This document shows, one piece after another, positions 1-64,000 of a DNA stretch of 64,000 nt; positions within the stretch are counted from its first letter, which is position 1; the number at the start of each line of letters is the position of its first letter. The stretch comes from Paenibacillus amylolyticus (GTDB lineage: Bacteria > Bacillota > Bacilli > Paenibacillales > Paenibacillaceae), in contig NZ_BCNV01000005.1 in NCBI RefSeq assembly GCF_001570725.1, positions 682,001-746,000 on the forward strand, given 5' to 3'. The notes under the pieces are model-generated. The model was not told where the DNA came from, ran no database searches, and was given only the letters and a program-made list of their open reading frames with translations. A program made the position numbers and the translations under genes.

Positions 1-1
1 C

Positions 2-823
<822 letters not shown>

Positions 824-883
824 TCTGAATCCAGGATTGTCCTTATGTGGGCTATCCTTCGGATAGTTTCAGGAGGGATGGAA

Positions 884-1288
884 TTGAGCACCTTTTTGTT
901 GGAAATTGTAACACCCGAGCGTCTGGTATATTCAGAACAAGTGGATAGCATCACCGCTCGCGGTATTGAAGGGGAACTGGGCATTTTGCCTGGTCATATT
1001 CCTATGGTTACACCTTTGCAGATTGCACCAATCTATATTCGTAACGGAAAAGAAAATAAACAAGTTGCTATCGGTGGCGGGTTTATCGAAGTACGTAAAG
1101 ATAAGGTTGTTGTACTTGCGGAGAGTGCTGAATTCCCGGAAAACATTGATGTGGATCGTGCGCGTGCGGCGAAAGAGCGGGCAGAACGTCGGCTTGCAAG
1201 CCAAAGCAATCAGGACCACTTTGACCACCGTCGTGCAGAGATTGCTCTGCAAAAAGCGGTTAACCGGATTAATGTATTCGGCAAATAA
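884..1288 (+). CDS. atpC: ATP synthase F1 subunit epsilon
   Basis: Epsilon subunit, part of the central stalk that couples proton flow to catalysis and restrains ATP hydrolysis. The 134 residues match the usual 130-140. The N-terminal beta-sandwich holds GELGILPGHIPMVTPL and GGGFIEV, and the C-terminal helical hairpin is rich in Arg/Ala (RAEIALQKAVNRI). I chose the TTG at 884: the Shine-Dalgarno AGGAGG at 871-876 is 7 bases from it but only 1 base from the in-frame ATG at 878. It is the last gene of the atp operon and is followed at once by a strong terminator. Confidence 0.94.
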   Translation: MSTFLLEIVTPERLVYSEQVDSITARGIEGELGILPGHIPMVTPLQIAPIYIRNGKENKQVAIGGGFIEVRKDKVVVLAESAEFPENIDVDRARAAKERAERRLASQSNQDHFDHRRAEIALQKAVNRINVFGK

Positions 1289-1300
1289 ACGATTCTTGGA

Positions 1301-1332
1301 AGCCCGGCGGCTTAGTCTGCCGGGCTTTTTTT
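1301..1332 (+). terminator. Rho-independent terminator of the atp operon
   Basis: Perfect 8-bp G+C-rich stem AGCCCGGC (1301-1308) with GCCGGGCT (1319-1326), followed by a run of T to 1332. It starts 12 bases after the atpC stop. Confidence 0.92.
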
Positions 1333-1641
1333 GAGTTTGATTGATAGAATTGTTTTATTGAATATAGTAAAACAACCGGCTTCAAATTCCGCGACATTCC
1401 TTCATTAAACAGAAGTTTCTTGAGCAGATTATTCACCTATTTGTGAGGATTTGAATAGAATGTAGGACTAAAGTAGTGGGCGCATTTACCACTGAGAGAA
1501 CCATTTTTTTCATGGGGAAATTCAAATTATTTCCGAGGAAATGACAGAATCGATATCGAAATAGCGCTCTTTTATGTCGTTTTAGTCACAAAATCCCGGC
1601 ATTTTAAAATTAAAATATTTTAGAAGTGGAAATCAATGTAA
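1333..1641. other. Intergenic stretch without a recognisable gene
   Basis: A+T-rich, with short imperfect inverted repeats only, for example GGAAATTCAAATTATTTCC near 1516. No open frame with a ribosome binding site and no known RNA motif was recognised. Confidence 0.5.
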
Positions 1642-1671
1642 TTGACAATGTATGATGAAAGAGCCTATATT
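1642..1671 (+). promoter_or_regulatory. Sigma-A-type promoter upstream of the DUF1146 gene
   Basis: TTGACA at 1642-1647 matches the -35 consensus exactly and TATATT at 1666-1671 matches five of six -10 positions, with an 18-base spacer. It would give a leader of about 220 bases before the start at 1898. Function is inferred from consensus match only. Confidence 0.55.
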
Positions 1672-1897
1672 CCATAGAGTCAGCAGAAGCAGGAAGCTGC
1701 GTAGTAGATTCCATAGTCATGCACAGCCGCATTGTTGCTGCTCGGTGATTGGGCATCAGGAGATTCCTGCCTGGCAGGAGTAAATCTGACAGTACACTCA
1801 GCATGTTATGCTCAAGGCATTCCAGTATACTAACAAGTTATGGTTGCTGGGCATATGATATGCTGATCGCTGCAACAAATGTGGAGGTAATGAATAT

Positions 1898-2155
1898 ATG
1901 GATACTGATCTGACGAATCAGGTGAATCAGGCGCTAAGCACCAATGCCTTGGTCTCAATTATCGTCTCCCTGTTATGTATAGCGTTGTCTTGGTGGGCTT
2001 TGCAGAATCTCAAACTGGATTTGATCATCAGACAGCCACGGGGTGCTCAGGGAAGACTGTTACATTTGTTGCTCGCCATCATTTTGGGGCACGCCGTTGC
2101 TGGCTTTGTCATTGACTACTTGTCTTGGACCCAAATGTTGAAGAATTTGTTTTAA
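1898..2155 (+). CDS. DUF1146 (YwzB-like) membrane protein
   Basis: Small integral membrane protein of 85 residues with two hydrophobic segments (about 20-38 and 56-74) separated by a short basic loop containing LIIRQPRGAQGR, the pattern of the DUF1146 family (B. subtilis YwzB). Its biochemical role is not known. As in Bacillus, it sits between the ATP synthase operon and murA. The ATG at 1898 has GGAGGT at 1883-1888, 9 bases upstream. Family assignment rests on length, topology, the conserved loop and gene order. Confidence 0.85.
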   Translation: MDTDLTNQVNQALSTNALVSIIVSLLCIALSWWALQNLKLDLIIRQPRGAQGRLLHLLLAIILGHAVAGFVIDYLSWTQMLKNLF

Positions 2156-2676
2156 TGTTGAGATGGTTGGTTAATCATCTGTTAGGATCTTCAAGGAGCT
2201 CATTGTCGAATAACATCGATTAATTGTGTTAACAATTAGAGTATGAGTTGTCGGTAAAGAAATTAAGAAAAAAATGTGACGTGAAATTGGATGAATTTGA
2301 GATGTTTTATGTAAAAATGCTTGTATCGTACAATTCAACAATGTTATGATGGAAGTTAGGGAATTCACAATTGTTCACTTATTTTGTAGTTATAAACGGG
2401 ATATCCGGTTGATGCCGGCTAATAACCATCCCACTCTGTCTGTTCTGATGCTCTGCTGGCTTGTAAGACACTGATTTTACATGCTGAATAGCAAGAGGCA
2501 CGGCACATGGTATCATTGATATGGATTATAAAAACCAATTCTTTTCTGAACAGACATCTGTGGCAACATGCCAAAATATGTCGAAATTCCACACACAGCA
2601 ACAGTCCTTTCTAGCATAGTGGGGCTTACGTATTCCGGAATGAAGAAAAGGGAATAAAAGCGCGGAGGGAACCATG
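2156..2676. other. Long intergenic region upstream of murA
   Basis: A 521-base A+T-rich gap. Apart from the promoter candidate at 2321-2350 I see no gene, terminator hairpin or recognised RNA. The leader from that promoter to murA would be about 320 bases, which is long, but no conserved fold was recognised in it. Confidence 0.4.
2321..2350 (+). promoter_or_regulatory. Candidate sigma-A promoter for murA
   Basis: TTGTAT at 2321-2326 and TATGAT at 2345-2350 with an 18-base spacer. The -10 is good (5/6) and the -35 moderate (4/6). It is the best match in the gap before murA. Confidence 0.4.
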
Positions 2677-4023
2677 ATGAGCAAATTTATCGTCCGCGGT
2701 GGCAAAAGGTTGACCGGAAGTGTCAAAGTTAGCGGCGCTAAAAATTCTGTTCTTCCGATCATCGCTGCCTCTCTCTTAGGGGAAGAAGGACAAAGCGTTA
2801 TTATTGACGCGCCTCCTCTAGACGATGTGATGACGATTAACAAGGTGTTGGAATCGCTGGGAGCGGGAGTTACATACCGGGACGAAGTGATTACCGTAAA
2901 TGCGGAGAAACTTACTTCCTGTGAAGCCCCGTATGAATGGGTAAGTAAAATGCGGGCGTCTTTCCTGGTCATGGGGCCTTTGTTGACGCGAATGGGTCAT
3001 ACAAGAATCTCACTTCCTGGTGGATGTGCCATCGGTACACGACCTATTGATCAGCATTTGAAAGGTTTTGAAGCCATGGGCGCAGAGATCAGCTTGGGCC
3101 AAGGTTATATCGAAGCTCGTAGCCAAGGTCGGTTGCGTGGCGCGAAAATTTATCTGGATGTGGCTTCCGTAGGTGCCACTCAAAATATTATGATGGCTGC
3201 AACATTGGCCGAAGGCGTAACTGTTCTGGAGAATGCGGCAAAAGAGCCTGAAATTGTGGATCTTGCTAACTTCCTGAATGGAATGGGTGCCATTGTACGT
3301 GGTGCTGGTACTGGAGTGATCCGCATCGAAGGTGTGGAGAAACTGACAGGAGTAACACACACCGTTATTCCGGATCGGGTAGAAGCTGGTACGTATATGG
3401 CTGCTGCTGCAATCTCTGGTGGTGACGTGTACATTGAAGGTGCAATCTCTGATCACCTGGGCTCCGTTATTGCGAAGCTTGAAGAGATGGGTGTAACGAT
3501 CCAACCGGATGAGAATGGCGTGCGTGTAATCGCAGATCGTCCTCTTAAGGCTGTGGATGTAAAAACATTACCATACCCAGGATTCCCGACCGATATGCAA
3601 TCCCAGATGATGGCACTCTTGCTCGCATCTGAAGGAACAAGTGTCGTGACAGAGACTGTTTTTGAAAACCGATTCATGCATGTGGATGAATTCCAATTGA
3701 TGAATGCGGAGATCAAAGTTGAAGGACGTTCGTCCATCATCACAGGTAATGCCAAACTGAAGGGTGCCAAAGTAACGGCTACCGATTTGCGTGCGGGTGC
3801 AGCACTCATTATTGCAGGTCTTGTTGCTGAAGGTACAACGGAAGTGGGCGGTGTTCATCACATCGACCGTGGCTATGTACATCTTGCAGAGAAGCTTAAT
3901 GGACTTGGCGCTGACATCTATCGGATCTCGGTTGATGAGCCTAAGCTGGAAGCAACCAAAGCACCTAGTGAAAAAGTGGAGAAAGAAGTACCGATGTTTA
4001 AGGTACAACCAACTTTGGCTTAA
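2677..4023 (+). CDS. murA: UDP-N-acetylglucosamine 1-carboxyvinyltransferase
   Basis: Cytoplasmic enzyme of the first committed step of peptidoglycan synthesis: it transfers enolpyruvate from phosphoenolpyruvate to UDP-GlcNAc. The protein shows the two-lobed EPSP-synthase-type fold signatures, with K22-N23 in SGAKNSVLP and the catalytic Cys in [15 protein letters not shown] (C117, the fosfomycin target). I prefer the ATG at 2677 to the one at 2674: GGAGG at 2664-2668 then lies 8 rather than 5 bases away, and K22/N23 fall at their E. coli numbers. The C terminus carries a charged tail of about 25 residues beyond the usual end. Position after the atp operon and DUF1146 matches the Bacillus murAA locus. 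Confidence 0.96.
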
Positions 4024-4117
4024 CACTGGATTTCTTTAAAATGTTCTGTCGTATGAGTCACACGGTTGTGTGGATTATGAATACGATGGAGCACATATTG
4101 TAAAAGATGATAAAGCT

Positions 4118-4142
4118 AAGCCATCCGGCTTGGCTTTTTTTG
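4118..4142 (+). terminator. Terminator after murA
   Basis: AAGCCA (4118-4123) pairs with TGGCTT (4131-4136) across a 7-base loop, followed by T residues to 4141. The stem is short but the T-run is good. Confidence 0.7.
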
Positions 4143-4486
4143 TGTTTATTTTCAAAAAGATTAACGAGATATTTAATACCTGATTCTATTAATAGCTGGT
4201 CCTAACTTGTATAGCATAACATTGTATTCTGTACCGATTCTGAACCAAATGAAAGAGCGTACTTAATATAGGGTTCCGTTTTGAATTAAACACCGATATT
4301 CGGCGACAGATCAACGTTTCTAAGATGTACATGGCAAAAGAAAGATTGAAAGCTAACGGAACGAAAAGGGCCTTGTTTCTCTTAAATCAGGTTCTATCAG
4401 ATCGCGCTAGCTCATACCCTAAACTATGGATTTTAACAACACGACCGGCACTTAACCGGCCATAGACAACGGAGGGTTATATTCGA
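4143..4486. other. Intergenic region before spoIID
   Basis: No gene seen. A partial inverted repeat (GGGTTCCGTT near 4271 against AACGGAAC near 4358) and a weak sigma-E-like site at 4392-4420 are the only structures noted. Confidence 0.4.
4392..4420 (+). promoter_or_regulatory. Weak sigma-E-like promoter for spoIID
   Basis: CATACCCT at 4413-4420 resembles the sigma-E -10 box (CATACANT), with TTCTATC 14 bases upstream as a poor -35. The B. subtilis homologue is sigma-E dependent, which is the main reason to list it. Inference only. Confidence 0.28.
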
Positions 4487-5827
4487 ATGAAAGAAGCTCG
4501 TGTTCAGGTAAAGGTACCCCTTGTCCCTCGCCCGGGTATGCAAGAGCCGGAGGAGAATACCGTTTCTGGAGTGGCACAAGACAAGCTAGCCTCAGCGAAC
4601 CTGAGGAATATTTCATCACAGCCTGCAAAAATATCAAGTCCAAGACGGGTGTCGACAGATGAGCTAAACCGACAGGCAGTCGAGCACATCCATATACCTG
4701 TTATTGAGCTGGACCAATTCCGACGAGTGAAGCGTCGCCGAATGCGGACATTCGGACGAAAGCCCCGATGGGGGCGTAACACGACGAGATGGCAACCCGC
4801 TGCCGCTGTATCTGCTCTATTGGCGATGGCATTACTGATTCCGGTAATTCTGGTATGGCCGCGGGCGAGCGAATCACCAAAGCCGATCCCTGCGCCAACA
4901 GATGCCAGCAGTACAAGAACCCCAGCTCCTGCGCCAGCAGTTCCTGTTACCTATCCCGAACCCCAAGTACGCGTATACCTGTCTGCAACGGGCACAACGA
5001 TGAATCTGCCACTGGAAGACTATGTTACCGGCGTAGTGGCTGCTGAGATGCCAGCGGAATTCAGACTGGAGGCGTTAAAAGCACAGGCCATTGCAGCTCG
5101 CACATTTATCGTACGAAGACTCGCTGCGAGTGATACAAGCGGTGTTCCATCGGGTGCGGCGGATGTGACGGATACGGTTAGCCATCAGGTGTTTATTCCG
5201 CCAGATCAGGTGAAAGCAGATTGGACTCGTCTAGGGAAAGCGCAGGAATGGGAGAAGCTGCAACAGGCTGTACGCGAAAGTCGAGATACGGTCATGACAT
5301 ATCAGGGCAAAGCGATTACCGCATCCTTTTTCTCCACAAGTAATGGGTATACCGAGAATGCGGAGGATGTATGGGGGAACGCTGTGCCGTATCTGCAAAG
5401 TGTAGACAGTCCATGGGACAAAAATCTTGCTCCAGGATTCAAACAGACCGTTACCATGAAGCGTAACGAGATTCTGCAGAAGCTGAACCTAGATGCCATT
5501 CCGGTGACCGCCCAGAAGAGTGGATCGTGGATGGAAGTATTGTCTACAACCAAAGGACATCGGATTAAGGAAATGCAGATCGCAGGTGAAACATTCAGCG
5601 GCCCCGAGGTCAGAAAGCTACTCGGATTAAGATCCAGCCAGTTCAGTTGGAAGACCGCAGGCGATGAGGTTCAGATTACAACGTATGGATACGGACATGG
5701 GGTTGGCATGAGCCAATGGGGAGCAAACGGCATGGCGCAGGAGGGTCACACCGCCACCCAGATTCTCAAACACTACTATACCGGCATCTCATTCGGACAG
5801 GCATCCAAGATGCTTGCATCGAAGTAG
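4487..5827 (+). CDS. spoIID: Stage II sporulation protein D (SpoIID)
   Basis: Lytic transglycosylase of the mother-cell membrane that cleaves glycan strands stripped of side peptides and drives engulfment of the forespore with SpoIIM and SpoIIP. Residues 1-103 are a Pro/Arg-rich cytoplasmic extension longer than in B. subtilis, 104-125 form a single membrane segment, 130-155 an Ala/Pro linker, and the SpoIID domain follows. Signatures are YVTGVVAAEMPAEF with the catalytic Glu at 187, KAQAIAARTF, and near the C terminus YGHGVGMSQWGANGMAQ. The ATG has GGAGGG at 4471-4476. The total of 446 residues is long for the family (about 340) because of the N-terminal extension. Confidence 0.93.
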   Translation: MKEARVQVKVPLVPRPGMQEPEENTVSGVAQDKLASANLRNISSQPAKISSPRRVSTDELNRQAVEHIHIPVIELDQFRRVKRRRMRTFGRKPRWGRNTTRWQPAAAVSALLAMALLIPVILVWPRASESPKPIPAPTDASSTRTPAPAPAVPVTYPEPQVRVYLSATGTTMNLPLEDYVTGVVAAEMPAEFRLEALKAQAIAARTFIVRRLAASDTSGVPSGAADVTDTVSHQVFIPPDQVKADWTRLGKAQEWEKLQQAVRESRDTVMTYQGKAITASFFSTSNGYTENAEDVWGNAVPYLQSVDSPWDKNLAPGFKQTVTMKRNEILQKLNLDAIPVTAQKSGSWMEVLSTTKGHRIKEMQIAGETFSGPEVRKLLGLRSSQFSWKTAGDEVQITTYGYGHGVGMSQWGANGMAQEGHTATQILKHYYTGISFGQASKMLASK

Positions 5828-5957
5828 GAGAGTGGTACAGGGATGGATAGATGCAAATATTCGAATGGATACGAATGTGGAGTAAATGTATATGGGGGAT
5901 GAGAGTCGTCAAAGTTTGTTTGGCACGGATCAGGCTTTCCATATAACCATTGGCGCG

Positions 5958-6152
5958 CTAACGAATCAGAGAGACCTTATCAGGCCATATCAGGACGAAT
6001 GGACATTCTAACGAATCTCAGACGCGTTATATCACGACATATCACGGAATTGATCCAATAATAGCGCCTAAAAGAGATTTTAGCGTGTCTCCGGTTCGTT
6101 AGAATTCCTAAATCGTAATTTTCTCGCCAATAAGGTCGCCTGAGTTCGTTAG
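5958..6152. repeat. Long symmetrical palindrome built on CTAACGAA / TTCGTTAG
   Basis: CTAACGAA occurs at 5958-5965 and 6008-6015, and its reverse complement TTCGTTAG at 6095-6102 and 6145-6152. Both pairs are centred on position 6055 and each arm has the two motifs exactly 50 bases apart. Flanking bases also pair (GACCTTAT near 5973 with ATAAGGTC near 6130). The transcript could fold into one hairpin of about 195 bases. It lies in the gap between spoIID and spoIIQ, directly before a second palindrome. Confidence 0.75.
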
Positions 6153-6225
6153 AAATATTTAATTTCTAATCGTTAGGGCTTCTCTACCAACACCCATTCC
6201 GGAGCTTTCGAGATTCGGCTAAATA

Positions 6226-6421
6226 TAGGGAGAGTGCTAGCGTATGGAGAGCGCAGGGGACAGAAAAGGCCTGTAGAAACGTAGTGTCCGCCTTTATCAC
6301 CGGATTTCTCCATTAGGAGAATTAATCAGGAAATCCGGGGATAACAGTCGGTCGAAAGGTTTTCTGGCCCCGAAGCGGCGCACGAACTAACACTCATCTC
6401 CACCTTATATAGCACTCTCTG
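6226..6421. repeat. Dispersed palindromic element, copy 1
   Basis: Imperfect palindrome of about 196 bases. The inner stem is TTATCACCGGATTTC (6294-6308) with GAAATCCGGGGATAA (6330-6344), one mismatch; the outer arms are GGAGAGTGCTA (6229-6239) with TAGCACTCTCT (6410-6420). The core CCTTTATCACC...GGGGATAACAG plus CGAAAGGTT recurs in related form at 11747-11979, 14364-14557 and, inverted, at 18742-18891. No protein is encoded. Confidence 0.8.
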
Positions 6422-6453
6422 AAACCTCCGTGAAAATAATTAGAGTCGCGCGT

Positions 6454-6482
6454 GTATAAAAGAGTTGCACCCGGTAACACTT
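6454..6482 (+). promoter_or_regulatory. Sigma-F-like promoter for spoIIQ
   Basis: GTATA (6454-6458), a 14-base spacer, and GGTAACACTT (6473-6482) fit the forespore sigma-F pattern GYATA / GGnnAnAnT, although the spacer is slightly short. B. subtilis spoIIQ is transcribed by sigma-F. The predicted start falls only a few bases before the Shine-Dalgarno. Confidence 0.42.
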
Positions 6483-6500
6483 GTTACTGAGGTGATTAAC

Positions 6501-7241
6501 ATGAATGAACAAAACAAAAAAACAAACCAAGAAGAAACTCCTAAAACAACTCAAGGAGTACCGGCTAGTCAGCCCTCTTCATGGAAAAGAGCAATGTCCA
6601 AACGCTGGGTCTTCCCGGCAGCCTACATCGCAGCAGCAGGCATTATACTAACCTTAGTGTGGGTCTATCAGGGCACAGGCGACAAAACGCTGAACTCGGA
6701 CCCTGCTAGCGGGGTAGTAGAAACAGGCGCATCGGCGGGTACAGAAGGAACAGCAGCAGGCGGAGAACAGGAAAGTGTGGAAGTTGTTGCAAAGTCGGAG
6801 AATTTTGTATGGCCGGTAGCGGTACCGTCCGAAATTTCGGTAGTGAAACCTTTCTATGATAGCGAAGCTTCAACCGAGGAACATGAAGCGGCGATGGTGC
6901 AGTACAATGATACATTCATCCCGAACACGGGTGTGGATCTGGCACGTGGGGATAACAAAACGTTTGAAGTCAAAGCAGCGCTTGCCGGTAAAGTTACACG
7001 GGTTGAGCAGAATCCGCTCACAGGTCAAGTTGTGGAAATCACACACAGCGATAACCTGAAGACGGTATACCAAAGCCTGGCAGACGTCAAAGTGAAACAG
7101 GACGACGAAGTGAAACAGGGAGATGCGATTGCATCTGCTGGCGTCAATGAATTGGGTAAAACGCTCGGCAACCACCTTCACTTTGAAGTGTACGAAGACG
7201 GACAGCCGGTTAACCCACAAGGATATCTTCCGGAAAAATAA
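6501..7241 (+). CDS. spoIIQ: SpoIIQ-like M23-fold engulfment protein
   Basis: Forespore membrane protein whose LytM-like domain faces the intermembrane space and, in the family, binds SpoIIIAH to make the channel that links mother cell and forespore. It has 246 residues with a polar N terminus, one membrane segment at about 38-57, a Gly/Ser/Thr linker, and an M23 domain from about residue 100. The first zinc-ligand His of active M23 peptidases (HxGxD) is replaced by Asn (PNTGVDLARG), while the second motif NHLHFEV is kept, a degenerate site as in other SpoIIQ proteins. The ATG at 6501 was chosen for GAGGTG at 6489-6494. The position between spoIID and spoIIID supports the call. Confidence 0.88.
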   Translation: MNEQNKKTNQEETPKTTQGVPASQPSSWKRAMSKRWVFPAAYIAAAGIILTLVWVYQGTGDKTLNSDPASGVVETGASAGTEGTAAGGEQESVEVVAKSENFVWPVAVPSEISVVKPFYDSEASTEEHEAAMVQYNDTFIPNTGVDLARGDNKTFEVKAALAGKVTRVEQNPLTGQVVEITHSDNLKTVYQSLADVKVKQDDEVKQGDAIASAGVNELGKTLGNHLHFEVYEDGQPVNPQGYLPEK

Positions 7242-7266
7242 ATGATTTTTACCGCAGCAACATGAT

Positions 7267-7295
7267 GGGCAGAGGGTTAAACCTCTGCCCTTTTT
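7267..7295 (+). terminator. Terminator after spoIIQ
   Basis: Perfect 9-bp stem GGGCAGAGG (7267-7275) with CCTCTGCCC (7282-7290), 6-base loop, then TTTTT. Confidence 0.92.
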
Positions 7296-7348
7296 GTGCT
7301 TTTCAGAAAATAATGGGACCTTCGAAGCTTGTCACACCTCTAAACCGC

Positions 7349-7376
7349 GAATATATAGGCATGCTCCTCATATAAT
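7349..7376 (+). promoter_or_regulatory. Sigma-E-type promoter for spoIIID
   Basis: GAATATA (7349-7355), a 13-base spacer and CATATAAT (7369-7376) resemble the sigma-E consensus KMATATT / CATACANT (the -10 matches all but one position). spoIIID is sigma-E dependent in B. subtilis, so sequence and family knowledge agree. Confidence 0.55.
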
Positions 7377-7411
7377 GTACCAAACTATCCACACAGTAGG
7401 GAGGCGGGAGC

Positions 7412-7699
7412 GTGCACGATTACATCAAGGAACGGACCATCAAAATTGGTCGCTGCATTGTTGAGACGAGGAATACGGTCCGTACCATAGCCAAGGAATT
7501 CGGCGTGTCAAAGAGTACTGTGCATAAGGATCTGACGGAGCGTCTGCCGGAAATCAACCCTGATCTTGCTGACCAGGTGAAACACATTTTGGAGTACCAC
7601 AAGTCGATCCGCCATTTGCGGGGCGGGGAAGCGACCAAAATCAAATACAAAAAAACGAGTGGCAAGAAACGTGAGGTGTTGGCTTCCGCCAAATCGTAA
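7412..7699 (+). CDS. spoIIID: Sporulation transcriptional regulator SpoIIID
   Basis: DNA-binding protein of the mother cell that activates or represses many sigma-E and sigma-K genes. The 95 residues carry the family helix-turn-helix TVRTIAKEFGVSKSTVHKDL (about 22-41) followed by a basic region and a C-terminal basic tail (KYKKTSGKKR), both used for DNA contact. The start is GTG at 7412 behind the purine-rich GGGAGGCGGGAG at 7399-7410. It has its own promoter and lies just upstream of mbl, as in B. subtilis. No terminator was seen after it, so read-through into mbl is possible. Confidence 0.95.
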   Translation: MHDYIKERTIKIGRCIVETRNTVRTIAKEFGVSKSTVHKDLTERLPEINPDLADQVKHILEYHKSIRHLRGGEATKIKYKKTSGKKREVLASAKS

Positions 7700-7918
7700 G
7701 CATCTTCACCAAGACGTAGGCCAAAAAGCTCACACATGCATTGAATCCCTCCCCTGAAGTATGATATGTTAAAAGCTGGTACAGGATCGAATTATGACAT
7801 CTTATCAGCCCGATTTTTACATATATATGTTGCACTTTGTCGAACGAGCGGTGACGTGATAAGGGACTCTTTTTCACAGGATACGCTGACCAAATAATAT
7901 CACTTTGGGGGCTCTTTT

Positions 7919-8917
7919 ATGTTTAGCAAGGATATCGGTATTGATCTTGGCACGGCGAACGTGCTTATTCACGTGAAAGGAAGTGGGGTTGTCCTCGATG
8001 AACCTTCCGTCGTGACCATTGAAAGAGATACGAAGCGTGTCCTTGCTGTTGGGGAAGAAGCGCGTCGTATGGTGGGGCGTACTCCAGGTAACATTGTTGC
8101 CATTAGACCGCTGCGAGACGGCGTTATTGCGGACTTCGAAATTACGGAAGCGATGCTCAGACATTTCATTAATCGTGTGGGTGCAAGAAGCTGGTACAGC
8201 CACCCTCGAATTCTGATCTGTGCACCTACGAACATTACTTCTGTAGAGCAGAAGGCCATCCGTGAAGCGGCGGAGCGCAGCGGTGCCAAAGAAGTGTTTC
8301 TGGAAGAAGAGCCAAAAGCGGCAGCGATCGGTGCGGGAATGGATATTTTTCAGCCGAGCGGCAATATGGTCGTGGATATCGGCGGCGGCACGACTGACGT
8401 TGCAGTCCTTTCTATGGGCGACGTGGTCACCGCCTCTTCTATTAAAGTCGCAGGGGACAAGTTCGACGAAGCGATTATCAAGTTTATCAAAGCCAAGTAC
8501 AAGCTCATGATCGGTGAACGGACCGCAGAAGATATCAAAATTGCGATTGGTTCCGTGACGCCAGGTGGACGTCAGTCCGAGATGGATATTCGCGGACGCG
8601 ATATGGTATCCGGTTTGCCTGTTACCGTAACGGTATCGGGAAATGAAGTACAGGAAGCGCTCTGGGATTCCGTGCAATCCATCATCGTGGCAGCCAAATC
8701 GGTATTGGAACGTACACCGCCGGAATTGTCAGCGGACATTATCGACCGTGGTGTTGTTTTGACTGGTGGAGGCGCATTGCTGAACGGACTGGACGAGCTT
8801 TTGTCCAATGAATTGCATGTACCGGTGTGGGTTGCGGAAGATCCAATGCATTGTGTCGTGAAGGGGACAGGCATTATGCTTAATAATTTGGATCAGGTGG
8901 TTAAGAAAAAGTTCTAA
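7919..8917 (+). CDS. mbl: MreB-like cell-shape protein Mbl
   Basis: Actin-like ATPase that forms membrane-associated filaments and guides lateral wall synthesis in rod-shaped cells. The 332 residues contain GIDLGTANV (phosphate 1), VVDIGGGTTDVAV from residue 151 (phosphate 2), and GGGALLNGL near the C terminus (adenosine loop). The N-terminal MFSKDIGIDLG is the usual membrane-proximal start. Context separates it from MreB and MreBH: the order spoIIID-mbl-flhO-flhP is that of the Bacillus mbl locus. The ATG is preceded by a GGGGG Shine-Dalgarno near 7907. The last codons contain a sigma-D-like promoter for the next genes. Confidence 0.92.
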   Translation: MFSKDIGIDLGTANVLIHVKGSGVVLDEPSVVTIERDTKRVLAVGEEARRMVGRTPGNIVAIRPLRDGVIADFEITEAMLRHFINRVGARSWYSHPRILICAPTNITSVEQKAIREAAERSGAKEVFLEEEPKAAAIGAGMDIFQPSGNMVVDIGGGTTDVAVLSMGDVVTASSIKVAGDKFDEAIIKFIKAKYKLMIGERTAEDIKIAIGSVTPGGRQSEMDIRGRDMVSGLPVTVTVSGNEVQEALWDSVQSIIVAAKSVLERTPPELSADIIDRGVVLTGGGALLNGLDELLSNELHVPVWVAEDPMHCVVKGTGIMLNNLDQVVKKKF

Positions 8918-8928
8918 TCTGCCGATAT
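8902..8928 (+). promoter_or_regulatory. Sigma-D promoter for flhO
   Basis: TAAG (8902-8905), 15-base spacer, GCCGATAT (8914+7 to 8928, that is 8921-8928). The -10 is an exact match to the motility sigma factor consensus GCCGATAT and the -35 differs in one base from TAAA. It begins inside the 3' end of mbl and gives a leader of about 85 bases before flhO. In B. subtilis flhO-flhP are sigma-D dependent. Confidence 0.75.
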
Positions 8929-9019
8929 AAAAAGCAAAGGTTCGCCATGCTCGGAAAGCAGAACGGACAAGCAGCCAGCCTGTAATGCAGGACAAGCGCT
9001 TGAGGAGAGGGGTTAATTC

Positions 9020-9904
9020 ATGTTAAGAGGTCTGTACACCGCTACTGCGGGAATGATTACGCAACAACGCCGCCATGACACAGCAACACAGAATATTGTA
9101 AATGCGAACACGACGGGATACAAACAGGTGAACAGCGTAAGTCGTTCCTTCCCGGAAATGCTCATTACCTTGGTAGGCGGAGATGCGAATCTCCCGACAA
9201 AGCGGCTGGGCAAGCTGAACACAGGGGTGTTCGCGGAAGAGAGTTTGTCCATGAATTTGCAAGGGACCATTATGGAGACTGGACAGAAAAATGATTTTTC
9301 CATTTCATCCAATATGACTGTCAATGATCCGCAGACTGGACAACCTGTCCCGTTTGACGCTTCAGGCAAATTTGTACGGGCCGATGGTACGGTAACTTAC
9401 CAGCCTCAGGCGTATTTTACAGTTCAGGATGCACAAGGTAACACCGGATATACACGTGATGGTCACTTCGAGATTACAGGAACCGGACAGTTGCTTAGTT
9501 CAACAGGTTCACAAGTTCTGGATAATAATGGACAACCTGTAGTGTTGACAGGTTCGGTAGAGCAATTTAAAGTGGATGAGCAAGGCCGTCTTGTGGATGC
9601 AGCAACGGGTGCACCGACAGGCGTTACTCTCGGTATTAGTGTCATTGACCAGCCGAATCAACTGGTTCGTCAAGGTGATGGCAATTTCAGTCTGAGTGAT
9701 GAAAACGGGGCAACTGCCCGGATGCTGGCTGCTGGTGATAATGTGCAGATCCGTCAGGGATACCTGGAAGGCTCGAATGTCGATGCTTCACAGGCAACGG
9801 TTGATATGAACGCTGCATACCGTGCATATGAAGCGAACCAGAAGATCGTTCAATTCTACGATCGCAGTTTGGAAAAAGCCGTCAATGACGTCGGTCGTGT
9901 ATAA
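9020..9904 (+). CDS. flhO: Flagellar hook-basal body protein FlhO
   Basis: Rod protein of the FlgF/FlgG family, a structural part of the flagellar drive shaft. The 294 residues begin with the family N terminus MLRGLYTATAGMITQQRRHD and the rod motif NIVNANTTGYK, and end with the conserved C-terminal helix (GYLEGSNVDASQATVDMNAAYRAYEANQKI in outline). The central part is rich in Gly/Thr beta strands. The Shine-Dalgarno GAGGAGAGG lies about 9 bases before the ATG. It is separated from its partner flhP by 534 bases of repeats, whereas in Bacillus the two are adjacent. Confidence 0.93.
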   Translation: MLRGLYTATAGMITQQRRHDTATQNIVNANTTGYKQVNSVSRSFPEMLITLVGGDANLPTKRLGKLNTGVFAEESLSMNLQGTIMETGQKNDFSISSNMTVNDPQTGQPVPFDASGKFVRADGTVTYQPQAYFTVQDAQGNTGYTRDGHFEITGTGQLLSSTGSQVLDNNGQPVVLTGSVEQFKVDEQGRLVDAATGAPTGVTLGISVIDQPNQLVRQGDGNFSLSDENGATARMLAAGDNVQIRQGYLEGSNVDASQATVDMNAAYRAYEANQKIVQFYDRSLEKAVNDVGRV

Positions 9905-9945
9905 CGCTGACGTTTAAATATAACCGCGTAGCGGAGAGCCAAACG

Positions 9946-10208
9946 CCCTTTGCGTAGCAAAGCAGAGAGGCTCACGCGAAGCGCAAGAGCCTAGACGCAG
10001 CCGAGCTTATGCGAGGATTGCGCAGCAGTACCTGAGCGAAGCGACGGTCTCGACAGTCCTTTGCGAAGCAAAGCAGGAAAGAGACCACGCGGAGCGCAAG
10101 AGCCTAGACGCAGCCGAGTTTATGCGAGGATTGCGTAGCAGTACCTGAGCGAAGCGACGGTCTCGACAGCCCTTTGCGGAGCAAAGCAAGGAAGAGACCC
10201 CGCGGAGC
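9946..10208. repeat. Tandem repeat of a 111-113 bp unit (about 2.4 copies)
   Basis: Units begin at 9946, 10057 and 10170 with CCTTTGCGNAGCAAAGC, itself a small hairpin (CTTTGC / GCAAAG). Most of units 1 and 2 agree base for base, including GAGCCTAGACGCAGCCGAG and GTACCTGAGCGAAGCGACGG. The third is cut off after about 40 bases. The repeat is dense in GCGAAGCG-type palindromes and carries no gene: short frames across it lack ribosome binding sites. Confidence 0.85.
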
Positions 10209-10378
10209 TACACGCCGCATAAAGAGCGTGCCGTGCTATGATTCAGCCATGTGAAACTATGGCGGCAATCATAGTCGGGCAGTCGCGGCGCACACACACC
10301 ATCCGTCACTTAGCAAGATCGTACCCCACTTACCTAATCCGCCTGTTTCGGGAGTCCAGAGGGCAGCGCCATCTGGGG

Positions 10379-10438
10379 CCCTCCCTACTAGGGAGGGTTT
10401 GGGAGGGTGGACAGGAACCAAGGGAGGGTAAACCACCG
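10379..10438 (+). promoter_or_regulatory. flhP leader with alternative Shine-Dalgarno pairing
   Basis: A single CCCTCCC (10379-10385) faces three GGGAGGG copies at 10391-10397, 10401-10407 and 10422-10428. The third is the Shine-Dalgarno of flhP (10 bases before the ATG at 10439). Pairing with the first makes a 7-bp hairpin and leaves the Shine-Dalgarno free; pairing with the third would hide it. The complementarity is seen in the sequence; a regulatory role is inference. Confidence 0.45.
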
Positions 10439-11278
10439 ATGAATAATTCCATGATTAGTGCCAAAGTTTCCATGACCGCCATACAGCAGCGTCTGGATGT
10501 CATTTCCGATAATATTGCCAATGTGAATACGGCAGGCTATAAGAGTAAGCAAGCGGCTTTCGAGGATGTGCTGACACGGGTTCAACAACAACCAGACAAG
10601 TACAAGCTCGACGGACGCTCCACACCGATGGGCTATAACCTCGGTTTTGGTGCTCGTTTGGCAGATGTGACGAAGGATATGTCTCAGGGCACCTTAAATG
10701 AGACGGGCCTTCCGACCGATCTGGCCATTGAGGGGAATGCCATGTTTGCAGTTGAAGCGAATGGGGAGAAAATGTGGACACGTCAGGGTGCATTTCATTT
10801 TGTACCGGATACAAGACCGAAACCTACTCCCAATTCACCAGATATGATGGTGATGGTCAATGGCGAAGGTCACTTTGCTCTGGATCGTTTAGGAAACCGT
10901 ATTACTGCACCGAATAATAGCAAAGTTGCTTTTGATGAAAATGGCAACCTGTTAATCCGACGCGGTAATGAGGCGAACGCAACCATTGGAGCACAGCTGC
11001 AAGTGGTAGACATTGAACGCCCTGAGGGGCTCGTACAGTATGCAGATAATCTGTTTGGGCTGGATGCGGGATTAACCGAGGATGATGTATTTGGCGCTGA
11101 TGCAGCTACACGTCAAGCGACAGCCATGATCCGCCCAGGTTATCTGGAGCAATCCAATGTGGATTTGACACAGGAGATGGCTTTGCTTATGCAAGGACAG
11201 CGGACATATCAGCTGGCGGCACGGGCGCTAACTTCGAGTGACTCCATGATGGGTCTTGCCAACACTATAAGAGCGTAA
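10439..11278 (+). CDS. flhP: Flagellar hook-basal body protein FlhP
   Basis: Second FlgF/FlgG-type rod protein (279 residues). Signatures are MNNSMISAKVSMTAIQQRLD, SDNIANVNTAGYKSKQAAFE, and the C-terminal GYLEQSNVDLTQEMALLMQG followed by RTYQLAARAL. The frame is open upstream to 10238, but the family N terminus and the GGGAGGG at 10422-10428 fix the start at the ATG of 10439; the upstream residues are low-complexity translations of the hairpin region. It follows flhO after the tandem repeat and is followed after 12 bases by the small EpuA-like gene. Confidence 0.92.
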   Translation: MNNSMISAKVSMTAIQQRLDVISDNIANVNTAGYKSKQAAFEDVLTRVQQQPDKYKLDGRSTPMGYNLGFGARLADVTKDMSQGTLNETGLPTDLAIEGNAMFAVEANGEKMWTRQGAFHFVPDTRPKPTPNSPDMMVMVNGEGHFALDRLGNRITAPNNSKVAFDENGNLLIRRGNEANATIGAQLQVVDIERPEGLVQYADNLFGLDAGLTEDDVFGADAATRQATAMIRPGYLEQSNVDLTQEMALLMQGQRTYQLAARALTSSDSMMGLANTIRA

Positions 11279-11290
11279 AAGGTGAATGTG

Positions 11291-11515
11291 ATGACAGAAA
11301 CACAGCAGCAGAACAGTAAGCCAGAGAAGAAGGAAGTCAAGAAGAAGAAGAGTGGATGGCGCATCGCAAGATGGTTTCTGGTTCCGGTCCTGCTTGTTCT
11401 TGCCCTTGCTGGCGGAATGGTAGCTGGATATGTGGTACTGGGCAAACAGGATATCGGTTCCGTATTGCAATGGAGTACATGGGAACATGTATATAATCTG
11501 GTATTCGCTCCATAA
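11291..11515 (+). CDS. EpuA-like small membrane protein
   Basis: A 74-residue protein with a Lys/Glu-rich cytoplasmic N terminus, one membrane segment (about 28-52, FLVPVLLVLALAGGMVAGYV) and a short outside tail containing the aromatic stretch STWEHVYNLVF. This matches the EpuA family, often annotated 'DNA-directed RNA polymerase subunit beta' because of distant fusion proteins; its role is not established. The ATG at 11291 has AAAGGTG at 11278-11284 overlapping the flhP stop region. It is the last gene before a strong terminator, so it is probably co-transcribed with flhP. Confidence 0.72.
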   Translation: MTETQQQNSKPEKKEVKKKKSGWRIARWFLVPVLLVLALAGGMVAGYVVLGKQDIGSVLQWSTWEHVYNLVFAP

Positions 11516-11530
11516 TGTAACGAGTTAAGC

Positions 11531-11563
11531 GAAAACTCCTGCGCAGGCAGGAGTTTTCTTTTT
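11531..11563 (+). terminator. Terminator of the flhP operon
   Basis: Perfect 12-bp stem GAAAACTCCTGC (11531-11542) with GCAGGAGTTTTC (11547-11558), 4-base loop, T-run to 11563. Confidence 0.95.
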
Positions 11564-11746
11564 GACGTTGAAAACAGTATAATGATGGATGACGTTTGAC
11601 GTCAAAAGAGGCCTCCCCTGCGAAAGACATTCGTCATCGCGAAGAGAGACCCCTTATCTTAACCTTCACTACTGCAGTCATGAAGGATATAACTAGTGTT
11701 AACCGAAAATATGCTTTCCATACAAAATTTAAAAATTAAAAACCCA

Positions 11747-11979
11747 TTTATATGAGCTTCGACTTGATCATAATCAGGTTTTCCATGTCCGCACTAAAGC
11801 AGTGGAGGGAACGGAATCGTTCGAAAGAAGCGAAGCGCTCGCCTTTGTTTCCAAATGTTATCCATCTGAAAAATAGTTCAGAAACATTAGGAAACAACAG
11901 CGATCGAAAGAACGATCCGTAACCGTAACGATCACCTATGCGCACATGAAAAATTCATGATGAAGAACGCTCATATAAA
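11747..11979. repeat. Dispersed palindromic element, copy 4, reaching the fabZ ribosome binding site
   Basis: Outer arms TTTATATGAGC (11747-11757) and GCTCATATAAA (11969-11979) pair perfectly; CATGTCCGCA near 11785 faces TGCGCACATG near 11939; the inner stem is TTGTTTCCAAATGTT with AACATTAGGAAACAA (about 11845-11897). The core GCGATCGAAAG and the preceding CGCCTTTG are shared with the copies near 6.3, 14.4 and 18.8 kb. The element ends 10 bases before the fabZ Shine-Dalgarno. Upstream, 11564-11746 holds a 12-base palindrome TTTGACGTCAAA (11595-11606) but no gene. Confidence 0.75.
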
Positions 11980-12001
11980 CATCCCGAGAGGAGATTACAT
12001 T

Positions 12002-12433
12002 GTGCTCGATATCAAACAGATTCAAGAAATTATCCCGCATCGTCCGCCGTTCCTGTTGGTGGACAGAATTTTGGAGATGGAAGATGGCAAACGTGCTGTT
12101 GGTTTGAAAAATGTAACGATTAATGAACCATTCTTTATCGGTCATTTCCCTGAGTATCCGGTAATGCCGGGTGTTTTGATCACCGAAGCATTGGCACAGG
12201 TTGGTGCAGCGGCTATGTTGAACTTGGAAGCGAATAAAGGCAAGATCGGCTTTTTGGCGGGACTGGACAACTTCCGATTCCGTGGACAAGTTGTGCCCGG
12301 AGATACGTTGATTCTGGAAGTGGAGATTACACGTCTCAAGGGTTCGATTGGTAAAGGTAAAGCAACTGCCCGAGTGAACGACAAAGTGGTCGCTGAAGGC
12401 GAGATCATGTTTGCACTGTCTGACCCAAGCTGA
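12002..12433 (+). CDS. fabZ: 3-hydroxyacyl-ACP dehydratase FabZ
   Basis: Cytoplasmic hotdog-fold enzyme of type II fatty acid synthesis that removes water from 3-hydroxyacyl-ACP. The 143 residues match the family. [13 protein letters not shown] is the N-terminal signature, [13 protein letters not shown] holds the catalytic His, and [10 protein letters not shown] the catalytic Glu. The frame is open upstream to an ATG at 11957, but GTG at 12002 gives the family N terminus ([14 protein letters not shown]) and has AGGAG at 11989-11993, 8 bases away. It closes the mbl-flh block as in B. subtilis. Its 5' leader contains the long palindrome. Confidence 0.95.
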
Positions 12434-12544
12434 TTACATACGTGAGCATTGACATCATGCAGGAACGTACACGGACTGAATGATGCAAGATGCTGAAGTA
12501 ACTCAGCACACCTGAATTTATATAGACGGAAGGGGTTTATCGGA

Positions 12545-14266
12545 ATGGAACAGTTAAGTACAGCAGCAGCAGAAACGTTGCAGCAATGGTTGGAGGATGC
12601 TTCGATTGATGAAGCAACGAAACAGGAGCTTCGTGACTTGCAGGATCAGCCGAAAGAGCTGGAGGAACGTTTTTACAGAAACCTGGAGTTTGGTACAGGG
12701 GGATTGCGCGGGGTCATTGGTGCCGGAAGCAACCGGATGAACCGTTACACTGTGGGTCGGGCGACTCAAGGGTTTGCGCGTTATCTACTTGAGCAGCATG
12801 GTGACCAAGAAGGTAAACCTTCTGTCGTCATTGCTCATGATTCCCGTCATTTCTCACCTGAATTCACACTGGATGCTGCGCTTGTACTGGCTGGAAACGG
12901 CATTGTAGCCAAGCTGTTCCCATCCTTGCGTTCAACTCCGGAGTTGTCATTCGCGGTGCGTCATCAGAATGCAACTGGTGGGATTGTCGTTACAGCGAGC
13001 CATAACCCACCTGAATACAACGGATATAAAGTCTACAATCATGAGGGCGGTCAATTGGTACCGGATGAAGCGGAAAAAGTCATTCAATACATCCAGGAAG
13101 TGCCTTCTCTTGCTGACGTGAAGAAGCTAACGCAAGAAGAAGCAGAAGCTCAAGGCCTTCTGATCTGGTTGGGTGAAGAGCAAGACCAAGCGTTCGTGGA
13201 TACCGTAGCAAGCCGCAGTCTGAGCCGCGAACTGATCCAATCCGGCACAGGCCGTGATTTCAAAATCGTATACACACCGCTTCACGGAACAGGTAACATC
13301 CCTGTACGTCGCGTGCTGGAGCAGATCGGATTCGAGCAAGTGCACATTGTAGCCGAACAAGAACAGCCGGATGCTGAATTCTCTACAGTGAAGTCCCCTA
13401 ACCCGGAAGAACGCGAAGCGTTTACGCTTGCAATGAAGCTGGGAGAATCCGTTGGCGCTGACATTCTGATTGGAACAGATCCGGATGCAGACCGCATGGG
13501 TGCTGTTGTGAAAGACAACGATGGCAAATATTTCGTCTTGTCCGGTAACCAGTCGGGTGCCATTATGGTACATTACCTGTTAAGTCGCCTGCAAGAGACA
13601 GGTACACTGCCAAGCAATGGTGCGGTTGTCAAAACGATCGTAACAAGTGAGATGGGTGCTGTCATTGCTGAACATTACGGTGCAGAAGTGATGAACACAT
13701 TGACAGGCTTCAAATATATTGGTGAGAAAATGAACCAGTTCGAAGCTACAGGCAGTCATACATTCTTGTTCGGATATGAAGAGAGTTATGGCTACCTTTC
13801 CGGCAACTATGCCCGTGACAAGGATGCTGTCCTTGCCTCGATGCTGATTGCTGAAGCTGCTGCGTATTATAAGAGTCAAGGTAAGACGCTCTATGATGTC
13901 TTGCAAGAGCTGTACAACCAATTCGGATACTTCCTGGAGAAGCTGGAGTCCCGTACGCTGAAAGGCAAAGACGGTGTGGCTCAGATTCAGGCCAAAATGA
14001 CCGACTGGCGTTCCAATCCGCCACAAGAAGTAGCGGGAATTGCTGTACAAGATGTGCTGGACTATTCCCTTGGTCTGGACGGTCTTCCGAAGGAGAACGT
14101 ACTGAAGTTCATTTTGGCAGACGGTTCATGGTTCTGCCTGCGCCCTTCAGGAACGGAACCGAAGATCAAAGTATACTTCGCTGTGCGTGGAGAGAACTTG
14201 GAAGATGCGGAAAGCCGGATCGAGCGTCTGGTGACTACAGTGATGTCGCGTGTAGACGCACAATAA
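12545..14266 (+). CDS. pgcA: Phosphoglucomutase (alpha-D-phosphohexomutase family)
   Basis: Interconverts glucose 6-phosphate and glucose 1-phosphate, the precursor of UDP-glucose for wall polymers and glycolipids. The 573 residues carry the four expected motifs: TASHNPPEYNGYKVY with the phosphoserine at 152, the metal loop GTDPDADRMG (Asp 312, 314, 316), the sugar-binding FGYEESYGYL, and the phosphate-binding RPSGTEPKIKVYF near 540. Length and motifs match B. subtilis PgcA rather than phosphoglucosamine mutase GlmM (about 450 residues). The ATG follows GGAAGGGG by 7 bases. Its product could feed the wall-polymer genes downstream. Confidence 0.93.
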   Translation: MEQLSTAAAETLQQWLEDASIDEATKQELRDLQDQPKELEERFYRNLEFGTGGLRGVIGAGSNRMNRYTVGRATQGFARYLLEQHGDQEGKPSVVIAHDSRHFSPEFTLDAALVLAGNGIVAKLFPSLRSTPELSFAVRHQNATGGIVVTASHNPPEYNGYKVYNHEGGQLVPDEAEKVIQYIQEVPSLADVKKLTQEEAEAQGLLIWLGEEQDQAFVDTVASRSLSRELIQSGTGRDFKIVYTPLHGTGNIPVRRVLEQIGFEQVHIVAEQEQPDAEFSTVKSPNPEEREAFTLAMKLGESVGADILIGTDPDADRMGAVVKDNDGKYFVLSGNQSGAIMVHYLLSRLQETGTLPSNGAVVKTIVTSEMGAVIAEHYGAEVMNTLTGFKYIGEKMNQFEATGSHTFLFGYEESYGYLSGNYARDKDAVLASMLIAEAAAYYKSQGKTLYDVLQELYNQFGYFLEKLESRTLKGKDGVAQIQAKMTDWRSNPPQEVAGIAVQDVLDYSLGLDGLPKENVLKFILADGSWFCLRPSGTEPKIKVYFAVRGENLEDAESRIERLVTTVMSRVDAQ

Positions 14267-14300
14267 TACGAATGCAACAATGAGCAAGAACATGAGAAGG

Positions 14301-14339
14301 CCTCTCCGCACCGTAAGGTTGGTTGGCGGAGGGGTTTTT
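14301..14339 (+). terminator. Terminator after pgcA
   Basis: CCTCTCCGC (14301-14309) pairs with GCGGAGGGG (14326-14334) with one G-U pair, followed by TTTTT. Confidence 0.85.
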
Positions 14340-14363
14340 ATTTGGAATATTACAGATGGATCT

Positions 14364-14557
14364 ATATAAATTGAACTGAACATTTACACGAGAACGTAGA
14401 GGGCAGAAATAACCTGAAGAAGTGAAACGTTCGCCTTTATCACCAGATTTTCACCTTTATTAAAAGTGAATCAAAAAAATTGGGGGATAACAGCGATCGG
14501 AAGGTTGTTCTGTCATCGAAGTGGCAAGTGTAAATATTGCTTTAGTTCAATTTATAT
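14364..14557. repeat. Dispersed palindromic element, copy 2
   Basis: Outer arms ATATAAATTGAA (14364-14375) and TTCAATTTATAT (14546-14557) are perfectly complementary; TTTACAC near 14383 faces GTGTAAA near 14528. The core, CGCCTTTATCACCAGATTTT then GGGGGATAACAGCGATCGGA, matches copy 1 and, reversed, copy 3 over more than 50 bases on each side. It fills most of the pgcA to DUF5693 gap. Confidence 0.8.
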
Positions 14558-14674
14558 GGCATATAAGAGGGCTTGTTGACACAAGCTGTTTGTAACCTAT
14601 TGTATAAATGTTAAATGAACGAATTACTTGAGCTGAACGTGCATTTGGTTCCAACACTTGAGGAGGTACATGTA

Positions 14675-16696
14675 GTGCGTCAAAAATGGCTTTATTGGAA
14701 TAACGCTTCTCGGAAGTGGTTGTGGCTCGTCGTTATTATCGGTCTGGTTGCGTCCATCCCTGTCATCAGTGATCGGGTGCAGACAGAATCTTCTGCCAAA
14801 AAGGTGGAGCTTGTCTTCAACTATAGAGGTCTGCTGGATATTTCCGCCTATCAGGCACATCCGCAAGATTTCATGAATGAACAATTGACTCGTCTGAAAG
14901 ACGCAGGCGTAACAACGATGGCTGTGTTCGAAAGTACATTGGACGAGCTGAGAAAGACACGCCGACTGATGGTGTACAACGGCCAGGATCTCGCAAACCT
15001 GACCAAAGATGTGATCCCTTCTAATGCAAATTACACGTACGTGTTATTTACATCGGAGGAAAACGCACAGACGTATACCCCTATTATTGAACAAACGTTC
15101 GCTGATCGGCAGATTCCGGTGCAACCATGGGAATATGAAGGTCGTAGCGGCTTAATATTGCAGACTCCTCCGGAGAATGCCAACATGCAGCCTTTGCAGC
15201 CCGATCCGGTTGCCGTGAAGATGCTGCGTGATAAAGGTTTCTACATTTTGCCGCGCATCTCGGACGGTGTGCCATATAGCCAGGAATCGATGGAGCGCTT
15301 GCTTACCTTCTTCGAGGAAAATGGCGTGAAGCGCATCTTGTTTGATGGTGATGCTGTGAAAGGGTACAATGATAATGCAGAGATGAAAAGTCTCGACCAG
15401 TTCGCACAATTGCTGAACAAACACAATATTGGTCTTGCAGCCATCGAGAACTTGAAGAAACCGCAGTCGGGATTCCAGACCCTTGCTTATAAAACGGACT
15501 ACAATGTCGCGCGTCTGTACTCACTTAGTGATGGAGATGCCAATCTGGATGTAGATACGATTGCTGACCGTTTTGTTCTGGCAACCAAAGACCGAAACAT
15601 TCGTATGCTCTATATGAATGCTTCCCCTAGTCGAAATACAGCCAAGGCCATGATTACAGATCCAATTGAGAATCTGATCAACAGCCTGGGTGAACCGGGT
15701 CATGCAGTAGAACGCATGGCGAAGCATGGATTTGAACTTGGACAAGCTGAAGCATTTACAGTTAAGGATTCGTCGATTCAGCGGTATGCCAAGTTGGTTG
15801 CTCTCGTTGGTGCAATTGCGATGATTGCACTTATGGTTTCTTATTTTATCCCACTACTGACCTTGATTGCATTTGCAGTTGCTTTGGTGGGCAGTGCCGG
15901 ATTGTTCCTTTTGAAACCAACGCTGCTGGAGCAAGGAATTGCCTTGCTTGTGGCCATAGCCGCTCCGACCATAGCGATGGTGCTGGCTGTTCGTACAGTG
16001 AACTATCAGCAACAGCGTCAACCAGACGCATCTGCGGGTCGTCGTTTGAAGCAAACATTAGTTTTATATGTAAGAACATCAATTCTTTCGTTCCTGGCGG
16101 TACCTTTTGTCATCGCGTTGCTTAACAGCATTACGTACAGTCTGGTGATTAACCAGTTCCGCGGCGTGAGTCTGTTGCACTTTGCACCTATGGCCCTGGT
16201 AGCGATTTACATTGTGTTTTATCGTGGTTCAGGTTCGTTCTCGATCAAGAAAATTAAAGAAATGCTTCGTATGCCAATTAATGTTTTAATGGTTGTTTTG
16301 GCACTCGTTGCTGCCGTTGTTGGATACTATTATTTGAGCCGTACAGGCAACTCGGGTTCAGTAACACCATTCGAGATGTTCCTGCGTACCACGCTGGAAG
16401 ATACGTTCGGTGTACGGCCGAGATTTAAAGAATTTATGCTGGGACACCCGCTGTTTATCGTTGGCGTGTTCGCCGCTTTAAAATATCGTAAAGTCATCTT
16501 TGTGCTCATTATTGCAGCGATTGGACAATTGTCCATGGTGGATACGTTCGCGCATATCCATACGCCGGCTGTATTGTCACTCATTCGTGGAGTGATGGGA
16601 TTGGGACTTGGCTTAATCTTCGGTATCATTGCTGTGGGTGTGTGGCAAGTAGCGGAAGGATGTTGGAAAAAATGGTCACCACTTCTCAAAAGTTAG
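14675..16696 (+). CDS. DUF5693 multi-pass membrane protein
   Basis: A 673-residue membrane protein of unknown function. One membrane segment near residues 14-32 is followed by a large outside domain of about 330 residues, then seven or more hydrophobic segments from about residue 370 to the C terminus. The outside domain contains LKDAGVTTMAVFESTL and GVKRILFDGDAVKGY, consistent with the DUF5693 family found next to csaB in Paenibacillaceae. GTG at 14675 was chosen for AGGAGGT at 14661-14667, 7 bases upstream. It overlaps csaB by 25 bases, so a linked role in wall-polymer assembly or export is plausible but unproven. Confidence 0.85.
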   Translation: MRQKWLYWNNASRKWLWLVVIIGLVASIPVISDRVQTESSAKKVELVFNYRGLLDISAYQAHPQDFMNEQLTRLKDAGVTTMAVFESTLDELRKTRRLMVYNGQDLANLTKDVIPSNANYTYVLFTSEENAQTYTPIIEQTFADRQIPVQPWEYEGRSGLILQTPPENANMQPLQPDPVAVKMLRDKGFYILPRISDGVPYSQESMERLLTFFEENGVKRILFDGDAVKGYNDNAEMKSLDQFAQLLNKHNIGLAAIENLKKPQSGFQTLAYKTDYNVARLYSLSDGDANLDVDTIADRFVLATKDRNIRMLYMNASPSRNTAKAMITDPIENLINSLGEPGHAVERMAKHGFELGQAEAFTVKDSSIQRYAKLVALVGAIAMIALMVSYFIPLLTLIAFAVALVGSAGLFLLKPTLLEQGIALLVAIAAPTIAMVLAVRTVNYQQQRQPDASAGRRLKQTLVLYVRTSILSFLAVPFVIALLNSITYSLVINQFRGVSLLHFAPMALVAIYIVFYRGSGSFSIKKIKEMLRMPINVLMVVLALVAAVVGYYYLSRTGNSGSVTPFEMFLRTTLEDTFGVRPRFKEFMLGHPLFIVGVFAALKYRKVIFVLIIAAIGQLSMVDTFAHIHTPAVLSLIRGVMGLGLGLIFGIIAVGVWQVAEGCWKKWSPLLKS

Positions 16697-17853
16697 TCAT
16701 CTCGGGGTATTACGGATTCCGCAACAGCGGAGACGAAGCGGTGCTAAAGTCGATTTTGACAGCGCTGGAAGAGGAAAGTCAGAGGTCTAACGTCACCATT
16801 GAACCGATTGTACTCTCGGGTGATCCCGAGTGGACAACCTCCATGTACGGTGTGCGCTCTGTGCATCGGATGAAACTGAAGGAAGTCCGTGAAGCTCTCA
16901 AGGAGAGTGACGGATTAATCAGTGGCGGAGGAAGTCTGTTGCAGGATGCAACTGGACTGAAATCCATTCCTTATTATCTGGGTGTCATCAAGCTGGCCCA
17001 GTGGTTGAAAAAACCAACGTTTATCTATGCACAGGGGATTGGTCCTGTGAACCGTAAAATTTTCAATCCGATGATCAAATCGGTCTTCAAGGCCTGCGCC
17101 TATGTATCCGTTCGGGATGAACAATCTGCAGACTACCTGCGTGGGCTCGGGCTACAGTGGAATCAGATCCATGTAGTACCCGACCCAGTAATGGGCTTAC
17201 CATTACCTGAAAGTCATTCGAAAACTGGAGTAGGCGCTACTTTAGCAGATGCTGCTAACCAAGCTAACCGAGTGGAACCTTCATCTGGAGGACATACCAA
17301 GCTTCCCGTGATCGGCGTATCGGTGCGGTTCTGGGAGTCAGACCGTAAAGAGCTTACGGCTATTGCCGCCGGATTAAAAAAGCTATGCTCCAAAAAAGCC
17401 GTGCACTTGCGTTTTCTGCCGTTTCATTTGCCAGTTGATGAACAGGCATCACGATTCCTTATGGAAATGCTCGGTGATGTGACCAGCAAAGGCAGTGAGA
17501 TTAGCATCACTCAAGATCTGACCGATCCTCAGCTTATGCTGGAGGAAGTCAGCAAGTGTGATCTTGTCATTGGTATGCGTCTGCACAGTCTGATCTATGC
17601 GGCATCGCAGTATGTGCCTCCGGTGGGCATCTCGTATGATCCCAAAATCGATCAATTCCTGCTTCGTCTGGATAGTGAGCCGGCAGGCAATACGGATACA
17701 CTCGATGGTGACAAGCTCGCCAAGACGGTCGTTGGACTGTTGGATCAACGTTCACAGTGGTTGAAGGAACATGAAGAAGGCATCACTGAACTGAAGCAGG
17801 AAGCCAGAGTGCCTGCACAGCAGATTATTAACTATTTAGGCCGCAAAGGATGA
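16672..17853 (+). CDS. csaB: Polysaccharide pyruvyl transferase CsaB
   Basis: Adds a ketal-linked pyruvate to the secondary cell wall polymer, creating the ligand that SLH domains bind. The 393 residues show the family N terminus VISGYYGFRNSGDEAVL, the middle motif GGGSLLQDATG, and the C-terminal VIGMRLHSLIYAA typical of pyruvyl transferases. The start at ATG 16672 sits inside the last codons of the DUF5693 gene; ATG 16660 is possible, but GGAAGGA at 16654-16660 then has no spacing. It is followed 7 bases later by tagA. Residues 180-215 form a low-complexity stretch not usual in the family. Three SLH proteins downstream give it obvious clients. Confidence 0.93.
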   Translation: MVTTSQKLVISGYYGFRNSGDEAVLKSILTALEEESQRSNVTIEPIVLSGDPEWTTSMYGVRSVHRMKLKEVREALKESDGLISGGGSLLQDATGLKSIPYYLGVIKLAQWLKKPTFIYAQGIGPVNRKIFNPMIKSVFKACAYVSVRDEQSADYLRGLGLQWNQIHVVPDPVMGLPLPESHSKTGVGATLADAANQANRVEPSSGGHTKLPVIGVSVRFWESDRKELTAIAAGLKKLCSKKAVHLRFLPFHLPVDEQASRFLMEMLGDVTSKGSEISITQDLTDPQLMLEEVSKCDLVIGMRLHSLIYAASQYVPPVGISYDPKIDQFLLRLDSEPAGNTDTLDGDKLAKTVVGLLDQRSQWLKEHEEGITELKQEARVPAQQIINYLGRKG

Positions 17854-17860
17854 GATAAAG

Positions 17861-18622
17861 ATGAGTCAGACCGGATCAATACCTACCGTTTCGATCTACG
17901 GCATTCCTTTTTCCAAACTGACGATGAAAGAAACGGTGAAGGTTCTCCAGGAAGCTGTGCTGTCCAAGCAGACACCACATCAGGTCATTACAGCCAATCC
18001 CATTATGGTTATGGCCGCATTGGAAAATCCCGCAATTATGGAAGTCATGCAAGCTGCGGAATTGATTGTTCCTGATGGAACAGGTGTCGTATGGGCTGCT
18101 AATTATTGTGGAGATCCTGTAGCTGAGCGCGTGCCGGGATTTGAGCTTTTACATGAATTGCTGCGTGTTGGAGAAAACTATCGATGGGGCGTATATCTGC
18201 TTGGTTCCACCCCTGAGGTGATTCAAGAAACGGCAGTTCGGTTACAACAGCAATATCCGGCGATTCGAATTGTGGGTTATCGCGACGGTTATTTTGGTCC
18301 GGCTGAGGATGAACAGGTTGTTGCTTCCATACGGGAAGCAGCACCTGATCTGTTGTTTGTAGCACGTGGGGCAGACACCCAAGAACCGTGGATTCACCAG
18401 CACAAAGATGCACTACAAGTTCCCGTAACCATGGGCGTTGGCGGCAGCTTTGATGTGATTTCGGGCAAAACCAAACGTGCGCCTGTCCTGTTTCAAAAGT
18501 TAAGACTGGAATGGTTCTATCGCTTGTTGCGTGAACCAAGCAGGGCTGGCCGGATGCTTGCGCTTCCGAAATTCGCTGTTAAGGTGATGCGGGACAAAGA
18601 AAACGTGACGAAAATCCGTTAA
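17861..18622 (+). CDS. tagA: WecG/TagA/CpsF family glycosyltransferase
   Basis: Transfers N-acetylmannosamine from UDP-ManNAc to the undecaprenyl-linked GlcNAc made by TagO, the second step of linkage-unit or secondary wall polymer synthesis, at the inner face of the membrane. The 253 residues include the GT26 signatures ITANPIMVMAALENPAI (Thr 44) and LIVPDGTGVVWAA (Asp 72, the proposed base), and the C-terminal FQKLRLEWFYRLLREPSR that anchors the enzyme to the membrane. AAAGGA at 17845-17850 precedes the ATG. It is in one run with DUF5693 and csaB and lies just before tagO, so a role in the SLH-binding polymer is likely. Confidence 0.92.
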   Translation: MSQTGSIPTVSIYGIPFSKLTMKETVKVLQEAVLSKQTPHQVITANPIMVMAALENPAIMEVMQAAELIVPDGTGVVWAANYCGDPVAERVPGFELLHELLRVGENYRWGVYLLGSTPEVIQETAVRLQQQYPAIRIVGYRDGYFGPAEDEQVVASIREAAPDLLFVARGADTQEPWIHQHKDALQVPVTMGVGGSFDVISGKTKRAPVLFQKLRLEWFYRLLREPSRAGRMLALPKFAVKVMRDKENVTKIR

Positions 18623-18741
18623 AAACAGGTAATTACGAGATAAATGCTTGTTTTTGCTAGAAATTGAGGATGGCTTTTCGGGTGGGATCGGCGTATAATT
18701 CATTCCGGATTACATGTGTGCCACTCCATGAAAACAGAAGC

Positions 18742-18891
18742 GTTACACTTGGCACTACGATTGCAAGGCAACCTTTCGATCGCCGTTATCCCCAGACTTC
18801 TTTTTATCCTTTTTCAAAGGATGAAATCCGGTGATAAATGCGAACGTTACACTTCTCTAGGTTTTCCTTGCACTCTTCGTTATCGTGTAAC
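18742..18891. repeat. Dispersed palindromic element, copy 3 (inverted)
   Basis: Outer arms GTTACAC (18742-18748) and GTGTAAC (18885-18891); inner stem TTATCCCCAGACTTC (18786-18800) with GAAATCCGGTGATAA (18823-18837), 12 of 15 pairs. Read on the minus strand it aligns with copy 2 over nearly its whole length (for example GAAGTGTAACGTTCGC against GAAGTGAAACGTTCGC). It lies between tagA and tagO. Confidence 0.8.
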
Positions 18892-18995
18892 AAGATTTTT
18901 CATCAAAAGTGACTAACAAATATTTTTATATATAAAAAGAGATCAGGGGATTTATAATTTCGTACAGGTATTATAATTGGGGGTCGAATGTTCAA

Positions 18996-20123
18996 ATGGT
19001 AGCGATCTTTATCATTGGATTTATCGTGTCAATGGGACTGGCTCTTGCCCTGACACCGCTTGTCAAAAAGTTCGCAGTCCGCATTGGCGCGATGGATACG
19101 CCGAATGCACGTAAAGTACACACACGGATCATGCCACGTCTAGGTGGTCTGGGGATATTCCTGGCCTTTATTATTACAGTTGCTGCATTGCTTCCGTTTG
19201 TATCGGCATGGTTCACGACTCGGGATATGAGTTTTGTCAGCGCGTTTCTGATTGGTGGAACGATTATCGTACTGATCGGAGCACTTGATGATCGGTTTGA
19301 ACTGTCGGCCAAAGTGAAGTTGCTCGGTCAGATCGTTGCTGCTTCTGTCGTTGTATTCGGATTTAATATCCGCGTAGATTTCGTTAACATTCCTTTTCAG
19401 GATTCCTACTCTTCACTCGAAGCTTGGGTATCCATTCCGTTGACGATCTTGTGGATCGTTGGTGTAACCAATGCGATTAACTTGATTGATGGTCTGGATG
19501 GTCTGGCTGCCGGTGTATCTGGTATTGCAATTGGTACCATTGCCGTGATGTCGTTCCTGATGGGGAACATGATGATCGCCTTGATGTGTCTTGTGCTGCT
19601 GGGTAGCATCATTGGATTCCTGTTCTTCAACTTCCACCCGGCGAAGATCTTCATGGGAGATACCGGGTCACTATTCCTTGGTTTCTCTCTGGCGATGCTG
19701 TCTATGCTCGGATTCAAACAAATTGCTATCGTGTCCTTCATTACCCCGCTGATCATTATCGGTGTGCCGCTCTCGGATACCTTCTTCGCGATTATCCGTC
19801 GTGCGGTACAACGGAAACCGATTTTCGCACCGGACAAAGGTCACCTGCATCACTGCTTGCGTGAACTTGGATTCAGTCACCGTCAGACGGTACTGATCAT
19901 TTATGGAATTGCCGCGTTCTTCGGAGTCCTTGCAATTATCCAATCGTCCGCTGCCATGTTTGAAGCGAACTGGGTAACGTTCGTGGTCATCTGTATCATG
20001 ATGTTCTTCCTCCAGGTGGGGGCAGAAGTCATCGGACTTGTCAGTAAAACGAGAAGACCGGTTATCAACTTCCTGATGCGCATGCGCGTCAAGCTGAATC
20101 CGGAGACTCGTTCGAAATCTTAA
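18996..20123 (+). CDS. tagO: Undecaprenyl-phosphate GlcNAc-1-phosphate transferase TagO
   Basis: Integral membrane enzyme of the MraY/WecA family that moves GlcNAc-1-phosphate from UDP-GlcNAc to undecaprenyl phosphate, the first step of wall teichoic acid and secondary wall polymer synthesis. About 10-11 membrane segments fill the 375 residues. Catalytic motifs are visible in order: GALDDRFELSAKVKL (DDxxE/D), NAINLIDGLDGLAAG, KIFMGDTGSLFLG, and the cytoplasmic DKGHLHHCLRELG (HxHH) that marks the WecA/TagO branch rather than MraY. The ATG at 18996 has GGGGGT at 18979-18984. A terminator follows. Confidence 0.94.
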   Translation: MVAIFIIGFIVSMGLALALTPLVKKFAVRIGAMDTPNARKVHTRIMPRLGGLGIFLAFIITVAALLPFVSAWFTTRDMSFVSAFLIGGTIIVLIGALDDRFELSAKVKLLGQIVAASVVVFGFNIRVDFVNIPFQDSYSSLEAWVSIPLTILWIVGVTNAINLIDGLDGLAAGVSGIAIGTIAVMSFLMGNMMIALMCLVLLGSIIGFLFFNFHPAKIFMGDTGSLFLGFSLAMLSMLGFKQIAIVSFITPLIIIGVPLSDTFFAIIRRAVQRKPIFAPDKGHLHHCLRELGFSHRQTVLIIYGIAAFFGVLAIIQSSAAMFEANWVTFVVICIMMFFLQVGAEVIGLVSKTRRPVINFLMRMRVKLNPETRSKS

Positions 20124-20172
20124 ATAGATAAATGTAATGGTTACAGCTATTCTTGAATATTATTCCAGACCC

Positions 20173-20201
20173 AACCTTATCCCTTGTGGATAAGGTTTTT
20201 T
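20173..20201 (+). terminator. Terminator after tagO
   Basis: Perfect 10-bp stem AACCTTATCC (20173-20182) with GGATAAGGTT (20188-20197), 5-base loop, T-run. Confidence 0.92.
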
Positions 20202-20221
20202 GTTTATTTTGAGGTTTTTAC

Positions 20222-20248
20222 TAAATAATTGGAACCTTTTGCCGATAT
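20222..20248 (+). promoter_or_regulatory. Consensus sigma-D promoter of the first SLH protein
   Basis: TAAA (20222-20225), 15-base spacer, GCCGATAT (20241-20248): every conserved position of the motility sigma factor consensus is matched. It ends 40 bases before the start codon at 20289 and just after the tagO terminator, so it is well placed to be the main promoter. Confidence 0.8.
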
Positions 20249-20288
20249 ATAAAGGTAACTGACTTAAAAAGAGGAGAGATGATACGTA

Positions 20289-23200
20289 ATGCAACGTACG
20301 AAGAAGCCGTTAATCTGGCTGATGATGGTGGCACTGGTTGTATCTCTAATACCAGCTGGCCTTGCACCAGTCGCATCGGCGGCGGGACAGACAAGTTACT
20401 TTACTCCTGATAATGCTGGGAATGTCCAATTGAAAGATACAGTAGGCCTCAAACTGACTGGAACTGGCACAGATGTACTATCGCGTTCAACTGCTTTTGT
20501 GGTAACTGGTAGCGAACAGCCTGTAACTGGTACGTTCACGAATGTTACAGGTTCCACTTTGGGTGCCAACGTTCAACTTATGAATCTTAAAGATGGGACT
20601 TGGGTTCCAGATAGCACACGAGTAGCACCAGCAGTTGTAACAGTTGATCCGGATCGTCCGGATAACCGCTTTAAAGCAACACTAACATTGTTCGCAGGTA
20701 TGAATAAAGTTACGTTCACAGGTTCACAAGGACCAAGTGAAAGATCAGAGAGTTTTTATATTTTGTATGATTCTGTTCCATATATTGAAAAATTGCAAGT
20801 TCTCGGAGGAGCGGACAACCTTGATCTGAATGAAGGATCCCAAGTGGTCGTCGATACAGGCGAAGTAACACTTAGTGGTGTTGCCAAAAACTCATCTAAA
20901 GTTACAGTCTCTCTAAATAATGGCGAGTCTTTGCCAACTGCTTTGCAACCGGATGGACAATTTTATTCTCCGATGATGCGACTGAAGGCTGGTTTAAACG
21001 ATGTGAAGATAACAATTGAGAGTGGGGTGGACAAGAATGTCTACAATTACTCATTGTTATACTATGATGAAGCTAACCCATACTCTAAATTGGATCTGAT
21101 AGAGGGTGTGGCCCCGGGTGCTTTGGCTCAAAGCATGTTATCTACTAGACCGACGTATGGGGGTAATCCTTCAGATGCTAATGTGAAGGTAGAAATGCTT
21201 CTCCCGGACGATGAGACAAATGCTGTACCACAAATTACAATCGACGGAGCAATTAACTCTACAATTATTCCAAGTGTTGTACCGATACCGAGCGTTGGAG
21301 TTAACACACCTTCTTACGCTTTGATTTCTTTCGATATTCCATCGATTACTTTTACCAGCTCCGGAACGCCTGCAGAATTGGATCGTTTGCAGAATCATTC
21401 ACTTACTGTGAGATATGGTAAAAGCACAGCAACTACAAGTATGAATTTTCAGTATTTGGCTAATGAAACAGTTATTACAGACCTGAAGTATCTTAGAGAT
21501 TATAAAGGAACAGGCACGATTCCTGATGGTGTACCTTTAACGGGTGCAAGTGTCAACGCTGCGGATTTTTACATTTTGGTTGAGACAAGCAGAAACCCCA
21601 ATGGTGCAACATTATCAGCTGAGTATCTACCACGAGGAACAAGTGCGATAGATATAAAGTTAATTCAGCAAGTAACGCCAACCAAATATATTTATCAAAT
21701 TAAAGGCTTCAAAAATGGAAACCAGACGGTCCAGTTTAAATTTGATGGATCGGCATCAAGTCGTAATGCAACAATTTCGTTTGCATCCAAAAATTATATT
21801 TTTGTGAGTAATTTATCGGATGGTCAAACATATGATATGAACTCAAAGGCAACAGATGAAATTACAGTTGAAGGTAAATATGTAGATTTTGCGACACTGG
21901 ATAGCAATTTCTTCGTAGCTGAAATTTTTGCTAATGGAGTCAAAGTATATTCTACACATCCCCAGAATCCAGCTGGTACAACAGCACCACAAGAAACACT
22001 TACCCTGAGTAGCGATGGTAGCTTTAAGGCGGTTATTAAAGTAGACGGAGACAAGGGACCACTTTACTTCGGGGAGAACCGTATTGTACTTACAGGTACC
22101 GGTACTGGAGATAAGGGACAGTTAAACGAAGTTTCCAAAGAATTGCGCATTTACATCAATGACAATAATGTGTCTACTATTAAAAACTTACAGCCATCAC
22201 CAAGTAGAGCTCGTTCAACATTTTTGGAACCCTTTAATCCTGACGATCAATGGGTGAAGAATTTATTCAACCTTTCCACCGATTTTACATTTACTGATAA
22301 GAAGTACACTACAAGTCTTAAAAATTTTGATTTGGCTATTCGTGGTGCAGGAGCTACCCGTATGAGTCTGAGTATGGGTACCCAAAATATATTTACACTG
22401 AACATACCAGAAGGGTCTGCTGGAAGCACAACATGGGAAGATCCAGAAATTTCTGCTGAATATGCTTTGAACAATGGCACAGTTATTGTTGATCGTGCGG
22501 GTAGACAACAGGATTTTGTAGTGCGGCTAAGAGATCTGAAGGCAGAAACTCCAGGCACATATATCTATACCCTTGACCTTTATAACAAAACTGGTGCTAA
22601 GACAAGTCAAAAGATTGAAGTGATAAGGGAATCTGCTGGTTATCGCATTATAGCTCCGCAACCCACTTCCGGTAGCCAGATTGTTGTTAACAAAAACTTT
22701 GTTCACTTTGATATCGAAGCTGAGGGAGCAACTTCAGTTGTCATAGACAAAGAGACGGCTAAAAAGCTTCAAGGAACAGAATCTGACCGTTTTGCTCTCG
22801 ACTATGTTGGACTCAAAGCGGACAAAGTAAACAAAATTAAACTTACAATTGATCGTAGTGGTGTAAAAACTACTGATACAATCGAGGTATATTATACGAG
22901 TGCTGCAGGTGTGGATTCACAGTATATGGCACCTAAAGTAGCTAATAAATACTCTGCTTTCAACAAGCAATTAGAGCTGAACTTTCCAAAAGGGACAGTA
23001 ATGGAGAGCACAGATAACAGTGGAATTGCTAAGTTTTACCCGAATAACAAGTTGCTGTTCGGTATTGCGGACCCGAATACAGGAATAGTGGAACGCCGCA
23101 ATGACTATGGAAGTATTGTTGGTTTCAAAACAGAGGATGGAGATCCTAATCCATTAAGCGTCCCGGACGAATACTACAGAAGATTCTCAGCTATAACAGG

Positions 23201-24188
23201 TGATTCTGTAAACTTTAGTCCAATCTCAGAGATTTATTGGATTAGTGGTGGTTTGGGGGAATCTGGAACCAGGGGTACTGATAATTACAAGGAACCAACG
23301 AATGGGGTAGGTCCTTATACTTTGGATTCGTTATATGGTAATCCTTTAACGCCTACTGAACGCAAAATTAAACCTTCAGAGCGTGGTACATTGACATTGA
23401 CATACGATTCAAATGTCGTAGATGACGCTGGTTCGACCATATCTGTCTTCTACTACTCCCCGAGTCGGGAATGGAAACGAATTGGTGGAGAAGTTGATTC
23501 TAAGAAACACACAATTACAGTCCCATTTGATAACTTTGGTTATTACAAAGTCATGAAACTAAGAAGAAGTTACAACGATATCACGAATCATGGATGGGCT
23601 AGAAATATTCTTAATGCATTGTATGCCAAAGGGTTTATGACACCATTACGATTCGAGCAATTCGGAACAGATGATCGAACATCCAGAGGAGAGTTTGCTA
23701 CACTTCTGGTAAAAGGATTGAATCTGCCTATCACTTCGGATAGCAGAAGGACTTTTACGGATGTAGCTCCTGGAACGAGTTCGTTTACATGGGATTATGA
23801 CAGTATTGAAACAGCTGCTAGAGCAGGAATCATTACTGGTTTAACGGATGGTGTATTTGGGCCAGATCGTCCTCTTACACGTGAACAGGCAGCAGTTATG
23901 ATTGCGAGAGCGCTTGAACTTAAACTAGCTACAAATGATAGTAAACTTCAAAGTGCGTTGGCTAAGTCTTTCATTGACTCGGGAAGCATGGAAAACTACG
24001 CCGGACCTTCAGTACAAGCGGTGACTAAAGCTAAAATCATGGAAGGTTCACCAGTCACAGTTACAGGTCAAAGCAAGCCACAATTCGCATTTAATCCCAA
24101 AGGTAATCTGACACGTGCAGAAGCGGGTAAAATTGCAGTTGAATTGCTTAAGAAGAGCACAAAAGTATTCCCTAAAAACTTGAGCTAG
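20289..24188 (+). CDS. Secreted surface protein with three C-terminal SLH domains
   Basis: A 1299-residue exported protein. Residues 1-31 are a signal peptide ending in VASAA. Residues 32-1090 are Thr/Asn/Gly-rich beta-strand repeats resembling stacked Ig-like domains, with no enzyme motif seen. Residues from about 1095 hold three SLH domains (starts near 1095, 1155 and 1226) with the typical GIITGLTDGVFGPDRPLTRE and FNPKGNLTRAEAGKIAVELL patterns. SLH domains bind the pyruvylated wall polymer, so the protein should sit on the cell surface. AGGAGAG precedes the ATG. The promoter is a consensus sigma-D site, suggesting expression with flagella. Function beyond surface display is unknown. Confidence 0.85.
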   Translation: MQRTKKPLIWLMMVALVVSLIPAGLAPVASAAGQTSYFTPDNAGNVQLKDTVGLKLTGTGTDVLSRSTAFVVTGSEQPVTGTFTNVTGSTLGANVQLMNLKDGTWVPDSTRVAPAVVTVDPDRPDNRFKATLTLFAGMNKVTFTGSQGPSERSESFYILYDSVPYIEKLQVLGGADNLDLNEGSQVVVDTGEVTLSGVAKNSSKVTVSLNNGESLPTALQPDGQFYSPMMRLKAGLNDVKITIESGVDKNVYNYSLLYYDEANPYSKLDLIEGVAPGALAQSMLSTRPTYGGNPSDANVKVEMLLPDDETNAVPQITIDGAINSTIIPSVVPIPSVGVNTPSYALISFDIPSITFTSSGTPAELDRLQNHSLTVRYGKSTATTSMNFQYLANETVITDLKYLRDYKGTGTIPDGVPLTGASVNAADFYILVETSRNPNGATLSAEYLPRGTSAIDIKLIQQVTPTKYIYQIKGFKNGNQTVQFKFDGSASSRNATISFASKNYIFVSNLSDGQTYDMNSKATDEITVEGKYVDFATLDSNFFVAEIFANGVKVYSTHPQNPAGTTAPQETLTLSSDGSFKAVIKVDGDKGPLYFGENRIVLTGTGTGDKGQLNEVSKELRIYINDNNVSTIKNLQPSPSRARSTFLEPFNPDDQWVKNLFNLSTDFTFTDKKYTTSLKNFDLAIRGAGATRMSLSMGTQNIFTLNIPEGSAGSTTWEDPEISAEYALNNGTVIVDRAGRQQDFVVRLRDLKAETPGTYIYTLDLYNKTGAKTSQKIEVIRESAGYRIIAPQPTSGSQIVVNKNFVHFDIEAEGATSVVIDKETAKKLQGTESDRFALDYVGLKADKVNKIKLTIDRSGVKTTDTIEVYYTSAAGVDSQYMAPKVANKYSAFNKQLELNFPKGTVMESTDNSGIAKFYPNNKLLFGIADPNTGIVERRNDYGSIVGFKTEDGDPNPLSVPDEYYRRFSAITGDSVNFSPISEIYWISGGLGESGTRGTDNYKEPTNGVGPYTLDSLYGNPLTPTERKIKPSERGTLTLTYDSNVVDDAGSTISVFYYSPSREWKRIGGEVDSKKHTITVPFDNFGYYKVMKLRRSYNDITNHGWARNILNALYAKGFMTPLRFEQFGTDDRTSRGEFATLLVKGLNLPITSDSRRTFTDVAPGTSSFTWDYDSIETAARAGIITGLTDGVFGPDRPLTREQAAVMIARALELKLATNDSKLQSALAKSFIDSGSMENYAGPSVQAVTKAKIMEGSPVTVTGQSKPQFAFNPKGNLTRAEAGKIAVELLKKSTKVFPKNLS

Positions 24189-24218
24189 TTTTGAGATAAA
24201 TCGATGCATTTTTAGGAA

Positions 24219-24256
24219 GGACCTGTCCCTCATACTAAAAGGGGCGGGTTCTTTTT
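24219..24256 (+). terminator. Terminator after the first SLH gene
   Basis: GGACCTGTCCC (24219-24229) pairs with GGGGCGGGTTC (24241-24251) with three G-U pairs, then TTTTT to 24256. Confidence 0.75.
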
Positions 24257-24326
24257 ATGACTATGAAGCAACTGGTATAGAACTCTTTTATAATAGAAGC
24301 AATCTGTTTTTTACCAATAACTATTT

Positions 24327-24355
24327 TTGTAATTTGCTAGAGATTAAGATACAAT
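24327..24355 (+). promoter_or_regulatory. Sigma-A-type promoter of the coiled-coil protein gene
   Basis: TTGTAA (24327-24332), 17-base spacer, TACAAT (24350-24355). Both boxes match in at least four of six positions and the site is 41 bases before the start codon. Confidence 0.55.
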
Positions 24356-24395
24356 AACGGTAAATACACAATGATCTAGAGGGTGAAGTTAGCTA

Positions 24396-24737
24396 ATGAA
24401 ACCGATTTATTCGAGAGCCCAATTGGGTTACATGAAGGCAAAGACACAGTTTGAGAAGCAGGCAGTCATTCTGGAGAAAAAGTTGGAAGATACACGTAAG
24501 ACAGAGGAGATCTCTCAGGAAGTGATGGAAGGACTTGTGAAGTCCACTGGCTTCCATGATGCGTATAATAATCTGGTTCTGGCTGAGAATGAATTGATTG
24601 AATGGTCTCATACCACGATGAAGCACGAGAAGACATACCGGGAGAACAGAAAGCCAATTGACGATATGTATCTGAGATTGAATAGTGATCCGAATATGCG
24701 TGCTCAGATTATTGATTTGGCAATGAAGATTCGTTAA
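24396..24737 (+). CDS. Hypothetical cytoplasmic coiled-coil protein
   Basis: A 113-residue protein I do not recognise. It is highly charged and predicted mostly helical, with heptad-like stretches (FEKQAVILEKKLEDTRKTEE and NELIEWSHTTMKHEKTYREN), no signal peptide, no membrane segment and no cysteines. AGAGGGTGA at 24378-24386 lies 9 bases before the ATG, and the gene has its own promoter and terminator, so it is probably real and transcribed alone. It sits between two SLH genes, but nothing in it suggests secretion; a link to the surface layer is not supported. Confidence 0.75.
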   Translation: MKPIYSRAQLGYMKAKTQFEKQAVILEKKLEDTRKTEEISQEVMEGLVKSTGFHDAYNNLVLAENELIEWSHTTMKHEKTYRENRKPIDDMYLRLNSDPNMRAQIIDLAMKIR

Positions 24738-24754
24738 ATTATAGCAAGTGTTCC

Positions 24755-24790
24755 AAGAAGAGGTGCCCAAGGGGCTCCTCTTCTTTTATT
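24755..24790 (+). terminator. Terminator after the coiled-coil gene
   Basis: AAGAAGAGG (24755-24763) pairs with CCTCTTCTT (24777-24785), with an inner GCCC/GGGC stem, followed by T residues. Confidence 0.9.
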
Positions 24791-25085
24791 TTCAATATTG
24801 TAGAATTTGTCGCTTCATTGTGGAAAATAACGGGTATAAATAAACGTCCAAATCGTTTCTTACGCAAGATGTTCTTGGGAAAATCATGATAATAACTGTT
24901 GGATAAATGTTTTGAACCCATTAAAGACCCGCACTGAATCAATACATAATAAAGTTCAAAACTTTTTTTGAAGAATCCGCAACTTTTTGAAATCTGCTGC
25001 GTTTAAGATGTAGAGTCAAAAACATTGGGGAACTTACCAAGAATGACCTCGTGAAGAATCTTGTCTATTTATTAGAAAAAATTGC

Positions 25086-25114
25086 TTTACGGCACGAGAG
25101 ACCCATTGTATAAT
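25086..25114 (+). promoter_or_regulatory. Promoter of the major S-layer-type gene
   Basis: TATAAT at 25109-25114 matches the -10 consensus exactly; TTTACG at 25086-25091 is a 4/6 -35 with a 17-base spacer. Upstream (24791-25085) is A+T-rich with no gene seen. The start would give a leader of about 205 bases. Confidence 0.6.
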
Positions 25115-25121
25115 ACGTAAG

Positions 25122-25325
25122 GTAGGATTAGGAAACTACTCTATTTACGTATGATTCTATCATTTATTCTTGTTTACAAGTTTCTGTGATATGCTCACAG
25201 ACATCATTTATATTAACTTGCTCATAACTCTGGAAAGGGGGTGCGACAATAGAATGAGGAATACGAGCGACCCTATTAAAGAAAATTCCAATGTTATGAA
25301 CGCCCAAGGAGGAGACAAAAAGGTT
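25122..25325 (+). promoter_or_regulatory. Long 5' leader of the S-layer-type gene with two possible starts
   Basis: Contains a perfect hairpin TCTGTGA / TCACAGA (25183-25201, 5-base loop). Two start sites are in the same frame: ATG 25254 with AAAGGGGGTG at 25234-25243, and ATG 25326 with AAGGAGGAG at 25306-25314. Only the second begins directly with a signal peptide. Confidence 0.5.
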
Positions 25326-28301
25326 ATGAAGAAAATTTTATCCGTAGCATTGTCTACAGCAATGGCATTCTCAATGTTTGCATCTGTAGCATTCGGTGAC
25401 ACAGCAGTAACACCACAACAACAGTTTGATGCATTGAAAGCAAAAGGTATCTTCTCTGGTTATCCAGATGGTTCCGCTGGTTTGGAAAAAGAAATGACTC
25501 GTGCTGAGTTTGCAAAAGTCGTTACAAAATTGCTTGGTCTGAAAGAGATCACTGGAACTCTTACTTATACAGATAAAAACTACAAAGCGGACAGCTGGTT
25601 CGTTCCTTACGCTGAAGCAGTAACAGCTGCTGGTATCATGGAAGGCGTAAGCACAAACAGCAAAACTTTTGACAGCAATGGTAAAGTGACAATCGCTCAA
25701 ATGGCGACAATCCTTACACGTGCTCTTGATCTGGAAATCCCTGCTGAAACTAACAACAGTGCTCCTGAATGGGCTAAAGGTTATGTTCAAGCAGCGATCA
25801 ACGCTGGATTGTTGGATGCTGGTCTGAACTTCTCAGCTAACGCTTCACGCGAATTGCTTGTAGGTGCTTCTTTCACAATTGATGAAGCACAAAGCATCAA
25901 AGTTGAATCTTACGCAGTTACTGAAGCTGGTAAAGTGGTTGAGTTCAAAATCAGCGATGGCGAAACTGTAAAAGTTACTTTGGATAAAGCTCTTGAAGCT
26001 AACAAAGAAACTGAAGTGAAATTCACTTACAAAGATAAAACTTTCACTGAAAAAGTTACTTATGTTGTAACTGCAGCTCAAAAAGTTGTTAGTGCAACTG
26101 CTAACAACCTCAAACAAGTTGTTGTAACATTTGATGGTGATGTTGATGCTGATAGCGCTGAGCTTGAGTCTAACTACACAGTAGACGGATTCAAATTCAA
26201 ATCTGCTACATTGTCTTCTGACAAGAAAACAGTAACTTTGCTGTTGCCAGCAGAGCAAACATTCACTTCTCAAAAAGCTTACAAGTTGAATGTAAGCAAT
26301 GTTAAAAATTCTGACAAATCAAAAGTGTTCAAAGAGACAGTAACAGTGACTCCAGTTGACACTACTTTGCCAGAAGTTTCAGAAGTAAAAGGCCTCGGAA
26401 CTAAAGCTTTCAAAGTTGTATTCTCTGAGCCTGTTAAAGCTTCTTCTGTAAACACAACTTCCAACTTCCGTATCGACGGTAAAGCAATTTCTGGGTATGT
26501 TAACTTCACTTATCCAAGTGTTGCAGTTATCACAACTGACCTCAGCGTTGGTAAACACACATTGACAGTAAATGGTGTTGAAGACTATGCAGGTTACAAA
26601 CTTCTGCAAAAAGAAGTTGAGTTCGAAGTAGTTGAAGACACTACAGCTCCAGAAGTAGTTAGTGCTAAAGCTACAAACCTGAACAAAGTAGAAATCGAAT
26701 TTAACGAATCTGTTAAATCCGTGAGCAAAGCTTACCACACGTCTTCTGGTAAAACAGGAACTGTTACTGTTGAAGATAACAAAGTAACTGTTGACTTCGA
26801 AAACGACAACAAGCTTAGCTTGGGTGAAAACACAATTACTTTGGAAGGCGTAACAGACTATAGCAACAACTCTGCTACACGTACTTCTAAAGTGACTCCA
26901 GTGATTGACACTACTCGTCCAGAAGTTGCTTCTGTAACTGCTGAAGTTTACAACAACAACCACGTATTCACTATTGAATTCAGCAAAGCTGTTGAAGCTG
27001 CTGATGTTGCTAAAACAGCAAACGCTAACTTCACTTTGAAAAATGAAAAAGGTGAACTGGTTACAACTAGAGGCTTCACAGCTGCTGGTCACCCAGTTAA
27101 TGCTCCTAAATTCGTAGATGGTACTGGTAACAAACGTGTACAAATCACTACAATCGGTGAGTTGCCACAAGGTAAATATACTTTGGAAATCGCTGGTATC
27201 CGTGATATCGCTGCAATTGCAAACACAATGTTGCCGTACACTACTACTGTAGATGTAAGTGACGTTGCTAAACCAAAAGTTAACGATGCTTGGTTCGTTC
27301 AAGAAAACACTGGTAATGGATCCTTGAAAGATCTGGATATCTACGTTACATTCAGCAAAGAAATGGCTGTAAGTGGTAACGGTAGTGCGATTGATCCAAA
27401 CAAATATAACTACCAAATCAACGCCAACGGTCCTTTGTTGCCGCTTCCTAATAACACTGAGGTAACTCAAGTAAATGCACAACAAGTGCGCATTTCCTTG
27501 CCTGCCAAAGAAAATGGATACTTGGCTGCTAATGATACTCTGAACTTGCGTATCGCCAATGTTGCAGATACTAAAGATAACTACATCGCTGGAAACGTAG
27601 TTTCTACGCCTGTTGTAGCTAAAGACTCCAGAAAAATTGGTGTTGAGTCTGCTAAAGCTGTATCTGACAAAAAAATTGAAGTTCAATTCAATGGATACTT
27701 GTCCTCTGTAAGTGCAAGTGACTTCGCTATTAGTGCGACTAGCGCAACTTACGGTTTGAAATTGAACAGCGTAGAGACTAAAGATGGTAACACTTTGGCT
27801 CACTTCGAAATCACTACAGGTGAATCTTTGGATGCAACAGCTTCCACAGCTAACTTTGTTACAATTCGTTCAGTTGAGAACATCCAATCTGTAAGTCCTA
27901 ATGGTATCAAGGTTGGTACTGTTAACGAAGGCTTGACAGATGGTATCGCACCTAAATTGGCAGCAAACAGTAATTTCAACGTTGTTGAAGGTGCTGTTCA
28001 AGCCAATGGTAAGAAACAATACACAGCTACATTGACATTCAACGAAGCTTTGAATGTTGCTAACAACACTACTGGCTTCTTGGCTCGTCTTGGCGGATCT
28101 GAAGCTACCGTTACTGCAGTTGCTGCTGGTACTAACAGTAATCAAGTAGTAGTTACATTTGAAGCTGCTGGTACTACACAGTTGACTGGTTCTTATGTAG
28201 AACTGTACCTCAATTCTACAAATGCAACTAACAAATTTGTAACTGACAAATCCGGTAACGCTGCTGATGCTTCCAACGTTTCCGTACAAAGACAGTACTA
28301 A
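25326..28301 (+). CDS. S-layer protein with N-terminal SLH domains
   Basis: Probably the main S-layer or middle-wall protein. From ATG 25326 it has 991 residues: a signal peptide (MKKILSVALSTAMAFSMFAS, ending near residue 24), an SLH region at about 25-185 (FDALKAKGIFSGYPDGS, EMTRAEFAKVVTKLLGL), then a long Ser/Thr/Val/Lys-rich array of beta-sandwich, Big-type repeats (DTTLPEVSEVKGLGTKAFKV, DTTAPEVVSAKATNLNKVEI, DTTRPEVASVTAE). Codons are strongly biased to GCT, GTT, AAA and AAC, unlike neighbouring genes, as in very highly expressed genes. It has a consensus -10 promoter, a long leader and a strong terminator of its own. An upstream in-frame start (25254) would add 24 residues. Confidence 0.9.
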   Translation: MKKILSVALSTAMAFSMFASVAFGDTAVTPQQQFDALKAKGIFSGYPDGSAGLEKEMTRAEFAKVVTKLLGLKEITGTLTYTDKNYKADSWFVPYAEAVTAAGIMEGVSTNSKTFDSNGKVTIAQMATILTRALDLEIPAETNNSAPEWAKGYVQAAINAGLLDAGLNFSANASRELLVGASFTIDEAQSIKVESYAVTEAGKVVEFKISDGETVKVTLDKALEANKETEVKFTYKDKTFTEKVTYVVTAAQKVVSATANNLKQVVVTFDGDVDADSAELESNYTVDGFKFKSATLSSDKKTVTLLLPAEQTFTSQKAYKLNVSNVKNSDKSKVFKETVTVTPVDTTLPEVSEVKGLGTKAFKVVFSEPVKASSVNTTSNFRIDGKAISGYVNFTYPSVAVITTDLSVGKHTLTVNGVEDYAGYKLLQKEVEFEVVEDTTAPEVVSAKATNLNKVEIEFNESVKSVSKAYHTSSGKTGTVTVEDNKVTVDFENDNKLSLGENTITLEGVTDYSNNSATRTSKVTPVIDTTRPEVASVTAEVYNNNHVFTIEFSKAVEAADVAKTANANFTLKNEKGELVTTRGFTAAGHPVNAPKFVDGTGNKRVQITTIGELPQGKYTLEIAGIRDIAAIANTMLPYTTTVDVSDVAKPKVNDAWFVQENTGNGSLKDLDIYVTFSKEMAVSGNGSAIDPNKYNYQINANGPLLPLPNNTEVTQVNAQQVRISLPAKENGYLAANDTLNLRIANVADTKDNYIAGNVVSTPVVAKDSRKIGVESAKAVSDKKIEVQFNGYLSSVSASDFAISATSATYGLKLNSVETKDGNTLAHFEITTGESLDATASTANFVTIRSVENIQSVSPNGIKVGTVNEGLTDGIAPKLAANSNFNVVEGAVQANGKKQYTATLTFNEALNVANNTTGFLARLGGSEATVTAVAAGTNSNQVVVTFEAAGTTQLTGSYVELYLNSTNATNKFVTDKSGNAADASNVSVQRQY

Positions 28302-28320
28302 TTTATAAGTTTTAAGAAAA

Positions 28321-28352
28321 GACCCTTAGAGAAATCTAAGGGTCTTTTTTTT
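28321..28352 (+). terminator. Strong terminator of the S-layer-type gene
   Basis: Perfect 10-bp stem GACCCTTAGA (28321-28330) with TCTAAGGGTC (28335-28344), GAAA loop, then eight T. Confidence 0.96.
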
Positions 28353-28449
28353 GTTTTTTATTTGATAAATCACAACAACATCGTAACTTTCTCCCCTCCA
28401 CGAACGTTTATACTATAATAGCAATAAGCAACTTATGGGAGGTTTGGAA

Positions 28450-31047
28450 GTGAATCAAAAGAAAATGTTTGTGAGCTTGCTCGCAAGTGCGATGTTGATC
28501 AGTTCAACAGCTGGCATCGCCATGGCAGCGAGCACAACCAATATAACGGCTGCCACCAGTTCAAATAGCAGTACATCGAAGAAAACGACAACAACAACGC
28601 AGAAGGTTGTACATACCCTGGGTAACCTGTCAGCTGTTAAAGTGACAGCACGAAGTTCCGTAAGATTAACAGATGTAAACATCTTGGCACAGGACGATGG
28701 CAATGTGGTTACGTATACATTGTCTTACAAGAATAATGACAGCACCCCAATGATGATGCTCGATTACTGGAGCAAGGTAAAGACAAAGGGTGGAACATCG
28801 TTCTCGCCTAAACTGATCGCAAAAGATCAGGAAAAGAAAACGGTCGCGCCTGGATCAACAGTTGAGTTGACCTATGTTATGAAAGTAGGTCGCGAGGTGA
28901 AACTTAGTGATCTGAACTTCCTCATCGTGAAATGGGATTTCAGTCAAGCTAACTATGAACGTACGTTGGGTAAGTTCAATGTGCCCTCATCCTATAGTAT
29001 TACTACACCTGTAGGTAAGCCAAAGACGGTTCGTCTAAGCGACTCTGCAGTGAAGGTTAAAGTATCTGGAATTAAAGTGTTTCCAGGTGAAGATAAGAAT
29101 CAATATGTGAAAATTGGCGTGAATTTAAACAATATCAGTTATAAATTGCTTGAAAATCCGAATATCAAATGGATTTTGCGTACGCCAAGTGGTACGAACT
29201 ATCCGTTAACTCTGGATAAAGACAGTACGAATGTTAGCATCCAGGCTCAAGCTAATAAGGCCCTCAGTCTGATGGCATCTCTTCCTACGTCTGTGAAGCT
29301 GCAAAAGTCTGAGCTGTTGCTGGTAGAGGAACAGGGTGAAGAGAAGAGTGTTCTGCCTGTTGCTGCATTACAACTGCCCGAAGCGAGCAAAACGAATGTA
29401 GAAGTCGCGGCCCATCAGCCCAATATCATTTCTGTTGAAGGACAACGACTGTCCACATTGCTTGAATCTGCGAAAGTCCGAATTGATGATGGTGAGTTTA
29501 GTCTTAACCTTCAAATTAAACTCAAGAATGAAGGCAAGAAAGCGATTAAGGTGCCGACGTATACCTTTGAGGTACGGAATACAGACGGAACAGTCTACCC
29601 GATTGAAACCAAAGCATTGGAAACATTGAAGTTGAATCCGGGTGATATCAAGACGATTAAGCTCAGTGTAACTCTTCAGGGTGATGGTGATACGAGCAAA
29701 ATCAAGCTGTATGTGATGAGTCCGGTAGAAAAAAGTGAAAGTACAGAATCCATAACGTCGTCTTCAACGAATGGCTTTGTATTCTCCTATCCTGTAGGTG
29801 TCTATGCCATTCCTGAATCGGTATCCAGCGGAGATGGATTGACGACTGAAACGGTCATTAAGAATAACAAAGGTACATTTGGTGTGTCTTTTGGATCGTT
29901 ACAGCGATTGCCGTGGCTCGATAGTGATATTGTTGCCGCAAAAGTGACTATTCGTAATGCAGGTAACAAAACAGTTCAACTTCCTGAACTTGAAGCGATG
30001 TTTATGATTGATTCTGCTGAGATTGAGGGAGACAAGAAGCTAATCTACACACAAAGTGGCAAGCTACTTGGAGCGGGTATGACAACCGAGGCTTACTTGT
30101 TGACCAAGATTCCTTCTGAATTACGTATATCTCGTCTGGAACTTAGTCTGAACGAGAAAGTTAGTGAAGAAGAGACGAATGAGTGGATTACGTTAAATAC
30201 GTCTGGATTAATTCCACCGCTATCTTATGTTGGAAGTGGCAAGACATACACATCGGGTACTGCTGATAAAGAGACCGAAATGGGTGTGCGGAGAACGATT
30301 CGTTATCCAGGAACGTCATCGGACATCGTGTATACCGAATTCGAAATGACGAACAAATCACTGCGTCAAAGTGGTCTCGGTAAACTGGTAGGTTACTTCA
30401 AAACATCGGATGGCCAGTATTACAGAGCAACTGCGAAGCAAGCAGAGCGTCTGCCTGGTCCAGGACAGAAGTCGATTGTTACGTTCTGGGCTAAGATTCC
30501 GAAGTCCGTTACTTTCTCAGACCTGCGTCTGATTGTGGGTGAAGGTATTGCAGACAGCAAGTTTGTAACCGGTGAAGGGGAAGCGACTGCTTATGTGAAT
30601 GCTCTGGCATTCGAAGTACCGCCAACCTCCATTAGTGTTCAAGGTTCGTTAACTAATATTGATCTCTATCCTTATTCTTGGACTGCCAACAGTGTGAGAG
30701 CATATCTGGCAGGCAGCTCGTCTGTACAGATTGAGATGAATTACAGCTTATCCCGTAATGAAGAGATTGAGATGGGTGAGAACGAGCACAAGTTAATCCT
30801 CACACTGACGGATCAAGCAGGTAAATCATATGAGAAAGAATTGACCTTGGGAACTGACCTGAAAGTGGGAACCAATCAGACACTGAGTTGGAGTATTGAA
30901 GACAGCTTGTTCGAGAAGTTGCGTGGTGGTTCTTATCGCTTAAGCGTAGATGATCAGTTCCAGGGACAACGTATTCGTCTTGCAGAGCAGGGATATGGAT
31001 ATGACTTGACCAAGTATCCGAAGGAAGAGCCTGTCGATCTGAGATAA
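28450..31047 (+). CDS. Large secreted protein of unknown function
   Basis: I do not recognise a named family. From GTG 28450 (GGGAGG at 28437-28442, 7 bases upstream) the product has 865 residues: a signal peptide ending near IAMAAS, a Ser/Thr-rich linker (about 28-50), then repeated beta-strand domains with similar phrases (VKVTARSSVRLTDVNILAQ, VKVSGIKVFPGEDKNQYVKI, TFSDLRLIVGEG). No SLH domain, LPXTG motif, lipobox or enzyme signature was seen, so it is probably released or held by other surface proteins. A TATAAT lies at 28414-28419 but has no clear -35. It sits between SLH genes and has its own terminator. Confidence 0.75.
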   Translation: MNQKKMFVSLLASAMLISSTAGIAMAASTTNITAATSSNSSTSKKTTTTTQKVVHTLGNLSAVKVTARSSVRLTDVNILAQDDGNVVTYTLSYKNNDSTPMMMLDYWSKVKTKGGTSFSPKLIAKDQEKKTVAPGSTVELTYVMKVGREVKLSDLNFLIVKWDFSQANYERTLGKFNVPSSYSITTPVGKPKTVRLSDSAVKVKVSGIKVFPGEDKNQYVKIGVNLNNISYKLLENPNIKWILRTPSGTNYPLTLDKDSTNVSIQAQANKALSLMASLPTSVKLQKSELLLVEEQGEEKSVLPVAALQLPEASKTNVEVAAHQPNIISVEGQRLSTLLESAKVRIDDGEFSLNLQIKLKNEGKKAIKVPTYTFEVRNTDGTVYPIETKALETLKLNPGDIKTIKLSVTLQGDGDTSKIKLYVMSPVEKSESTESITSSSTNGFVFSYPVGVYAIPESVSSGDGLTTETVIKNNKGTFGVSFGSLQRLPWLDSDIVAAKVTIRNAGNKTVQLPELEAMFMIDSAEIEGDKKLIYTQSGKLLGAGMTTEAYLLTKIPSELRISRLELSLNEKVSEEETNEWITLNTSGLIPPLSYVGSGKTYTSGTADKETEMGVRRTIRYPGTSSDIVYTEFEMTNKSLRQSGLGKLVGYFKTSDGQYYRATAKQAERLPGPGQKSIVTFWAKIPKSVTFSDLRLIVGEGIADSKFVTGEGEATAYVNALAFEVPPTSISVQGSLTNIDLYPYSWTANSVRAYLAGSSSVQIEMNYSLSRNEEIEMGENEHKLILTLTDQAGKSYEKELTLGTDLKVGTNQTLSWSIEDSLFEKLRGGSYRLSVDDQFQGQRIRLAEQGYGYDLTKYPKEEPVDLR

Positions 31048-31080
31048 ATGCAGAGATTCAAATAATAGTAATTTGTCCAC

Positions 31081-31118
31081 AAAACCTCGATTCCGCCACA
31101 ACGGAATCGAGGTTTTGC
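31081..31118 (+). terminator. Terminator after the secreted protein gene
   Basis: Perfect 15-bp stem AAAACCTCGATTCCG (31081-31095) with CGGAATCGAGGTTTT (31102-31116). The T tract is short, but the flanking A-run means it may work in both directions. Confidence 0.85.
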
Positions 31119-31176
31119 TTGTGGCATCCTTATTTTTTCTCTATAGTTAAAGTTAATAGATTACCAGAGGAGGAAA

Positions 31177-31752
31177 ATGATTCACATGAAACCTTATATG
31201 AAAGTATCCCTCGCTGCGCTCGCGATTGGTGTTGGCGTGTGGGTTGGGTCGGTATACAGCAATACAGCCATCGGTGCAGGTACAAGTCAGCCAGGAACAG
31301 CAGACGATCCGGTTGTAACGAAGAGTTATGTTGACCAGCAGATTCAAAAAGCATTGAGTGGAGGCGTTAGCACGGGTTCTGGCAACTCATCAGGCAGCAA
31401 TAACGGCTCGACCGGAACCGGAAACTCCGGTAGCACAGGTGGAGACACTTCACTTCCTCCACTGGTCTCAGGCGCTACTGATGCCGTTGAGATCGTAACG
31501 GTGAAGCCGGGGCAACAGCTGATCGGTATATCTGGCGCGGAGTTCATTGTACGTAGCGGCAAAGCTGTGATCGTCAGTGAAGGTACGAACGGTGTAGCTG
31601 ATCTGACGGACGGGATTGACCTGACGAATGGACAGGCAGCGCCGACCAATCACCTGCTCTCTTTTCCAAGGGATGGACGGGGGATCACGGTATTGGAAGG
31701 AAATAAATATAGCCTAACTGTAATTGTTCGTGGTGGATATACTTTGAAATAG
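31177..31752 (+). CDS. Hypothetical exported or membrane-anchored protein
   Basis: A 191-residue protein not recognised. It has an N-terminal hydrophobic segment (about 10-28, VSLAALAIGVGVWVGSVYS), a short helix TKSYVDQQIQKAL, a Gly/Ser/Asn/Thr linker (about 63-93) and a compact C-terminal domain of 95 residues with VKPGQQLIGISGAEFIVRSG and GRGITVLEGNKYSLTVIVRG. The layout suggests a domain held outside the membrane by an uncleaved or cleaved signal. AGGAGG at 31168-31173 is 3 bases from ATG 31177 and 12 from ATG 31186, so the start is uncertain. No terminator follows. Confidence 0.72.
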   Translation: MIHMKPYMKVSLAALAIGVGVWVGSVYSNTAIGAGTSQPGTADDPVVTKSYVDQQIQKALSGGVSTGSGNSSGSNNGSTGTGNSGSTGGDTSLPPLVSGATDAVEIVTVKPGQQLIGISGAEFIVRSGKAVIVSEGTNGVADLTDGIDLTNGQAAPTNHLLSFPRDGRGITVLEGNKYSLTVIVRGGYTLK

Positions 31753-31901
31753 GATTTGTAGCTGTTAAAGGAATTATTCATTCAATATGCTTTTCATTTG
31801 CTCAGATTACCCAGTTCTAACAATCATTAATACGGCTAGCCAACCTTGTTCCTGTTCACTCTATAACTGTTGACAATTAACTTAACGGAGGTGCAGGAAC
31901 C

Positions 31902-32174
31902 ATGGCTAGAAGCAATCGCAAAGTGGTACCCGAAAGTCGTCAAATGCTGGATCAGATGAAGTATGAGATTGCTGCAGAGTTTGGTCTCAATGTAGGTTAT
32001 GGTGGCAGAGGTTTGGCTGGTGTGGATACAGAATTTGGATCTGAACTGGGTGAAGTGAGTGATCATTCCTACGGGCAATATAAAGGGTGGGGACATCTGA
32101 CTTCCCGTGAGAATGGATCGGTTGGTGGAGAGATCACCAAAAGGCTAATTCGCCAGGCAGAGCAGCACTTATAG
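31902..32174 (+). CDS. Small acid-soluble spore protein, alpha/beta type
   Basis: DNA-coating protein of the dormant spore that protects DNA from UV and heat and is degraded at germination by the GPR protease. The 90 residues contain the family signatures MKYEIAAEFG, which includes the GPR cleavage region, and the C-terminal GGEITKRLIRQAEQ. The central part YGGRGLAGVDTEFGSELGEV is longer than in B. subtilis SspA. GGAGGTG lies 8-9 bases before the ATG. A sigma-G promoter is expected but I could not identify a convincing one. Confidence 0.9.
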   Translation: MARSNRKVVPESRQMLDQMKYEIAAEFGLNVGYGGRGLAGVDTEFGSELGEVSDHSYGQYKGWGHLTSRENGSVGGEITKRLIRQAEQHL

Positions 32175-32198
32175 AGCATTTTTCTTAGCCTAATCCGT

Positions 32199-32227
32199 TT
32201 GACACGTCTTGACAAATACGTTAAGAT
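32199..32227 (+). promoter_or_regulatory. Sigma-A promoter of metK
   Basis: TTGACA (32199-32204, exact), 17-base spacer, TAAGAT (32222-32227, 5/6). It is the best vegetative promoter match in the window. Confidence 0.75.
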
Positions 32228-32233
32228 GGCATT

Positions 32234-32429
32234 TGAGGTATGCAACCTTTTCCACTAGGGAAAGGTTGATTTTCGTTTGAGGCAATTACCTGAAAAATCC
32301 TTATCTTCGTAACTGCGGACCTTGCGTCCTTATTCCATGTTGGAAAGCTTCGAGGGTACAGTGAACGATTCGCTGTCATGTTTTGTTCGGGCAATCGCCA
32401 TACTACTAGTTATGGGAGGTTGAAACTTC
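32234..32429 (+). promoter_or_regulatory. Structured metK leader without an S-box
   Basis: A leader of about 195 bases. It holds a 10-bp hairpin AACCTTTTCC (32244-32253) with GGGAAAGGTT (32258-32267) and three small hairpins (GGAC/GTCC near 32320, TTCCA/TGGAA near 32335, CAGTGAA/TTCGCTG near 32360-32376). The conserved S-box start is absent. AACCTT of the first hairpin could instead pair with GAGGTT of the metK Shine-Dalgarno (32414-32421). Function unknown. Confidence 0.45.
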
Positions 32430-33632
32430 ATGTCTGTTAAAGGCCGGCATCTATTTACATCGGAGTCTGTAACCGAAGGACATCCGGATAAAATCTGCGA
32501 TCAGATCTCAGACGCCGTATTGGACGCGTTTCTTGCAAACGACCCCAATGCTCGCGTAGCTTGCGAAGTTTCCGTAGCCACAGGCTTAGTGCTTGTCATC
32601 GGTGAAATCAGTTCAGCTTCTGAATACGTGGACATTCCATCCATCGTTCGTAATACAATTAAGGATATTGGCTATACACGTGCCAAGTTCGGTTTTGATT
32701 ATAACACTTGTGCAGTTCTGACTTCTCTGAATGAGCAGTCCGCTGATATTGCCCAAGGCGTTAACGCAGCGCTTGAGAACCGTGACCCGGAGCAAGTCGC
32801 TCGTGAAACAGAAAACATTGGTGCAGGTGACCAAGGTCTGATGTTCGGTTTTGCAACGAACGAAACACCAGAACTCATGCCTTTGCCAATCGCTCTGTCC
32901 CACCGTATCGCACGCCGTCTGGCGGAAGTGCGTAAGAACGGTACATTGGAATATCTTCGTCCGGATGGTAAAACTCAAGTAACAATTGAATACGACGGTG
33001 ACAAACCGGTACGTGTGGATACAATCGTTGTGTCTACTCAGCACGCTGAAGAGACTACACTTGCGCAGATCCAAAAAGATATCAAAGAACATGTAATCTT
33101 GCCTGTCGTTCCAGCCGAATTGTTGGATGAGCAGACTAAATATTTCATCAACCCAACAGGACGTTTCGTTATTGGCGGACCTCAGGGAGATGCAGGCCTC
33201 ACTGGACGTAAAATCATCGTAGATACCTACGGCGGTTATGCACGTCACGGCGGTGGTGCGTTCTCTGGTAAAGATCCAACAAAAGTAGACCGCTCGGCAG
33301 CATATGCGGCTCGTTACGTTGCGAAAAACCTTGTAGCTGCAGGACTTGCAGACAAAGTGGAAATCCAGCTCGCTTATGCGATTGGTGTAGCCAACCCGGT
33401 ATCGATCAACGTGGATACATACGGAACTGGCAAAGTCAGCGAAGAGAAATTGGTTGAGCTTGTGCGTAACAACTTCGATCTTCGTCCGGCTGGCATCATT
33501 CGTATGCTGGATCTGCGTCGCCCAATCTACAAACAGACAGCTGCTTACGGTCACTTCGGCCGTACAGATCTGGATGTACCTTGGGAGCAAGTGGACAAAG
33601 TAGATCTTTTGAAAACTCAAGCAGGTTTGTAA
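32430..33632 (+). CDS. metK: S-adenosylmethionine synthase
   Basis: Makes S-adenosylmethionine from methionine and ATP in the cytoplasm. The 400 residues show the family signatures in order: [18 protein letters not shown] at the N terminus, [12 protein letters not shown] (about 130), and [20 protein letters not shown] (about 250) followed by [19 protein letters not shown], which bind ATP, Mg2+ and K+. Length is normal. GGGAGGTTG at 32414-32422 precedes the ATG by 7 bases. It has its own promoter and terminator. In many Firmicutes metK is under a SAM riboswitch of the S-box class; that motif is not visible here. Confidence 0.97.
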
Positions 33633-33650
33633 GGCCTGTCCAACACATGT

Positions 33651-33691
33651 AGAAGCCCATGATTCCTTTAAGGAATCATGGGCTTCTTTTT
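33651..33691 (+). terminator. Strong terminator after metK
   Basis: Perfect 18-bp stem AGAAGCCCATGATTCCTT (33651-33668) with AAGGAATCATGGGCTTCT (33670-33687) on paper, in practice a slightly shorter stem with a small loop, followed by T residues. Confidence 0.95.
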
Positions 33692-33761
33692 ACATTAGTG
33701 TCAAGGAATATCACTGCATTACGAAAAAGGTAAAACAGATTTACATATTATTACTATTTGC

Positions 33762-33789
33762 TAATCAAATATTTCCTTTTTGCCGAAAT
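33762..33789 (+). promoter_or_regulatory. Sigma-D-like promoter of the third SLH protein
   Basis: TAAT (33762-33765), 16-base spacer, GCCGAAAT (33782-33789): 7 of 8 bases of the sigma-D -10 and 3 of 4 of the -35. It is 58 bases before the start at 33848. Weaker than the sites at 20222 and 8902. Confidence 0.5.
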
Positions 33790-33847
33790 ACATAAAGAGG
33801 TCTATACATGGAATAAACAGTTGAATCTGCATGAGGAGGAACGAAAG

Positions 33848-36800
33848 GTGAGTATAAAAGGAATGATCCGCAAGGGGATCATCGGATTGTTAATTGTATT
33901 ATTGACTACGCAAGGTTGGTATAGCGGTTTGGGGTGGAAAGAAAATACTGCATATGCAGATGACGATTTAACTGGCTTGGGGATTGAGTCATCTATTCCA
34001 GCATTAGGTGCTCGAAACGTTGATAGTACATTACCGTTTAATCTTGTATTCAAGAAGCCGGTAAGAAAAGTTGCAAGTACGTTAGAGCACATATCCATAT
34101 ACAGATTACCGGAGAACAAGCTGGTTGCAGAAGTTCCTGTGAATTCTGCAGTAAATGTTATAGCTGACTCTGCTGGTACTCCGGATGTAGGAAAAACGAT
34201 CACTTTTCAGTTAAACGAAGCATTAAAAGGTGGGCACTATGCCATTCGAATCGGAGCGAAATCCTTTGAATATGGAGATAATGAACCTTTTGATGGCTTA
34301 AATGAAGAAGCTTGGTCATTCTATACCTTGGGACTAGGGGCTACGACTATAAATTCCTTATTCCCAATTAACGGTGCAGTTTCTGTTACTCGTGATTCAA
34401 ATTTACAAGTAACTTTTAGCAATCCAATTGATGCTGGTGTGGGAGAAATCGTAATTTACGAAGGGGGCGTTGAGTTTGAGCAATATGACATGGCTCTACC
34501 ACAGTCTCGTGTCGTGATTAGCGGCAATACGCTTACAATTGATCCCGTAAAAAGTTTTTCTAATAATGCTACATACTCAGTTGACATAGATCAGGGAGCC
34601 TTAAGGGACAAGACAGGTAATGATGTCGTTGGAACAGGAATTAACGGATGGCAGTTTACAGTTTTTCAATCAGATCCAACTTCTGTAGTTGTTTCTTCTC
34701 TATCACCATCAAACGGAGCGAGTGGAGTCGCGCTGACAGGAGAGCTAACAGTTACATTCAACAAAGAACTCGACACTCGCTATCCAGGATCAGTAACGCT
34801 GAGAAATGCGAGTGGAGCAGTAATTGCAACAACTACAGCAGTGAACAGCTCGAATAATCGACAGCTGCGAATCACTCCATTAAGCAGCTTGACGAGTAAT
34901 ACCAGCTATACCGTGGACATTGCTGGGGGCGTGTTACGAGACAAATTGGGCAATCTGTATACAGGGCTTAACGGAGCAACCTCGTGGACATTCCGTACAC
35001 TAACGTTAGATCGAACTGCTCCCGTTCTCAAAACTTCCAAAATGTACAGTAATAACATCATTCGTCTGACCTATGACAAGTTGCTCTCAAGTCTGGATCC
35101 GCTGCCTTCCAGTTTCTCCGTTACTGTTAATGGGGAGTCACGTAGTGTATCTACATCTTATGTGTCCGGAGATAGTGTTTACGTTGTTCTAGATACAGGT
35201 GTAGCAGTAGGACAAGTGGTTCGCATTGGATACTCACCTGGATCGTCAACGCGCAAAATTCAGGATTTATCTCTGAATTCCGCAGCTGCTTTCGGAGCCA
35301 GAGACGTGGAGAACAGTCTGGAATCAATCATGTCCAAACCTAGAGAAGGCAGCGTCTATAATAGTACGATCAATCTCTATTATCCTGAGACCGTATATAT
35401 TAACTCTAGTGAAGCATATAAACAATTCAGCGTGACTGCGGATGGAACGTCTGTGGGTGTAAGTAGCATGTCTACCAACAACAGTTCACTTGTTACTCTG
35501 AACCTTAGTCGTTCGATTACGAATGGTGAAGTCGTCCGCGTATCTTATCAGCCGGGTGAATGGGCTGTAAAGGATAGTCGCGGTCAAGCGCTTGCCGGAT
35601 TTAGCGAATTTTACGTTCGTAATAGTATTGACACGAAGAACCCAGAGTTCCAAAGCGCTGAGGTCAGCGGCAGTAAACTGTGGATTCGCTACAACGAACC
35701 ACTAAGTAGATCAAATAAACCTTTGAAAAGTCAGTATTCGGTATTGGTAGACGGGAAAGCTGTGTTTGTTAATGATTCGGAAATTGAAGATGATGTCGTG
35801 ACACTGACATTGGCCTCGCCGGTTACAAGCACACAGACTGTGACGCTATCTTACGTTCCTGGAACGAGCCGTCTAACGGACCTAAACGGAAACCCCGCGG
35901 GATACTTGAATTTAACCCCCGTGACGTACACATATGGAAATGGAACGATCCTGTCAGGTGTGTTACAAGGAGACACGATACTTATTAACTTCCGTAATGC
36001 TTTAAAGGCAGAATCTGCATTAAGTCCAGCTCAGTTCAGTGTACAGATTGGAAATAATAACGTAGCTGTTAGCTCTGCATCGGCATCCGGCTCAGTTGTT
36101 ACTTTAAAATTGCCAGCTGCTGCATCTGCAGGACAAACAGGAAACGTTAGTTATACACCAGGTGCAGTTTCGCTTAGGGATACTCTTAATACTGAAGTAG
36201 TGGCGTTTGGTCCACTGACATTGCAAGTAAAAGAGTTAAATACATCTACACCAACTACTCCATTGGAGGGGCGTCCTTCATGGATCAGTGAAGTAGGTGC
36301 AGCTGAGTCCGGTTTTGGACAATCAATGTATATTATGAATAGTGATACAGCTACTGTTGAGACTTTAACTTCACGGAACAATCGTTCAACACGGCAGTTT
36401 ACCATCGATGAGACCAAGCTTGCCCAAGCATTTGAATATGCGTATTCAAGCGGGAAACTAAACCAACCCATCATGTTTGAAGTTCCAGAGAGTGAAGCAA
36501 CAGCTTCGGTGGGAATCCCGTTTCACACGCTCTCTCGGATAGCTGCAACTTATCGGACGGGTTCATTTGGCATTAAATATAGTGATAGTGTCTGGCTCGT
36601 GCCCTTGTCGCAACTGGAAGTTGTGGCTATGGGACAAAGTGCAGGGATAACAACAGCCCCCGGTACTGCCATATTATATGTACAGTTAGAGGCTGTTCCT
36701 ATATTCTCCTTAGGAACGTTAGAGTATATGCTAACAAGTTCGAACGCTCAGCGACTGGCTAACGTGACAGAAGTTCATATTGAGCTCTATAACGGAAATA

Positions 36801-37567
36801 CTGGGCAAACTGTAGAGCAGAATATCAAAAGTCAGTTTTGGATGCAACTTCCTGGAAACACGTCAACAGTCTTATCCGGATTCACTGCTGTTGATCCGAA
36901 CACACAGACGTTATCCTATGTACCAACAACTTTCAGAACTACGACATCTGGAATGGTTGCTAGAGGTAAATTAAACGGTAATCAGATCGTAGCCCCAGTG
37001 ACTCATTTGGTAAGCTTCCCGAATGCAAAACCATGGGCACGAGATGCTATTACAGAGTTGGCCTCTAAGTGGATCATAAGTGCTGATAACCTTACTGCAT
37101 TTAAGCCAGATGTGAAGATTACTAGAGCAGAGTTTGCTGAGTTGGTTGCCAAAGGATTAGGGCTGAAAGGCAATCGTGCAGCTGCACAACAATTCAGAGA
37201 TTTGAATGCAAACAGTTCAACTTATGCATATATAGGCGCTGCAGTGGAGGCGAAAATTATTGAGGGTGTTGGCGATAATAAATTCCAACCTAATAGATTC
37301 ATCACCCGGGAACAAATGGCCATTATGCTGATGAGAGCAATGAATTACGCTGGGCAATCAGCAACGCTTCAACTGTCAGTGAAGGAAACCTTATCTAAAT
37401 TCACAGATGAGAAATCTATTAAATCCAAGGATATTGTTGCCAAAGCAGTACAGACAGAAATTATTAATGGTGTGTCGGATACAGAATTTAAGCCGCTGGC
37501 ACATGCAACAAGAGCTCAGGCAGCAGTCATGCTAAAACGCATGCTCAATAGAATTGGTTATCTGTAA
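33848..37567 (+). CDS. Secreted protein with Big_5/SwmB-type repeats and C-terminal SLH domains
   Basis: From GTG 33848 (AGGAGGA at 33834-33840, 7 bases upstream) the product has 1239 residues. A signal peptide ends near NTAYA (about residue 38). Three Big_5-like domains follow (SLFPINGAVSVTRDSNLQV, LSPSNGASGVALTGELTVTF), then about four SwmB-like repeats each ending in a VxxSYxPG phrase (VVRIGYSPGSS, VVRVSYQPGEW, VTLSYVPGTS, GNVSYTPGAV). Residues from about 1060 are three SLH domains (FKPDVKITRAEFAELVAKGL, KFQPNRFITREQMAIMLMRA). It should be bound to the pyruvylated wall polymer; adhesion or S-layer roles are possible but not shown. Upstream in-frame codons from 33758 lack a ribosome binding site. 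Confidence 0.87.
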   Translation: MSIKGMIRKGIIGLLIVLLTTQGWYSGLGWKENTAYADDDLTGLGIESSIPALGARNVDSTLPFNLVFKKPVRKVASTLEHISIYRLPENKLVAEVPVNSAVNVIADSAGTPDVGKTITFQLNEALKGGHYAIRIGAKSFEYGDNEPFDGLNEEAWSFYTLGLGATTINSLFPINGAVSVTRDSNLQVTFSNPIDAGVGEIVIYEGGVEFEQYDMALPQSRVVISGNTLTIDPVKSFSNNATYSVDIDQGALRDKTGNDVVGTGINGWQFTVFQSDPTSVVVSSLSPSNGASGVALTGELTVTFNKELDTRYPGSVTLRNASGAVIATTTAVNSSNNRQLRITPLSSLTSNTSYTVDIAGGVLRDKLGNLYTGLNGATSWTFRTLTLDRTAPVLKTSKMYSNNIIRLTYDKLLSSLDPLPSSFSVTVNGESRSVSTSYVSGDSVYVVLDTGVAVGQVVRIGYSPGSSTRKIQDLSLNSAAAFGARDVENSLESIMSKPREGSVYNSTINLYYPETVYINSSEAYKQFSVTADGTSVGVSSMSTNNSSLVTLNLSRSITNGEVVRVSYQPGEWAVKDSRGQALAGFSEFYVRNSIDTKNPEFQSAEVSGSKLWIRYNEPLSRSNKPLKSQYSVLVDGKAVFVNDSEIEDDVVTLTLASPVTSTQTVTLSYVPGTSRLTDLNGNPAGYLNLTPVTYTYGNGTILSGVLQGDTILINFRNALKAESALSPAQFSVQIGNNNVAVSSASASGSVVTLKLPAAASAGQTGNVSYTPGAVSLRDTLNTEVVAFGPLTLQVKELNTSTPTTPLEGRPSWISEVGAAESGFGQSMYIMNSDTATVETLTSRNNRSTRQFTIDETKLAQAFEYAYSSGKLNQPIMFEVPESEATASVGIPFHTLSRIAATYRTGSFGIKYSDSVWLVPLSQLEVVAMGQSAGITTAPGTAILYVQLEAVPIFSLGTLEYMLTSSNAQRLANVTEVHIELYNGNTGQTVEQNIKSQFWMQLPGNTSTVLSGFTAVDPNTQTLSYVPTTFRTTTSGMVARGKLNGNQIVAPVTHLVSFPNAKPWARDAITELASKWIISADNLTAFKPDVKITRAEFAELVAKGLGLKGNRAAAQQFRDLNANSSTYAYIGAAVEAKIIEGVGDNKFQPNRFITREQMAIMLMRAMNYAGQSATLQLSVKETLSKFTDEKSIKSKDIVAKAVQTEIINGVSDTEFKPLAHATRAQAAVMLKRMLNRIGYL

Positions 37568-37604
37568 ACGGTAATCTAAAGACATGATCATTGTTAGGTA
37601 TTTA

Positions 37605-37648
37605 AGAAGCACATCAGCCGAATTACTCAGGCTGATGTGCTTCTTTTT
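37605..37648 (+). terminator. Terminator after the third SLH gene
   Basis: Perfect 15-bp stem AGAAGCACATCAGCC (37605-37619) with GGCTGATGTGCTTCT (37630-37644), 10-base loop, then T residues. Confidence 0.95.
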
Positions 37649-37826
37649 ATATAAACCTCATATGAATGAACGGAATATTACATCCGCGATATGAAAGTGT
37701 GCTATTTTCAAAATCTATGCATGCTAATATAGGGGACAAACGTAACTTTTTCCACAAAAAGCAGTCTATTAATAGAAGAGTATACTAGAGATCTCGCTAT
37801 CTGCTGCCTACTTGGCAGTGTTCGTG

Positions 37827-40592
37827 ATGTCTAAGATTGATATACAAGATGGGAGAGACGTTTCAGACATGCTGGGGAAACATGGGAAACAGCTGGAAGA
37901 CGTTAAGGGCAGTAAGGTGAAGAAATGGGCGATTGTAACGCTGGCGGGTGTGATCTGGATTGCACCGGTGATGAGCACAGGCGGACAGATGTGGTCAGGT
38001 ACTTCGTGGCAATCAGTAGCCGCAGCAGCATCTACGAATACAAGCAAGTTAAGTGAAGAAATTCTGACTTCGGGTGCGAAGCTCATGAAATACAGATATA
38101 CAACAACACGTTCTGGTTCCAAGGTCAACGTACTGGCGGATGTAATCCAGGTGGATCTGCAGAACCCGTATGTAAAGCTGGATGTGATGACAGGCAAGGG
38201 CGGTAATCTGAATAGCAAACAGAGCACAGGTGCCATGGCTAAGGAAAATGGTGCAGTAGCCGCTGTGAATGGCGATTACTTCAATGTATCCGGGGAGCTC
38301 GCGCCCATTGGTGGACAGGTCTCCGATGGCGTACTGGTTTCCACACCTTCCGAACTGTCAGGTATGTATGCCCTCACGGTAACCAAGGATGGCAAGCCGA
38401 TGATCGACGAGTATTCCTTTGATGGGACTGTAAAGGCGCAGGATGGTTCAACCTTCGTTTTGCGTGGGATAAATAAAGAGGATTATACGGTAGAGTCGGG
38501 TGCGGTGAAATATAGTCATGCCAACTCGATGTATATTTATACACCTGCCTGGACGTCTACTAAACGTCCGAATGACCCTTCCACAACGCCGACAGAGGTT
38601 CTCGTGCAGAACGGAGTCATTACCCAAATCTCGGATAAAAAAGCGTTAAACATGACGGTGCCGCAGGATGGGTACATTTTGCGTGCGCATGGAACAGCGG
38701 CGACATGGATCATGAGCCATCTATCCGTTGGGCAAACCTTGGATGCGGATTACAAGCTGAAAGCTAAAACAACCGGGCAATCGGTCGATCCAAGTAATCT
38801 GGAGATGATGATTGGCGGTCATACCATTTTGGTGAATGGTGGTAAGGCAGCTTCCTTTTCCCGTGATATCGCTGCGTCCGGCATTGGTGGTATTCGTGCA
38901 AGAACGGCAGTAGGATACTCCCAGGATGGTCGGTATGTCTACATCATTGCAGCGGAGAAAAACAGTAACAGCAGCGGAATGTCGCTGACGGAACTGCAAT
39001 CCTTTATGACCAGTGTGGGTGTCTGGAAAGGCATGAACCTGGACGGAGGCGGCTCCACAACCATGGTAACACGTCCGTTAGGTGAGCAAACCGCTGGTCT
39101 GACGTTCAACACAGAGTATGGTACCGAGCAACGTCAGGTTGTAAACACGCTGGGTGTGTTCTCTACGGCTCCTGTAGGTAAACTGAAGGGCTTTGCCGTG
39201 AGTGGCAGCCAAACGTTGCTGGTGGGGCAAGAGGGCAAGTACACAGCCAAAGGATATGACACCTACTACAACCCAATCGCAACAGGCGATATCAGCATGT
39301 CCTGGAAGTCCAGCAACAACGGCATCGTAAGTGTCAGCAACGGCACGATCAAAGGTGTGAAGCCAGGTACAGCAACCTTGACCGCAACGAGCAATGGAGC
39401 TTCGTCCTCCATTAAAGTATCGGTATTGGGTGGAAGTGAACTGGCTTCCCTGACAGCAGGATCGGGTCTGGGTTCGCTCAAGGCGGGTACAACGATGTCC
39501 ATTCCGGTAACGGCAACAACGAAGAGCGGACAAAGTGTTACGGTTCCGGCGGACTCGCTGTCATGGGAATTTATCGGGTTCAAGGGTAAAGTGACTGCTG
39601 ACCAACTTACCGTATCTTCCGTTAATTCTGGTGCACAAGTGGGATATGCGATTGGTCGTTATGATGGTTACAGCACAGTCGTGGTCCTCTCGGCTTCTGC
39701 AAGCGAAACGATCTGGGAGAACTTTGAAAATGTGAATTACCCGATCAACTTCACAACGAACGCAGCGGGTGTAACTGGTTCAGCAACCGTTACTGCAGGA
39801 ACAGGTGAGAAAGCCGGTTCCAATGTACTGCAACTCGGTTATGATATGACAGCTGGAACAGGCAAAATGTACGCTTATGCACAACTGAATGGTTCTACTG
39901 GCAGAGAGGTATCTGCTGCAGCTACATCGATGTCGATTGATGTTATGGGAGATAAGAGCCTGAACTGGCTGCGCGCTGAATTCACGGATGCCAATGGCAA
40001 AACGGTATATGCCGATCTCGCCAAAGCGATTGACTGGAACGGGTGGAAGAAGCTGAGCGTAGACCTGAACGGACTGAACATCGCCTATCCGGCGAAGCTG
40101 AAGCGGGTCTATGTGGTGAACGTGGAGGAAGGTCAGGATGAGCGTGCGAAGACAGGTACGGTTGCTTTTGACAACATCGCATTTACGATGCCTTCCAAGT
40201 CCAGTGAAGTTGGGTTGCCTACGGGTACAGCCTCGCTTGTGCTCGGACAGAAATCGATGACGGTGAATGGAACGAAAAAAGCCATTGATGCAGCACCAGT
40301 TCTGAAAAATGGTACGACGTATGTGCCAATCAAACATGTTTTGGATGCTTTTGGTGGTCAGGCGAGTTGGGATAGCAAAAATCAGCGGATCACGGTATTA
40401 CGGGGTGGCAAGTTGATTGATCTGGTTGTAGGACAGAAAGAATTCATTCTGAATGGGAAAAGACAGAGCGCAACTGTTGCACCATACGTAACGGGTGGTA
40501 GGACTTTAGTCCCGCTTAGACTCGTTTCCGAGCAACTTGGACTGACTGTAAAATGGGAACAGAAAACGAAGACCGTTACCATCTCATCGTGA
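37827..40592 (+). CDS. Phosphodiester glycosidase (NAGPA domain) with Big_2 and copper-amine-oxidase-N-like repeats
   Basis: Exported enzyme expected to cleave a sugar-phosphate diester, the activity of the NAGPA family; bacterial members are thought to act on wall polymers. The 921 residues contain a hydrophobic export signal at about 34-55, the NAGPA domain at about 85-450 (AAVNGDYFNVSGELAPIGGQ, MNLDGGGSTTMV), a Big_2-like domain near 455-540 (SVSNGTIKGVKPGTATLTA), a carbohydrate-binding-like region, and two C-terminal copper-amine-oxidase-N repeats (TYVPIKHVLDAFGGQASW, TLVPLRLVSEQLGLTVKW). The start is uncertain: no clear Shine-Dalgarno precedes ATG 37827, and TTG/GTG codons at 37812-37824 or ATG 37869 are alternatives. 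Confidence 0.85.
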   Translation: MSKIDIQDGRDVSDMLGKHGKQLEDVKGSKVKKWAIVTLAGVIWIAPVMSTGGQMWSGTSWQSVAAAASTNTSKLSEEILTSGAKLMKYRYTTTRSGSKVNVLADVIQVDLQNPYVKLDVMTGKGGNLNSKQSTGAMAKENGAVAAVNGDYFNVSGELAPIGGQVSDGVLVSTPSELSGMYALTVTKDGKPMIDEYSFDGTVKAQDGSTFVLRGINKEDYTVESGAVKYSHANSMYIYTPAWTSTKRPNDPSTTPTEVLVQNGVITQISDKKALNMTVPQDGYILRAHGTAATWIMSHLSVGQTLDADYKLKAKTTGQSVDPSNLEMMIGGHTILVNGGKAASFSRDIAASGIGGIRARTAVGYSQDGRYVYIIAAEKNSNSSGMSLTELQSFMTSVGVWKGMNLDGGGSTTMVTRPLGEQTAGLTFNTEYGTEQRQVVNTLGVFSTAPVGKLKGFAVSGSQTLLVGQEGKYTAKGYDTYYNPIATGDISMSWKSSNNGIVSVSNGTIKGVKPGTATLTATSNGASSSIKVSVLGGSELASLTAGSGLGSLKAGTTMSIPVTATTKSGQSVTVPADSLSWEFIGFKGKVTADQLTVSSVNSGAQVGYAIGRYDGYSTVVVLSASASETIWENFENVNYPINFTTNAAGVTGSATVTAGTGEKAGSNVLQLGYDMTAGTGKMYAYAQLNGSTGREVSAAATSMSIDVMGDKSLNWLRAEFTDANGKTVYADLAKAIDWNGWKKLSVDLNGLNIAYPAKLKRVYVVNVEEGQDERAKTGTVAFDNIAFTMPSKSSEVGLPTGTASLVLGQKSMTVNGTKKAIDAAPVLKNGTTYVPIKHVLDAFGGQASWDSKNQRITVLRGGKLIDLVVGQKEFILNGKRQSATVAPYVTGGRTLVPLRLVSEQLGLTVKWEQKTKTVTISS

Positions 40593-40603
40593 TATGGTAT
40601 GAT
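40576..40603 (+). promoter_or_regulatory. Candidate promoter of degS-degU
   Basis: TTACCA (40576-40581), 16-base spacer, TATGAT (40598-40603), overlapping the end of the glycosidase gene. Moderate match only. Confidence 0.4.
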
Positions 40604-40639
40604 ATATACCGGAAACGATAGAAATGGAGTCGAACAAAC

Positions 40640-41800
40640 GTGGATTTACAAGCCGATGCCATAGACCGCGTCATTAAAAACGCCATACAAGTCATGGAAA
40701 ACAGCAAATATCAAATGTTCGAGATCATGGACGCGACTCGCGATGAGCTGAAAACACTCAACGAGGAGCTAAAGTCGGTGTTGAAGGAGACGGCGGAAAC
40801 GATCGAGAAAGTAGATCAATTGGAGCTGAACTACCGCCGTTCCCGGATCCGGCTGACCGAGGTTAGCCGTGACTTTGTCCGTTATTCCGAGCATGATATC
40901 AAGCAGGCGTATGAGAAAGCAACACAGCTGCAGCTGGATCTGATGATTTATCGTGAGAAGGAAATGTATCTGAAGGCCCGTCGGGATGACCTACAGAAGC
41001 GTGCCAAAAATGTGGAAGCTTCTGTGGAGCGTGCCGAGACCATCGGTTCGCAGATGGGTGTTGTACTCGAATACCTGTCAGGTGAACTGGGTCAAGTGAC
41101 CCGGATCATCGAATCTGCCAAAAATCGACAAATGATTGGTTTGAAAATAATTTTGGCCCAGGAAGAAGAGCGGAAACGTATTGCTCGTGAGATTCATGAC
41201 GGGCCTGCGCAGATGCTCGCCAATCTAGTGCTTAGGACGGAAATTGTAGAAAGAATGCTCATTAAGCAGGATTTTAAGATGGTCCAGGCCGAAATAGTAG
41301 ATTTGAAAGGCCAGGTTCGTTCCAGTCTTGAAGAAATGAGAAAAGTTATTTTCAATCTGCGTCCTATGGCACTGGATGATCTGGGACTGATTCCAACGCT
41401 TCGGAAGTACGTGCAGGATTTTGAGGTAAAAACGAAAATCCGGTCGCTTTTTGAAACAAGAGGTAAAGAACACCGTTTATCTTCTGCGATGGAGGCAGCG
41501 ATCTACCGCCTCGTGCAGGAAGGTCTGTCGAATGCTGCAAAGCATGCTTATCCCACTTATGTTGTAGTGGAAATTACATACCAGGCTCAGCTCGTCAAGA
41601 TTGTCGTTCAGGACAATGGGCTTGGGTTCAAACCGGAGCTTCTTGCGAAGAAAAGCAAGGATCATAGCCACTTCGGTCTGATTGGGATGAGAGAGCGGGT
41701 TGAACTGTTAGAAGGAAGAATAGAGATTGAATCCGGAGAAAATCAAGGAACCAAAATAGTGATTCATATCCCGACAAACGTGGATAAGGGAAAGGAGTAG
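40640..41800 (+). CDS. degS: Sensor histidine kinase DegS
   Basis: Cytoplasmic histidine kinase that phosphorylates DegU. The 386 residues start with a long coiled-coil sensor region (about 30-165), with no membrane segment, as in B. subtilis DegS. The HisKA_3 dimerisation region contains EEERKRIAREIHDGPAQ with the phospho-acceptor His 186, and the ATPase domain contains LVQEGLSNAAKHA (N box), VQDNGLGF (G1) and FGLIGMRERVELLEG (G2). The GTG at 40640 follows TGGAG by 10 bases. degU starts 4 bases after the stop, so the two are translationally linked. Confidence 0.95.
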   Translation: MDLQADAIDRVIKNAIQVMENSKYQMFEIMDATRDELKTLNEELKSVLKETAETIEKVDQLELNYRRSRIRLTEVSRDFVRYSEHDIKQAYEKATQLQLDLMIYREKEMYLKARRDDLQKRAKNVEASVERAETIGSQMGVVLEYLSGELGQVTRIIESAKNRQMIGLKIILAQEEERKRIAREIHDGPAQMLANLVLRTEIVERMLIKQDFKMVQAEIVDLKGQVRSSLEEMRKVIFNLRPMALDDLGLIPTLRKYVQDFEVKTKIRSLFETRGKEHRLSSAMEAAIYRLVQEGLSNAAKHAYPTYVVVEITYQAQLVKIVVQDNGLGFKPELLAKKSKDHSHFGLIGMRERVELLEGRIEIESGENQGTKIVIHIPTNVDKGKE

Positions 41801-41804
41801 CAGG

Positions 41805-42530
41805 ATGATGGAAAACCGTGATACTGGTAAAGCGTCAATTAAAGTTCTATTGGCTGATGATCATCAGCTGTTCCGTGAGGGACTGAAACGCATTTTAAAT
41901 ATGGAGGACGACATTGAGGTCATCGGCGAATGCGGCGATGGTATTCAAGTGCTCGAATTCTGCAACCAGGATAAACCTGATATCGTGTTGATGGACATTA
42001 ACATGCCGATCGAAAACGGGGTTGAGGCAACAGAGAAATTGCGTGAGCTGTTCCCTGATGTCAAAGTGATTATCCTGTCCATTCATGATGATGAAAGTTA
42101 TGTATTTGAGACGCTTCGTAAAGGCGCTAACGGATACTTGCTGAAAGATATGGAGGCCGAGTCTCTGATCAATGCGATTCGTTCCGTGCATGAAGGACAT
42201 GCGTTCATTCATCCGAAAGTAACCGGCAAACTGATCATGCAGCTGCGTCGAATGACGTATCTTAATGAAACAGGGGCAATGAGTGAAGGAGCTTCGAAGG
42301 AAGCCGGTGTTAAATTTGTCGCTGGCGACAATAACCCGCTCACACGTCGTGAGGCTGAAGTGCTTCGCTTGATGGCAGAAGGTAAGAGCAATAAGATGAT
42401 TGGTGAATTCCTGTTCATCAGTGAAAAAACGGTAAAAAACCATGTCAGCAGTATTCTGCAGAAGATGGAAGTAGACGACCGTACACAAGCTGTTATCAAT
42501 TCGATCAAATATGGTTGGGTTACGCTCTAA
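41805..42530 (+). CDS. degU: Response regulator DegU
   Basis: Transcription factor of the NarL/LuxR class that in Bacillus controls exoenzymes, competence, biofilm and motility according to its phosphorylation state. The 241 residues hold a receiver domain with acidic pocket DD (18-19), phospho-Asp 64 in [11 protein letters not shown], and Lys 114 in GYLLKDM, then a LuxR-type helix-turn-helix at the C terminus ([38 protein letters not shown]). A linker of about 30 residues between the domains is Ser/Gly/Ala-rich. Its position between degS and the comF genes is the Bacillus order. Confidence 0.96.
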
Positions 42531-42886
42531 TACCTTATTTCTTTATAAAGCAGTATTTATATCGTAAGTCAGTCCATTGGTTGGTTCAACCTTGATGAAG
42601 TATAGATTGGTGTTCACTCGCGCCCTTTCCAGAATGTTGGATTGGTCTGCGGGTTAATGGACTTTATCACTGCAAACGAGCAAAGTGTAAGGTTGTGCGG
42701 AACATATGTTCAAGCTTAGGCGTGAATGAATGACCTGGCCTGTCTTTCTTCGTCCGGTGTCGATCAGAATGGAATATGAGTGATGGGAAATGCAAGTGTA
42801 ACCCTTCAGGAAGTACAGCATATACTTGTTGTATACAGGGATTTTCGCCATGGGTGAGCATGACCTTCCGAGGAGGTGCAGTTGCC
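42531..42886. other. Intergenic region after degU
   Basis: No clear terminator hairpin and no recognised RNA. An open frame reaches back to 42776 in phase with the next gene but has no ribosome binding site there. Confidence 0.4.
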
Positions 42887-43285
42887 ATGGTTGCTCATCT
42901 GACTATGATTCTGCTCATATACTTCCTGGCGGCAATGGCCGTTCATGCCATGCACCAGCGCTATCTTTCTCGTCCGGAATCTGAAGGTTTCGAGCAGATT
43001 CTGCTCATCCCTTCCAATCAGGCAGGGCGGATTGAAGGCATTGTAAGAGAACTTTGCCGGGAATTATTATACCGTGGAAAGAGCTTCAGACTAACCGTTG
43101 TCGCTGATCGTACAGAAGCGGAAACGATTACGATTATTGAAAAGCTTATGCAAAGGCAAGGATTGGAGACATCCTATCTGCCTGCTGTCCCTGCTGATAT
43201 TGAACGGGTAGCGCAGACCGATCACACGTTTCGCCTGATTGATTTGCGCGAGTCAGAGCATAAATCATCATGTGAACGGAAATAG
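42887..43285 (+). CDS. Hypothetical membrane-anchored protein
   Basis: A 132-residue protein not recognised. One N-terminal membrane segment (about 4-20, LTMILLIYFLAAMAVHAM) is followed by a cytoplasmic or outside domain of about 105 residues with QILLIPSNQAGRIEGIVREL and RLTVVADRTEAETITIIEKL, an alternating beta/alpha pattern. I chose ATG 42887 because AGGAGGTG at 42871-42878 is 8 bases upstream. It has a terminator of its own and lies between degU and comFA, where B. subtilis has yviA/degV. It is not DegV (no fatty-acid-binding signature and too short). Confidence 0.75.
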   Translation: MVAHLTMILLIYFLAAMAVHAMHQRYLSRPESEGFEQILLIPSNQAGRIEGIVRELCRELLYRGKSFRLTVVADRTEAETITIIEKLMQRQGLETSYLPAVPADIERVAQTDHTFRLIDLRESEHKSSCERK

Positions 43286-43315
43286 GATTAGCATTTCGCA
43301 GATCTACAGTGAAAA

Positions 43316-43344
43316 GATTACAGCAGAAGCTGTAGTCTTTTTTT
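43316..43344 (+). terminator. Terminator after the small membrane protein gene
   Basis: GATTACAGC (43316-43324) with GCTGTAGTC (43329-43337), one G-U pair, AGAA loop, then seven T. Confidence 0.9.
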
Positions 43345-43557
43345 GTAATTGTAGCCAAGTCTGCTTTTAAATTAAAAATGGGTTTTTATGCAATCTATGG
43401 TTATTGTCTGGGTACGATGAGTTCTTGATCACAGAAATAAGATTTTCGAAGTCAGAACTCTTAATTTAAAAGTATAGACGAACCAGATTGGAAAAAGTTT
43501 CGCAATTTTAAAGAAAGATTCTGGTTATTAGCAGAATTGTATGATGCATGACGAACC

Positions 43558-43586
43558 TTGTGATGTAGAGATTCAATTGGTATAGT
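43558..43586 (+). promoter_or_regulatory. Candidate promoter upstream of comFA
   Basis: TTGTGA (43558-43563), 17-base spacer, TATAGT (43581-43586). It lies between two terminators, so a transcript from here would meet the hairpin at 43628-43672 before comFA. The stretch 43345-43557 shows no gene. Confidence 0.45.
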
Positions 43587-43627
43587 AATGAGTAGATTAA
43601 TCATACGCAAGATTGAATATGGACATG

Positions 43628-43672
43628 AAGCACATGCTCCGGCGAACAGCCGGGTTGGCATGTGCTTTTTTT
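43628..43672 (+). terminator. Intrinsic terminator in the comFA leader
   Basis: AAGCACATGC (43628-43637) pairs with GCATGTGCTT (43658-43667), with an inner CCGGC/GCCGG stem (43639-43643 and 43649-43653), followed by seven T. No gene precedes it since the last terminator, so it may act as an attenuator for comFA or end a small RNA. Confidence 0.85.
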
Positions 43673-43709
43673 GCGTTCGGGAGAAAGTAGGTTGGAGGGA
43701 GGAGAGTAA

Positions 43710-45599
43710 ATGAAAGTTGCCTTATATGTGTGCCGTGTAGGGGAAGGGTGGAGCATGGCCTTGTCTCTCGATATTCGAGTGGACGTAAATTGGTGGCTAG
43801 AGGGCGGAAGTGGTCGGCATGTGCTGCGCTGGTTGTTGTTAGATGCGGTGGTGTCGTTAAGTCAGGCATCTTGGTTGGTTGAGCATTTTGAGATGGAGCG
43901 GGACATGGATCACTGGGGTGAGCGCGAATGGCAGAGCTATCTTGCGCGGAAGCTGGATGTATATGAACTGGCTTCGGGGGAAGTTGAGGCGAGAAAAGGT
44001 ATAGCAGGCAAAGCGGGGAGTAGCGCTGCGCATCGCATTCAGGTAGGCGGGATGCCCGAGCCGTATCCCGCCGGGCAGTGGGCTCAGCTGGAGCGGGACG
44101 CGGCCCTGCTGGCTGAGCGGATCAGCGGCCGCCAACTGCTGGCGGCCGAGGCGGAGGCGTTGCTGGCGGATACCGCCCAGCCGCCTAGGGAGTGGCGCGC
44201 GGCTGCACAGCTCGCGCGCTTGCACGGGCGGCTGAGTATCACAGCCGCCCTCGAAGGGCCCGCCACGCGCCGTCGGCACGCGTGGCTTGGACGCGCGCGG
44301 AGCGCGCCCCGCTGCCACCGTTGTGGCAGCGAAGCCAGGCAGCGCGTGCCCTGCGCTGCCTGCGGCCTGGCGGCGTGCGCCTACTGCGAGGCTTGCCTCG
44401 CGCTAGGGCGCAGCCGTGCCTGTGCGCTGCTGCTACGCAGTGCAGCGCAAGGGGACGTGCCACGACGCGGCGAAGCACCGCGTGGCACGGCCTTGGCCCC
44501 CACCGGCGGCGGGCTCGCCCGGTGGGGGCTTAGCGCAGCGCAGAGCGCGGCAGCAGCCGCGGCGCTTGCGTTTTTGGCCCGGCCACCCGCAGGGGATGGG
44601 CCGGGGCGGTTCTTGCTGTGGGCCGTGACCGGGGCCGGCAAGACCGAGATGATTTTCCCCTTGCTCCAACATACATTGGATCGTGGTGGACGAGCTTTGG
44701 TCGCTACGCCACGCAGGGACGTGGTGTTGGAACTGGCTCCGCGACTAGCCAAAGCTTTTCCGGACACTTCGCTCGCTACCCTTTACGGAGGCAGTGACGA
44801 ACGCTGGAAAGACGCGCAGCTTACGCTCGCGACCACGCATCAATTGATGCGTTTTTATCAGGGATTTGATCTCGTCATTATCGATGAATTGGATGCTTTC
44901 CCCTATCATAACGATCCCATGCTCGCTCACGCGGCGGCATCCTCCTGTAAACCGGAGGGGAATTTTGTCTATCTGTCTGCTACACCGCCAGCTCGGCTCC
45001 AGAGGGAAGCAGCACAGGGGAAACTAACTCATGCCAAAGTCCCGGTACGTTTTCACCGTCATCCTTTGCCCGTACCAAGACTAATCAAGATGGTTACCGT
45101 TGCTGAATGTATTAAGAAACGAAATCTTCCTTCTGCCTTGAAGACTAACATCCAGATTTCATTGGAGCGTGACGCCCAGGTATTTGTGTTTGTGACACGT
45201 ATTGCCCAAATTGAGGCGTTTGTGAACCTGATGCGTCGTACCTTTCCAGGGATCCATATCGAAGGAACTTCATCTCAGGACCCTGATCGAGCTAGCAAAG
45301 TTATAGCCTTTCGTGATCGCAACATTCGTTTGCTCGTAACGACAACGATTCTGGAGCGTGGCGTGACCATTCCGCGCAGCGATGTCTTTATATTGGATGC
45401 AGACAATGGTCTCTTTGATGAAGCTTCACTCGTTCAGATGGCGGGCAGAGCAGGGCGTTCCATGGATGACCCGGCGGGTAGAGTGGTTTTTGCATCATCT
45501 CGTCGGACACGTTCTCAGGTGAAGGCCGTTGCACAGATCCGGAAAATGAACACGATCGCTCGTCGCAAAGGCTACCTGCATCCACCATCCCAGACATAA
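43710..45599 (+). CDS. comFA: Competence DNA helicase/translocase ComFA
   Basis: DEAD-box-like ATPase on the cytoplasmic side of the membrane that helps pull single-stranded DNA through the ComEC channel during transformation. The 629 residues include an N-terminal region of about 195 residues, a Cys cluster (Cys 202, 205, 215, 218, 223, 226: CHRC, CAAC, CAYC) that should bind zinc, Walker A AVTGAGKTE with Lys 311, Walker B VIIDELDAF at about 389-397, and the helicase C-terminal motif QMAGRAGRS. GGGAGGAG lies 9 bases before the ATG. The segment encoding residues about 115-300 is far richer in G+C and Ala than the rest. Longer than B. subtilis ComFA (463) because of the N-terminal part. Confidence 0.92.
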   Translation: MKVALYVCRVGEGWSMALSLDIRVDVNWWLEGGSGRHVLRWLLLDAVVSLSQASWLVEHFEMERDMDHWGEREWQSYLARKLDVYELASGEVEARKGIAGKAGSSAAHRIQVGGMPEPYPAGQWAQLERDAALLAERISGRQLLAAEAEALLADTAQPPREWRAAAQLARLHGRLSITAALEGPATRRRHAWLGRARSAPRCHRCGSEARQRVPCAACGLAACAYCEACLALGRSRACALLLRSAAQGDVPRRGEAPRGTALAPTGGGLARWGLSAAQSAAAAAALAFLARPPAGDGPGRFLLWAVTGAGKTEMIFPLLQHTLDRGGRALVATPRRDVVLELAPRLAKAFPDTSLATLYGGSDERWKDAQLTLATTHQLMRFYQGFDLVIIDELDAFPYHNDPMLAHAAASSCKPEGNFVYLSATPPARLQREAAQGKLTHAKVPVRFHRHPLPVPRLIKMVTVAECIKKRNLPSALKTNIQISLERDAQVFVFVTRIAQIEAFVNLMRRTFPGIHIEGTSSQDPDRASKVIAFRDRNIRLLVTTTILERGVTIPRSDVFILDADNGLFDEASLVQMAGRAGRSMDDPAGRVVFASSRRTRSQVKAVAQIRKMNTIARRKGYLHPPSQT

Positions 45600-45655
45600 T
45601 TGTCATCTGCCAAGTTTGGTTCCACATTTCAAAATATATTCCCAAGACTGGAGAT

Positions 45656-46663
45656 ATGCCCCTTATGTTCAATTGGCTCAGCAACATAACCGATCATGCA
45701 CAGCACCTGACCCGGCGTCTTCATCACCTGCTCGCCCCACCGGGAGCGACTTGTCTGACATGCGGCACTCGAGCGATTCTGTCTTCAATCTATCCGGGCA
45801 TATGCCCGCGTTGTATGAAGCAGATTCCATGGATTCGTTCCATCCGCTGTTTGCGTTGTGGTAGGGGTGTCGGTTGTCCGGACTGTGCTCGTCTACACAT
45901 GCAAAACCGATCTTTTATCTCCAATCGCAGCGCCGTACAATACAATGCTCTTATGAAAGAATGGATAGGCATGTACAAATTCCGAGGCCACGAAAGATAC
46001 GCGCCGCTCCTAACCGCTTTGTTGATTCAAGCCTTTCAAGCGATGAGTGAGGAGCAGAATTCTGCTTTGGCAAAAGAACCCCCAGCCCCCGTGGCTCATC
46101 CCGCCACACTTGCTCAAAAATCGGTGGATGTCAGCTCACATCCACCCCACCCGCGCGCGTCAACCAACGCGCACGCCCATCCCAGAGCAGCAACTCAACG
46201 CCCTCTGTCGCCGCCTCTGCAAACGAAGCCCCAGTGGCGGCCTGACGTGGTCACCTATGTTCCCGTGAGCAGCGAGCGCCTGGCCGAGCGCGGCTTCAAT
46301 CAGGCGGAGCGGCTGGCTGCTGGGCTCGCCACCGCCTTCCGCCTGCCCATCGTGGATCTGTTGCAGCGCCAGATCAACACGACCAAACAAAGCTTCAAAT
46401 CACGCGGTGAGCGTATCGAAACGATGAAGAACGCTTTTTCCATCAACCGAGATGGTATGCAGTTAATTGAAGAGCTATACAGGGGATTTCATCTGCCAAC
46501 ACAAAAGGCCATGTCACATGCCAAACCCATACAGATCCTGCTAATCGATGATATATACACAACAGGTAGCACCTTGGACGCTTGTGGACGGGTTATTCTA
46601 AATGCTGGCTTCTCCATGGATCTTCCGGTCGAGATTTTCACACTGACACTGGCAAGATCGTAG
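45656..46663 (+). CDS. comFC: ComFC, phosphoribosyltransferase-like competence protein
   Basis: Cytoplasmic partner of ComFA in DNA uptake, with a phosphoribosyltransferase fold. The 335 residues have an N-terminal zinc-ribbon region (CLTCGT, CPRCMK, CLRCGRGVGCPDC), then YKFRGHERYA, then VSSERLAERGFNQAERLA and the PRPP-binding loop ILLIDDIYTTGSTLDACG. The usual length is about 230-250. The excess is largely a Pro/Ala/His insertion at about 140-195 (nucleotides 46073-46240). The ATG at 45656 has a short GGAG just upstream; ATG 45665 is an alternative. It follows comFA after 56 bases. The separate comFB gene of Bacillus is absent here. Confidence 0.92.
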   Translation: MPLMFNWLSNITDHAQHLTRRLHHLLAPPGATCLTCGTRAILSSIYPGICPRCMKQIPWIRSIRCLRCGRGVGCPDCARLHMQNRSFISNRSAVQYNALMKEWIGMYKFRGHERYAPLLTALLIQAFQAMSEEQNSALAKEPPAPVAHPATLAQKSVDVSSHPPHPRASTNAHAHPRAATQRPLSPPLQTKPQWRPDVVTYVPVSSERLAERGFNQAERLAAGLATAFRLPIVDLLQRQINTTKQSFKSRGERIETMKNAFSINRDGMQLIEELYRGFHLPTQKAMSHAKPIQILLIDDIYTTGSTLDACGRVILNAGFSMDLPVEIFTLTLARS

Positions 46664-46968
46664 TAGTTAAATCCAAATAATGAATGACGGTTCAGCATTC
46701 TTCAGACACTCTAGGCGGGGAATTTATACATTATGATTAATAGTAGACAGGAAAATATGTTCTTTTATTAATGATAGGTATATTTGTGCGGTTCTCCTTT
46801 CCATTTATACCGTTTGCAATATGGTTGTTTGAAGAAATTATGAATGAAAGCGTTATAAGAAAATTTTAACATGTAAAAAAGAGGAATTGCTTTTCTCGCG
46901 CAGAATAGATAGTTTTGCCGTTCAGCACAGGGAGTGGCACATCATATCTTTTAAAGGGGAGAACAAAA
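46664..46968. other. Intergenic region between comFC and the FN3 protein
   Basis: A+T-rich, no gene and no strong terminator or promoter seen. The frame of the next gene is open back to 46915 but without a ribosome binding site. Confidence 0.4.
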
Positions 46969-49900
46969 GTGGTCGCAGGAAAAAGAAAAAACGGATTTTA
47001 CTTATGGACTGTCCGTCTACTAGTATTCATGCTGGTAATCGGACAGTTTGGCGTGTACGGGGGGAACCGGGCACATGCCGCAATAGGAAGCGGGATAGTC
47101 TCATCAAGTAATGATTACCAATATGTGTTGACTAACAACAACGGCCAACTACAAGTGAACCAAAAATCAGTTAAACTGAGTTGGGCGAGATCATACGAGA
47201 TTTCAACATCAGGATATTCTTTTAGGAGAAGTCAATCGATCAATGGGGCAGTTGAGGATATAACCAAGATTTCATTTGGCTCCTACACATCTACTTATAC
47301 CGGCAAAGTTACCAATGCCTTTATCATCGACTTTGGTGAGGTATGGGAGTATTACACGACTATGGAATACAGACAATCTGGAACCAATGTTGGGGTATGG
47401 AAATCTTCCACCGTTGATGAGTTTGGAATAACCACGCCAAGATATGTGCAAAGCTATGAGGCTACACAGTTAAGTCTTGTGATTAACGCAGATACAGGTG
47501 CGGTAGTAGATTTTGTATCTAACCTGAATCCGTATTACATACGGAAAGCAGAATCATTCAGTTTTGTAAAAGAGCCGGGGACAACACAGCCTATTACTAC
47601 GGTTCCAGCTGTTCCAACTAATTTAGCGGCTGACGCCAGTGATGTAGCGATTAATCTCGATTGGTCTGCTGCTCCACAAGCTGTCCAATATGAGATTGAA
47701 GAGAATGGCGTAGTCCAAGGGCCTTTTTACGGAATCAATTATACAAGTTCTTCGCTTACACCAAATACTACATACACCTATAGAGTACGTGGAATTAACC
47801 GACTAGGAGCTAGTGAGTGGAGTGAGTCGGTTGCATTAACTACCTTGCTTGAGAAACCCGTTTTGGCCGTAACGGCAGAGGAAGGAAAGAATACGATTCA
47901 GTGGAATGGGGTTGAGTTTGCAGATCGCTACCAGTTGCAGGTTGATGGTGGTACACCTATTGAATTAGGAAACGTAACTTCTTATGTACATGAAGGGCTT
48001 GAAGCTAATTCAACGCATACCTATGTGCTAAAAGCCTTCTCTGCTAACAATGAGAGTGCGTGGAGTAAAATGGTGAGCCAGTTAACAGTACCTGACCGTG
48101 CGGACGGGTTGAAGGTTACTGATGCTACATTTAATAAACTAACCGTAGCTTGGACTGCTGTAAAGGGTGCTACCGGATATGATTTGGAGATTGATGGCAC
48201 TAATGTTGCTGTAACCGGCACCACATATAGTAAAACTGGGCTTACAGCCAATACAGAGTATACCTTTAGAATTAGACCTAAAAATGCTGGTGGTGCAGGA
48301 AACTGGAGTGATATAACTACAGGTATTACCCAGATGAGTACACCCATTATTCAGTCCAACCCTTCACAAGAAGAAGTTGTTCTCATCTGGTCACCAGTTG
48401 AGGGTGCAACGTCATATGAAGTTGAGGCTGATGGTGTTGTCGTTGGGGATATAACAGATTCAATCTATACGCACACGGGGCTCAAACCTGGAACAGCACA
48501 TAAGTATCGTGTACGTGCTATAAGTGATAATAACGTTAGCGCATGGTCGACAGTAAAATCACAAAATACATTACCTGATTCCGTTAATGGATTAGTGATT
48601 AGTGCATCAACCAATGCAGCTATTACTCTGAAGTGGACAGCAGTAACCGGAGCCACAGGTTATGACCTTGAGATCGATGGAACAGTTGTCCCCGTAACAG
48701 GAGTAACCTACACGAAGAGTGGTCTCGCAGCCAATACAGATCATACTTTCCGTATTCGCTCGAAAAATGCCGCTGGTGTAGGGGCTTGGAGCGAACTCAT
48801 CAATGGAACGACACTCCTAAATACACCCGTACTAAAAGCAACATCGGAAGAAACTGCAGTCAACCTCACCTGGGCTGATGTAGCAGACGCAACAAAATAT
48901 GAGATTGAGGCGGATGGAGCAGTAGTGGCAACAGTAGAAGAACCTAACTACAGCCATACATCATTGTTACCAGGAACGGCGCATAAGTATCGCATTCGTG
49001 CGTTGACGGAGACGAATACAAGTGCATGGACAGCAATCCTGACGCAGAGCACGATCCCTGCCTCCGTTACAGGATTAACCGTTAGCTCGGCTACGAACGT
49101 AGCCATTGCATTGAAATGGACAGCAGTGACGGGAGCTACGGGATATGATCTGGAAATCGATGGTACCGTTGTCCCAGTAACGGGAGTAGCTTATACGAAG
49201 AGCGGTCTTACAGCGAACACAGACCATACTTTCCGTATTCGTTCGAAAAATGCCGCCGGTGCAGGGGCATGGAGTGATCTGATCAGCGGAGTAACGCTAT
49301 TGAACACACCTGTCTTGAAAGCAACATCGGAAGAAACTGCAGTCAACCTCACCTGGGCTGGTATAGCAGACGCAACAAAGTATGAGATTGAGGCGGATGG
49401 AGCAGTAGTGGCAACGGTAGAAGAGCCTAGTTATAGCCATGCAGCACTGCTGCCAGGAACAGCCCATAAGTATCGCATTCGTGCGTTGACGGAGACGAAT
49501 ACAAGTGCATGGACAGCAATCCTGACGCAGAGCACGATCCCTGCCTCTGTTACAGGATTAACCTTTAACTCGGCTACGAACGTAGCCATTGCTTTGAAAT
49601 GGACAGCAGTTACTGGAGCAACCGGATATGACCTTGAGATCGATGGTACCGTTGTACCAGTAACGGGAGTAGCCTATACCAAGAGTGGTCTTGCAGCCAA
49701 TACAGACCATACTTTCCGTATTCGTTCGAAGAATGCTGCCGGTGTAGGGGCTTGGAGCGAACTTATCAATGCAACGACACTTCTAAATACACCGGTATTG
49801 AAAGCAACGTCGGAAGAAACTGCAATCAACTTAACTTGGGCAGCTATTCCTGATGCAACGAAGTATGAGATTGAGGCGGATGGAGTAGTAGTGGCAACGG

Positions 49901-51963
49901 TAGAAGAGCCGAGCTATAGTCACATAGGACAGTTGCCAGGAACAGCGCATAAGTATCGTATTCGTGCGATGACAGATACCAATACGAGTGCATGGACAGC
50001 AATCCTGACGCAGAGCACGATCCCTGCCTCTGTTACAGGATTAACGGTTAACTCGGCTACTAACGTAGCCATTGCTTTGAAATGGACAGCAGTGACGGGA
50101 GCAACGGGATATGATCTGGAGATCGATGGTACGGTTGTCCCAGTAACGGGAGTAGCCTATACCAAGAGTGGTCTTGCAGCCAATACAGACCATACTTTCC
50201 GTATTCGTTCGAAGAATGCTGCCGGTGTAGGGGCTTGGAGCGAACTTATCAATGCAACGACACTTCTAAATACACCGGTATTGAAAGCAACGTCGGAAGA
50301 AACTGCAATCAACTTAACTTGGGCAGCTATTCCTGATGCAACGAAGTATGAGCTTGAGGCTGATGGAGTAGTAGTGGCAACGGTAGAAGAGCCAAGCTAT
50401 AGTCACATAGGACAGTTACCAGGAACGGCGCATAAGTATCGCATTCGTGCGTTGACGGAGACGAATACAAGTGCATGGACAGCAATCCTGACGCAGAGCA
50501 CGATCCCTGCCTCCGTTACAGGATTAACCGTTAGCTCGGCTACGAACGTAGCCATTGCATTGAAATGGACAGCAGTGACGGGAGCTACGGGATATGATCT
50601 GGAAATCGATGGTACCGTTGTCCCAGTAACGGGAGTAGCTTATACGAAGAGTGGTCTTGGAGCAAACACAGATCACACTTTCCGTATCCGCTCGAAAAAT
50701 ACCGCTGGTGTAGGGGCATGGAGTGACTTGATCAGTGGAACGACACTCCTAAATACACCCGTACTAAAAGCAACATCGGAAGAAACTGCAGTCAACCTCA
50801 CATGGGCTGATATAGCAGACGCAACAAAGTATGAGATTGAGGCTGATGGAGCAATAGTAGCAACAGTAGAAGAACCTAGTTTTAGCCATGCAGCATTGCT
50901 GCCAGGAACGGCGCATAAGTATCGCATTCGTGCGTTGGCGGAGACGAATACAAGTGCATGGACAGCAGTGCTGACGCAAAGCACGATCCCTGCTACAGTT
51001 AACGGTTTCGTGCTAAATACCGCTACACCTGTTGCCATCTCAATGAAATGGAGCCCTGTTACAGGCGCTACCGCTTACGATTTGGAAATTGACGGTGTTG
51101 TGATTTCTGTGAGTGGATCTGCTTATACAAAAAGTGGTCTTCTAGCCAATACAGATCATACCTTCCGCATCCGTGCCAAAAATGCTGCTGGCATGGGTAG
51201 CTGGAGTGAGATCGTAACTGCTTCGACCCAGTTGAATGTACCCACAACGCTGAAAGGTGTACCTGAAGAAACGGCAGTTACGCTGACATGGAATGAAGTT
51301 GCTGGTGCAACAAAATATGAGATTGAGGCAGATGGTATAGTAGTTGCTACGGTGAGTGATCTCATGTATGTACACAATGGAGTGCTTGGTGGAACGATTC
51401 ATAAATATCGTGTTCGTGCCCTGACCGACACCAATGTGAGTGCATGGACAGCAGTGTTGTCTCAAACTACGTTACCTGCGAGTGTCTCAGGCTTGAGTAT
51501 TAACTCTGCAACCACAGCGGCGATCGCGCTAAGATGGAGTGCTGTAACTGGAGCTACCGGTTATGACCTAGAGATTGATGGTACGGTAGTAGCCGTGAGT
51601 GGAGTTGCTTATACGAAGAGCGGACTTGCACCAAATACGGAGCATACCTTCCGTATTCGTGCCAAAAATGCTTCCGGTGCGGGAGCTTGGAGTGAGATCT
51701 TAACGGGAACGACTCAATTAACTACAGCTGTGCTGAAAGGAACTTCGGACAGAACGAATGTTATTCTGACGTGGGACGCGGTTGTGGGAGCTTCATCTTA
51801 CGAAATTGAAGCCGATGGACAAATCGTGGCAACGGTTAGTGATACAACTTTTATTCATTCAGATCTGTTACCGTCCAGTTTGCATAAATATCGTATCAGA
51901 GCATTCAATGACCAGAACACAAGCGTGTGGTCTGCTGTACTAAACATTAGAACATTGAATTAA
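46969..51963 (+). CDS. Giant secreted protein of about 18 fibronectin type III modules
   Basis: From GTG 46969 (AGGGGAG at 46955-46961, 7 bases upstream) the product has 1664 residues. A signal peptide ends near NRAHA (about residue 37). Residues 38-200 are a unique N-terminal domain with many Ser/Tyr. From about 210 to the C terminus there are about 18 fibronectin type III-like modules in nine alternating pairs: type A (KWTAVTGATGYDLEIDGT...HTFRIR) and type B (LTWADVADATKYEIEADG...HKYRIRA). No enzyme domain, SLH, LPXTG or lipobox was seen. The gene interrupts the usual comFC-yvyF junction. A role in adhesion or as a spacer is plausible but not shown. Confidence 0.85.
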   Translation: MVAGKRKNGFYLWTVRLLVFMLVIGQFGVYGGNRAHAAIGSGIVSSSNDYQYVLTNNNGQLQVNQKSVKLSWARSYEISTSGYSFRRSQSINGAVEDITKISFGSYTSTYTGKVTNAFIIDFGEVWEYYTTMEYRQSGTNVGVWKSSTVDEFGITTPRYVQSYEATQLSLVINADTGAVVDFVSNLNPYYIRKAESFSFVKEPGTTQPITTVPAVPTNLAADASDVAINLDWSAAPQAVQYEIEENGVVQGPFYGINYTSSSLTPNTTYTYRVRGINRLGASEWSESVALTTLLEKPVLAVTAEEGKNTIQWNGVEFADRYQLQVDGGTPIELGNVTSYVHEGLEANSTHTYVLKAFSANNESAWSKMVSQLTVPDRADGLKVTDATFNKLTVAWTAVKGATGYDLEIDGTNVAVTGTTYSKTGLTANTEYTFRIRPKNAGGAGNWSDITTGITQMSTPIIQSNPSQEEVVLIWSPVEGATSYEVEADGVVVGDITDSIYTHTGLKPGTAHKYRVRAISDNNVSAWSTVKSQNTLPDSVNGLVISASTNAAITLKWTAVTGATGYDLEIDGTVVPVTGVTYTKSGLAANTDHTFRIRSKNAAGVGAWSELINGTTLLNTPVLKATSEETAVNLTWADVADATKYEIEADGAVVATVEEPNYSHTSLLPGTAHKYRIRALTETNTSAWTAILTQSTIPASVTGLTVSSATNVAIALKWTAVTGATGYDLEIDGTVVPVTGVAYTKSGLTANTDHTFRIRSKNAAGAGAWSDLISGVTLLNTPVLKATSEETAVNLTWAGIADATKYEIEADGAVVATVEEPSYSHAALLPGTAHKYRIRALTETNTSAWTAILTQSTIPASVTGLTFNSATNVAIALKWTAVTGATGYDLEIDGTVVPVTGVAYTKSGLAANTDHTFRIRSKNAAGVGAWSELINATTLLNTPVLKATSEETAINLTWAAIPDATKYEIEADGVVVATVEEPSYSHIGQLPGTAHKYRIRAMTDTNTSAWTAILTQSTIPASVTGLTVNSATNVAIALKWTAVTGATGYDLEIDGTVVPVTGVAYTKSGLAANTDHTFRIRSKNAAGVGAWSELINATTLLNTPVLKATSEETAINLTWAAIPDATKYELEADGVVVATVEEPSYSHIGQLPGTAHKYRIRALTETNTSAWTAILTQSTIPASVTGLTVSSATNVAIALKWTAVTGATGYDLEIDGTVVPVTGVAYTKSGLGANTDHTFRIRSKNTAGVGAWSDLISGTTLLNTPVLKATSEETAVNLTWADIADATKYEIEADGAIVATVEEPSFSHAALLPGTAHKYRIRALAETNTSAWTAVLTQSTIPATVNGFVLNTATPVAISMKWSPVTGATAYDLEIDGVVISVSGSAYTKSGLLANTDHTFRIRAKNAAGMGSWSEIVTASTQLNVPTTLKGVPEETAVTLTWNEVAGATKYEIEADGIVVATVSDLMYVHNGVLGGTIHKYRVRALTDTNVSAWTAVLSQTTLPASVSGLSINSATTAAIALRWSAVTGATGYDLEIDGTVVAVSGVAYTKSGLAPNTEHTFRIRAKNASGAGAWSEILTGTTQLTTAVLKGTSDRTNVILTWDAVVGASSYEIEADGQIVATVSDTTFIHSDLLPSSLHKYRIRAFNDQNTSVWSAVLNIRTLN
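48568..50982 (+). repeat. Five tandem 483-bp units inside the FN3 gene
   Basis: Equivalent bases of the pair-to-pair junction fall at 48568, 49051, 49534, 50017, 50500 and 50983, each exactly 483 bases (161 residues, one A+B pair) apart. The units from 49051 to 50982 are nearly identical over long stretches. The pairs before and after are more diverged and slightly different in length (486 to the next junction at 51469). Confidence 0.9.
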
Positions 51964-51972
51964 TGAATTAAA

Positions 51973-52020
51973 GTGGGGGAACGGGCTTGCGTATATATGC
52001 ATCCTGCTCCCCTCTTTTGT
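51973..52020 (+). terminator. Probable terminator after the FN3 gene
   Basis: GGGGA (51976-51980) with TCCCC (52008-52012), extended by GGG with the TCC just inside, then CTCTTTTGTTTT. The loop is large, so this is less certain than the others. Confidence 0.5.
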
Positions 52021-52113
52021 TTTGTAAATAGACTATGGCTTCATCAGAGAAAATAAGGTAATGTATAGTTATTATCTATTCGGAAATGGAAGTTTGAGAG
52101 GGGCGTTTTAGCG

Positions 52114-52518
52114 ATGAATCTAGGTAATTGTCCTCGCTGTGGTAAATTATATGCGTTGAATTTTCGAGATGTATGCTCGAACTGTATCAAGGAAATAGAG
52201 CAGGAATATCAGATCTGTGTAGATTATTTGCGCGAAAACAAGGGCACCAACATACAGGAACTATCCGATGCAACAGAAGTTTCAATTAAAAACATTACCA
52301 AGTTCATCCGTGAGGGACGAATTTCCATCGAGAACGCCCCGAATATGATGTATCCTTGTGAAGTATGCGGAACGTTGATTCGTGAAGGTCATATGTGTGA
52401 CTCTTGCCGTAATCGTTTAACGAAAGACTTGGCAGGGGCAGCTCGTGAAGTAGGTCAGAAGGATAACAACAATGTAGGCGGACGAACCTACAATGCTGTC
52501 GACAAACTACGCGATTAA
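52114..52518 (+). CDS. yvyF: Flagellar operon protein YvyF (TIGR03826-like)
   Basis: Small cytoplasmic protein of 134 residues found upstream of flgM in Bacillales; function not established. Two Cys pairs near the N terminus (CPRCGKLYAL, CSNC) and two near residue 80-97 (CEVCGTLIREGHMCDSC) look like zinc ribbons, with a helix-turn-helix-like stretch between them (NIQELSDATEVSIKNITKFI). This pattern suggests a regulator that senses or binds DNA or protein, but that is inference. GAGAGGGG lies about 12 bases before the ATG. Gene order identifies it as the B. subtilis yvyF counterpart. A terminator separates it from flgM. Confidence 0.87.
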   Translation: MNLGNCPRCGKLYALNFRDVCSNCIKEIEQEYQICVDYLRENKGTNIQELSDATEVSIKNITKFIREGRISIENAPNMMYPCEVCGTLIREGHMCDSCRNRLTKDLAGAAREVGQKDNNNVGGRTYNAVDKLRD

Positions 52519-52570
52519 TAGGAGCGAGGGCTCAAATACATGTTTTGCTATAACAAATGTTTTGAAACGT

Positions 52571-52606
52571 ACCGATAAACTTATTAAAGATTATCGGTTT
52601 TTTTTA
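52571..52606 (+). terminator. Terminator between yvyF and flgM
   Basis: ACCGATAA (52571-52578) with TTATCGGT (52591-52598), 12-base loop, then nine T. Confidence 0.8.
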
Positions 52607-52694
52607 TTATCCTAATTATTTTGATAACATAAAGATAAAGTAAGAAAAACGTATATCGTCGTAAAAACCTTATGTGGAAGGAAGTGCAAGTTAA

Positions 52695-52979
52695 ATGAAA
52701 ATCAATGAACCGAGTAGAATTGGCGCCATCAATTCATATCAAAGGAACGTTGAATCCAATCAGCAGGCTGATGCCAAGAAGAGCCGCCGTAAGGACGAAG
52801 TATCTATTTCTCCGGAGGCGATGAAGATGCTTGAGGAACAAAGTCGTACACAGGATGCAGGACGCGTACAACGAATACAGGAACTGAAAGAACAGGTGAG
52901 TTCCGGAACGTATCAGGTAGATAGTAGCAAGCTTGCTGATAAGTTGCTACCGTATTTTAAGTCTTTTGATAAGGAATAG
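52695..52979 (+). CDS. flgM: Anti-sigma-D factor FlgM
   Basis: Cytoplasmic inhibitor that holds the motility sigma factor until the hook-basal body is complete. The 94 residues show the family pattern: MKINEPSRIGAINSYQ at the N terminus, DEVSISPEAMKMLEE in the middle, and a C-terminal helix with VSSGTYQVDSSKLADKLL that binds sigma. GGAAGGAAGTG precedes the ATG. It heads a close run flgM-flgN-flgK-flgL-DUF6470-fliW-csrA with short gaps (11, 19, 22, 15, 92 and 2 bases), so one operon is likely. I could not find a convincing sigma-D promoter just upstream. Confidence 0.93.
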   Translation: MKINEPSRIGAINSYQRNVESNQQADAKKSRRKDEVSISPEAMKMLEEQSRTQDAGRVQRIQELKEQVSSGTYQVDSSKLADKLLPYFKSFDKE

Positions 52980-52990
52980 GTGATCACGTA

Positions 52991-53494
52991 ATGGCAGCAC
53001 TGGACAGATTAATTGCAGTTTTGCAGCAAATGGAACAAAGTCACCGCGATATGCTGGCACTCAGCGAGGTCAAGAGACAGGTCATTGTCAAAAACGATGT
53101 GGATGAACTCATTGCCGTTCTGAACAAAGAATCCCGTTTCATGAAACAACAGGAGCCATTGGAGATCGAACGGCAGAGCGCAGTTCACGAACTGCTTCAA
53201 GAACGTGGAATTAAGTCCATGTTGAACCTGAATATTACCGAGATTTCCAAGCTGATTTTTGATCCGGCTGACAAACAGCGATTGCTCGAAGTCCAGAAGA
53301 AGCTAGCGGGAACACTACATGAATTAAAAGAAATTAATCAACTGAATCAAAAGCTGATCGAGCAATCGTTGATGTTTATTGATCTTTCAATGGACATTTT
53401 TGCTTCTCGGCCAGAACAGGATGCCACATATCAGCATCCTGCTGATAAGAACGGTAATCCAGGGCGAATCGGTCTGTTTGACACGCGTGCCTGA
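52991..53494 (+). CDS. flgN: Flagellar export chaperone FlgN
   Basis: Cytoplasmic chaperone that guards the hook-associated proteins FlgK and FlgL before export. The 167 residues are almost entirely helical, with charged heptads such as NDVDELIAVLNKESRFMKQQ and KRQRLLEVQKKLAGT-like stretches, and no hydrophobic segment. Sequence identity alone would be weak, but the place between flgM and flgK is the known position of flgN (yvyG). AGGTGATC precedes the ATG by about 5 bases. The C-terminal 25 residues are Pro/Asn/Gly-rich and likely flexible. Confidence 0.9.
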   Translation: MAALDRLIAVLQQMEQSHRDMLALSEVKRQVIVKNDVDELIAVLNKESRFMKQQEPLEIERQSAVHELLQERGIKSMLNLNITEISKLIFDPADKQRLLEVQKKLAGTLHELKEINQLNQKLIEQSLMFIDLSMDIFASRPEQDATYQHPADKNGNPGRIGLFDTRA

Positions 53495-53513
53495 TTAATT
53501 AGGGGGAAACCAG

Positions 53514-55070
53514 GTGACATCTACATTTCATTCAATCGAAACGGCTAAACGCAGTTTGTTCACACAGACGACAGCTCTTAGCACAACAGGCCATAACGTA
53601 GCCAATGCCAACACGGAAGGTTACTCACGTCAAAAGGTAAACATGCAGGCATCCATTCCAATGGAGCCGTTTGCATTTTTGCATAGTACAACACCAGGAC
53701 AACTCGGTACAGGTGTAGAATTCAACTCCATTACACGTGTACGCGAGAAATTTCTGGATGACCAGTATCGCAATGAGAATACCAACTTCGGGAGTTGGTC
53801 CATTCAACGAGATACACTTGAGAAACTTGAAGCTATTGTAAACGAACCATCAAACACTGGTTTTCGAACCGTTATGGATAATTTCTACAAATCATGGTCA
53901 GACCTGAGTAAAAATCCTGAGGATGTTACAGCACGGCGGATCGTAAAAGAAACGACGTTGGCTCTGACCGATGCGATGAATCAGATTAGCCGCCAACTAG
54001 ATGCACTCAGTCAGGATCTGGACAGTAACATCGCTGTGAAAAGCAATGAGATCCAGGGCTACCTTGGTAACATTGCGAACCTTAATAGTGCTATTGTAAA
54101 AGTCGAATCTCTAGGCGACAATGCCAATGATTTACGTGACCAACGTGATCTGATGACAGACAAGCTGTCCAAAATTATGAACGTTACCGTTACGGATTCT
54201 CCGCAAGGATACCAGGTTCAGATGAATGGACAGGCACTCGTCACTGGCGGGGCGGTACAAGTTGCGATAGATCCTGCTTTTCTGAATGCTGCGTATACAG
54301 CAGGCACGCTCACCAACGGCGAGGTCCACGGCATGATCAAGTCCAGAGACACTTTGGTAAGTGATTATCAGAAACAAATGGATGACTTAGCTAATACGCT
54401 TGCCAACGGTGATATTGAGATCACCCTTCCTGCGGGTTCTATCTTGCCAGATAATACTGTTCTGGATGGTGTTACATACACGGGTGCAGCACGGACGCTT
54501 GCAACTGATCTGAAAGTTACGGTAAAGGGTCTGAACGGTTTGCATCAACTCGGATACAGCATGGACGGTACTACGTCACCGGGCGTACCTTTCTTCACGG
54601 CATCTGGTGGTGGGACGGCAATCACAGCAGGAAATATTTCATTAAATGCGGCGATTCTAGCCGATCCAAATAAGATTGCAACCTCTTTGCGTACAACTAC
54701 CGATTCTTCGGGGACAGAAACGGTAATCAAAGGGAATAATACGCTGGCGAATCTGCTTGCCAATCTTAAAGATACACCGATGAAGTCAGCTGATGGTTTA
54801 CGTAATGCACCCATTGGTGCTCAGTTCAGTGCTATCGTTGGACAGTTGGGTGTTCAATCTCAGGAAGCGGCTCGTCAGACTTCCAATTCAGAGTTTCTCG
54901 TAGAACAGGTCGATACTCGGCGTCAATCTGTTAGCGGCGTATCTTTAGATGAGGAAATGGCTAATATGATTAAATTTCAGCATGCTTATAGTGCGTCCGC
55001 CCGGTTTATGACCACATTTGACCAATTGTTAGATAAATTGATCAATTCTACTGGTGTTGTAGGTAGATAG
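53514..55070 (+). CDS. flgK: Flagellar hook-associated protein 1, FlgK
   Basis: Junction protein between hook and filament. The 518 residues begin with TFHSIETAKRSLFTQTTALS and the rod/hook signature TTGHNVANANTEGYSRQKV, and end with VSLDEEMANMIKFQHAYSAS and the conserved helix RFMTTFDQLLDKLINSTGVV. The start is GTG at 53514 with AGGGGGAAA at 53501-53509. The middle (about 240-430) contains the variable domain. FlgN upstream is its chaperone. Confidence 0.96.
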   Translation: MTSTFHSIETAKRSLFTQTTALSTTGHNVANANTEGYSRQKVNMQASIPMEPFAFLHSTTPGQLGTGVEFNSITRVREKFLDDQYRNENTNFGSWSIQRDTLEKLEAIVNEPSNTGFRTVMDNFYKSWSDLSKNPEDVTARRIVKETTLALTDAMNQISRQLDALSQDLDSNIAVKSNEIQGYLGNIANLNSAIVKVESLGDNANDLRDQRDLMTDKLSKIMNVTVTDSPQGYQVQMNGQALVTGGAVQVAIDPAFLNAAYTAGTLTNGEVHGMIKSRDTLVSDYQKQMDDLANTLANGDIEITLPAGSILPDNTVLDGVTYTGAARTLATDLKVTVKGLNGLHQLGYSMDGTTSPGVPFFTASGGGTAITAGNISLNAAILADPNKIATSLRTTTDSSGTETVIKGNNTLANLLANLKDTPMKSADGLRNAPIGAQFSAIVGQLGVQSQEAARQTSNSEFLVEQVDTRRQSVSGVSLDEEMANMIKFQHAYSASARFMTTFDQLLDKLINSTGVVGR

Positions 55071-55092
55071 TAAAAAGGGGGAATAAAAGATC

Positions 55093-56013
55093 ATGAGAAT
55101 TACGAATAATATGCTCAGTTCACAGTTGATCATGAACCTCAATCGAAATGCTCAACAAATGAATAATACTCAGACGCAACTTGCTACAGGTCGGAAAATT
55201 AATAAACCATCAGATGACCCTGTAGGGATTACTTACTCCCTTCGATATCGTGCAGAATTATCGTCAAATGAGCAGTATCAGAAAAATGTAGATAGTACCA
55301 TCTCCTGGCTAGATTTTAATGATACTGTTCTGGATCAGGCAGGAAGCGTTGTCCAACGGTTAAGAGAGTTGACGGTACAAGCTTCTACCGGAACAAACCC
55401 CCAGTCTGCTCTTGATAGCATTAATGAGGAAGTTAAGCAACTTAAGGAGCAACTTATAGATATTTCAAATAGTAAGCTCAACGGTAAGTATATTTTTAAC
55501 GGGGAGACTTATGATATCAAACCATATGATTTCCCCAGAAATGCAGATGGGACACTTGACACAACAAATGCAGATGCGATTGTCACAGATAAAGGTAAAA
55601 TCAACTTTATTGTTGGAGAAAGTGTTCAATTGCCCATTAATACTACCGGGAATGAAGTGTTTGGTGATTCAACAGAACCTGACAACCTTTTTGTTATTTT
55701 GAACACCATTATGCAGGCGCTGACGGATGGTGATCAGCAAGAGTTGTCCAATCAACTTGATAACATAGACAGTCGTACAGACAAAGTGTTAGCAATTCGT
55801 TCTGAAATCGGTGCGAAGACCAATCGTGTTGAGCTTATGATGGGACGTTTGGATGACCTTGGTGTAAATCTCAGTGAACTGCAAGCTAAAGTGGAAGATG
55901 CGGACTATGCTGAACTGGCAATAAAATCAAAGATTCAGGAAAACATATACAATGCTTCCTTATCAACAGGAGCTAAGATCATTTCTCCATCTTTGGTAGA
56001 CTTCTTGAGATAA
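55093..56013 (+). CDS. flgL: Flagellar hook-associated protein 3, FlgL
   Basis: Second junction protein, on which the first flagellins polymerise. The 306 residues have a flagellin-like N terminus (MRITNNMLSSQLIMNLNRNA, LATGRKINKPSDDPVGITYS) and C terminus (YAELAIKSKIQENIYNASLS). AAAAGGGGG lies about 12 bases before the ATG. Its arrangement behind flgK is the Bacillus order. Confidence 0.95.
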   Translation: MRITNNMLSSQLIMNLNRNAQQMNNTQTQLATGRKINKPSDDPVGITYSLRYRAELSSNEQYQKNVDSTISWLDFNDTVLDQAGSVVQRLRELTVQASTGTNPQSALDSINEEVKQLKEQLIDISNSKLNGKYIFNGETYDIKPYDFPRNADGTLDTTNADAIVTDKGKINFIVGESVQLPINTTGNEVFGDSTEPDNLFVILNTIMQALTDGDQQELSNQLDNIDSRTDKVLAIRSEIGAKTNRVELMMGRLDDLGVNLSELQAKVEDADYAELAIKSKIQENIYNASLSTGAKIISPSLVDFLR

Positions 56014-56028
56014 AGGGAGTGGTTACAT

Positions 56029-56598
56029 TTGAGGACTCTTCCCATCGTTCAAATTAAAACAACACCTTCTGTGTTGCATATTGATGCTGATCTGGGTCAA
56101 CAATCCATTCGCCAGCCTAAGGCTGAGCTTCAAATGAGCACGACACCTGCCAAATTCATAGTGGAGAGTCATCCGATCAAACTAGATGTGGATCAAAGTA
56201 AAGCATTTGCGGCGTATACTGGTGGTAGTATGTTTGAAATGAATTCTAGGATATACTCAGGATTTCAGCAGCAATTTTTGCGAAATATGGCTGAGCGAGT
56301 TGAGCAAGGAAATCAATTAGCTGCCATTCATAGGCCGGGTAACACGATAGCGAATATTGTCGGTACAAATTGGCAGGCGAAACCTTTTCCAGAGACTAGA
56401 GCACCAGCATCTTATGACAATGTTGATATAAGAATTGAGACTAGAGCACCAGACGTTCGTTTTGAGTCGGCTGTATCCAATTTAAACGTCATAGTGAACA
56501 GGCCGGAGATTGAATATCAACGAGGCAAGTTGGACATTTACGTTAAGCAGTATGCTTCTATACAGTTTACTCCACCTGCTATAGATATGGGACTATAA
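56029..56598 (+). CDS. DUF6470 (YviE-like) protein
   Basis: A 189-residue protein of the family found between flgL and fliW in Bacillales; its role is unknown. It shows short repeated beta-hairpin phrases with P-x-E or P-x-V-x-F motifs (QPKAELQMSTTPAKFIVESH, RAPDVRFESAVSNLNVIVNR, RPEIEYQRGKLDIYV) and no signal peptide or membrane segment. The start is TTG at 56029 with AGGGAGTGG at 56014-56022. Co-transcription with the flagellar operon suggests a motility role; a structural or export-accessory function is conjecture. Confidence 0.85.
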   Translation: MRTLPIVQIKTTPSVLHIDADLGQQSIRQPKAELQMSTTPAKFIVESHPIKLDVDQSKAFAAYTGGSMFEMNSRIYSGFQQQFLRNMAERVEQGNQLAAIHRPGNTIANIVGTNWQAKPFPETRAPASYDNVDIRIETRAPDVRFESAVSNLNVIVNRPEIEYQRGKLDIYVKQYASIQFTPPAIDMGL

Positions 56599-56690
56599 AG
56601 GTAATAGGTTATAATAGGCTATAGACGGTTATGTTCGACATCCGCTATAGCTTTTTTTTGTACAAAACTGCTGCCAAGGAGGCGTTTGAT

Positions 56691-57134
56691 ATTTTAATTA
56701 GAACTAGTATGTTAGGTGAAATCGATGTATCTCTAGAGGACGTATATCATTTTGAAAAGGGGTTGCCTGGATTTGAGCAGGAGAATGATTTTGCATTAAT
56801 TCCATGGGAAGGAACTCCTTTTAGCTATCTTCAATCTATAAACGACTCAGAAATTTCATTTTTAATCGTTAGTCCGTTTGAGTTTAAGACAGACTATAGT
56901 TTTGAGTTGAGTAATGAGGACAAAGATGAGCTGAAACTTGAAGAAAAGGTAGGAGTATACGCCATTGTGACTATTCATTCGGAAACAGTAAAATCAACTA
57001 TGAATTTGTTGGCACCGCTTGTGATGAATCCCGTTACTCTAAAAGGCAAACAAGTTGTGCTTCACCAATCCGGATATGAAACTAGACATCGGATCTGGTC
57101 AAATAACCTGCAATCGGTGAAAGGCGGGAATTAA
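56691..57134 (+). CDS. fliW: Flagellar assembly factor FliW, probable ATT start
   Basis: Binds flagellin and, when flagellin is exported, binds and blocks CsrA, closing a feedback loop on flagellin translation. The 147 residues contain the family signatures VYHFEKGLPGFEQE, LIVSPFEFKTDY, and the C-terminal GKQVVLHQSGYETRHRI. The Shine-Dalgarno AAGGAGG (56676-56682) is 8 bases before ATT 56691, which gives the family N terminus (MLIRTSMLGEIDV). The first in-frame ATG (56709) is 26 bases from it and has no Shine-Dalgarno of its own; the frame upstream of 56691 is open but has no start with a ribosome binding site. csrA starts 2 bases after the stop. Confidence 0.92.
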   Translation: MLIRTSMLGEIDVSLEDVYHFEKGLPGFEQENDFALIPWEGTPFSYLQSINDSEISFLIVSPFEFKTDYSFELSNEDKDELKLEEKVGVYAIVTIHSETVKSTMNLLAPLVMNPVTLKGKQVVLHQSGYETRHRIWSNNLQSVKGGN

Positions 57135-57136
57135 CT

Positions 57137-57382
57137 ATGCTAGTACTGTCACGAAAAAGAGGAGAATCCATTATTATTCAGGATAACATTGAGGTGACTG
57201 TGCTTGCAGTGGATGGAGACACCGTGAGGATCGGAATCTCGGCGCCGAATCATGTGGATATCTTTCGTCAAGAATTGTACGTTTCCATTCAGGAAGCCAA
57301 TCGTGAGTCTACAGCTCCGCCCGTATCTGACGTGGAAGCATTTATGCAGTTTGTTCGTGATACTAAAGAGAAAGATAAATAG
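57137..57382 (+). CDS. csrA: Carbon storage regulator CsrA
   Basis: Small dimeric RNA-binding protein that represses flagellin translation by binding GGA motifs in the leader. The 81 residues have the family N terminus MLVLSRKRGESIIIQD, with Arg 6 and the C-terminal strand VRIGISAPNHVDIFRQELY that form the RNA site, and a C-terminal extension of about 20 residues. AAAGGCGGG precedes the ATG and overlaps the end of fliW, so the pair is translationally coupled. The targets are directly downstream. Confidence 0.95.
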   Translation: MLVLSRKRGESIIIQDNIEVTVLAVDGDTVRIGISAPNHVDIFRQELYVSIQEANRESTAPPVSDVEAFMQFVRDTKEKDK

Positions 57383-57401
57383 AGAATAATCTATTCAGCT
57401 A

Positions 57402-57428
57402 TAATAGTTTTTGTTTATCTGACGATAT
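57402..57428 (+). promoter_or_regulatory. Sigma-D promoter of flagellin gene 1
   Basis: TAAT (57402-57405), 15-base spacer, GACGATAT (57421-57428), one mismatch in each box against TAAA / GCCGATAT. Confidence 0.72.
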
Positions 57429-57481
57429 ATAGTATAGACGTTGTTTCAGGAGGGCGGCCGACCTTAATGTAGCGACGTTTA

Positions 57482-57519
57482 CCACAAGGATGTGGAACTA
57501 ACTTATTTCAGGGAGGAAA
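57482..57519 (+). promoter_or_regulatory. CsrA-binding leader of flagellin gene 1
   Basis: Hairpin CCACA-AGGA-TGTGG (57482-57495) presents GGA in a 4-base loop, matching the CsrA SELEX-type consensus ACARGGAUGU. A second GGA lies in CAGGGAGGAAA (57509-57519), which is also the Shine-Dalgarno. This leader alone has another GGA in CAGGAGGGC near 57447. Confidence 0.8.
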
Positions 57520-57525
57520 CACTCA

Positions 57526-58341
57526 ATGATTATCAACCACAATATTGCTGCAATGAACACTCATCGTCAACTGAACACCAACACAACTAACACGAACAAA
57601 GCGATCGAAAAATTGTCTTCCGGACTGCGGATTAACCGCGCTGGTGACGATGCTGCAGGATTGGCGATTTCCGAAAAAATGCGCGGACAAATCCGCGGTT
57701 TGGATATGGCTTCCAAAAATGCACAAGACGGTATCTCTTTGATTCAAACAGCTGAAGGCGCATTGAACGAAACACACAGCATTCTGCAACGTGTACGTGA
57801 ATTGTCTGTTCAATCGGCGAATGATACCAACACAGATGCAGACCGTGCAGAGCTTCAAAAAGAAGTTACACAACTGACAGCTGAAATTGATCGTATCTCG
57901 ACAACAACTGAATTCAATACGAAGAAATTGTTGGATGGTGCTGGTGCAAGTGCTGTAGTATTCCATATCGGAGCTAACACAGGTCAAAGCATTACGTTGA
58001 ACATTGGGAACATGGGATCCGGTTCCCTGGGTGTTGGGTCAGTTGCCATTGGTACTCAAACAGGTGCGAACGCTGCAATCGCTACTTTGGATACAGCAAT
58101 CGCGTCGGTATCTGCTGAACGTTCCAAATTGGGTGCAAACCAAAACCGTTTGGAGCACACCATCAACAACTTGGGAACGACTTCTGAAAACCTGTCTGCT
58201 GCGGAATCCCGTGTTCGTGACGTAGACATGGCGAAAGAAATGATGAACCAAACGAAAAACAACATCCTTGCACAAGCTTCACAAGCGATGTTGGCGCAAG
58301 CTAACCAACAGCCACAAGCTGTACTGCAATTACTTCGTTAA
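57526..58341 (+). CDS. hag: Flagellin, copy 1
   Basis: Filament subunit exported through the flagellum. The 271 residues have the D0/D1 N terminus MIINHNIAAMNTHRQLN and SGLRINRAGDDAAGLAISEK and the C-terminal helix NILAQASQAMLAQANQQPQA ending in VLQLLR. The central surface-exposed domain is small, as in Bacillus-type short flagellins. It is expressed from a sigma-D promoter and carries a CsrA-binding leader. It differs from copies 2 and 3 mainly in residues about 100-120 and 162-180. Confidence 0.97.
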   Translation: MIINHNIAAMNTHRQLNTNTTNTNKAIEKLSSGLRINRAGDDAAGLAISEKMRGQIRGLDMASKNAQDGISLIQTAEGALNETHSILQRVRELSVQSANDTNTDADRAELQKEVTQLTAEIDRISTTTEFNTKKLLDGAGASAVVFHIGANTGQSITLNIGNMGSGSLGVGSVAIGTQTGANAAIATLDTAIASVSAERSKLGANQNRLEHTINNLGTTSENLSAAESRVRDVDMAKEMMNQTKNNILAQASQAMLAQANQQPQAVLQLLR

Positions 58342-58351
58342 TCTTTATATT

Positions 58352-58390
58352 AGAAGAACCTTTGGGCTCCCAAAGGTTCTTCTGTTTTTC
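58352..58390 (+). terminator. Terminator of flagellin gene 1
   Basis: Perfect 15-bp stem AGAAGAACCTTTGGG (58352-58366) with CCCAAAGGTTCTTCT (58369-58383), in practice with a slightly larger loop, then GTTTTT. Confidence 0.92.
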
Positions 58391-58455
58391 AGTCCAACTA
58401 ACTTGGATCTCAGAAGAGAGATCACCAAAAAAATAAAAATAAAAACATTTTACTA

Positions 58456-58483
58456 TAAAAAGTATTGTTGTTTCTGTCGATAT
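58456..58483 (+). promoter_or_regulatory. Sigma-D promoter of flagellin gene 2
   Basis: TAAA (58456-58459), 16-base spacer, GTCGATAT (58476-58483). Nearly the same bases recur before copy 3. Confidence 0.75.
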
Positions 58484-58537
58484 ATAAAGTAAGATGTTGC
58501 ACTGATAGGTATTCCAGCCTTAACGTTGTAACGTTTA

Positions 58538-58575
58538 CCACAAGGATGTGGAACTAACTTATTTCAGGGAGGAAA
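58538..58575 (+). promoter_or_regulatory. CsrA-binding leader of flagellin gene 2
   Basis: Same hairpin CCACA-AGGA-TGTGG (58538-58551) and same GGA over the Shine-Dalgarno (58565-58575) as copy 1. Confidence 0.8.
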
Positions 58576-58581
58576 CACTCA

Positions 58582-59397
58582 ATGATTATCAACCACAATA
58601 TTGCTGCGATGAACACTCATCGCCAACTGAACACCAACACAACAAACACAAACAAAGCGATCGAAAAATTGTCTTCCGGTCTGCGGATCAACCGCGCTGG
58701 TGACGATGCTGCAGGATTGGCGATTTCCGAAAAAATGCGCGGACAAATCCGCGGTTTGGATATGGCTTCCAAAAATGCACAAGACGGTATCTCTTTGATT
58801 CAAACAGCTGAGGGTGCATTGAACGAAACACACAGCATTTTGCAACGTGTGCGTGAATTGTCTGTTCAATCGGCGAATGATACCAACACAGATGCAGACC
58901 GTGTTGAACTTCAAAAAGAAGTAACAGAACTGACTGCTGAGATTAACCGTATTTCGACAACGACAGAATTTAACACTAAAAAGCTTTTGGATGGTGCTGG
59001 TGCAAGTGCTGTAGTATTCCATATCGGGGCTAACACAGGTCAAAGCATTACACTGAATATCGGTAACATGGGAGCCAGTTCCCTAGGTATTGCATCAGTA
59101 GCTATTGGTACTCAATCAGGTGCGAATGCTGCAATTGCTACCTTGGATACAGCAATCGCATCCGTATCTGCTGAACGTTCCAAATTGGGTGCAAACCAAA
59201 ACCGTTTGGAGCACACCATCAACAACTTGGGAACGACTTCTGAGAACCTGTCTGCTGCGGAATCCCGTGTTCGTGACGTAGACATGGCGAAAGAAATGAT
59301 GAACCAAACGAAAAACAACATTCTTGCACAAGCTTCTCAAGCGATGTTGGCGCAAGCCAATCAACAGCCACAAGCTGTACTGCAATTGCTTCGTTAA
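58582..59397 (+). CDS. hag: Flagellin, copy 2
   Basis: Second 271-residue flagellin of the tandem set, with conserved N- and C-terminal coiled-coil regions identical to copy 1 over long stretches (both start MIINHNIAAMNTHR and end QQPQAVLQLLR). Substitutions are in the middle third, for example DADRVELQKEVTELTAEINR against copy 1. It has its own sigma-D promoter, CsrA-type leader and terminator, so each copy looks independently expressed. Whether all copies enter the filament or one dominates cannot be told from sequence. Confidence 0.97.
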   Translation: MIINHNIAAMNTHRQLNTNTTNTNKAIEKLSSGLRINRAGDDAAGLAISEKMRGQIRGLDMASKNAQDGISLIQTAEGALNETHSILQRVRELSVQSANDTNTDADRVELQKEVTELTAEINRISTTTEFNTKKLLDGAGASAVVFHIGANTGQSITLNIGNMGASSLGIASVAIGTQSGANAAIATLDTAIASVSAERSKLGANQNRLEHTINNLGTTSENLSAAESRVRDVDMAKEMMNQTKNNILAQASQAMLAQANQQPQAVLQLLR

Positions 59398-59408
59398 TCT
59401 TTATATTA

Positions 59409-59443
59409 GAAGAACCTTTGGACTTCCGAAGGTTCTTTTTTTA
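59409..59443 (+). terminator. Terminator of flagellin gene 2
   Basis: AGAACCTTTGG with CCGAAGGTTCT (one G-U pair) around 59410-59436, followed by T residues; clearly related to the terminator of copy 1. Confidence 0.88.
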
Positions 59444-59523
59444 TTTCAATTAACTTGGATTTCAAAAGAAACAGCACCAGACGTTACAAATTATAAAAAA
59501 ATAAAATAAAAATCATTTTACTA

Positions 59524-59551
59524 TAAAAAGTATTGAGGTTCCTGTCGATAT
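59524..59551 (+). promoter_or_regulatory. Sigma-D promoter of flagellin gene 3
   Basis: TAAA (59524-59527), 16-base spacer, GTCGATAT (59544-59551). Confidence 0.75.
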
Positions 59552-59604
59552 ATAAAGTAAGATGTTGCACTGATAGGTATTTAGTCTTAACATTGTAACG
59601 TTTA

Positions 59605-59642
59605 CCACAAGGATGTGGAACTAACTTATTTCAGGGAGGAAA
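59605..59642 (+). promoter_or_regulatory. CsrA-binding leader of flagellin gene 3
   Basis: Hairpin CCACA-AGGA-TGTGG (59605-59618) and GGA over the Shine-Dalgarno (59632-59642), as in the other two copies. Confidence 0.8.
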
Positions 59643-59648
59643 CACTCA

Positions 59649-60470
59649 ATGATTATCAACCACAATATTGCTGCGATGAACACTCATCGCCAACTGAACA
59701 CCAACACAACAAACACAAACAAAGCGATCGAAAAATTGTCTTCCGGTCTGCGGATCAACCGCGCTGGTGACGATGCTGCAGGATTGGCAATCTCAGAAAA
59801 AATGCGCGGACAAATCCGTGGTTTGGATATGGCTTCCAAAAATGCACAAGACGGTATCTCTTTGATTCAAACAGCTGAGGGCGCATTGAACGAAACACAC
59901 AGCATTCTGCAACGTATGCGTGAATTGTCTGTTCAATCGGCGAATGATACAAACACTAACGCTGACCGTGTGGAACTTCAAAAAGAAGTAACAGAACTGA
60001 CAGCAGAGATCGATCGTATCTCGACAACAACTGAGTTCAATACGAAGAAATTGTTGAATGGTGCTGGCGCAAGTGCTGTCGTATTCCATATCGGAGCTAA
60101 CACAGGCCAAAGCATTACGTTGAATATTGGCAACATGGGAGCTGGTTCCCTAGGCGTTGCTGCTGGATCTGTAAGTATTGCTTCTCAAACAGGTGCGAAC
60201 GCTGCAATCGCTACTTTGGATACAGCAATCGCGTCGGTATCTGCTGAACGTTCCAAATTGGGTGCAAACCAAAACCGTTTGGAGCACACCATCAACAACT
60301 TGGGAACGACTTCTGAAAACCTATCTGCTGCAGAATCCCGTGTTCGTGACGTAGACATGGCGAAAGAAATGATGAACCAAACGAAAAACAACATCCTTGC
60401 ACAAGCTTCACAAGCGATGTTGGCGCAAGCTAACCAACAGCCACAAGCTGTACTGCAATTGCTTCGTTAA
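59649..60470 (+). CDS. hag: Flagellin, copy 3
   Basis: Third flagellin of the tandem set, 273 residues. It has a two-residue insertion in the variable part (AGSLGVAAGSVSIASQTGAN against GSLGVGSVAIGTQTGAN in copy 1) and Met for Val in LQRMRELSV. The ends are as in the other copies. It has its own promoter, CsrA-type leader and an unrelated terminator. The following gene is a glycosyltransferase with a sigma-D promoter. Confidence 0.97.
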   Translation: MIINHNIAAMNTHRQLNTNTTNTNKAIEKLSSGLRINRAGDDAAGLAISEKMRGQIRGLDMASKNAQDGISLIQTAEGALNETHSILQRMRELSVQSANDTNTNADRVELQKEVTELTAEIDRISTTTEFNTKKLLNGAGASAVVFHIGANTGQSITLNIGNMGAGSLGVAAGSVSIASQTGANAAIATLDTAIASVSAERSKLGANQNRLEHTINNLGTTSENLSAAESRVRDVDMAKEMMNQTKNNILAQASQAMLAQANQQPQAVLQLLR

Positions 60471-60485
60471 GTTTTGCACAAAGAG

Positions 60486-60516
60486 CCATCGAGGATTATC
60501 TCGATGGTTTTTTTTA
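60486..60516 (+). terminator. Terminator of flagellin gene 3
   Basis: Perfect 8-bp stem CCATCGAG (60486-60493) with CTCGATGG (60500-60507), 6-base loop, then nine T. Confidence 0.93.
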
Positions 60517-60568
60517 TTTAAGTATTATTCGAGGAATTATTTACTTGTTATTAATGCCACAATAATTC

Positions 60569-60596
60569 TAAATATTGTGGATACTTTTACCGATAT
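60569..60596 (+). promoter_or_regulatory. Sigma-D promoter of the TPR glycosyltransferase
   Basis: TAAA (60569-60572), 16-base spacer, ACCGATAT (60589-60596), one mismatch to the consensus. It lies between the flagellin 3 terminator and the start at 60644. Confidence 0.72.
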
Positions 60597-60643
60597 ACAT
60601 AGGTATAGATCTGGATTCGTAAATGCGAAATGAGAGGGAATAC

Positions 60644-62518
60644 ATGTCGAAAACTATTGCGTTATGTATGATTGTTAAAAATGAAGAGCAATTTCTTAGA
60701 AGGTGTTTGGATAGTGTAAAAGATAAAGTTGATCAGATAGTCATTGTTGATACAGGTTCTACTGATAATACACTCTCAATCGCCAAAGAGTACACAACAG
60801 ATATTGTTCAAATGGAGTGGACCAATGATTTCTCAGCGGCTCGTAATGAGTCCATACGTCATGCGAATACAGATTACACTCTTGTGCTGGATGCAGACGA
60901 ATATCTGGAACAGACAACAAATTTGGCTGAGGTATTACAATCTGGAGCAGATTACTATTTCACAAAAATATTTAACTTTATGTCAGGCGATCGTGGAATG
61001 ACTCATCTGGCTATTCGTATTTTTAAGAATAAAATAGGTCTGTGTTATCAGAATCGCCTCCATGAACATTTGAATACAAGGGAACAAGAAGATCAGTTAG
61101 TAGCAGGTTATTCCAATCTAATGATCATGCATACCGGTTACACTGACGAGATAATGGAAAGTAGAGGAAAGGCTCAGAGGAATCTGGCCCTTATGTTAGT
61201 TGAAGTGAAGGGGAATCCATCTGTCTATAATTTATTCAATATGGGTAGAACCTATATGTGGCTTGGTGAACATGAAAAGGCCATTCAATATCTGCAAAAG
61301 GCATACCCATTAAGTAAGAATCTCACGATTGCCCCAGAGTTGATTGCATCTTTATGCAGGAGCCTTGGCGAACTAAAGAGATATGATGAGGCACTTACGA
61401 TTCTGGAACAAGCTGTGGATTTATATCCGCTCGAAGTTGATTTGTTTCATTTGCAAGCACTGTACTATATGGAAATTGGATATCACAGAGATGCTATGGC
61501 GTGTATGAACAGATGCTTGGAGATTGGTGACCAAGGTATTTCATTCACAGAAGGTAATGGCACGTACATCGCACATTTAAGGCTTGCAGAGTGGCATTCA
61601 ACACGAAATGAATATAACAAGGCGTATGAACATATTACAGAAGCGATCAGGTTTAAAGCAGATTTTTTACCTGTGATTGGAAAGTATTTTGAAATTGTAG
61701 AAAAAGCAGGTCTTTCTCTGGAAGAGATGTTTACAAACGCCAATGATATATTTTCAATAACAAACAGTAAAATTTTGGGAAAAATACTGGAGGCACTTTA
61801 TCAACTGAGACATCCACTCTTACAGAGATATCTAACCTTGTATGAGGTAACGGTTCAGGAGCATGTCATGGCTGTTGCTAGCCAATATGCCAAGGATTAT
61901 AGCCAAGCCCGAGAGCAATGGCTAGGACTATCTGAGCAAGAAGAGCAAAATGGAGTAGATATACTGTTGTTAGCAATTCTTCTTAAAGACGAGGTATTAT
62001 TCGAGAAGGCTGGCCCACTGTTTAATCTAAGTGATAAAGAAAAGAAATTTTTAACCATAGTTGTACGGGATGAATCGATCGATAAGTTAAGTTTAACAAC
62101 GTATACGGAAAGTATTTTAGAGAGAGTGTTAGTACACCTGATACGTTTACAAGAGTTTGAAGTGATGGAAACTATACTTGGATATATATGGAATGGTCGC
62201 ATTGAAATTAAGATTAAAGTGTGTGAGCATCTGGCGGATTATGGTTTCGGCGAAATTGCTATTGATTTATTAGTGGAGCTGTTCAAGCTGCATCCAAGAA
62301 ACAAAAATATTATAAGATTATTAGGTGATGTTTGCTACAGGTCGAATTATCTGCAGGATGCACAGCTCTTTTATACTAAATTACTTGAATTGTCTGATAA
62401 TTACAGTTCACATGAACGAATGTATAATGTATATCTTAAATCGAAAGATGAAAAGGGTAAGAATGCTTTATTAAATGTAATAAGCGAGAAGTTCAAACTA
62501 TGTTTATGGTTGAGATAG
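60644..62518 (+). CDS. Family 2 glycosyltransferase with TPR repeats
   Basis: Probably adds sugar to a protein or glycan acceptor in the cytoplasm, most plausibly flagellin before export. The 624 residues start with a GT-A catalytic domain of family 2: ALCMIVKNEEQFLRRCLDSV, IVIVDTGSTDNTLSIAKEY, and the nucleotide-metal motif LVLDADEYLE. From about residue 195 there are TPR-like helical repeats (FNMGRTYMWLGEHEKAIQYL, RYDEALTILEQAVDLYPLEV). ATG 60644 was chosen for GAGAGGG at 60632-60638; the frame opens at 60623 without one. Location behind three flagellins and a sigma-D promoter support flagellin glycosylation; the acceptor and sugar are unknown. Confidence 0.85.
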   Translation: MSKTIALCMIVKNEEQFLRRCLDSVKDKVDQIVIVDTGSTDNTLSIAKEYTTDIVQMEWTNDFSAARNESIRHANTDYTLVLDADEYLEQTTNLAEVLQSGADYYFTKIFNFMSGDRGMTHLAIRIFKNKIGLCYQNRLHEHLNTREQEDQLVAGYSNLMIMHTGYTDEIMESRGKAQRNLALMLVEVKGNPSVYNLFNMGRTYMWLGEHEKAIQYLQKAYPLSKNLTIAPELIASLCRSLGELKRYDEALTILEQAVDLYPLEVDLFHLQALYYMEIGYHRDAMACMNRCLEIGDQGISFTEGNGTYIAHLRLAEWHSTRNEYNKAYEHITEAIRFKADFLPVIGKYFEIVEKAGLSLEEMFTNANDIFSITNSKILGKILEALYQLRHPLLQRYLTLYEVTVQEHVMAVASQYAKDYSQAREQWLGLSEQEEQNGVDILLLAILLKDEVLFEKAGPLFNLSDKEKKFLTIVVRDESIDKLSLTTYTESILERVLVHLIRLQEFEVMETILGYIWNGRIEIKIKVCEHLADYGFGEIAIDLLVELFKLHPRNKNIIRLLGDVCYRSNYLQDAQLFYTKLLELSDNYSSHERMYNVYLKSKDEKGKNALLNVISEKFKLCLWLR

Positions 62519-62607
62519 ATTTGAAAATGTAATAACAAAATGTAAGGGGATTTAGGTTTTTTGAGAGTGAAACCTAAACAGAGTTTAACAAATTAAGGGA
62601 GTCGAAT

Positions 62608-63720
62608 ATGAGTAATCTATCAGCTAAAACAAAACCACGCCTTGTAGCTCTGTGGCCTGAATGTGAAAATGTTCATCTGACAAAGGATCTTGGAATGATT
62701 CCGTTTATTTTGCACAAGTACCATGACTATAATTCATCAATAGCCTGTTACCAAATGGAGGAATTCCCTTATTTAAATAATGAAGTTAAAGGTTTGAACG
62801 TTGAACGTATTGAAAATACAGGCGATATTTTGCGAGATGGGGACGAGTACCTCATTCAAAATGCGAATAATATCGATATCTTATTCTTAATGGGTATCTA
62901 CTCATTTACACTGAGCTGGATAAATATATTTAAAACTCTTAATCCAGATGGGAAAGTATATCTTAAGCTGGATGCAAACCTATATTGGATGAACAGTATT
63001 GATATGACGAATGACGTTTTGGGAACACTGGAAAAATGCGATTTAATTAGCGTAGAAAGTAGCAAATTACATCATTATCTTAGTCAAAAATGGCCATTGA
63101 AAATTGAATTAATACCGAATGGGTATTACAACTTTAATGCAAGTAATGATGTTGCTTTTGAAGAAAAAGAGAATGTAATTCTAACAGTAGGAAGAATTGG
63201 GACTTTTCAAAAAGCGAATGATGTTCTTTTGGAAGCTTTTAAGTTAGTGAATGAGGAAATACCTGATTGGAGAATTAAAATTGTAGGGAACATGGAAGAG
63301 ACATTTATGGAGTACCTACAAAGTTATTTTTCAGAGAATCCTACTTTGATGAAAAAGGTAGAATTACCTGGCTCAATCAATAATAGATTTGAGCTTGAAA
63401 AGGAATACAGAAAAGCTAAAGTGTTCTGTTTAACCTCAAGATGGGAGGGATTCCCTCTTGTTTTTACAGAGGCGGCTAGAGCTGGATGTTATGTGATTTC
63501 AACTGACATTGATCCCGCTTATGACATTACTTGTGGTGGCAAACTGGGGAGCCTTTTTCCGATTGATGACGTAGAAAAGCTAGCAGAAACACTATTAGAA
63601 GTATGCAAAGATTCAGGACAAATTGAAAAAGTGTGCTATGAGATTCAAGAGGTCTCTAAAAGGAATTTTGATTGGGTTACTATTGGCAATAAGATTGATC
63701 GATTATTACATTTGAACTAA
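62608..63720 (+). CDS. Family 4 glycosyltransferase
   Basis: Retaining GT-B transferase of 370 residues, likely using a nucleotide sugar in the cytoplasm. The C-terminal half has the family pattern: ILTVGRIGTFQKANDVLLEA, then SRWEGFPLVFTEAARAGCYV with the conserved E-x7-E pair that binds the donor sugar. The N-terminal half lacks a membrane segment. AAGGGAG precedes the ATG by about 10 bases. It follows the TPR transferase after 89 bases with no terminator between, so the two may form an operon for flagellin or surface glycan assembly. Confidence 0.87.
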   Translation: MSNLSAKTKPRLVALWPECENVHLTKDLGMIPFILHKYHDYNSSIACYQMEEFPYLNNEVKGLNVERIENTGDILRDGDEYLIQNANNIDILFLMGIYSFTLSWINIFKTLNPDGKVYLKLDANLYWMNSIDMTNDVLGTLEKCDLISVESSKLHHYLSQKWPLKIELIPNGYYNFNASNDVAFEEKENVILTVGRIGTFQKANDVLLEAFKLVNEEIPDWRIKIVGNMEETFMEYLQSYFSENPTLMKKVELPGSINNRFELEKEYRKAKVFCLTSRWEGFPLVFTEAARAGCYVISTDIDPAYDITCGGKLGSLFPIDDVEKLAETLLEVCKDSGQIEKVCYEIQEVSKRNFDWVTIGNKIDRLLHLN

Positions 63721-63734
63721 GTGGGGGAACTTTT

Positions 63735-64000
63735 GTGATTGAAATATCATTGCAAGAAAATACAGTGAAACTGACTAACACATATACCAATGAGGCTGAA
63801 GTTGTTTTAGATTTGGGGGTAAAACATAATAACTACACTACATTAAGCTCCCAAAGATTGTATCAGGAATATACCAGTATGATAAACAACTATGAGGTTA
63901 TTAAGAAATATACTTACGGGGAAACAACACTGCTTGATATTGTGGCAATTACAAGTCTTGTTTTCAATGAATTAATGAATGGTAAACACACTAATATAAG
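63735..64000 (+). CDS. Unrecognised gene, 3'-truncated by window edge
   Basis: An open frame of 88 codons starts at GTG 63735, with GGGGGAAC at 63723-63730 as ribosome binding site, and runs off the window without a stop. The product begins VIEISLQENTVKLTNTYTNE and continues with mixed polar and aliphatic residues (LDIVAITSLVFNELMNGKHT). I recognise no family. It starts 14 bases after the family 4 transferase, so it is probably in the same operon and may belong to a flagellin or surface glycan pathway. Low confidence in function, fair confidence that it is a real gene. Confidence 0.65.
   Translation, partial: MIEISLQENTVKLTNTYTNEAEVVLDLGVKHNNYTTLSSQRLYQEYTSMINNYEVIKKYTYGETTLLDIVAITSLVFNELMNGKHTNI

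Follow-up and report, generated by a model that had tools for sequence, protein, structure and literature searches.

Few conserved non-canonical start codons are known outside infC. The ATT start of infC is established in E. coli, where IF3 discriminates against AUU and thereby controls its own synthesis (PMC5472188). In Streptomyces, sigR-rsrA starts with a GTC that is kept across species, and RsrA has its own ribosome-binding site, so the weak start sets the ratio of the two products (PMC5472188). In Staphylococcus, the conserved starts of cvfC1 (AUU) and ccpN (AUA) have been proven by ribosome profiling and reporters; non-canonical starts in S. aureus reporters reach ~10% of AUG with some context dependence, and the ccpN AUA reaches up to 30% in rich medium (PMC13009471). 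For the B. subtilis Hag-FliW-CsrA homeostasis system, the accessible part of the published study describes csrA translation as coupled to that of fliW at near-fixed stoichiometry, reports that a stop codon in fliW abolishes CsrA, leaves the limit on FliW-CsrA abundance to unidentified systems, and mentions neither an ATT start nor a CsrA site at fliW (PMC6529632). One CsrA site in B. subtilis overlaps the flagellin Shine-Dalgarno (PMC7652899).

Here we describe fliW in a 64,000-nucleotide stretch of the Paenibacillus amylolyticus genome (the window). Comparison of relatives indicates that, in one Paenibacillus clade, this gene is very probably translated from an AUU codon 8 bases past a strong Shine-Dalgarno. 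Like infC, fliW carries a conserved ATT after a strong Shine-Dalgarno, and does so within a genus whose infC, including that of the window's own genome, has a conserved ATT start with the same kind of spacing; infC is thus a built-in yardstick for the fliW codon. Unlike infC, fliW encodes a flagellar regulator and not IF3, so any effect of IF3 would run one way, without self-feedback. In fliW-csrA as in sigR-rsrA, the leading gene of a two-gene operon for antagonists has a non-canonical start conserved between species; the difference is that csrA follows fliW directly and is probably coupled to it. As with cvfC1 and ccpN, the start is a conserved non-canonical Firmicutes codon behind a strong Shine-Dalgarno, although those are other genes, the fliW start is supported by sequence comparison, and a CsrA-like hairpin is particular to fliW. 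With B. subtilis the window shares the fliW-csrA order. A literature search for fliW with AUU or another non-canonical start, which did not cover many subscription papers, found no description; we regard the apparent ATT start as an observation now confirmed and strengthened that is apparently unreported, its novelty not being proven. With a conserved AUU heading the first gene of a stoichiometric regulator pair, fliW-csrA lends itself to a direct test of whether start strength sets the absolute levels of a coupled operon, and the codon bears on what limits FliW-CsrA abundance. This start will probably be misplaced by gene finders that accept only ATG, GTG and TTG.

The fliW locus

Read 5' to 3', the locus consists of a DUF6470 gene (56029..56598, + strand; PF20074, E 1e-39), a terminator-like hairpin, fliW, csrA and three flagellin genes; flgL, recognised by its sequence, also lies upstream. 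The fliW coding sequence (56691..57134, +) spans 147 codons from the ATT and is single-copy in the genome. A profile search assigns the frame to FliW (PF02623, E 4e-36, 123.8 bits against a cut-off of 25), and its N terminus lines up with the FliW starts of relatives. The neighbourhood is that of the FliW family, with csrA (57137..57382, +; PF02599, E 4e-25) 2 bases past the fliW stop and the flagellin genes in tandem on the 3' side of csrA at 57526, 58582 and 59649. The three flagellin genes in 57526-60470 are nearly identical, each with the same Shine-Dalgarno hairpin.

An invariant ATT at the fliW start

The start region reads GCTGCC-AAGGAGG-CGTTTGAT-ATT-TTAATTAGAACTAGT-ATG. The Shine-Dalgarno AAGGAGG (56676..56682, +), read in the sequence and kept in the clade, is separated by 8 bases from the inferred ATT initiation codon (56691..56693, +) and by 26 from an ATG at 56709 in the same frame, a geometry already given correctly in the original prediction, which had proposed the ATT as the start.

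To place this codon among relatives, we extracted the start regions of the FliW loci present in 75 of 76 genus genomes (the window's genome counted) and added named records of P. amylolyticus, P. xylanilyticus, P. xylanexedens, P. taichungensis, P. xylanivorans, P. tundrae, P. polysaccharolyticus and others. One of the loci (L123) comes from a record labelled Paenibacillus polymyxa ISL-58; its fliW belongs to the amylolyticus/xylanexedens group, and the species name may be wrong. We define the ATT clade as the 34 genomes whose FliW is at least ~60% identical to that of the window; it comprises P. amylolyticus, P. xylanexedens and their kin. Aligning their starts, the check that the original prediction had proposed, places ATT at exactly the same codon in 29 of the 34, after a block close to GCCARGGAGGCGTTTNNN, and this comparison strongly supports the ATT start. 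The other five have ATG at or beside the codon: in L029 and L030 an ATG stands one codon upstream and the ATT is retained as the second codon, in L034 and L035 ATG occupies the codon itself, and in L033 it is adjacent. Sequences from outside the clade whose N terminus can be aligned mostly have TTG, GTG or ATG in this position. The ATT thus stands where the family starts, which bears out the earlier view that it yields the FliW family N terminus.

The codon is invariant in 29 of the 29 genomes counted, a count that excludes the two with ATG one codon upstream. The conserved isoleucine columns 37, 83, 95 and 135 vary among ATT, ATC and ATA, unlike the start ATT, and only 2 of the 52 conserved degenerate codons of FliW are invariant. 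Column 3, near the start, is also mostly ATT (26/29), and part of the invariance may therefore reflect selection for an A/T-rich start region. Spacing from the Shine-Dalgarno is fixed across the species represented by the 29 ATT genomes, and all 31 sequences measured have the same distance between the GGCG[C/T]T core and the ATT. In three members (L007, L009, L016) the frame contains no ATG, GTG or TTG from its last stop to the ATT, and the first downstream in-frame canonical codon is codon 55, 50 and 58, respectively, of about 146; starting there would cost one third of FliW, so a non-canonical start is forced in these three. Most clade members retain another in-frame start (a TTG 11 codons upstream or an ATG at codon 7). 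Many species have a second ATT at codon -1 and hence two candidate ATTs; codon -1 of the window is GAT.

Alternative readings of the start region

Two in-frame canonical codons lie 5' of the ATT, both missed by the original prediction: a TTG at 56658, on the T-run of the terminator-like hairpin, and an ATG at 56631, within that hairpin. Initiation at either would give an N-terminally extended FliW, a call that a gene finder limited to ATG, GTG and TTG could possibly make, and the frame is indeed open to -23 codons, with a TTG at -11 or -12 in many members. Both codons, however, lack a Shine-Dalgarno and are not conserved throughout the clade, and members L003, L007, L009, L011, L012, L015-L020 and L024 lack any upstream ATG, GTG or TTG. 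The distance from the terminator arm to the ATT falls in all three phases (19, 8 and 4 sequences), which indicates that the upstream frame is not coding, and relatives outside the clade begin at the ATT position; we consider an upstream start highly improbable. Initiation at ATG 56709 (Met7), with the ATT region as leader, is scarcely credible. That ATG occurs in the window and in roughly half of the clade, but it lies far from the only Shine-Dalgarno and is missing in L003, L005, L007, L009, L011, L012, L015-L017, L026, L028 and L032. Moreover, the predicted FliW structure places its first β-strand at residues 2-5 (mean pLDDT of 84 over the first ten residues) and the solved FliW structure 5dmb aligns from residue 3 onwards, making Met7 a poor start that would lose this strand along with the conserved I3, T5 and S6.

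Two further readings were considered. An ATT produced by sequencing error, or a fliW that is a pseudogene, can be given practically no weight: the same ATT recurs in 29 independent genomes, hence kept by evolution, and the 147-codon frame is intact with a conserved core. Sequencing error, which the original prediction had named together with relatives carrying ATG as what would overturn it, is on this ground excluded. More serious is the reading that the ATT is the start and yet selectively near-neutral, tolerated by a strong Shine-Dalgarno and devoid of a regulatory role. About two reversions to ATG and the interchange of TTG, GTG and ATG in outgroups fit such neutrality, whereas 29 genomes whose FliW differs by up to ~39% from that of the window have not drifted to TTG, GTG, ATC or ATA; we hold near-neutrality to be possible but on the whole unlikely.

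Origin and retention of the ATT codon

In a FliW tree that omits residues 1-8, the 34 genomes group as a single clade (support 100/99). The ATT label requires three changes, and the fewest-changes reconstruction fits one gain and two losses, although the number of losses is approximate because a gene of such length gives a tree with weak inner branches. This distribution suggests that ATT most likely replaced a canonical codon in a single event and has persisted since, with ATG regained about twice. A sample of 60 fliW loci from two other genera contains no ATT at the corresponding codon; those with an alignable N terminus have ATG, TTG or GTG there. A degenerate motif pattern search of 400 family genomes matched mostly in the ATT clade; the few matches elsewhere look like chance, since a reversed control also gave a few.

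Hairpins flanking the start

A hairpin with 4 bp in its stem, (C/T)GCC-[ARGGA]-GGCG, holds the fliW Shine-Dalgarno in its loop and is maintained across the clade; in the window this CsrA-site-like element reads TGCC-[AAGGA]-GGCG (56672..56684, +). The Shine-Dalgarno constrains the 3' arm but not the 5' arm, which is conserved all the same, with G, C and C in 26, 28 and 26 of 29 genomes. A loop GGA overlapping the Shine-Dalgarno, as in CsrA leaders, is found in 27 of 29 (L003 and L019 have lost it), and the stem pairs in nearly all rows. Changes within the stem are one-sided wobbles only, and the consensus fold contains no compensatory double changes. The ATG genomes L033-L035 have lost the hairpin too. 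Of 27 control Shine-Dalgarno sites in the window, only 5 have such a loop closed by a stem of at least 3 pairs. Three of the 5 are those of the flagellin genes, where 4 pairs enclose an AGGGA loop, among them the hairpin at 57506..57518 (+), built as at fliW. The leader of the first flagellin gene also contains CCACAAGGATGTGG (57482..57495, +), read in the sequence as a classical CsrA-type site, which resembles the known CsrA consensus. The fliW hairpin with its ARGGA loop is probably a CsrA site. An Rfam search of the fliW leader returned nothing relevant.

Between the DUF6470 gene and fliW lies an intrinsic-terminator-like hairpin with a T-run (56616..56659, +; stem 56616-56624 with 56645-56653), which ends ~16 bases before the fliW Shine-Dalgarno. 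Consensus folding found this hairpin, with two pairs changed on both sides; a terminator scanner missed it, probably because the loop exceeds the scanner limit of 8. Across genera of Paenibacillaceae (L036-L071, L225-L254), a T-run after a CTATAG-type stem recurs just 5' of fliW, and the recurrent stem and T-run could constitute an attenuator before fliW-csrA. A consensus promoter scan performed at chance level, and TATAAT-like strings before the terminator, considered as a promoter, are conserved too little to support a claim.

Level versus ratio in the fliW-csrA operon

The original prediction held that a weak start would limit FliW relative to CsrA. Across the clade, csrA begins 0-3 bases past the fliW stop (the automatic alignment places csrA of L020 one base off), and csrA is coupled to fliW in B. 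subtilis. Since csrA directly adjoins fliW and is probably coupled to it, a weak fliW start should lower both proteins, and control of the FliW:CsrA ratio is unlikely. A level-setting role with CsrA feedback appears the more likely of the two.

In the mechanism we propose, AUU would serve as the fliW initiation codon and the initiator tRNA would still place Met at residue 1. AUU would be expected to cut initiation several-fold and to make it sensitive to IF3, and IF3 control of fliW is plausible by analogy with what is known of infC, pcnB and sigR. The weak start would set a low level of both FliW and CsrA. If, as is probable, the Shine-Dalgarno hairpin with its ARGGA loop is a target of CsrA, any free CsrA would act as a repressor of the operon that encodes it; the chances of such CsrA feedback on fliW-csrA appear about even. 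The terminator-like hairpin would limit read-through from flgK-flgL-DUF6470. Taken together, we infer a layered restraint of the operon. Tentatively, and with more doubt than for the CsrA feedback taken singly, three stacked devices (a read-through terminator, a CsrA-sensing Shine-Dalgarno hairpin and an AUU start) might hold down fliW-csrA, such that CsrA would repress its own synthesis and that of its antagonist, and flagellin output would be tied to IF3 as well as to the cell's translational state.

Additional features of the window and related genomes

The flagellar part of the window (44001-58352) shares 76-83% DNA identity with a genome of the same species (G001), and FliW is 63% identical between the two, whereas positions 1-20000 share 97-99%. 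This disparity suggests that recombination brought in the flagellar region from another lineage; both alleles carry ATT. Besides infC, genomes of the genus generally encode a second IF3-like protein (IF3_N match of about 60-75 bits); in one genome this gene (L103, G000:C1:1432151-1434157) begins with ATG. An element of ~200 bp at 14361-14560 occurs in ~40 copies around the G001 genome at 80-91% identity, and a further diverged, inverted relative lies at 18743-18897 of the window. Positions 48629-50993 comprise a tandem array of a 483-bp unit in 4.9 copies with 88% matches.
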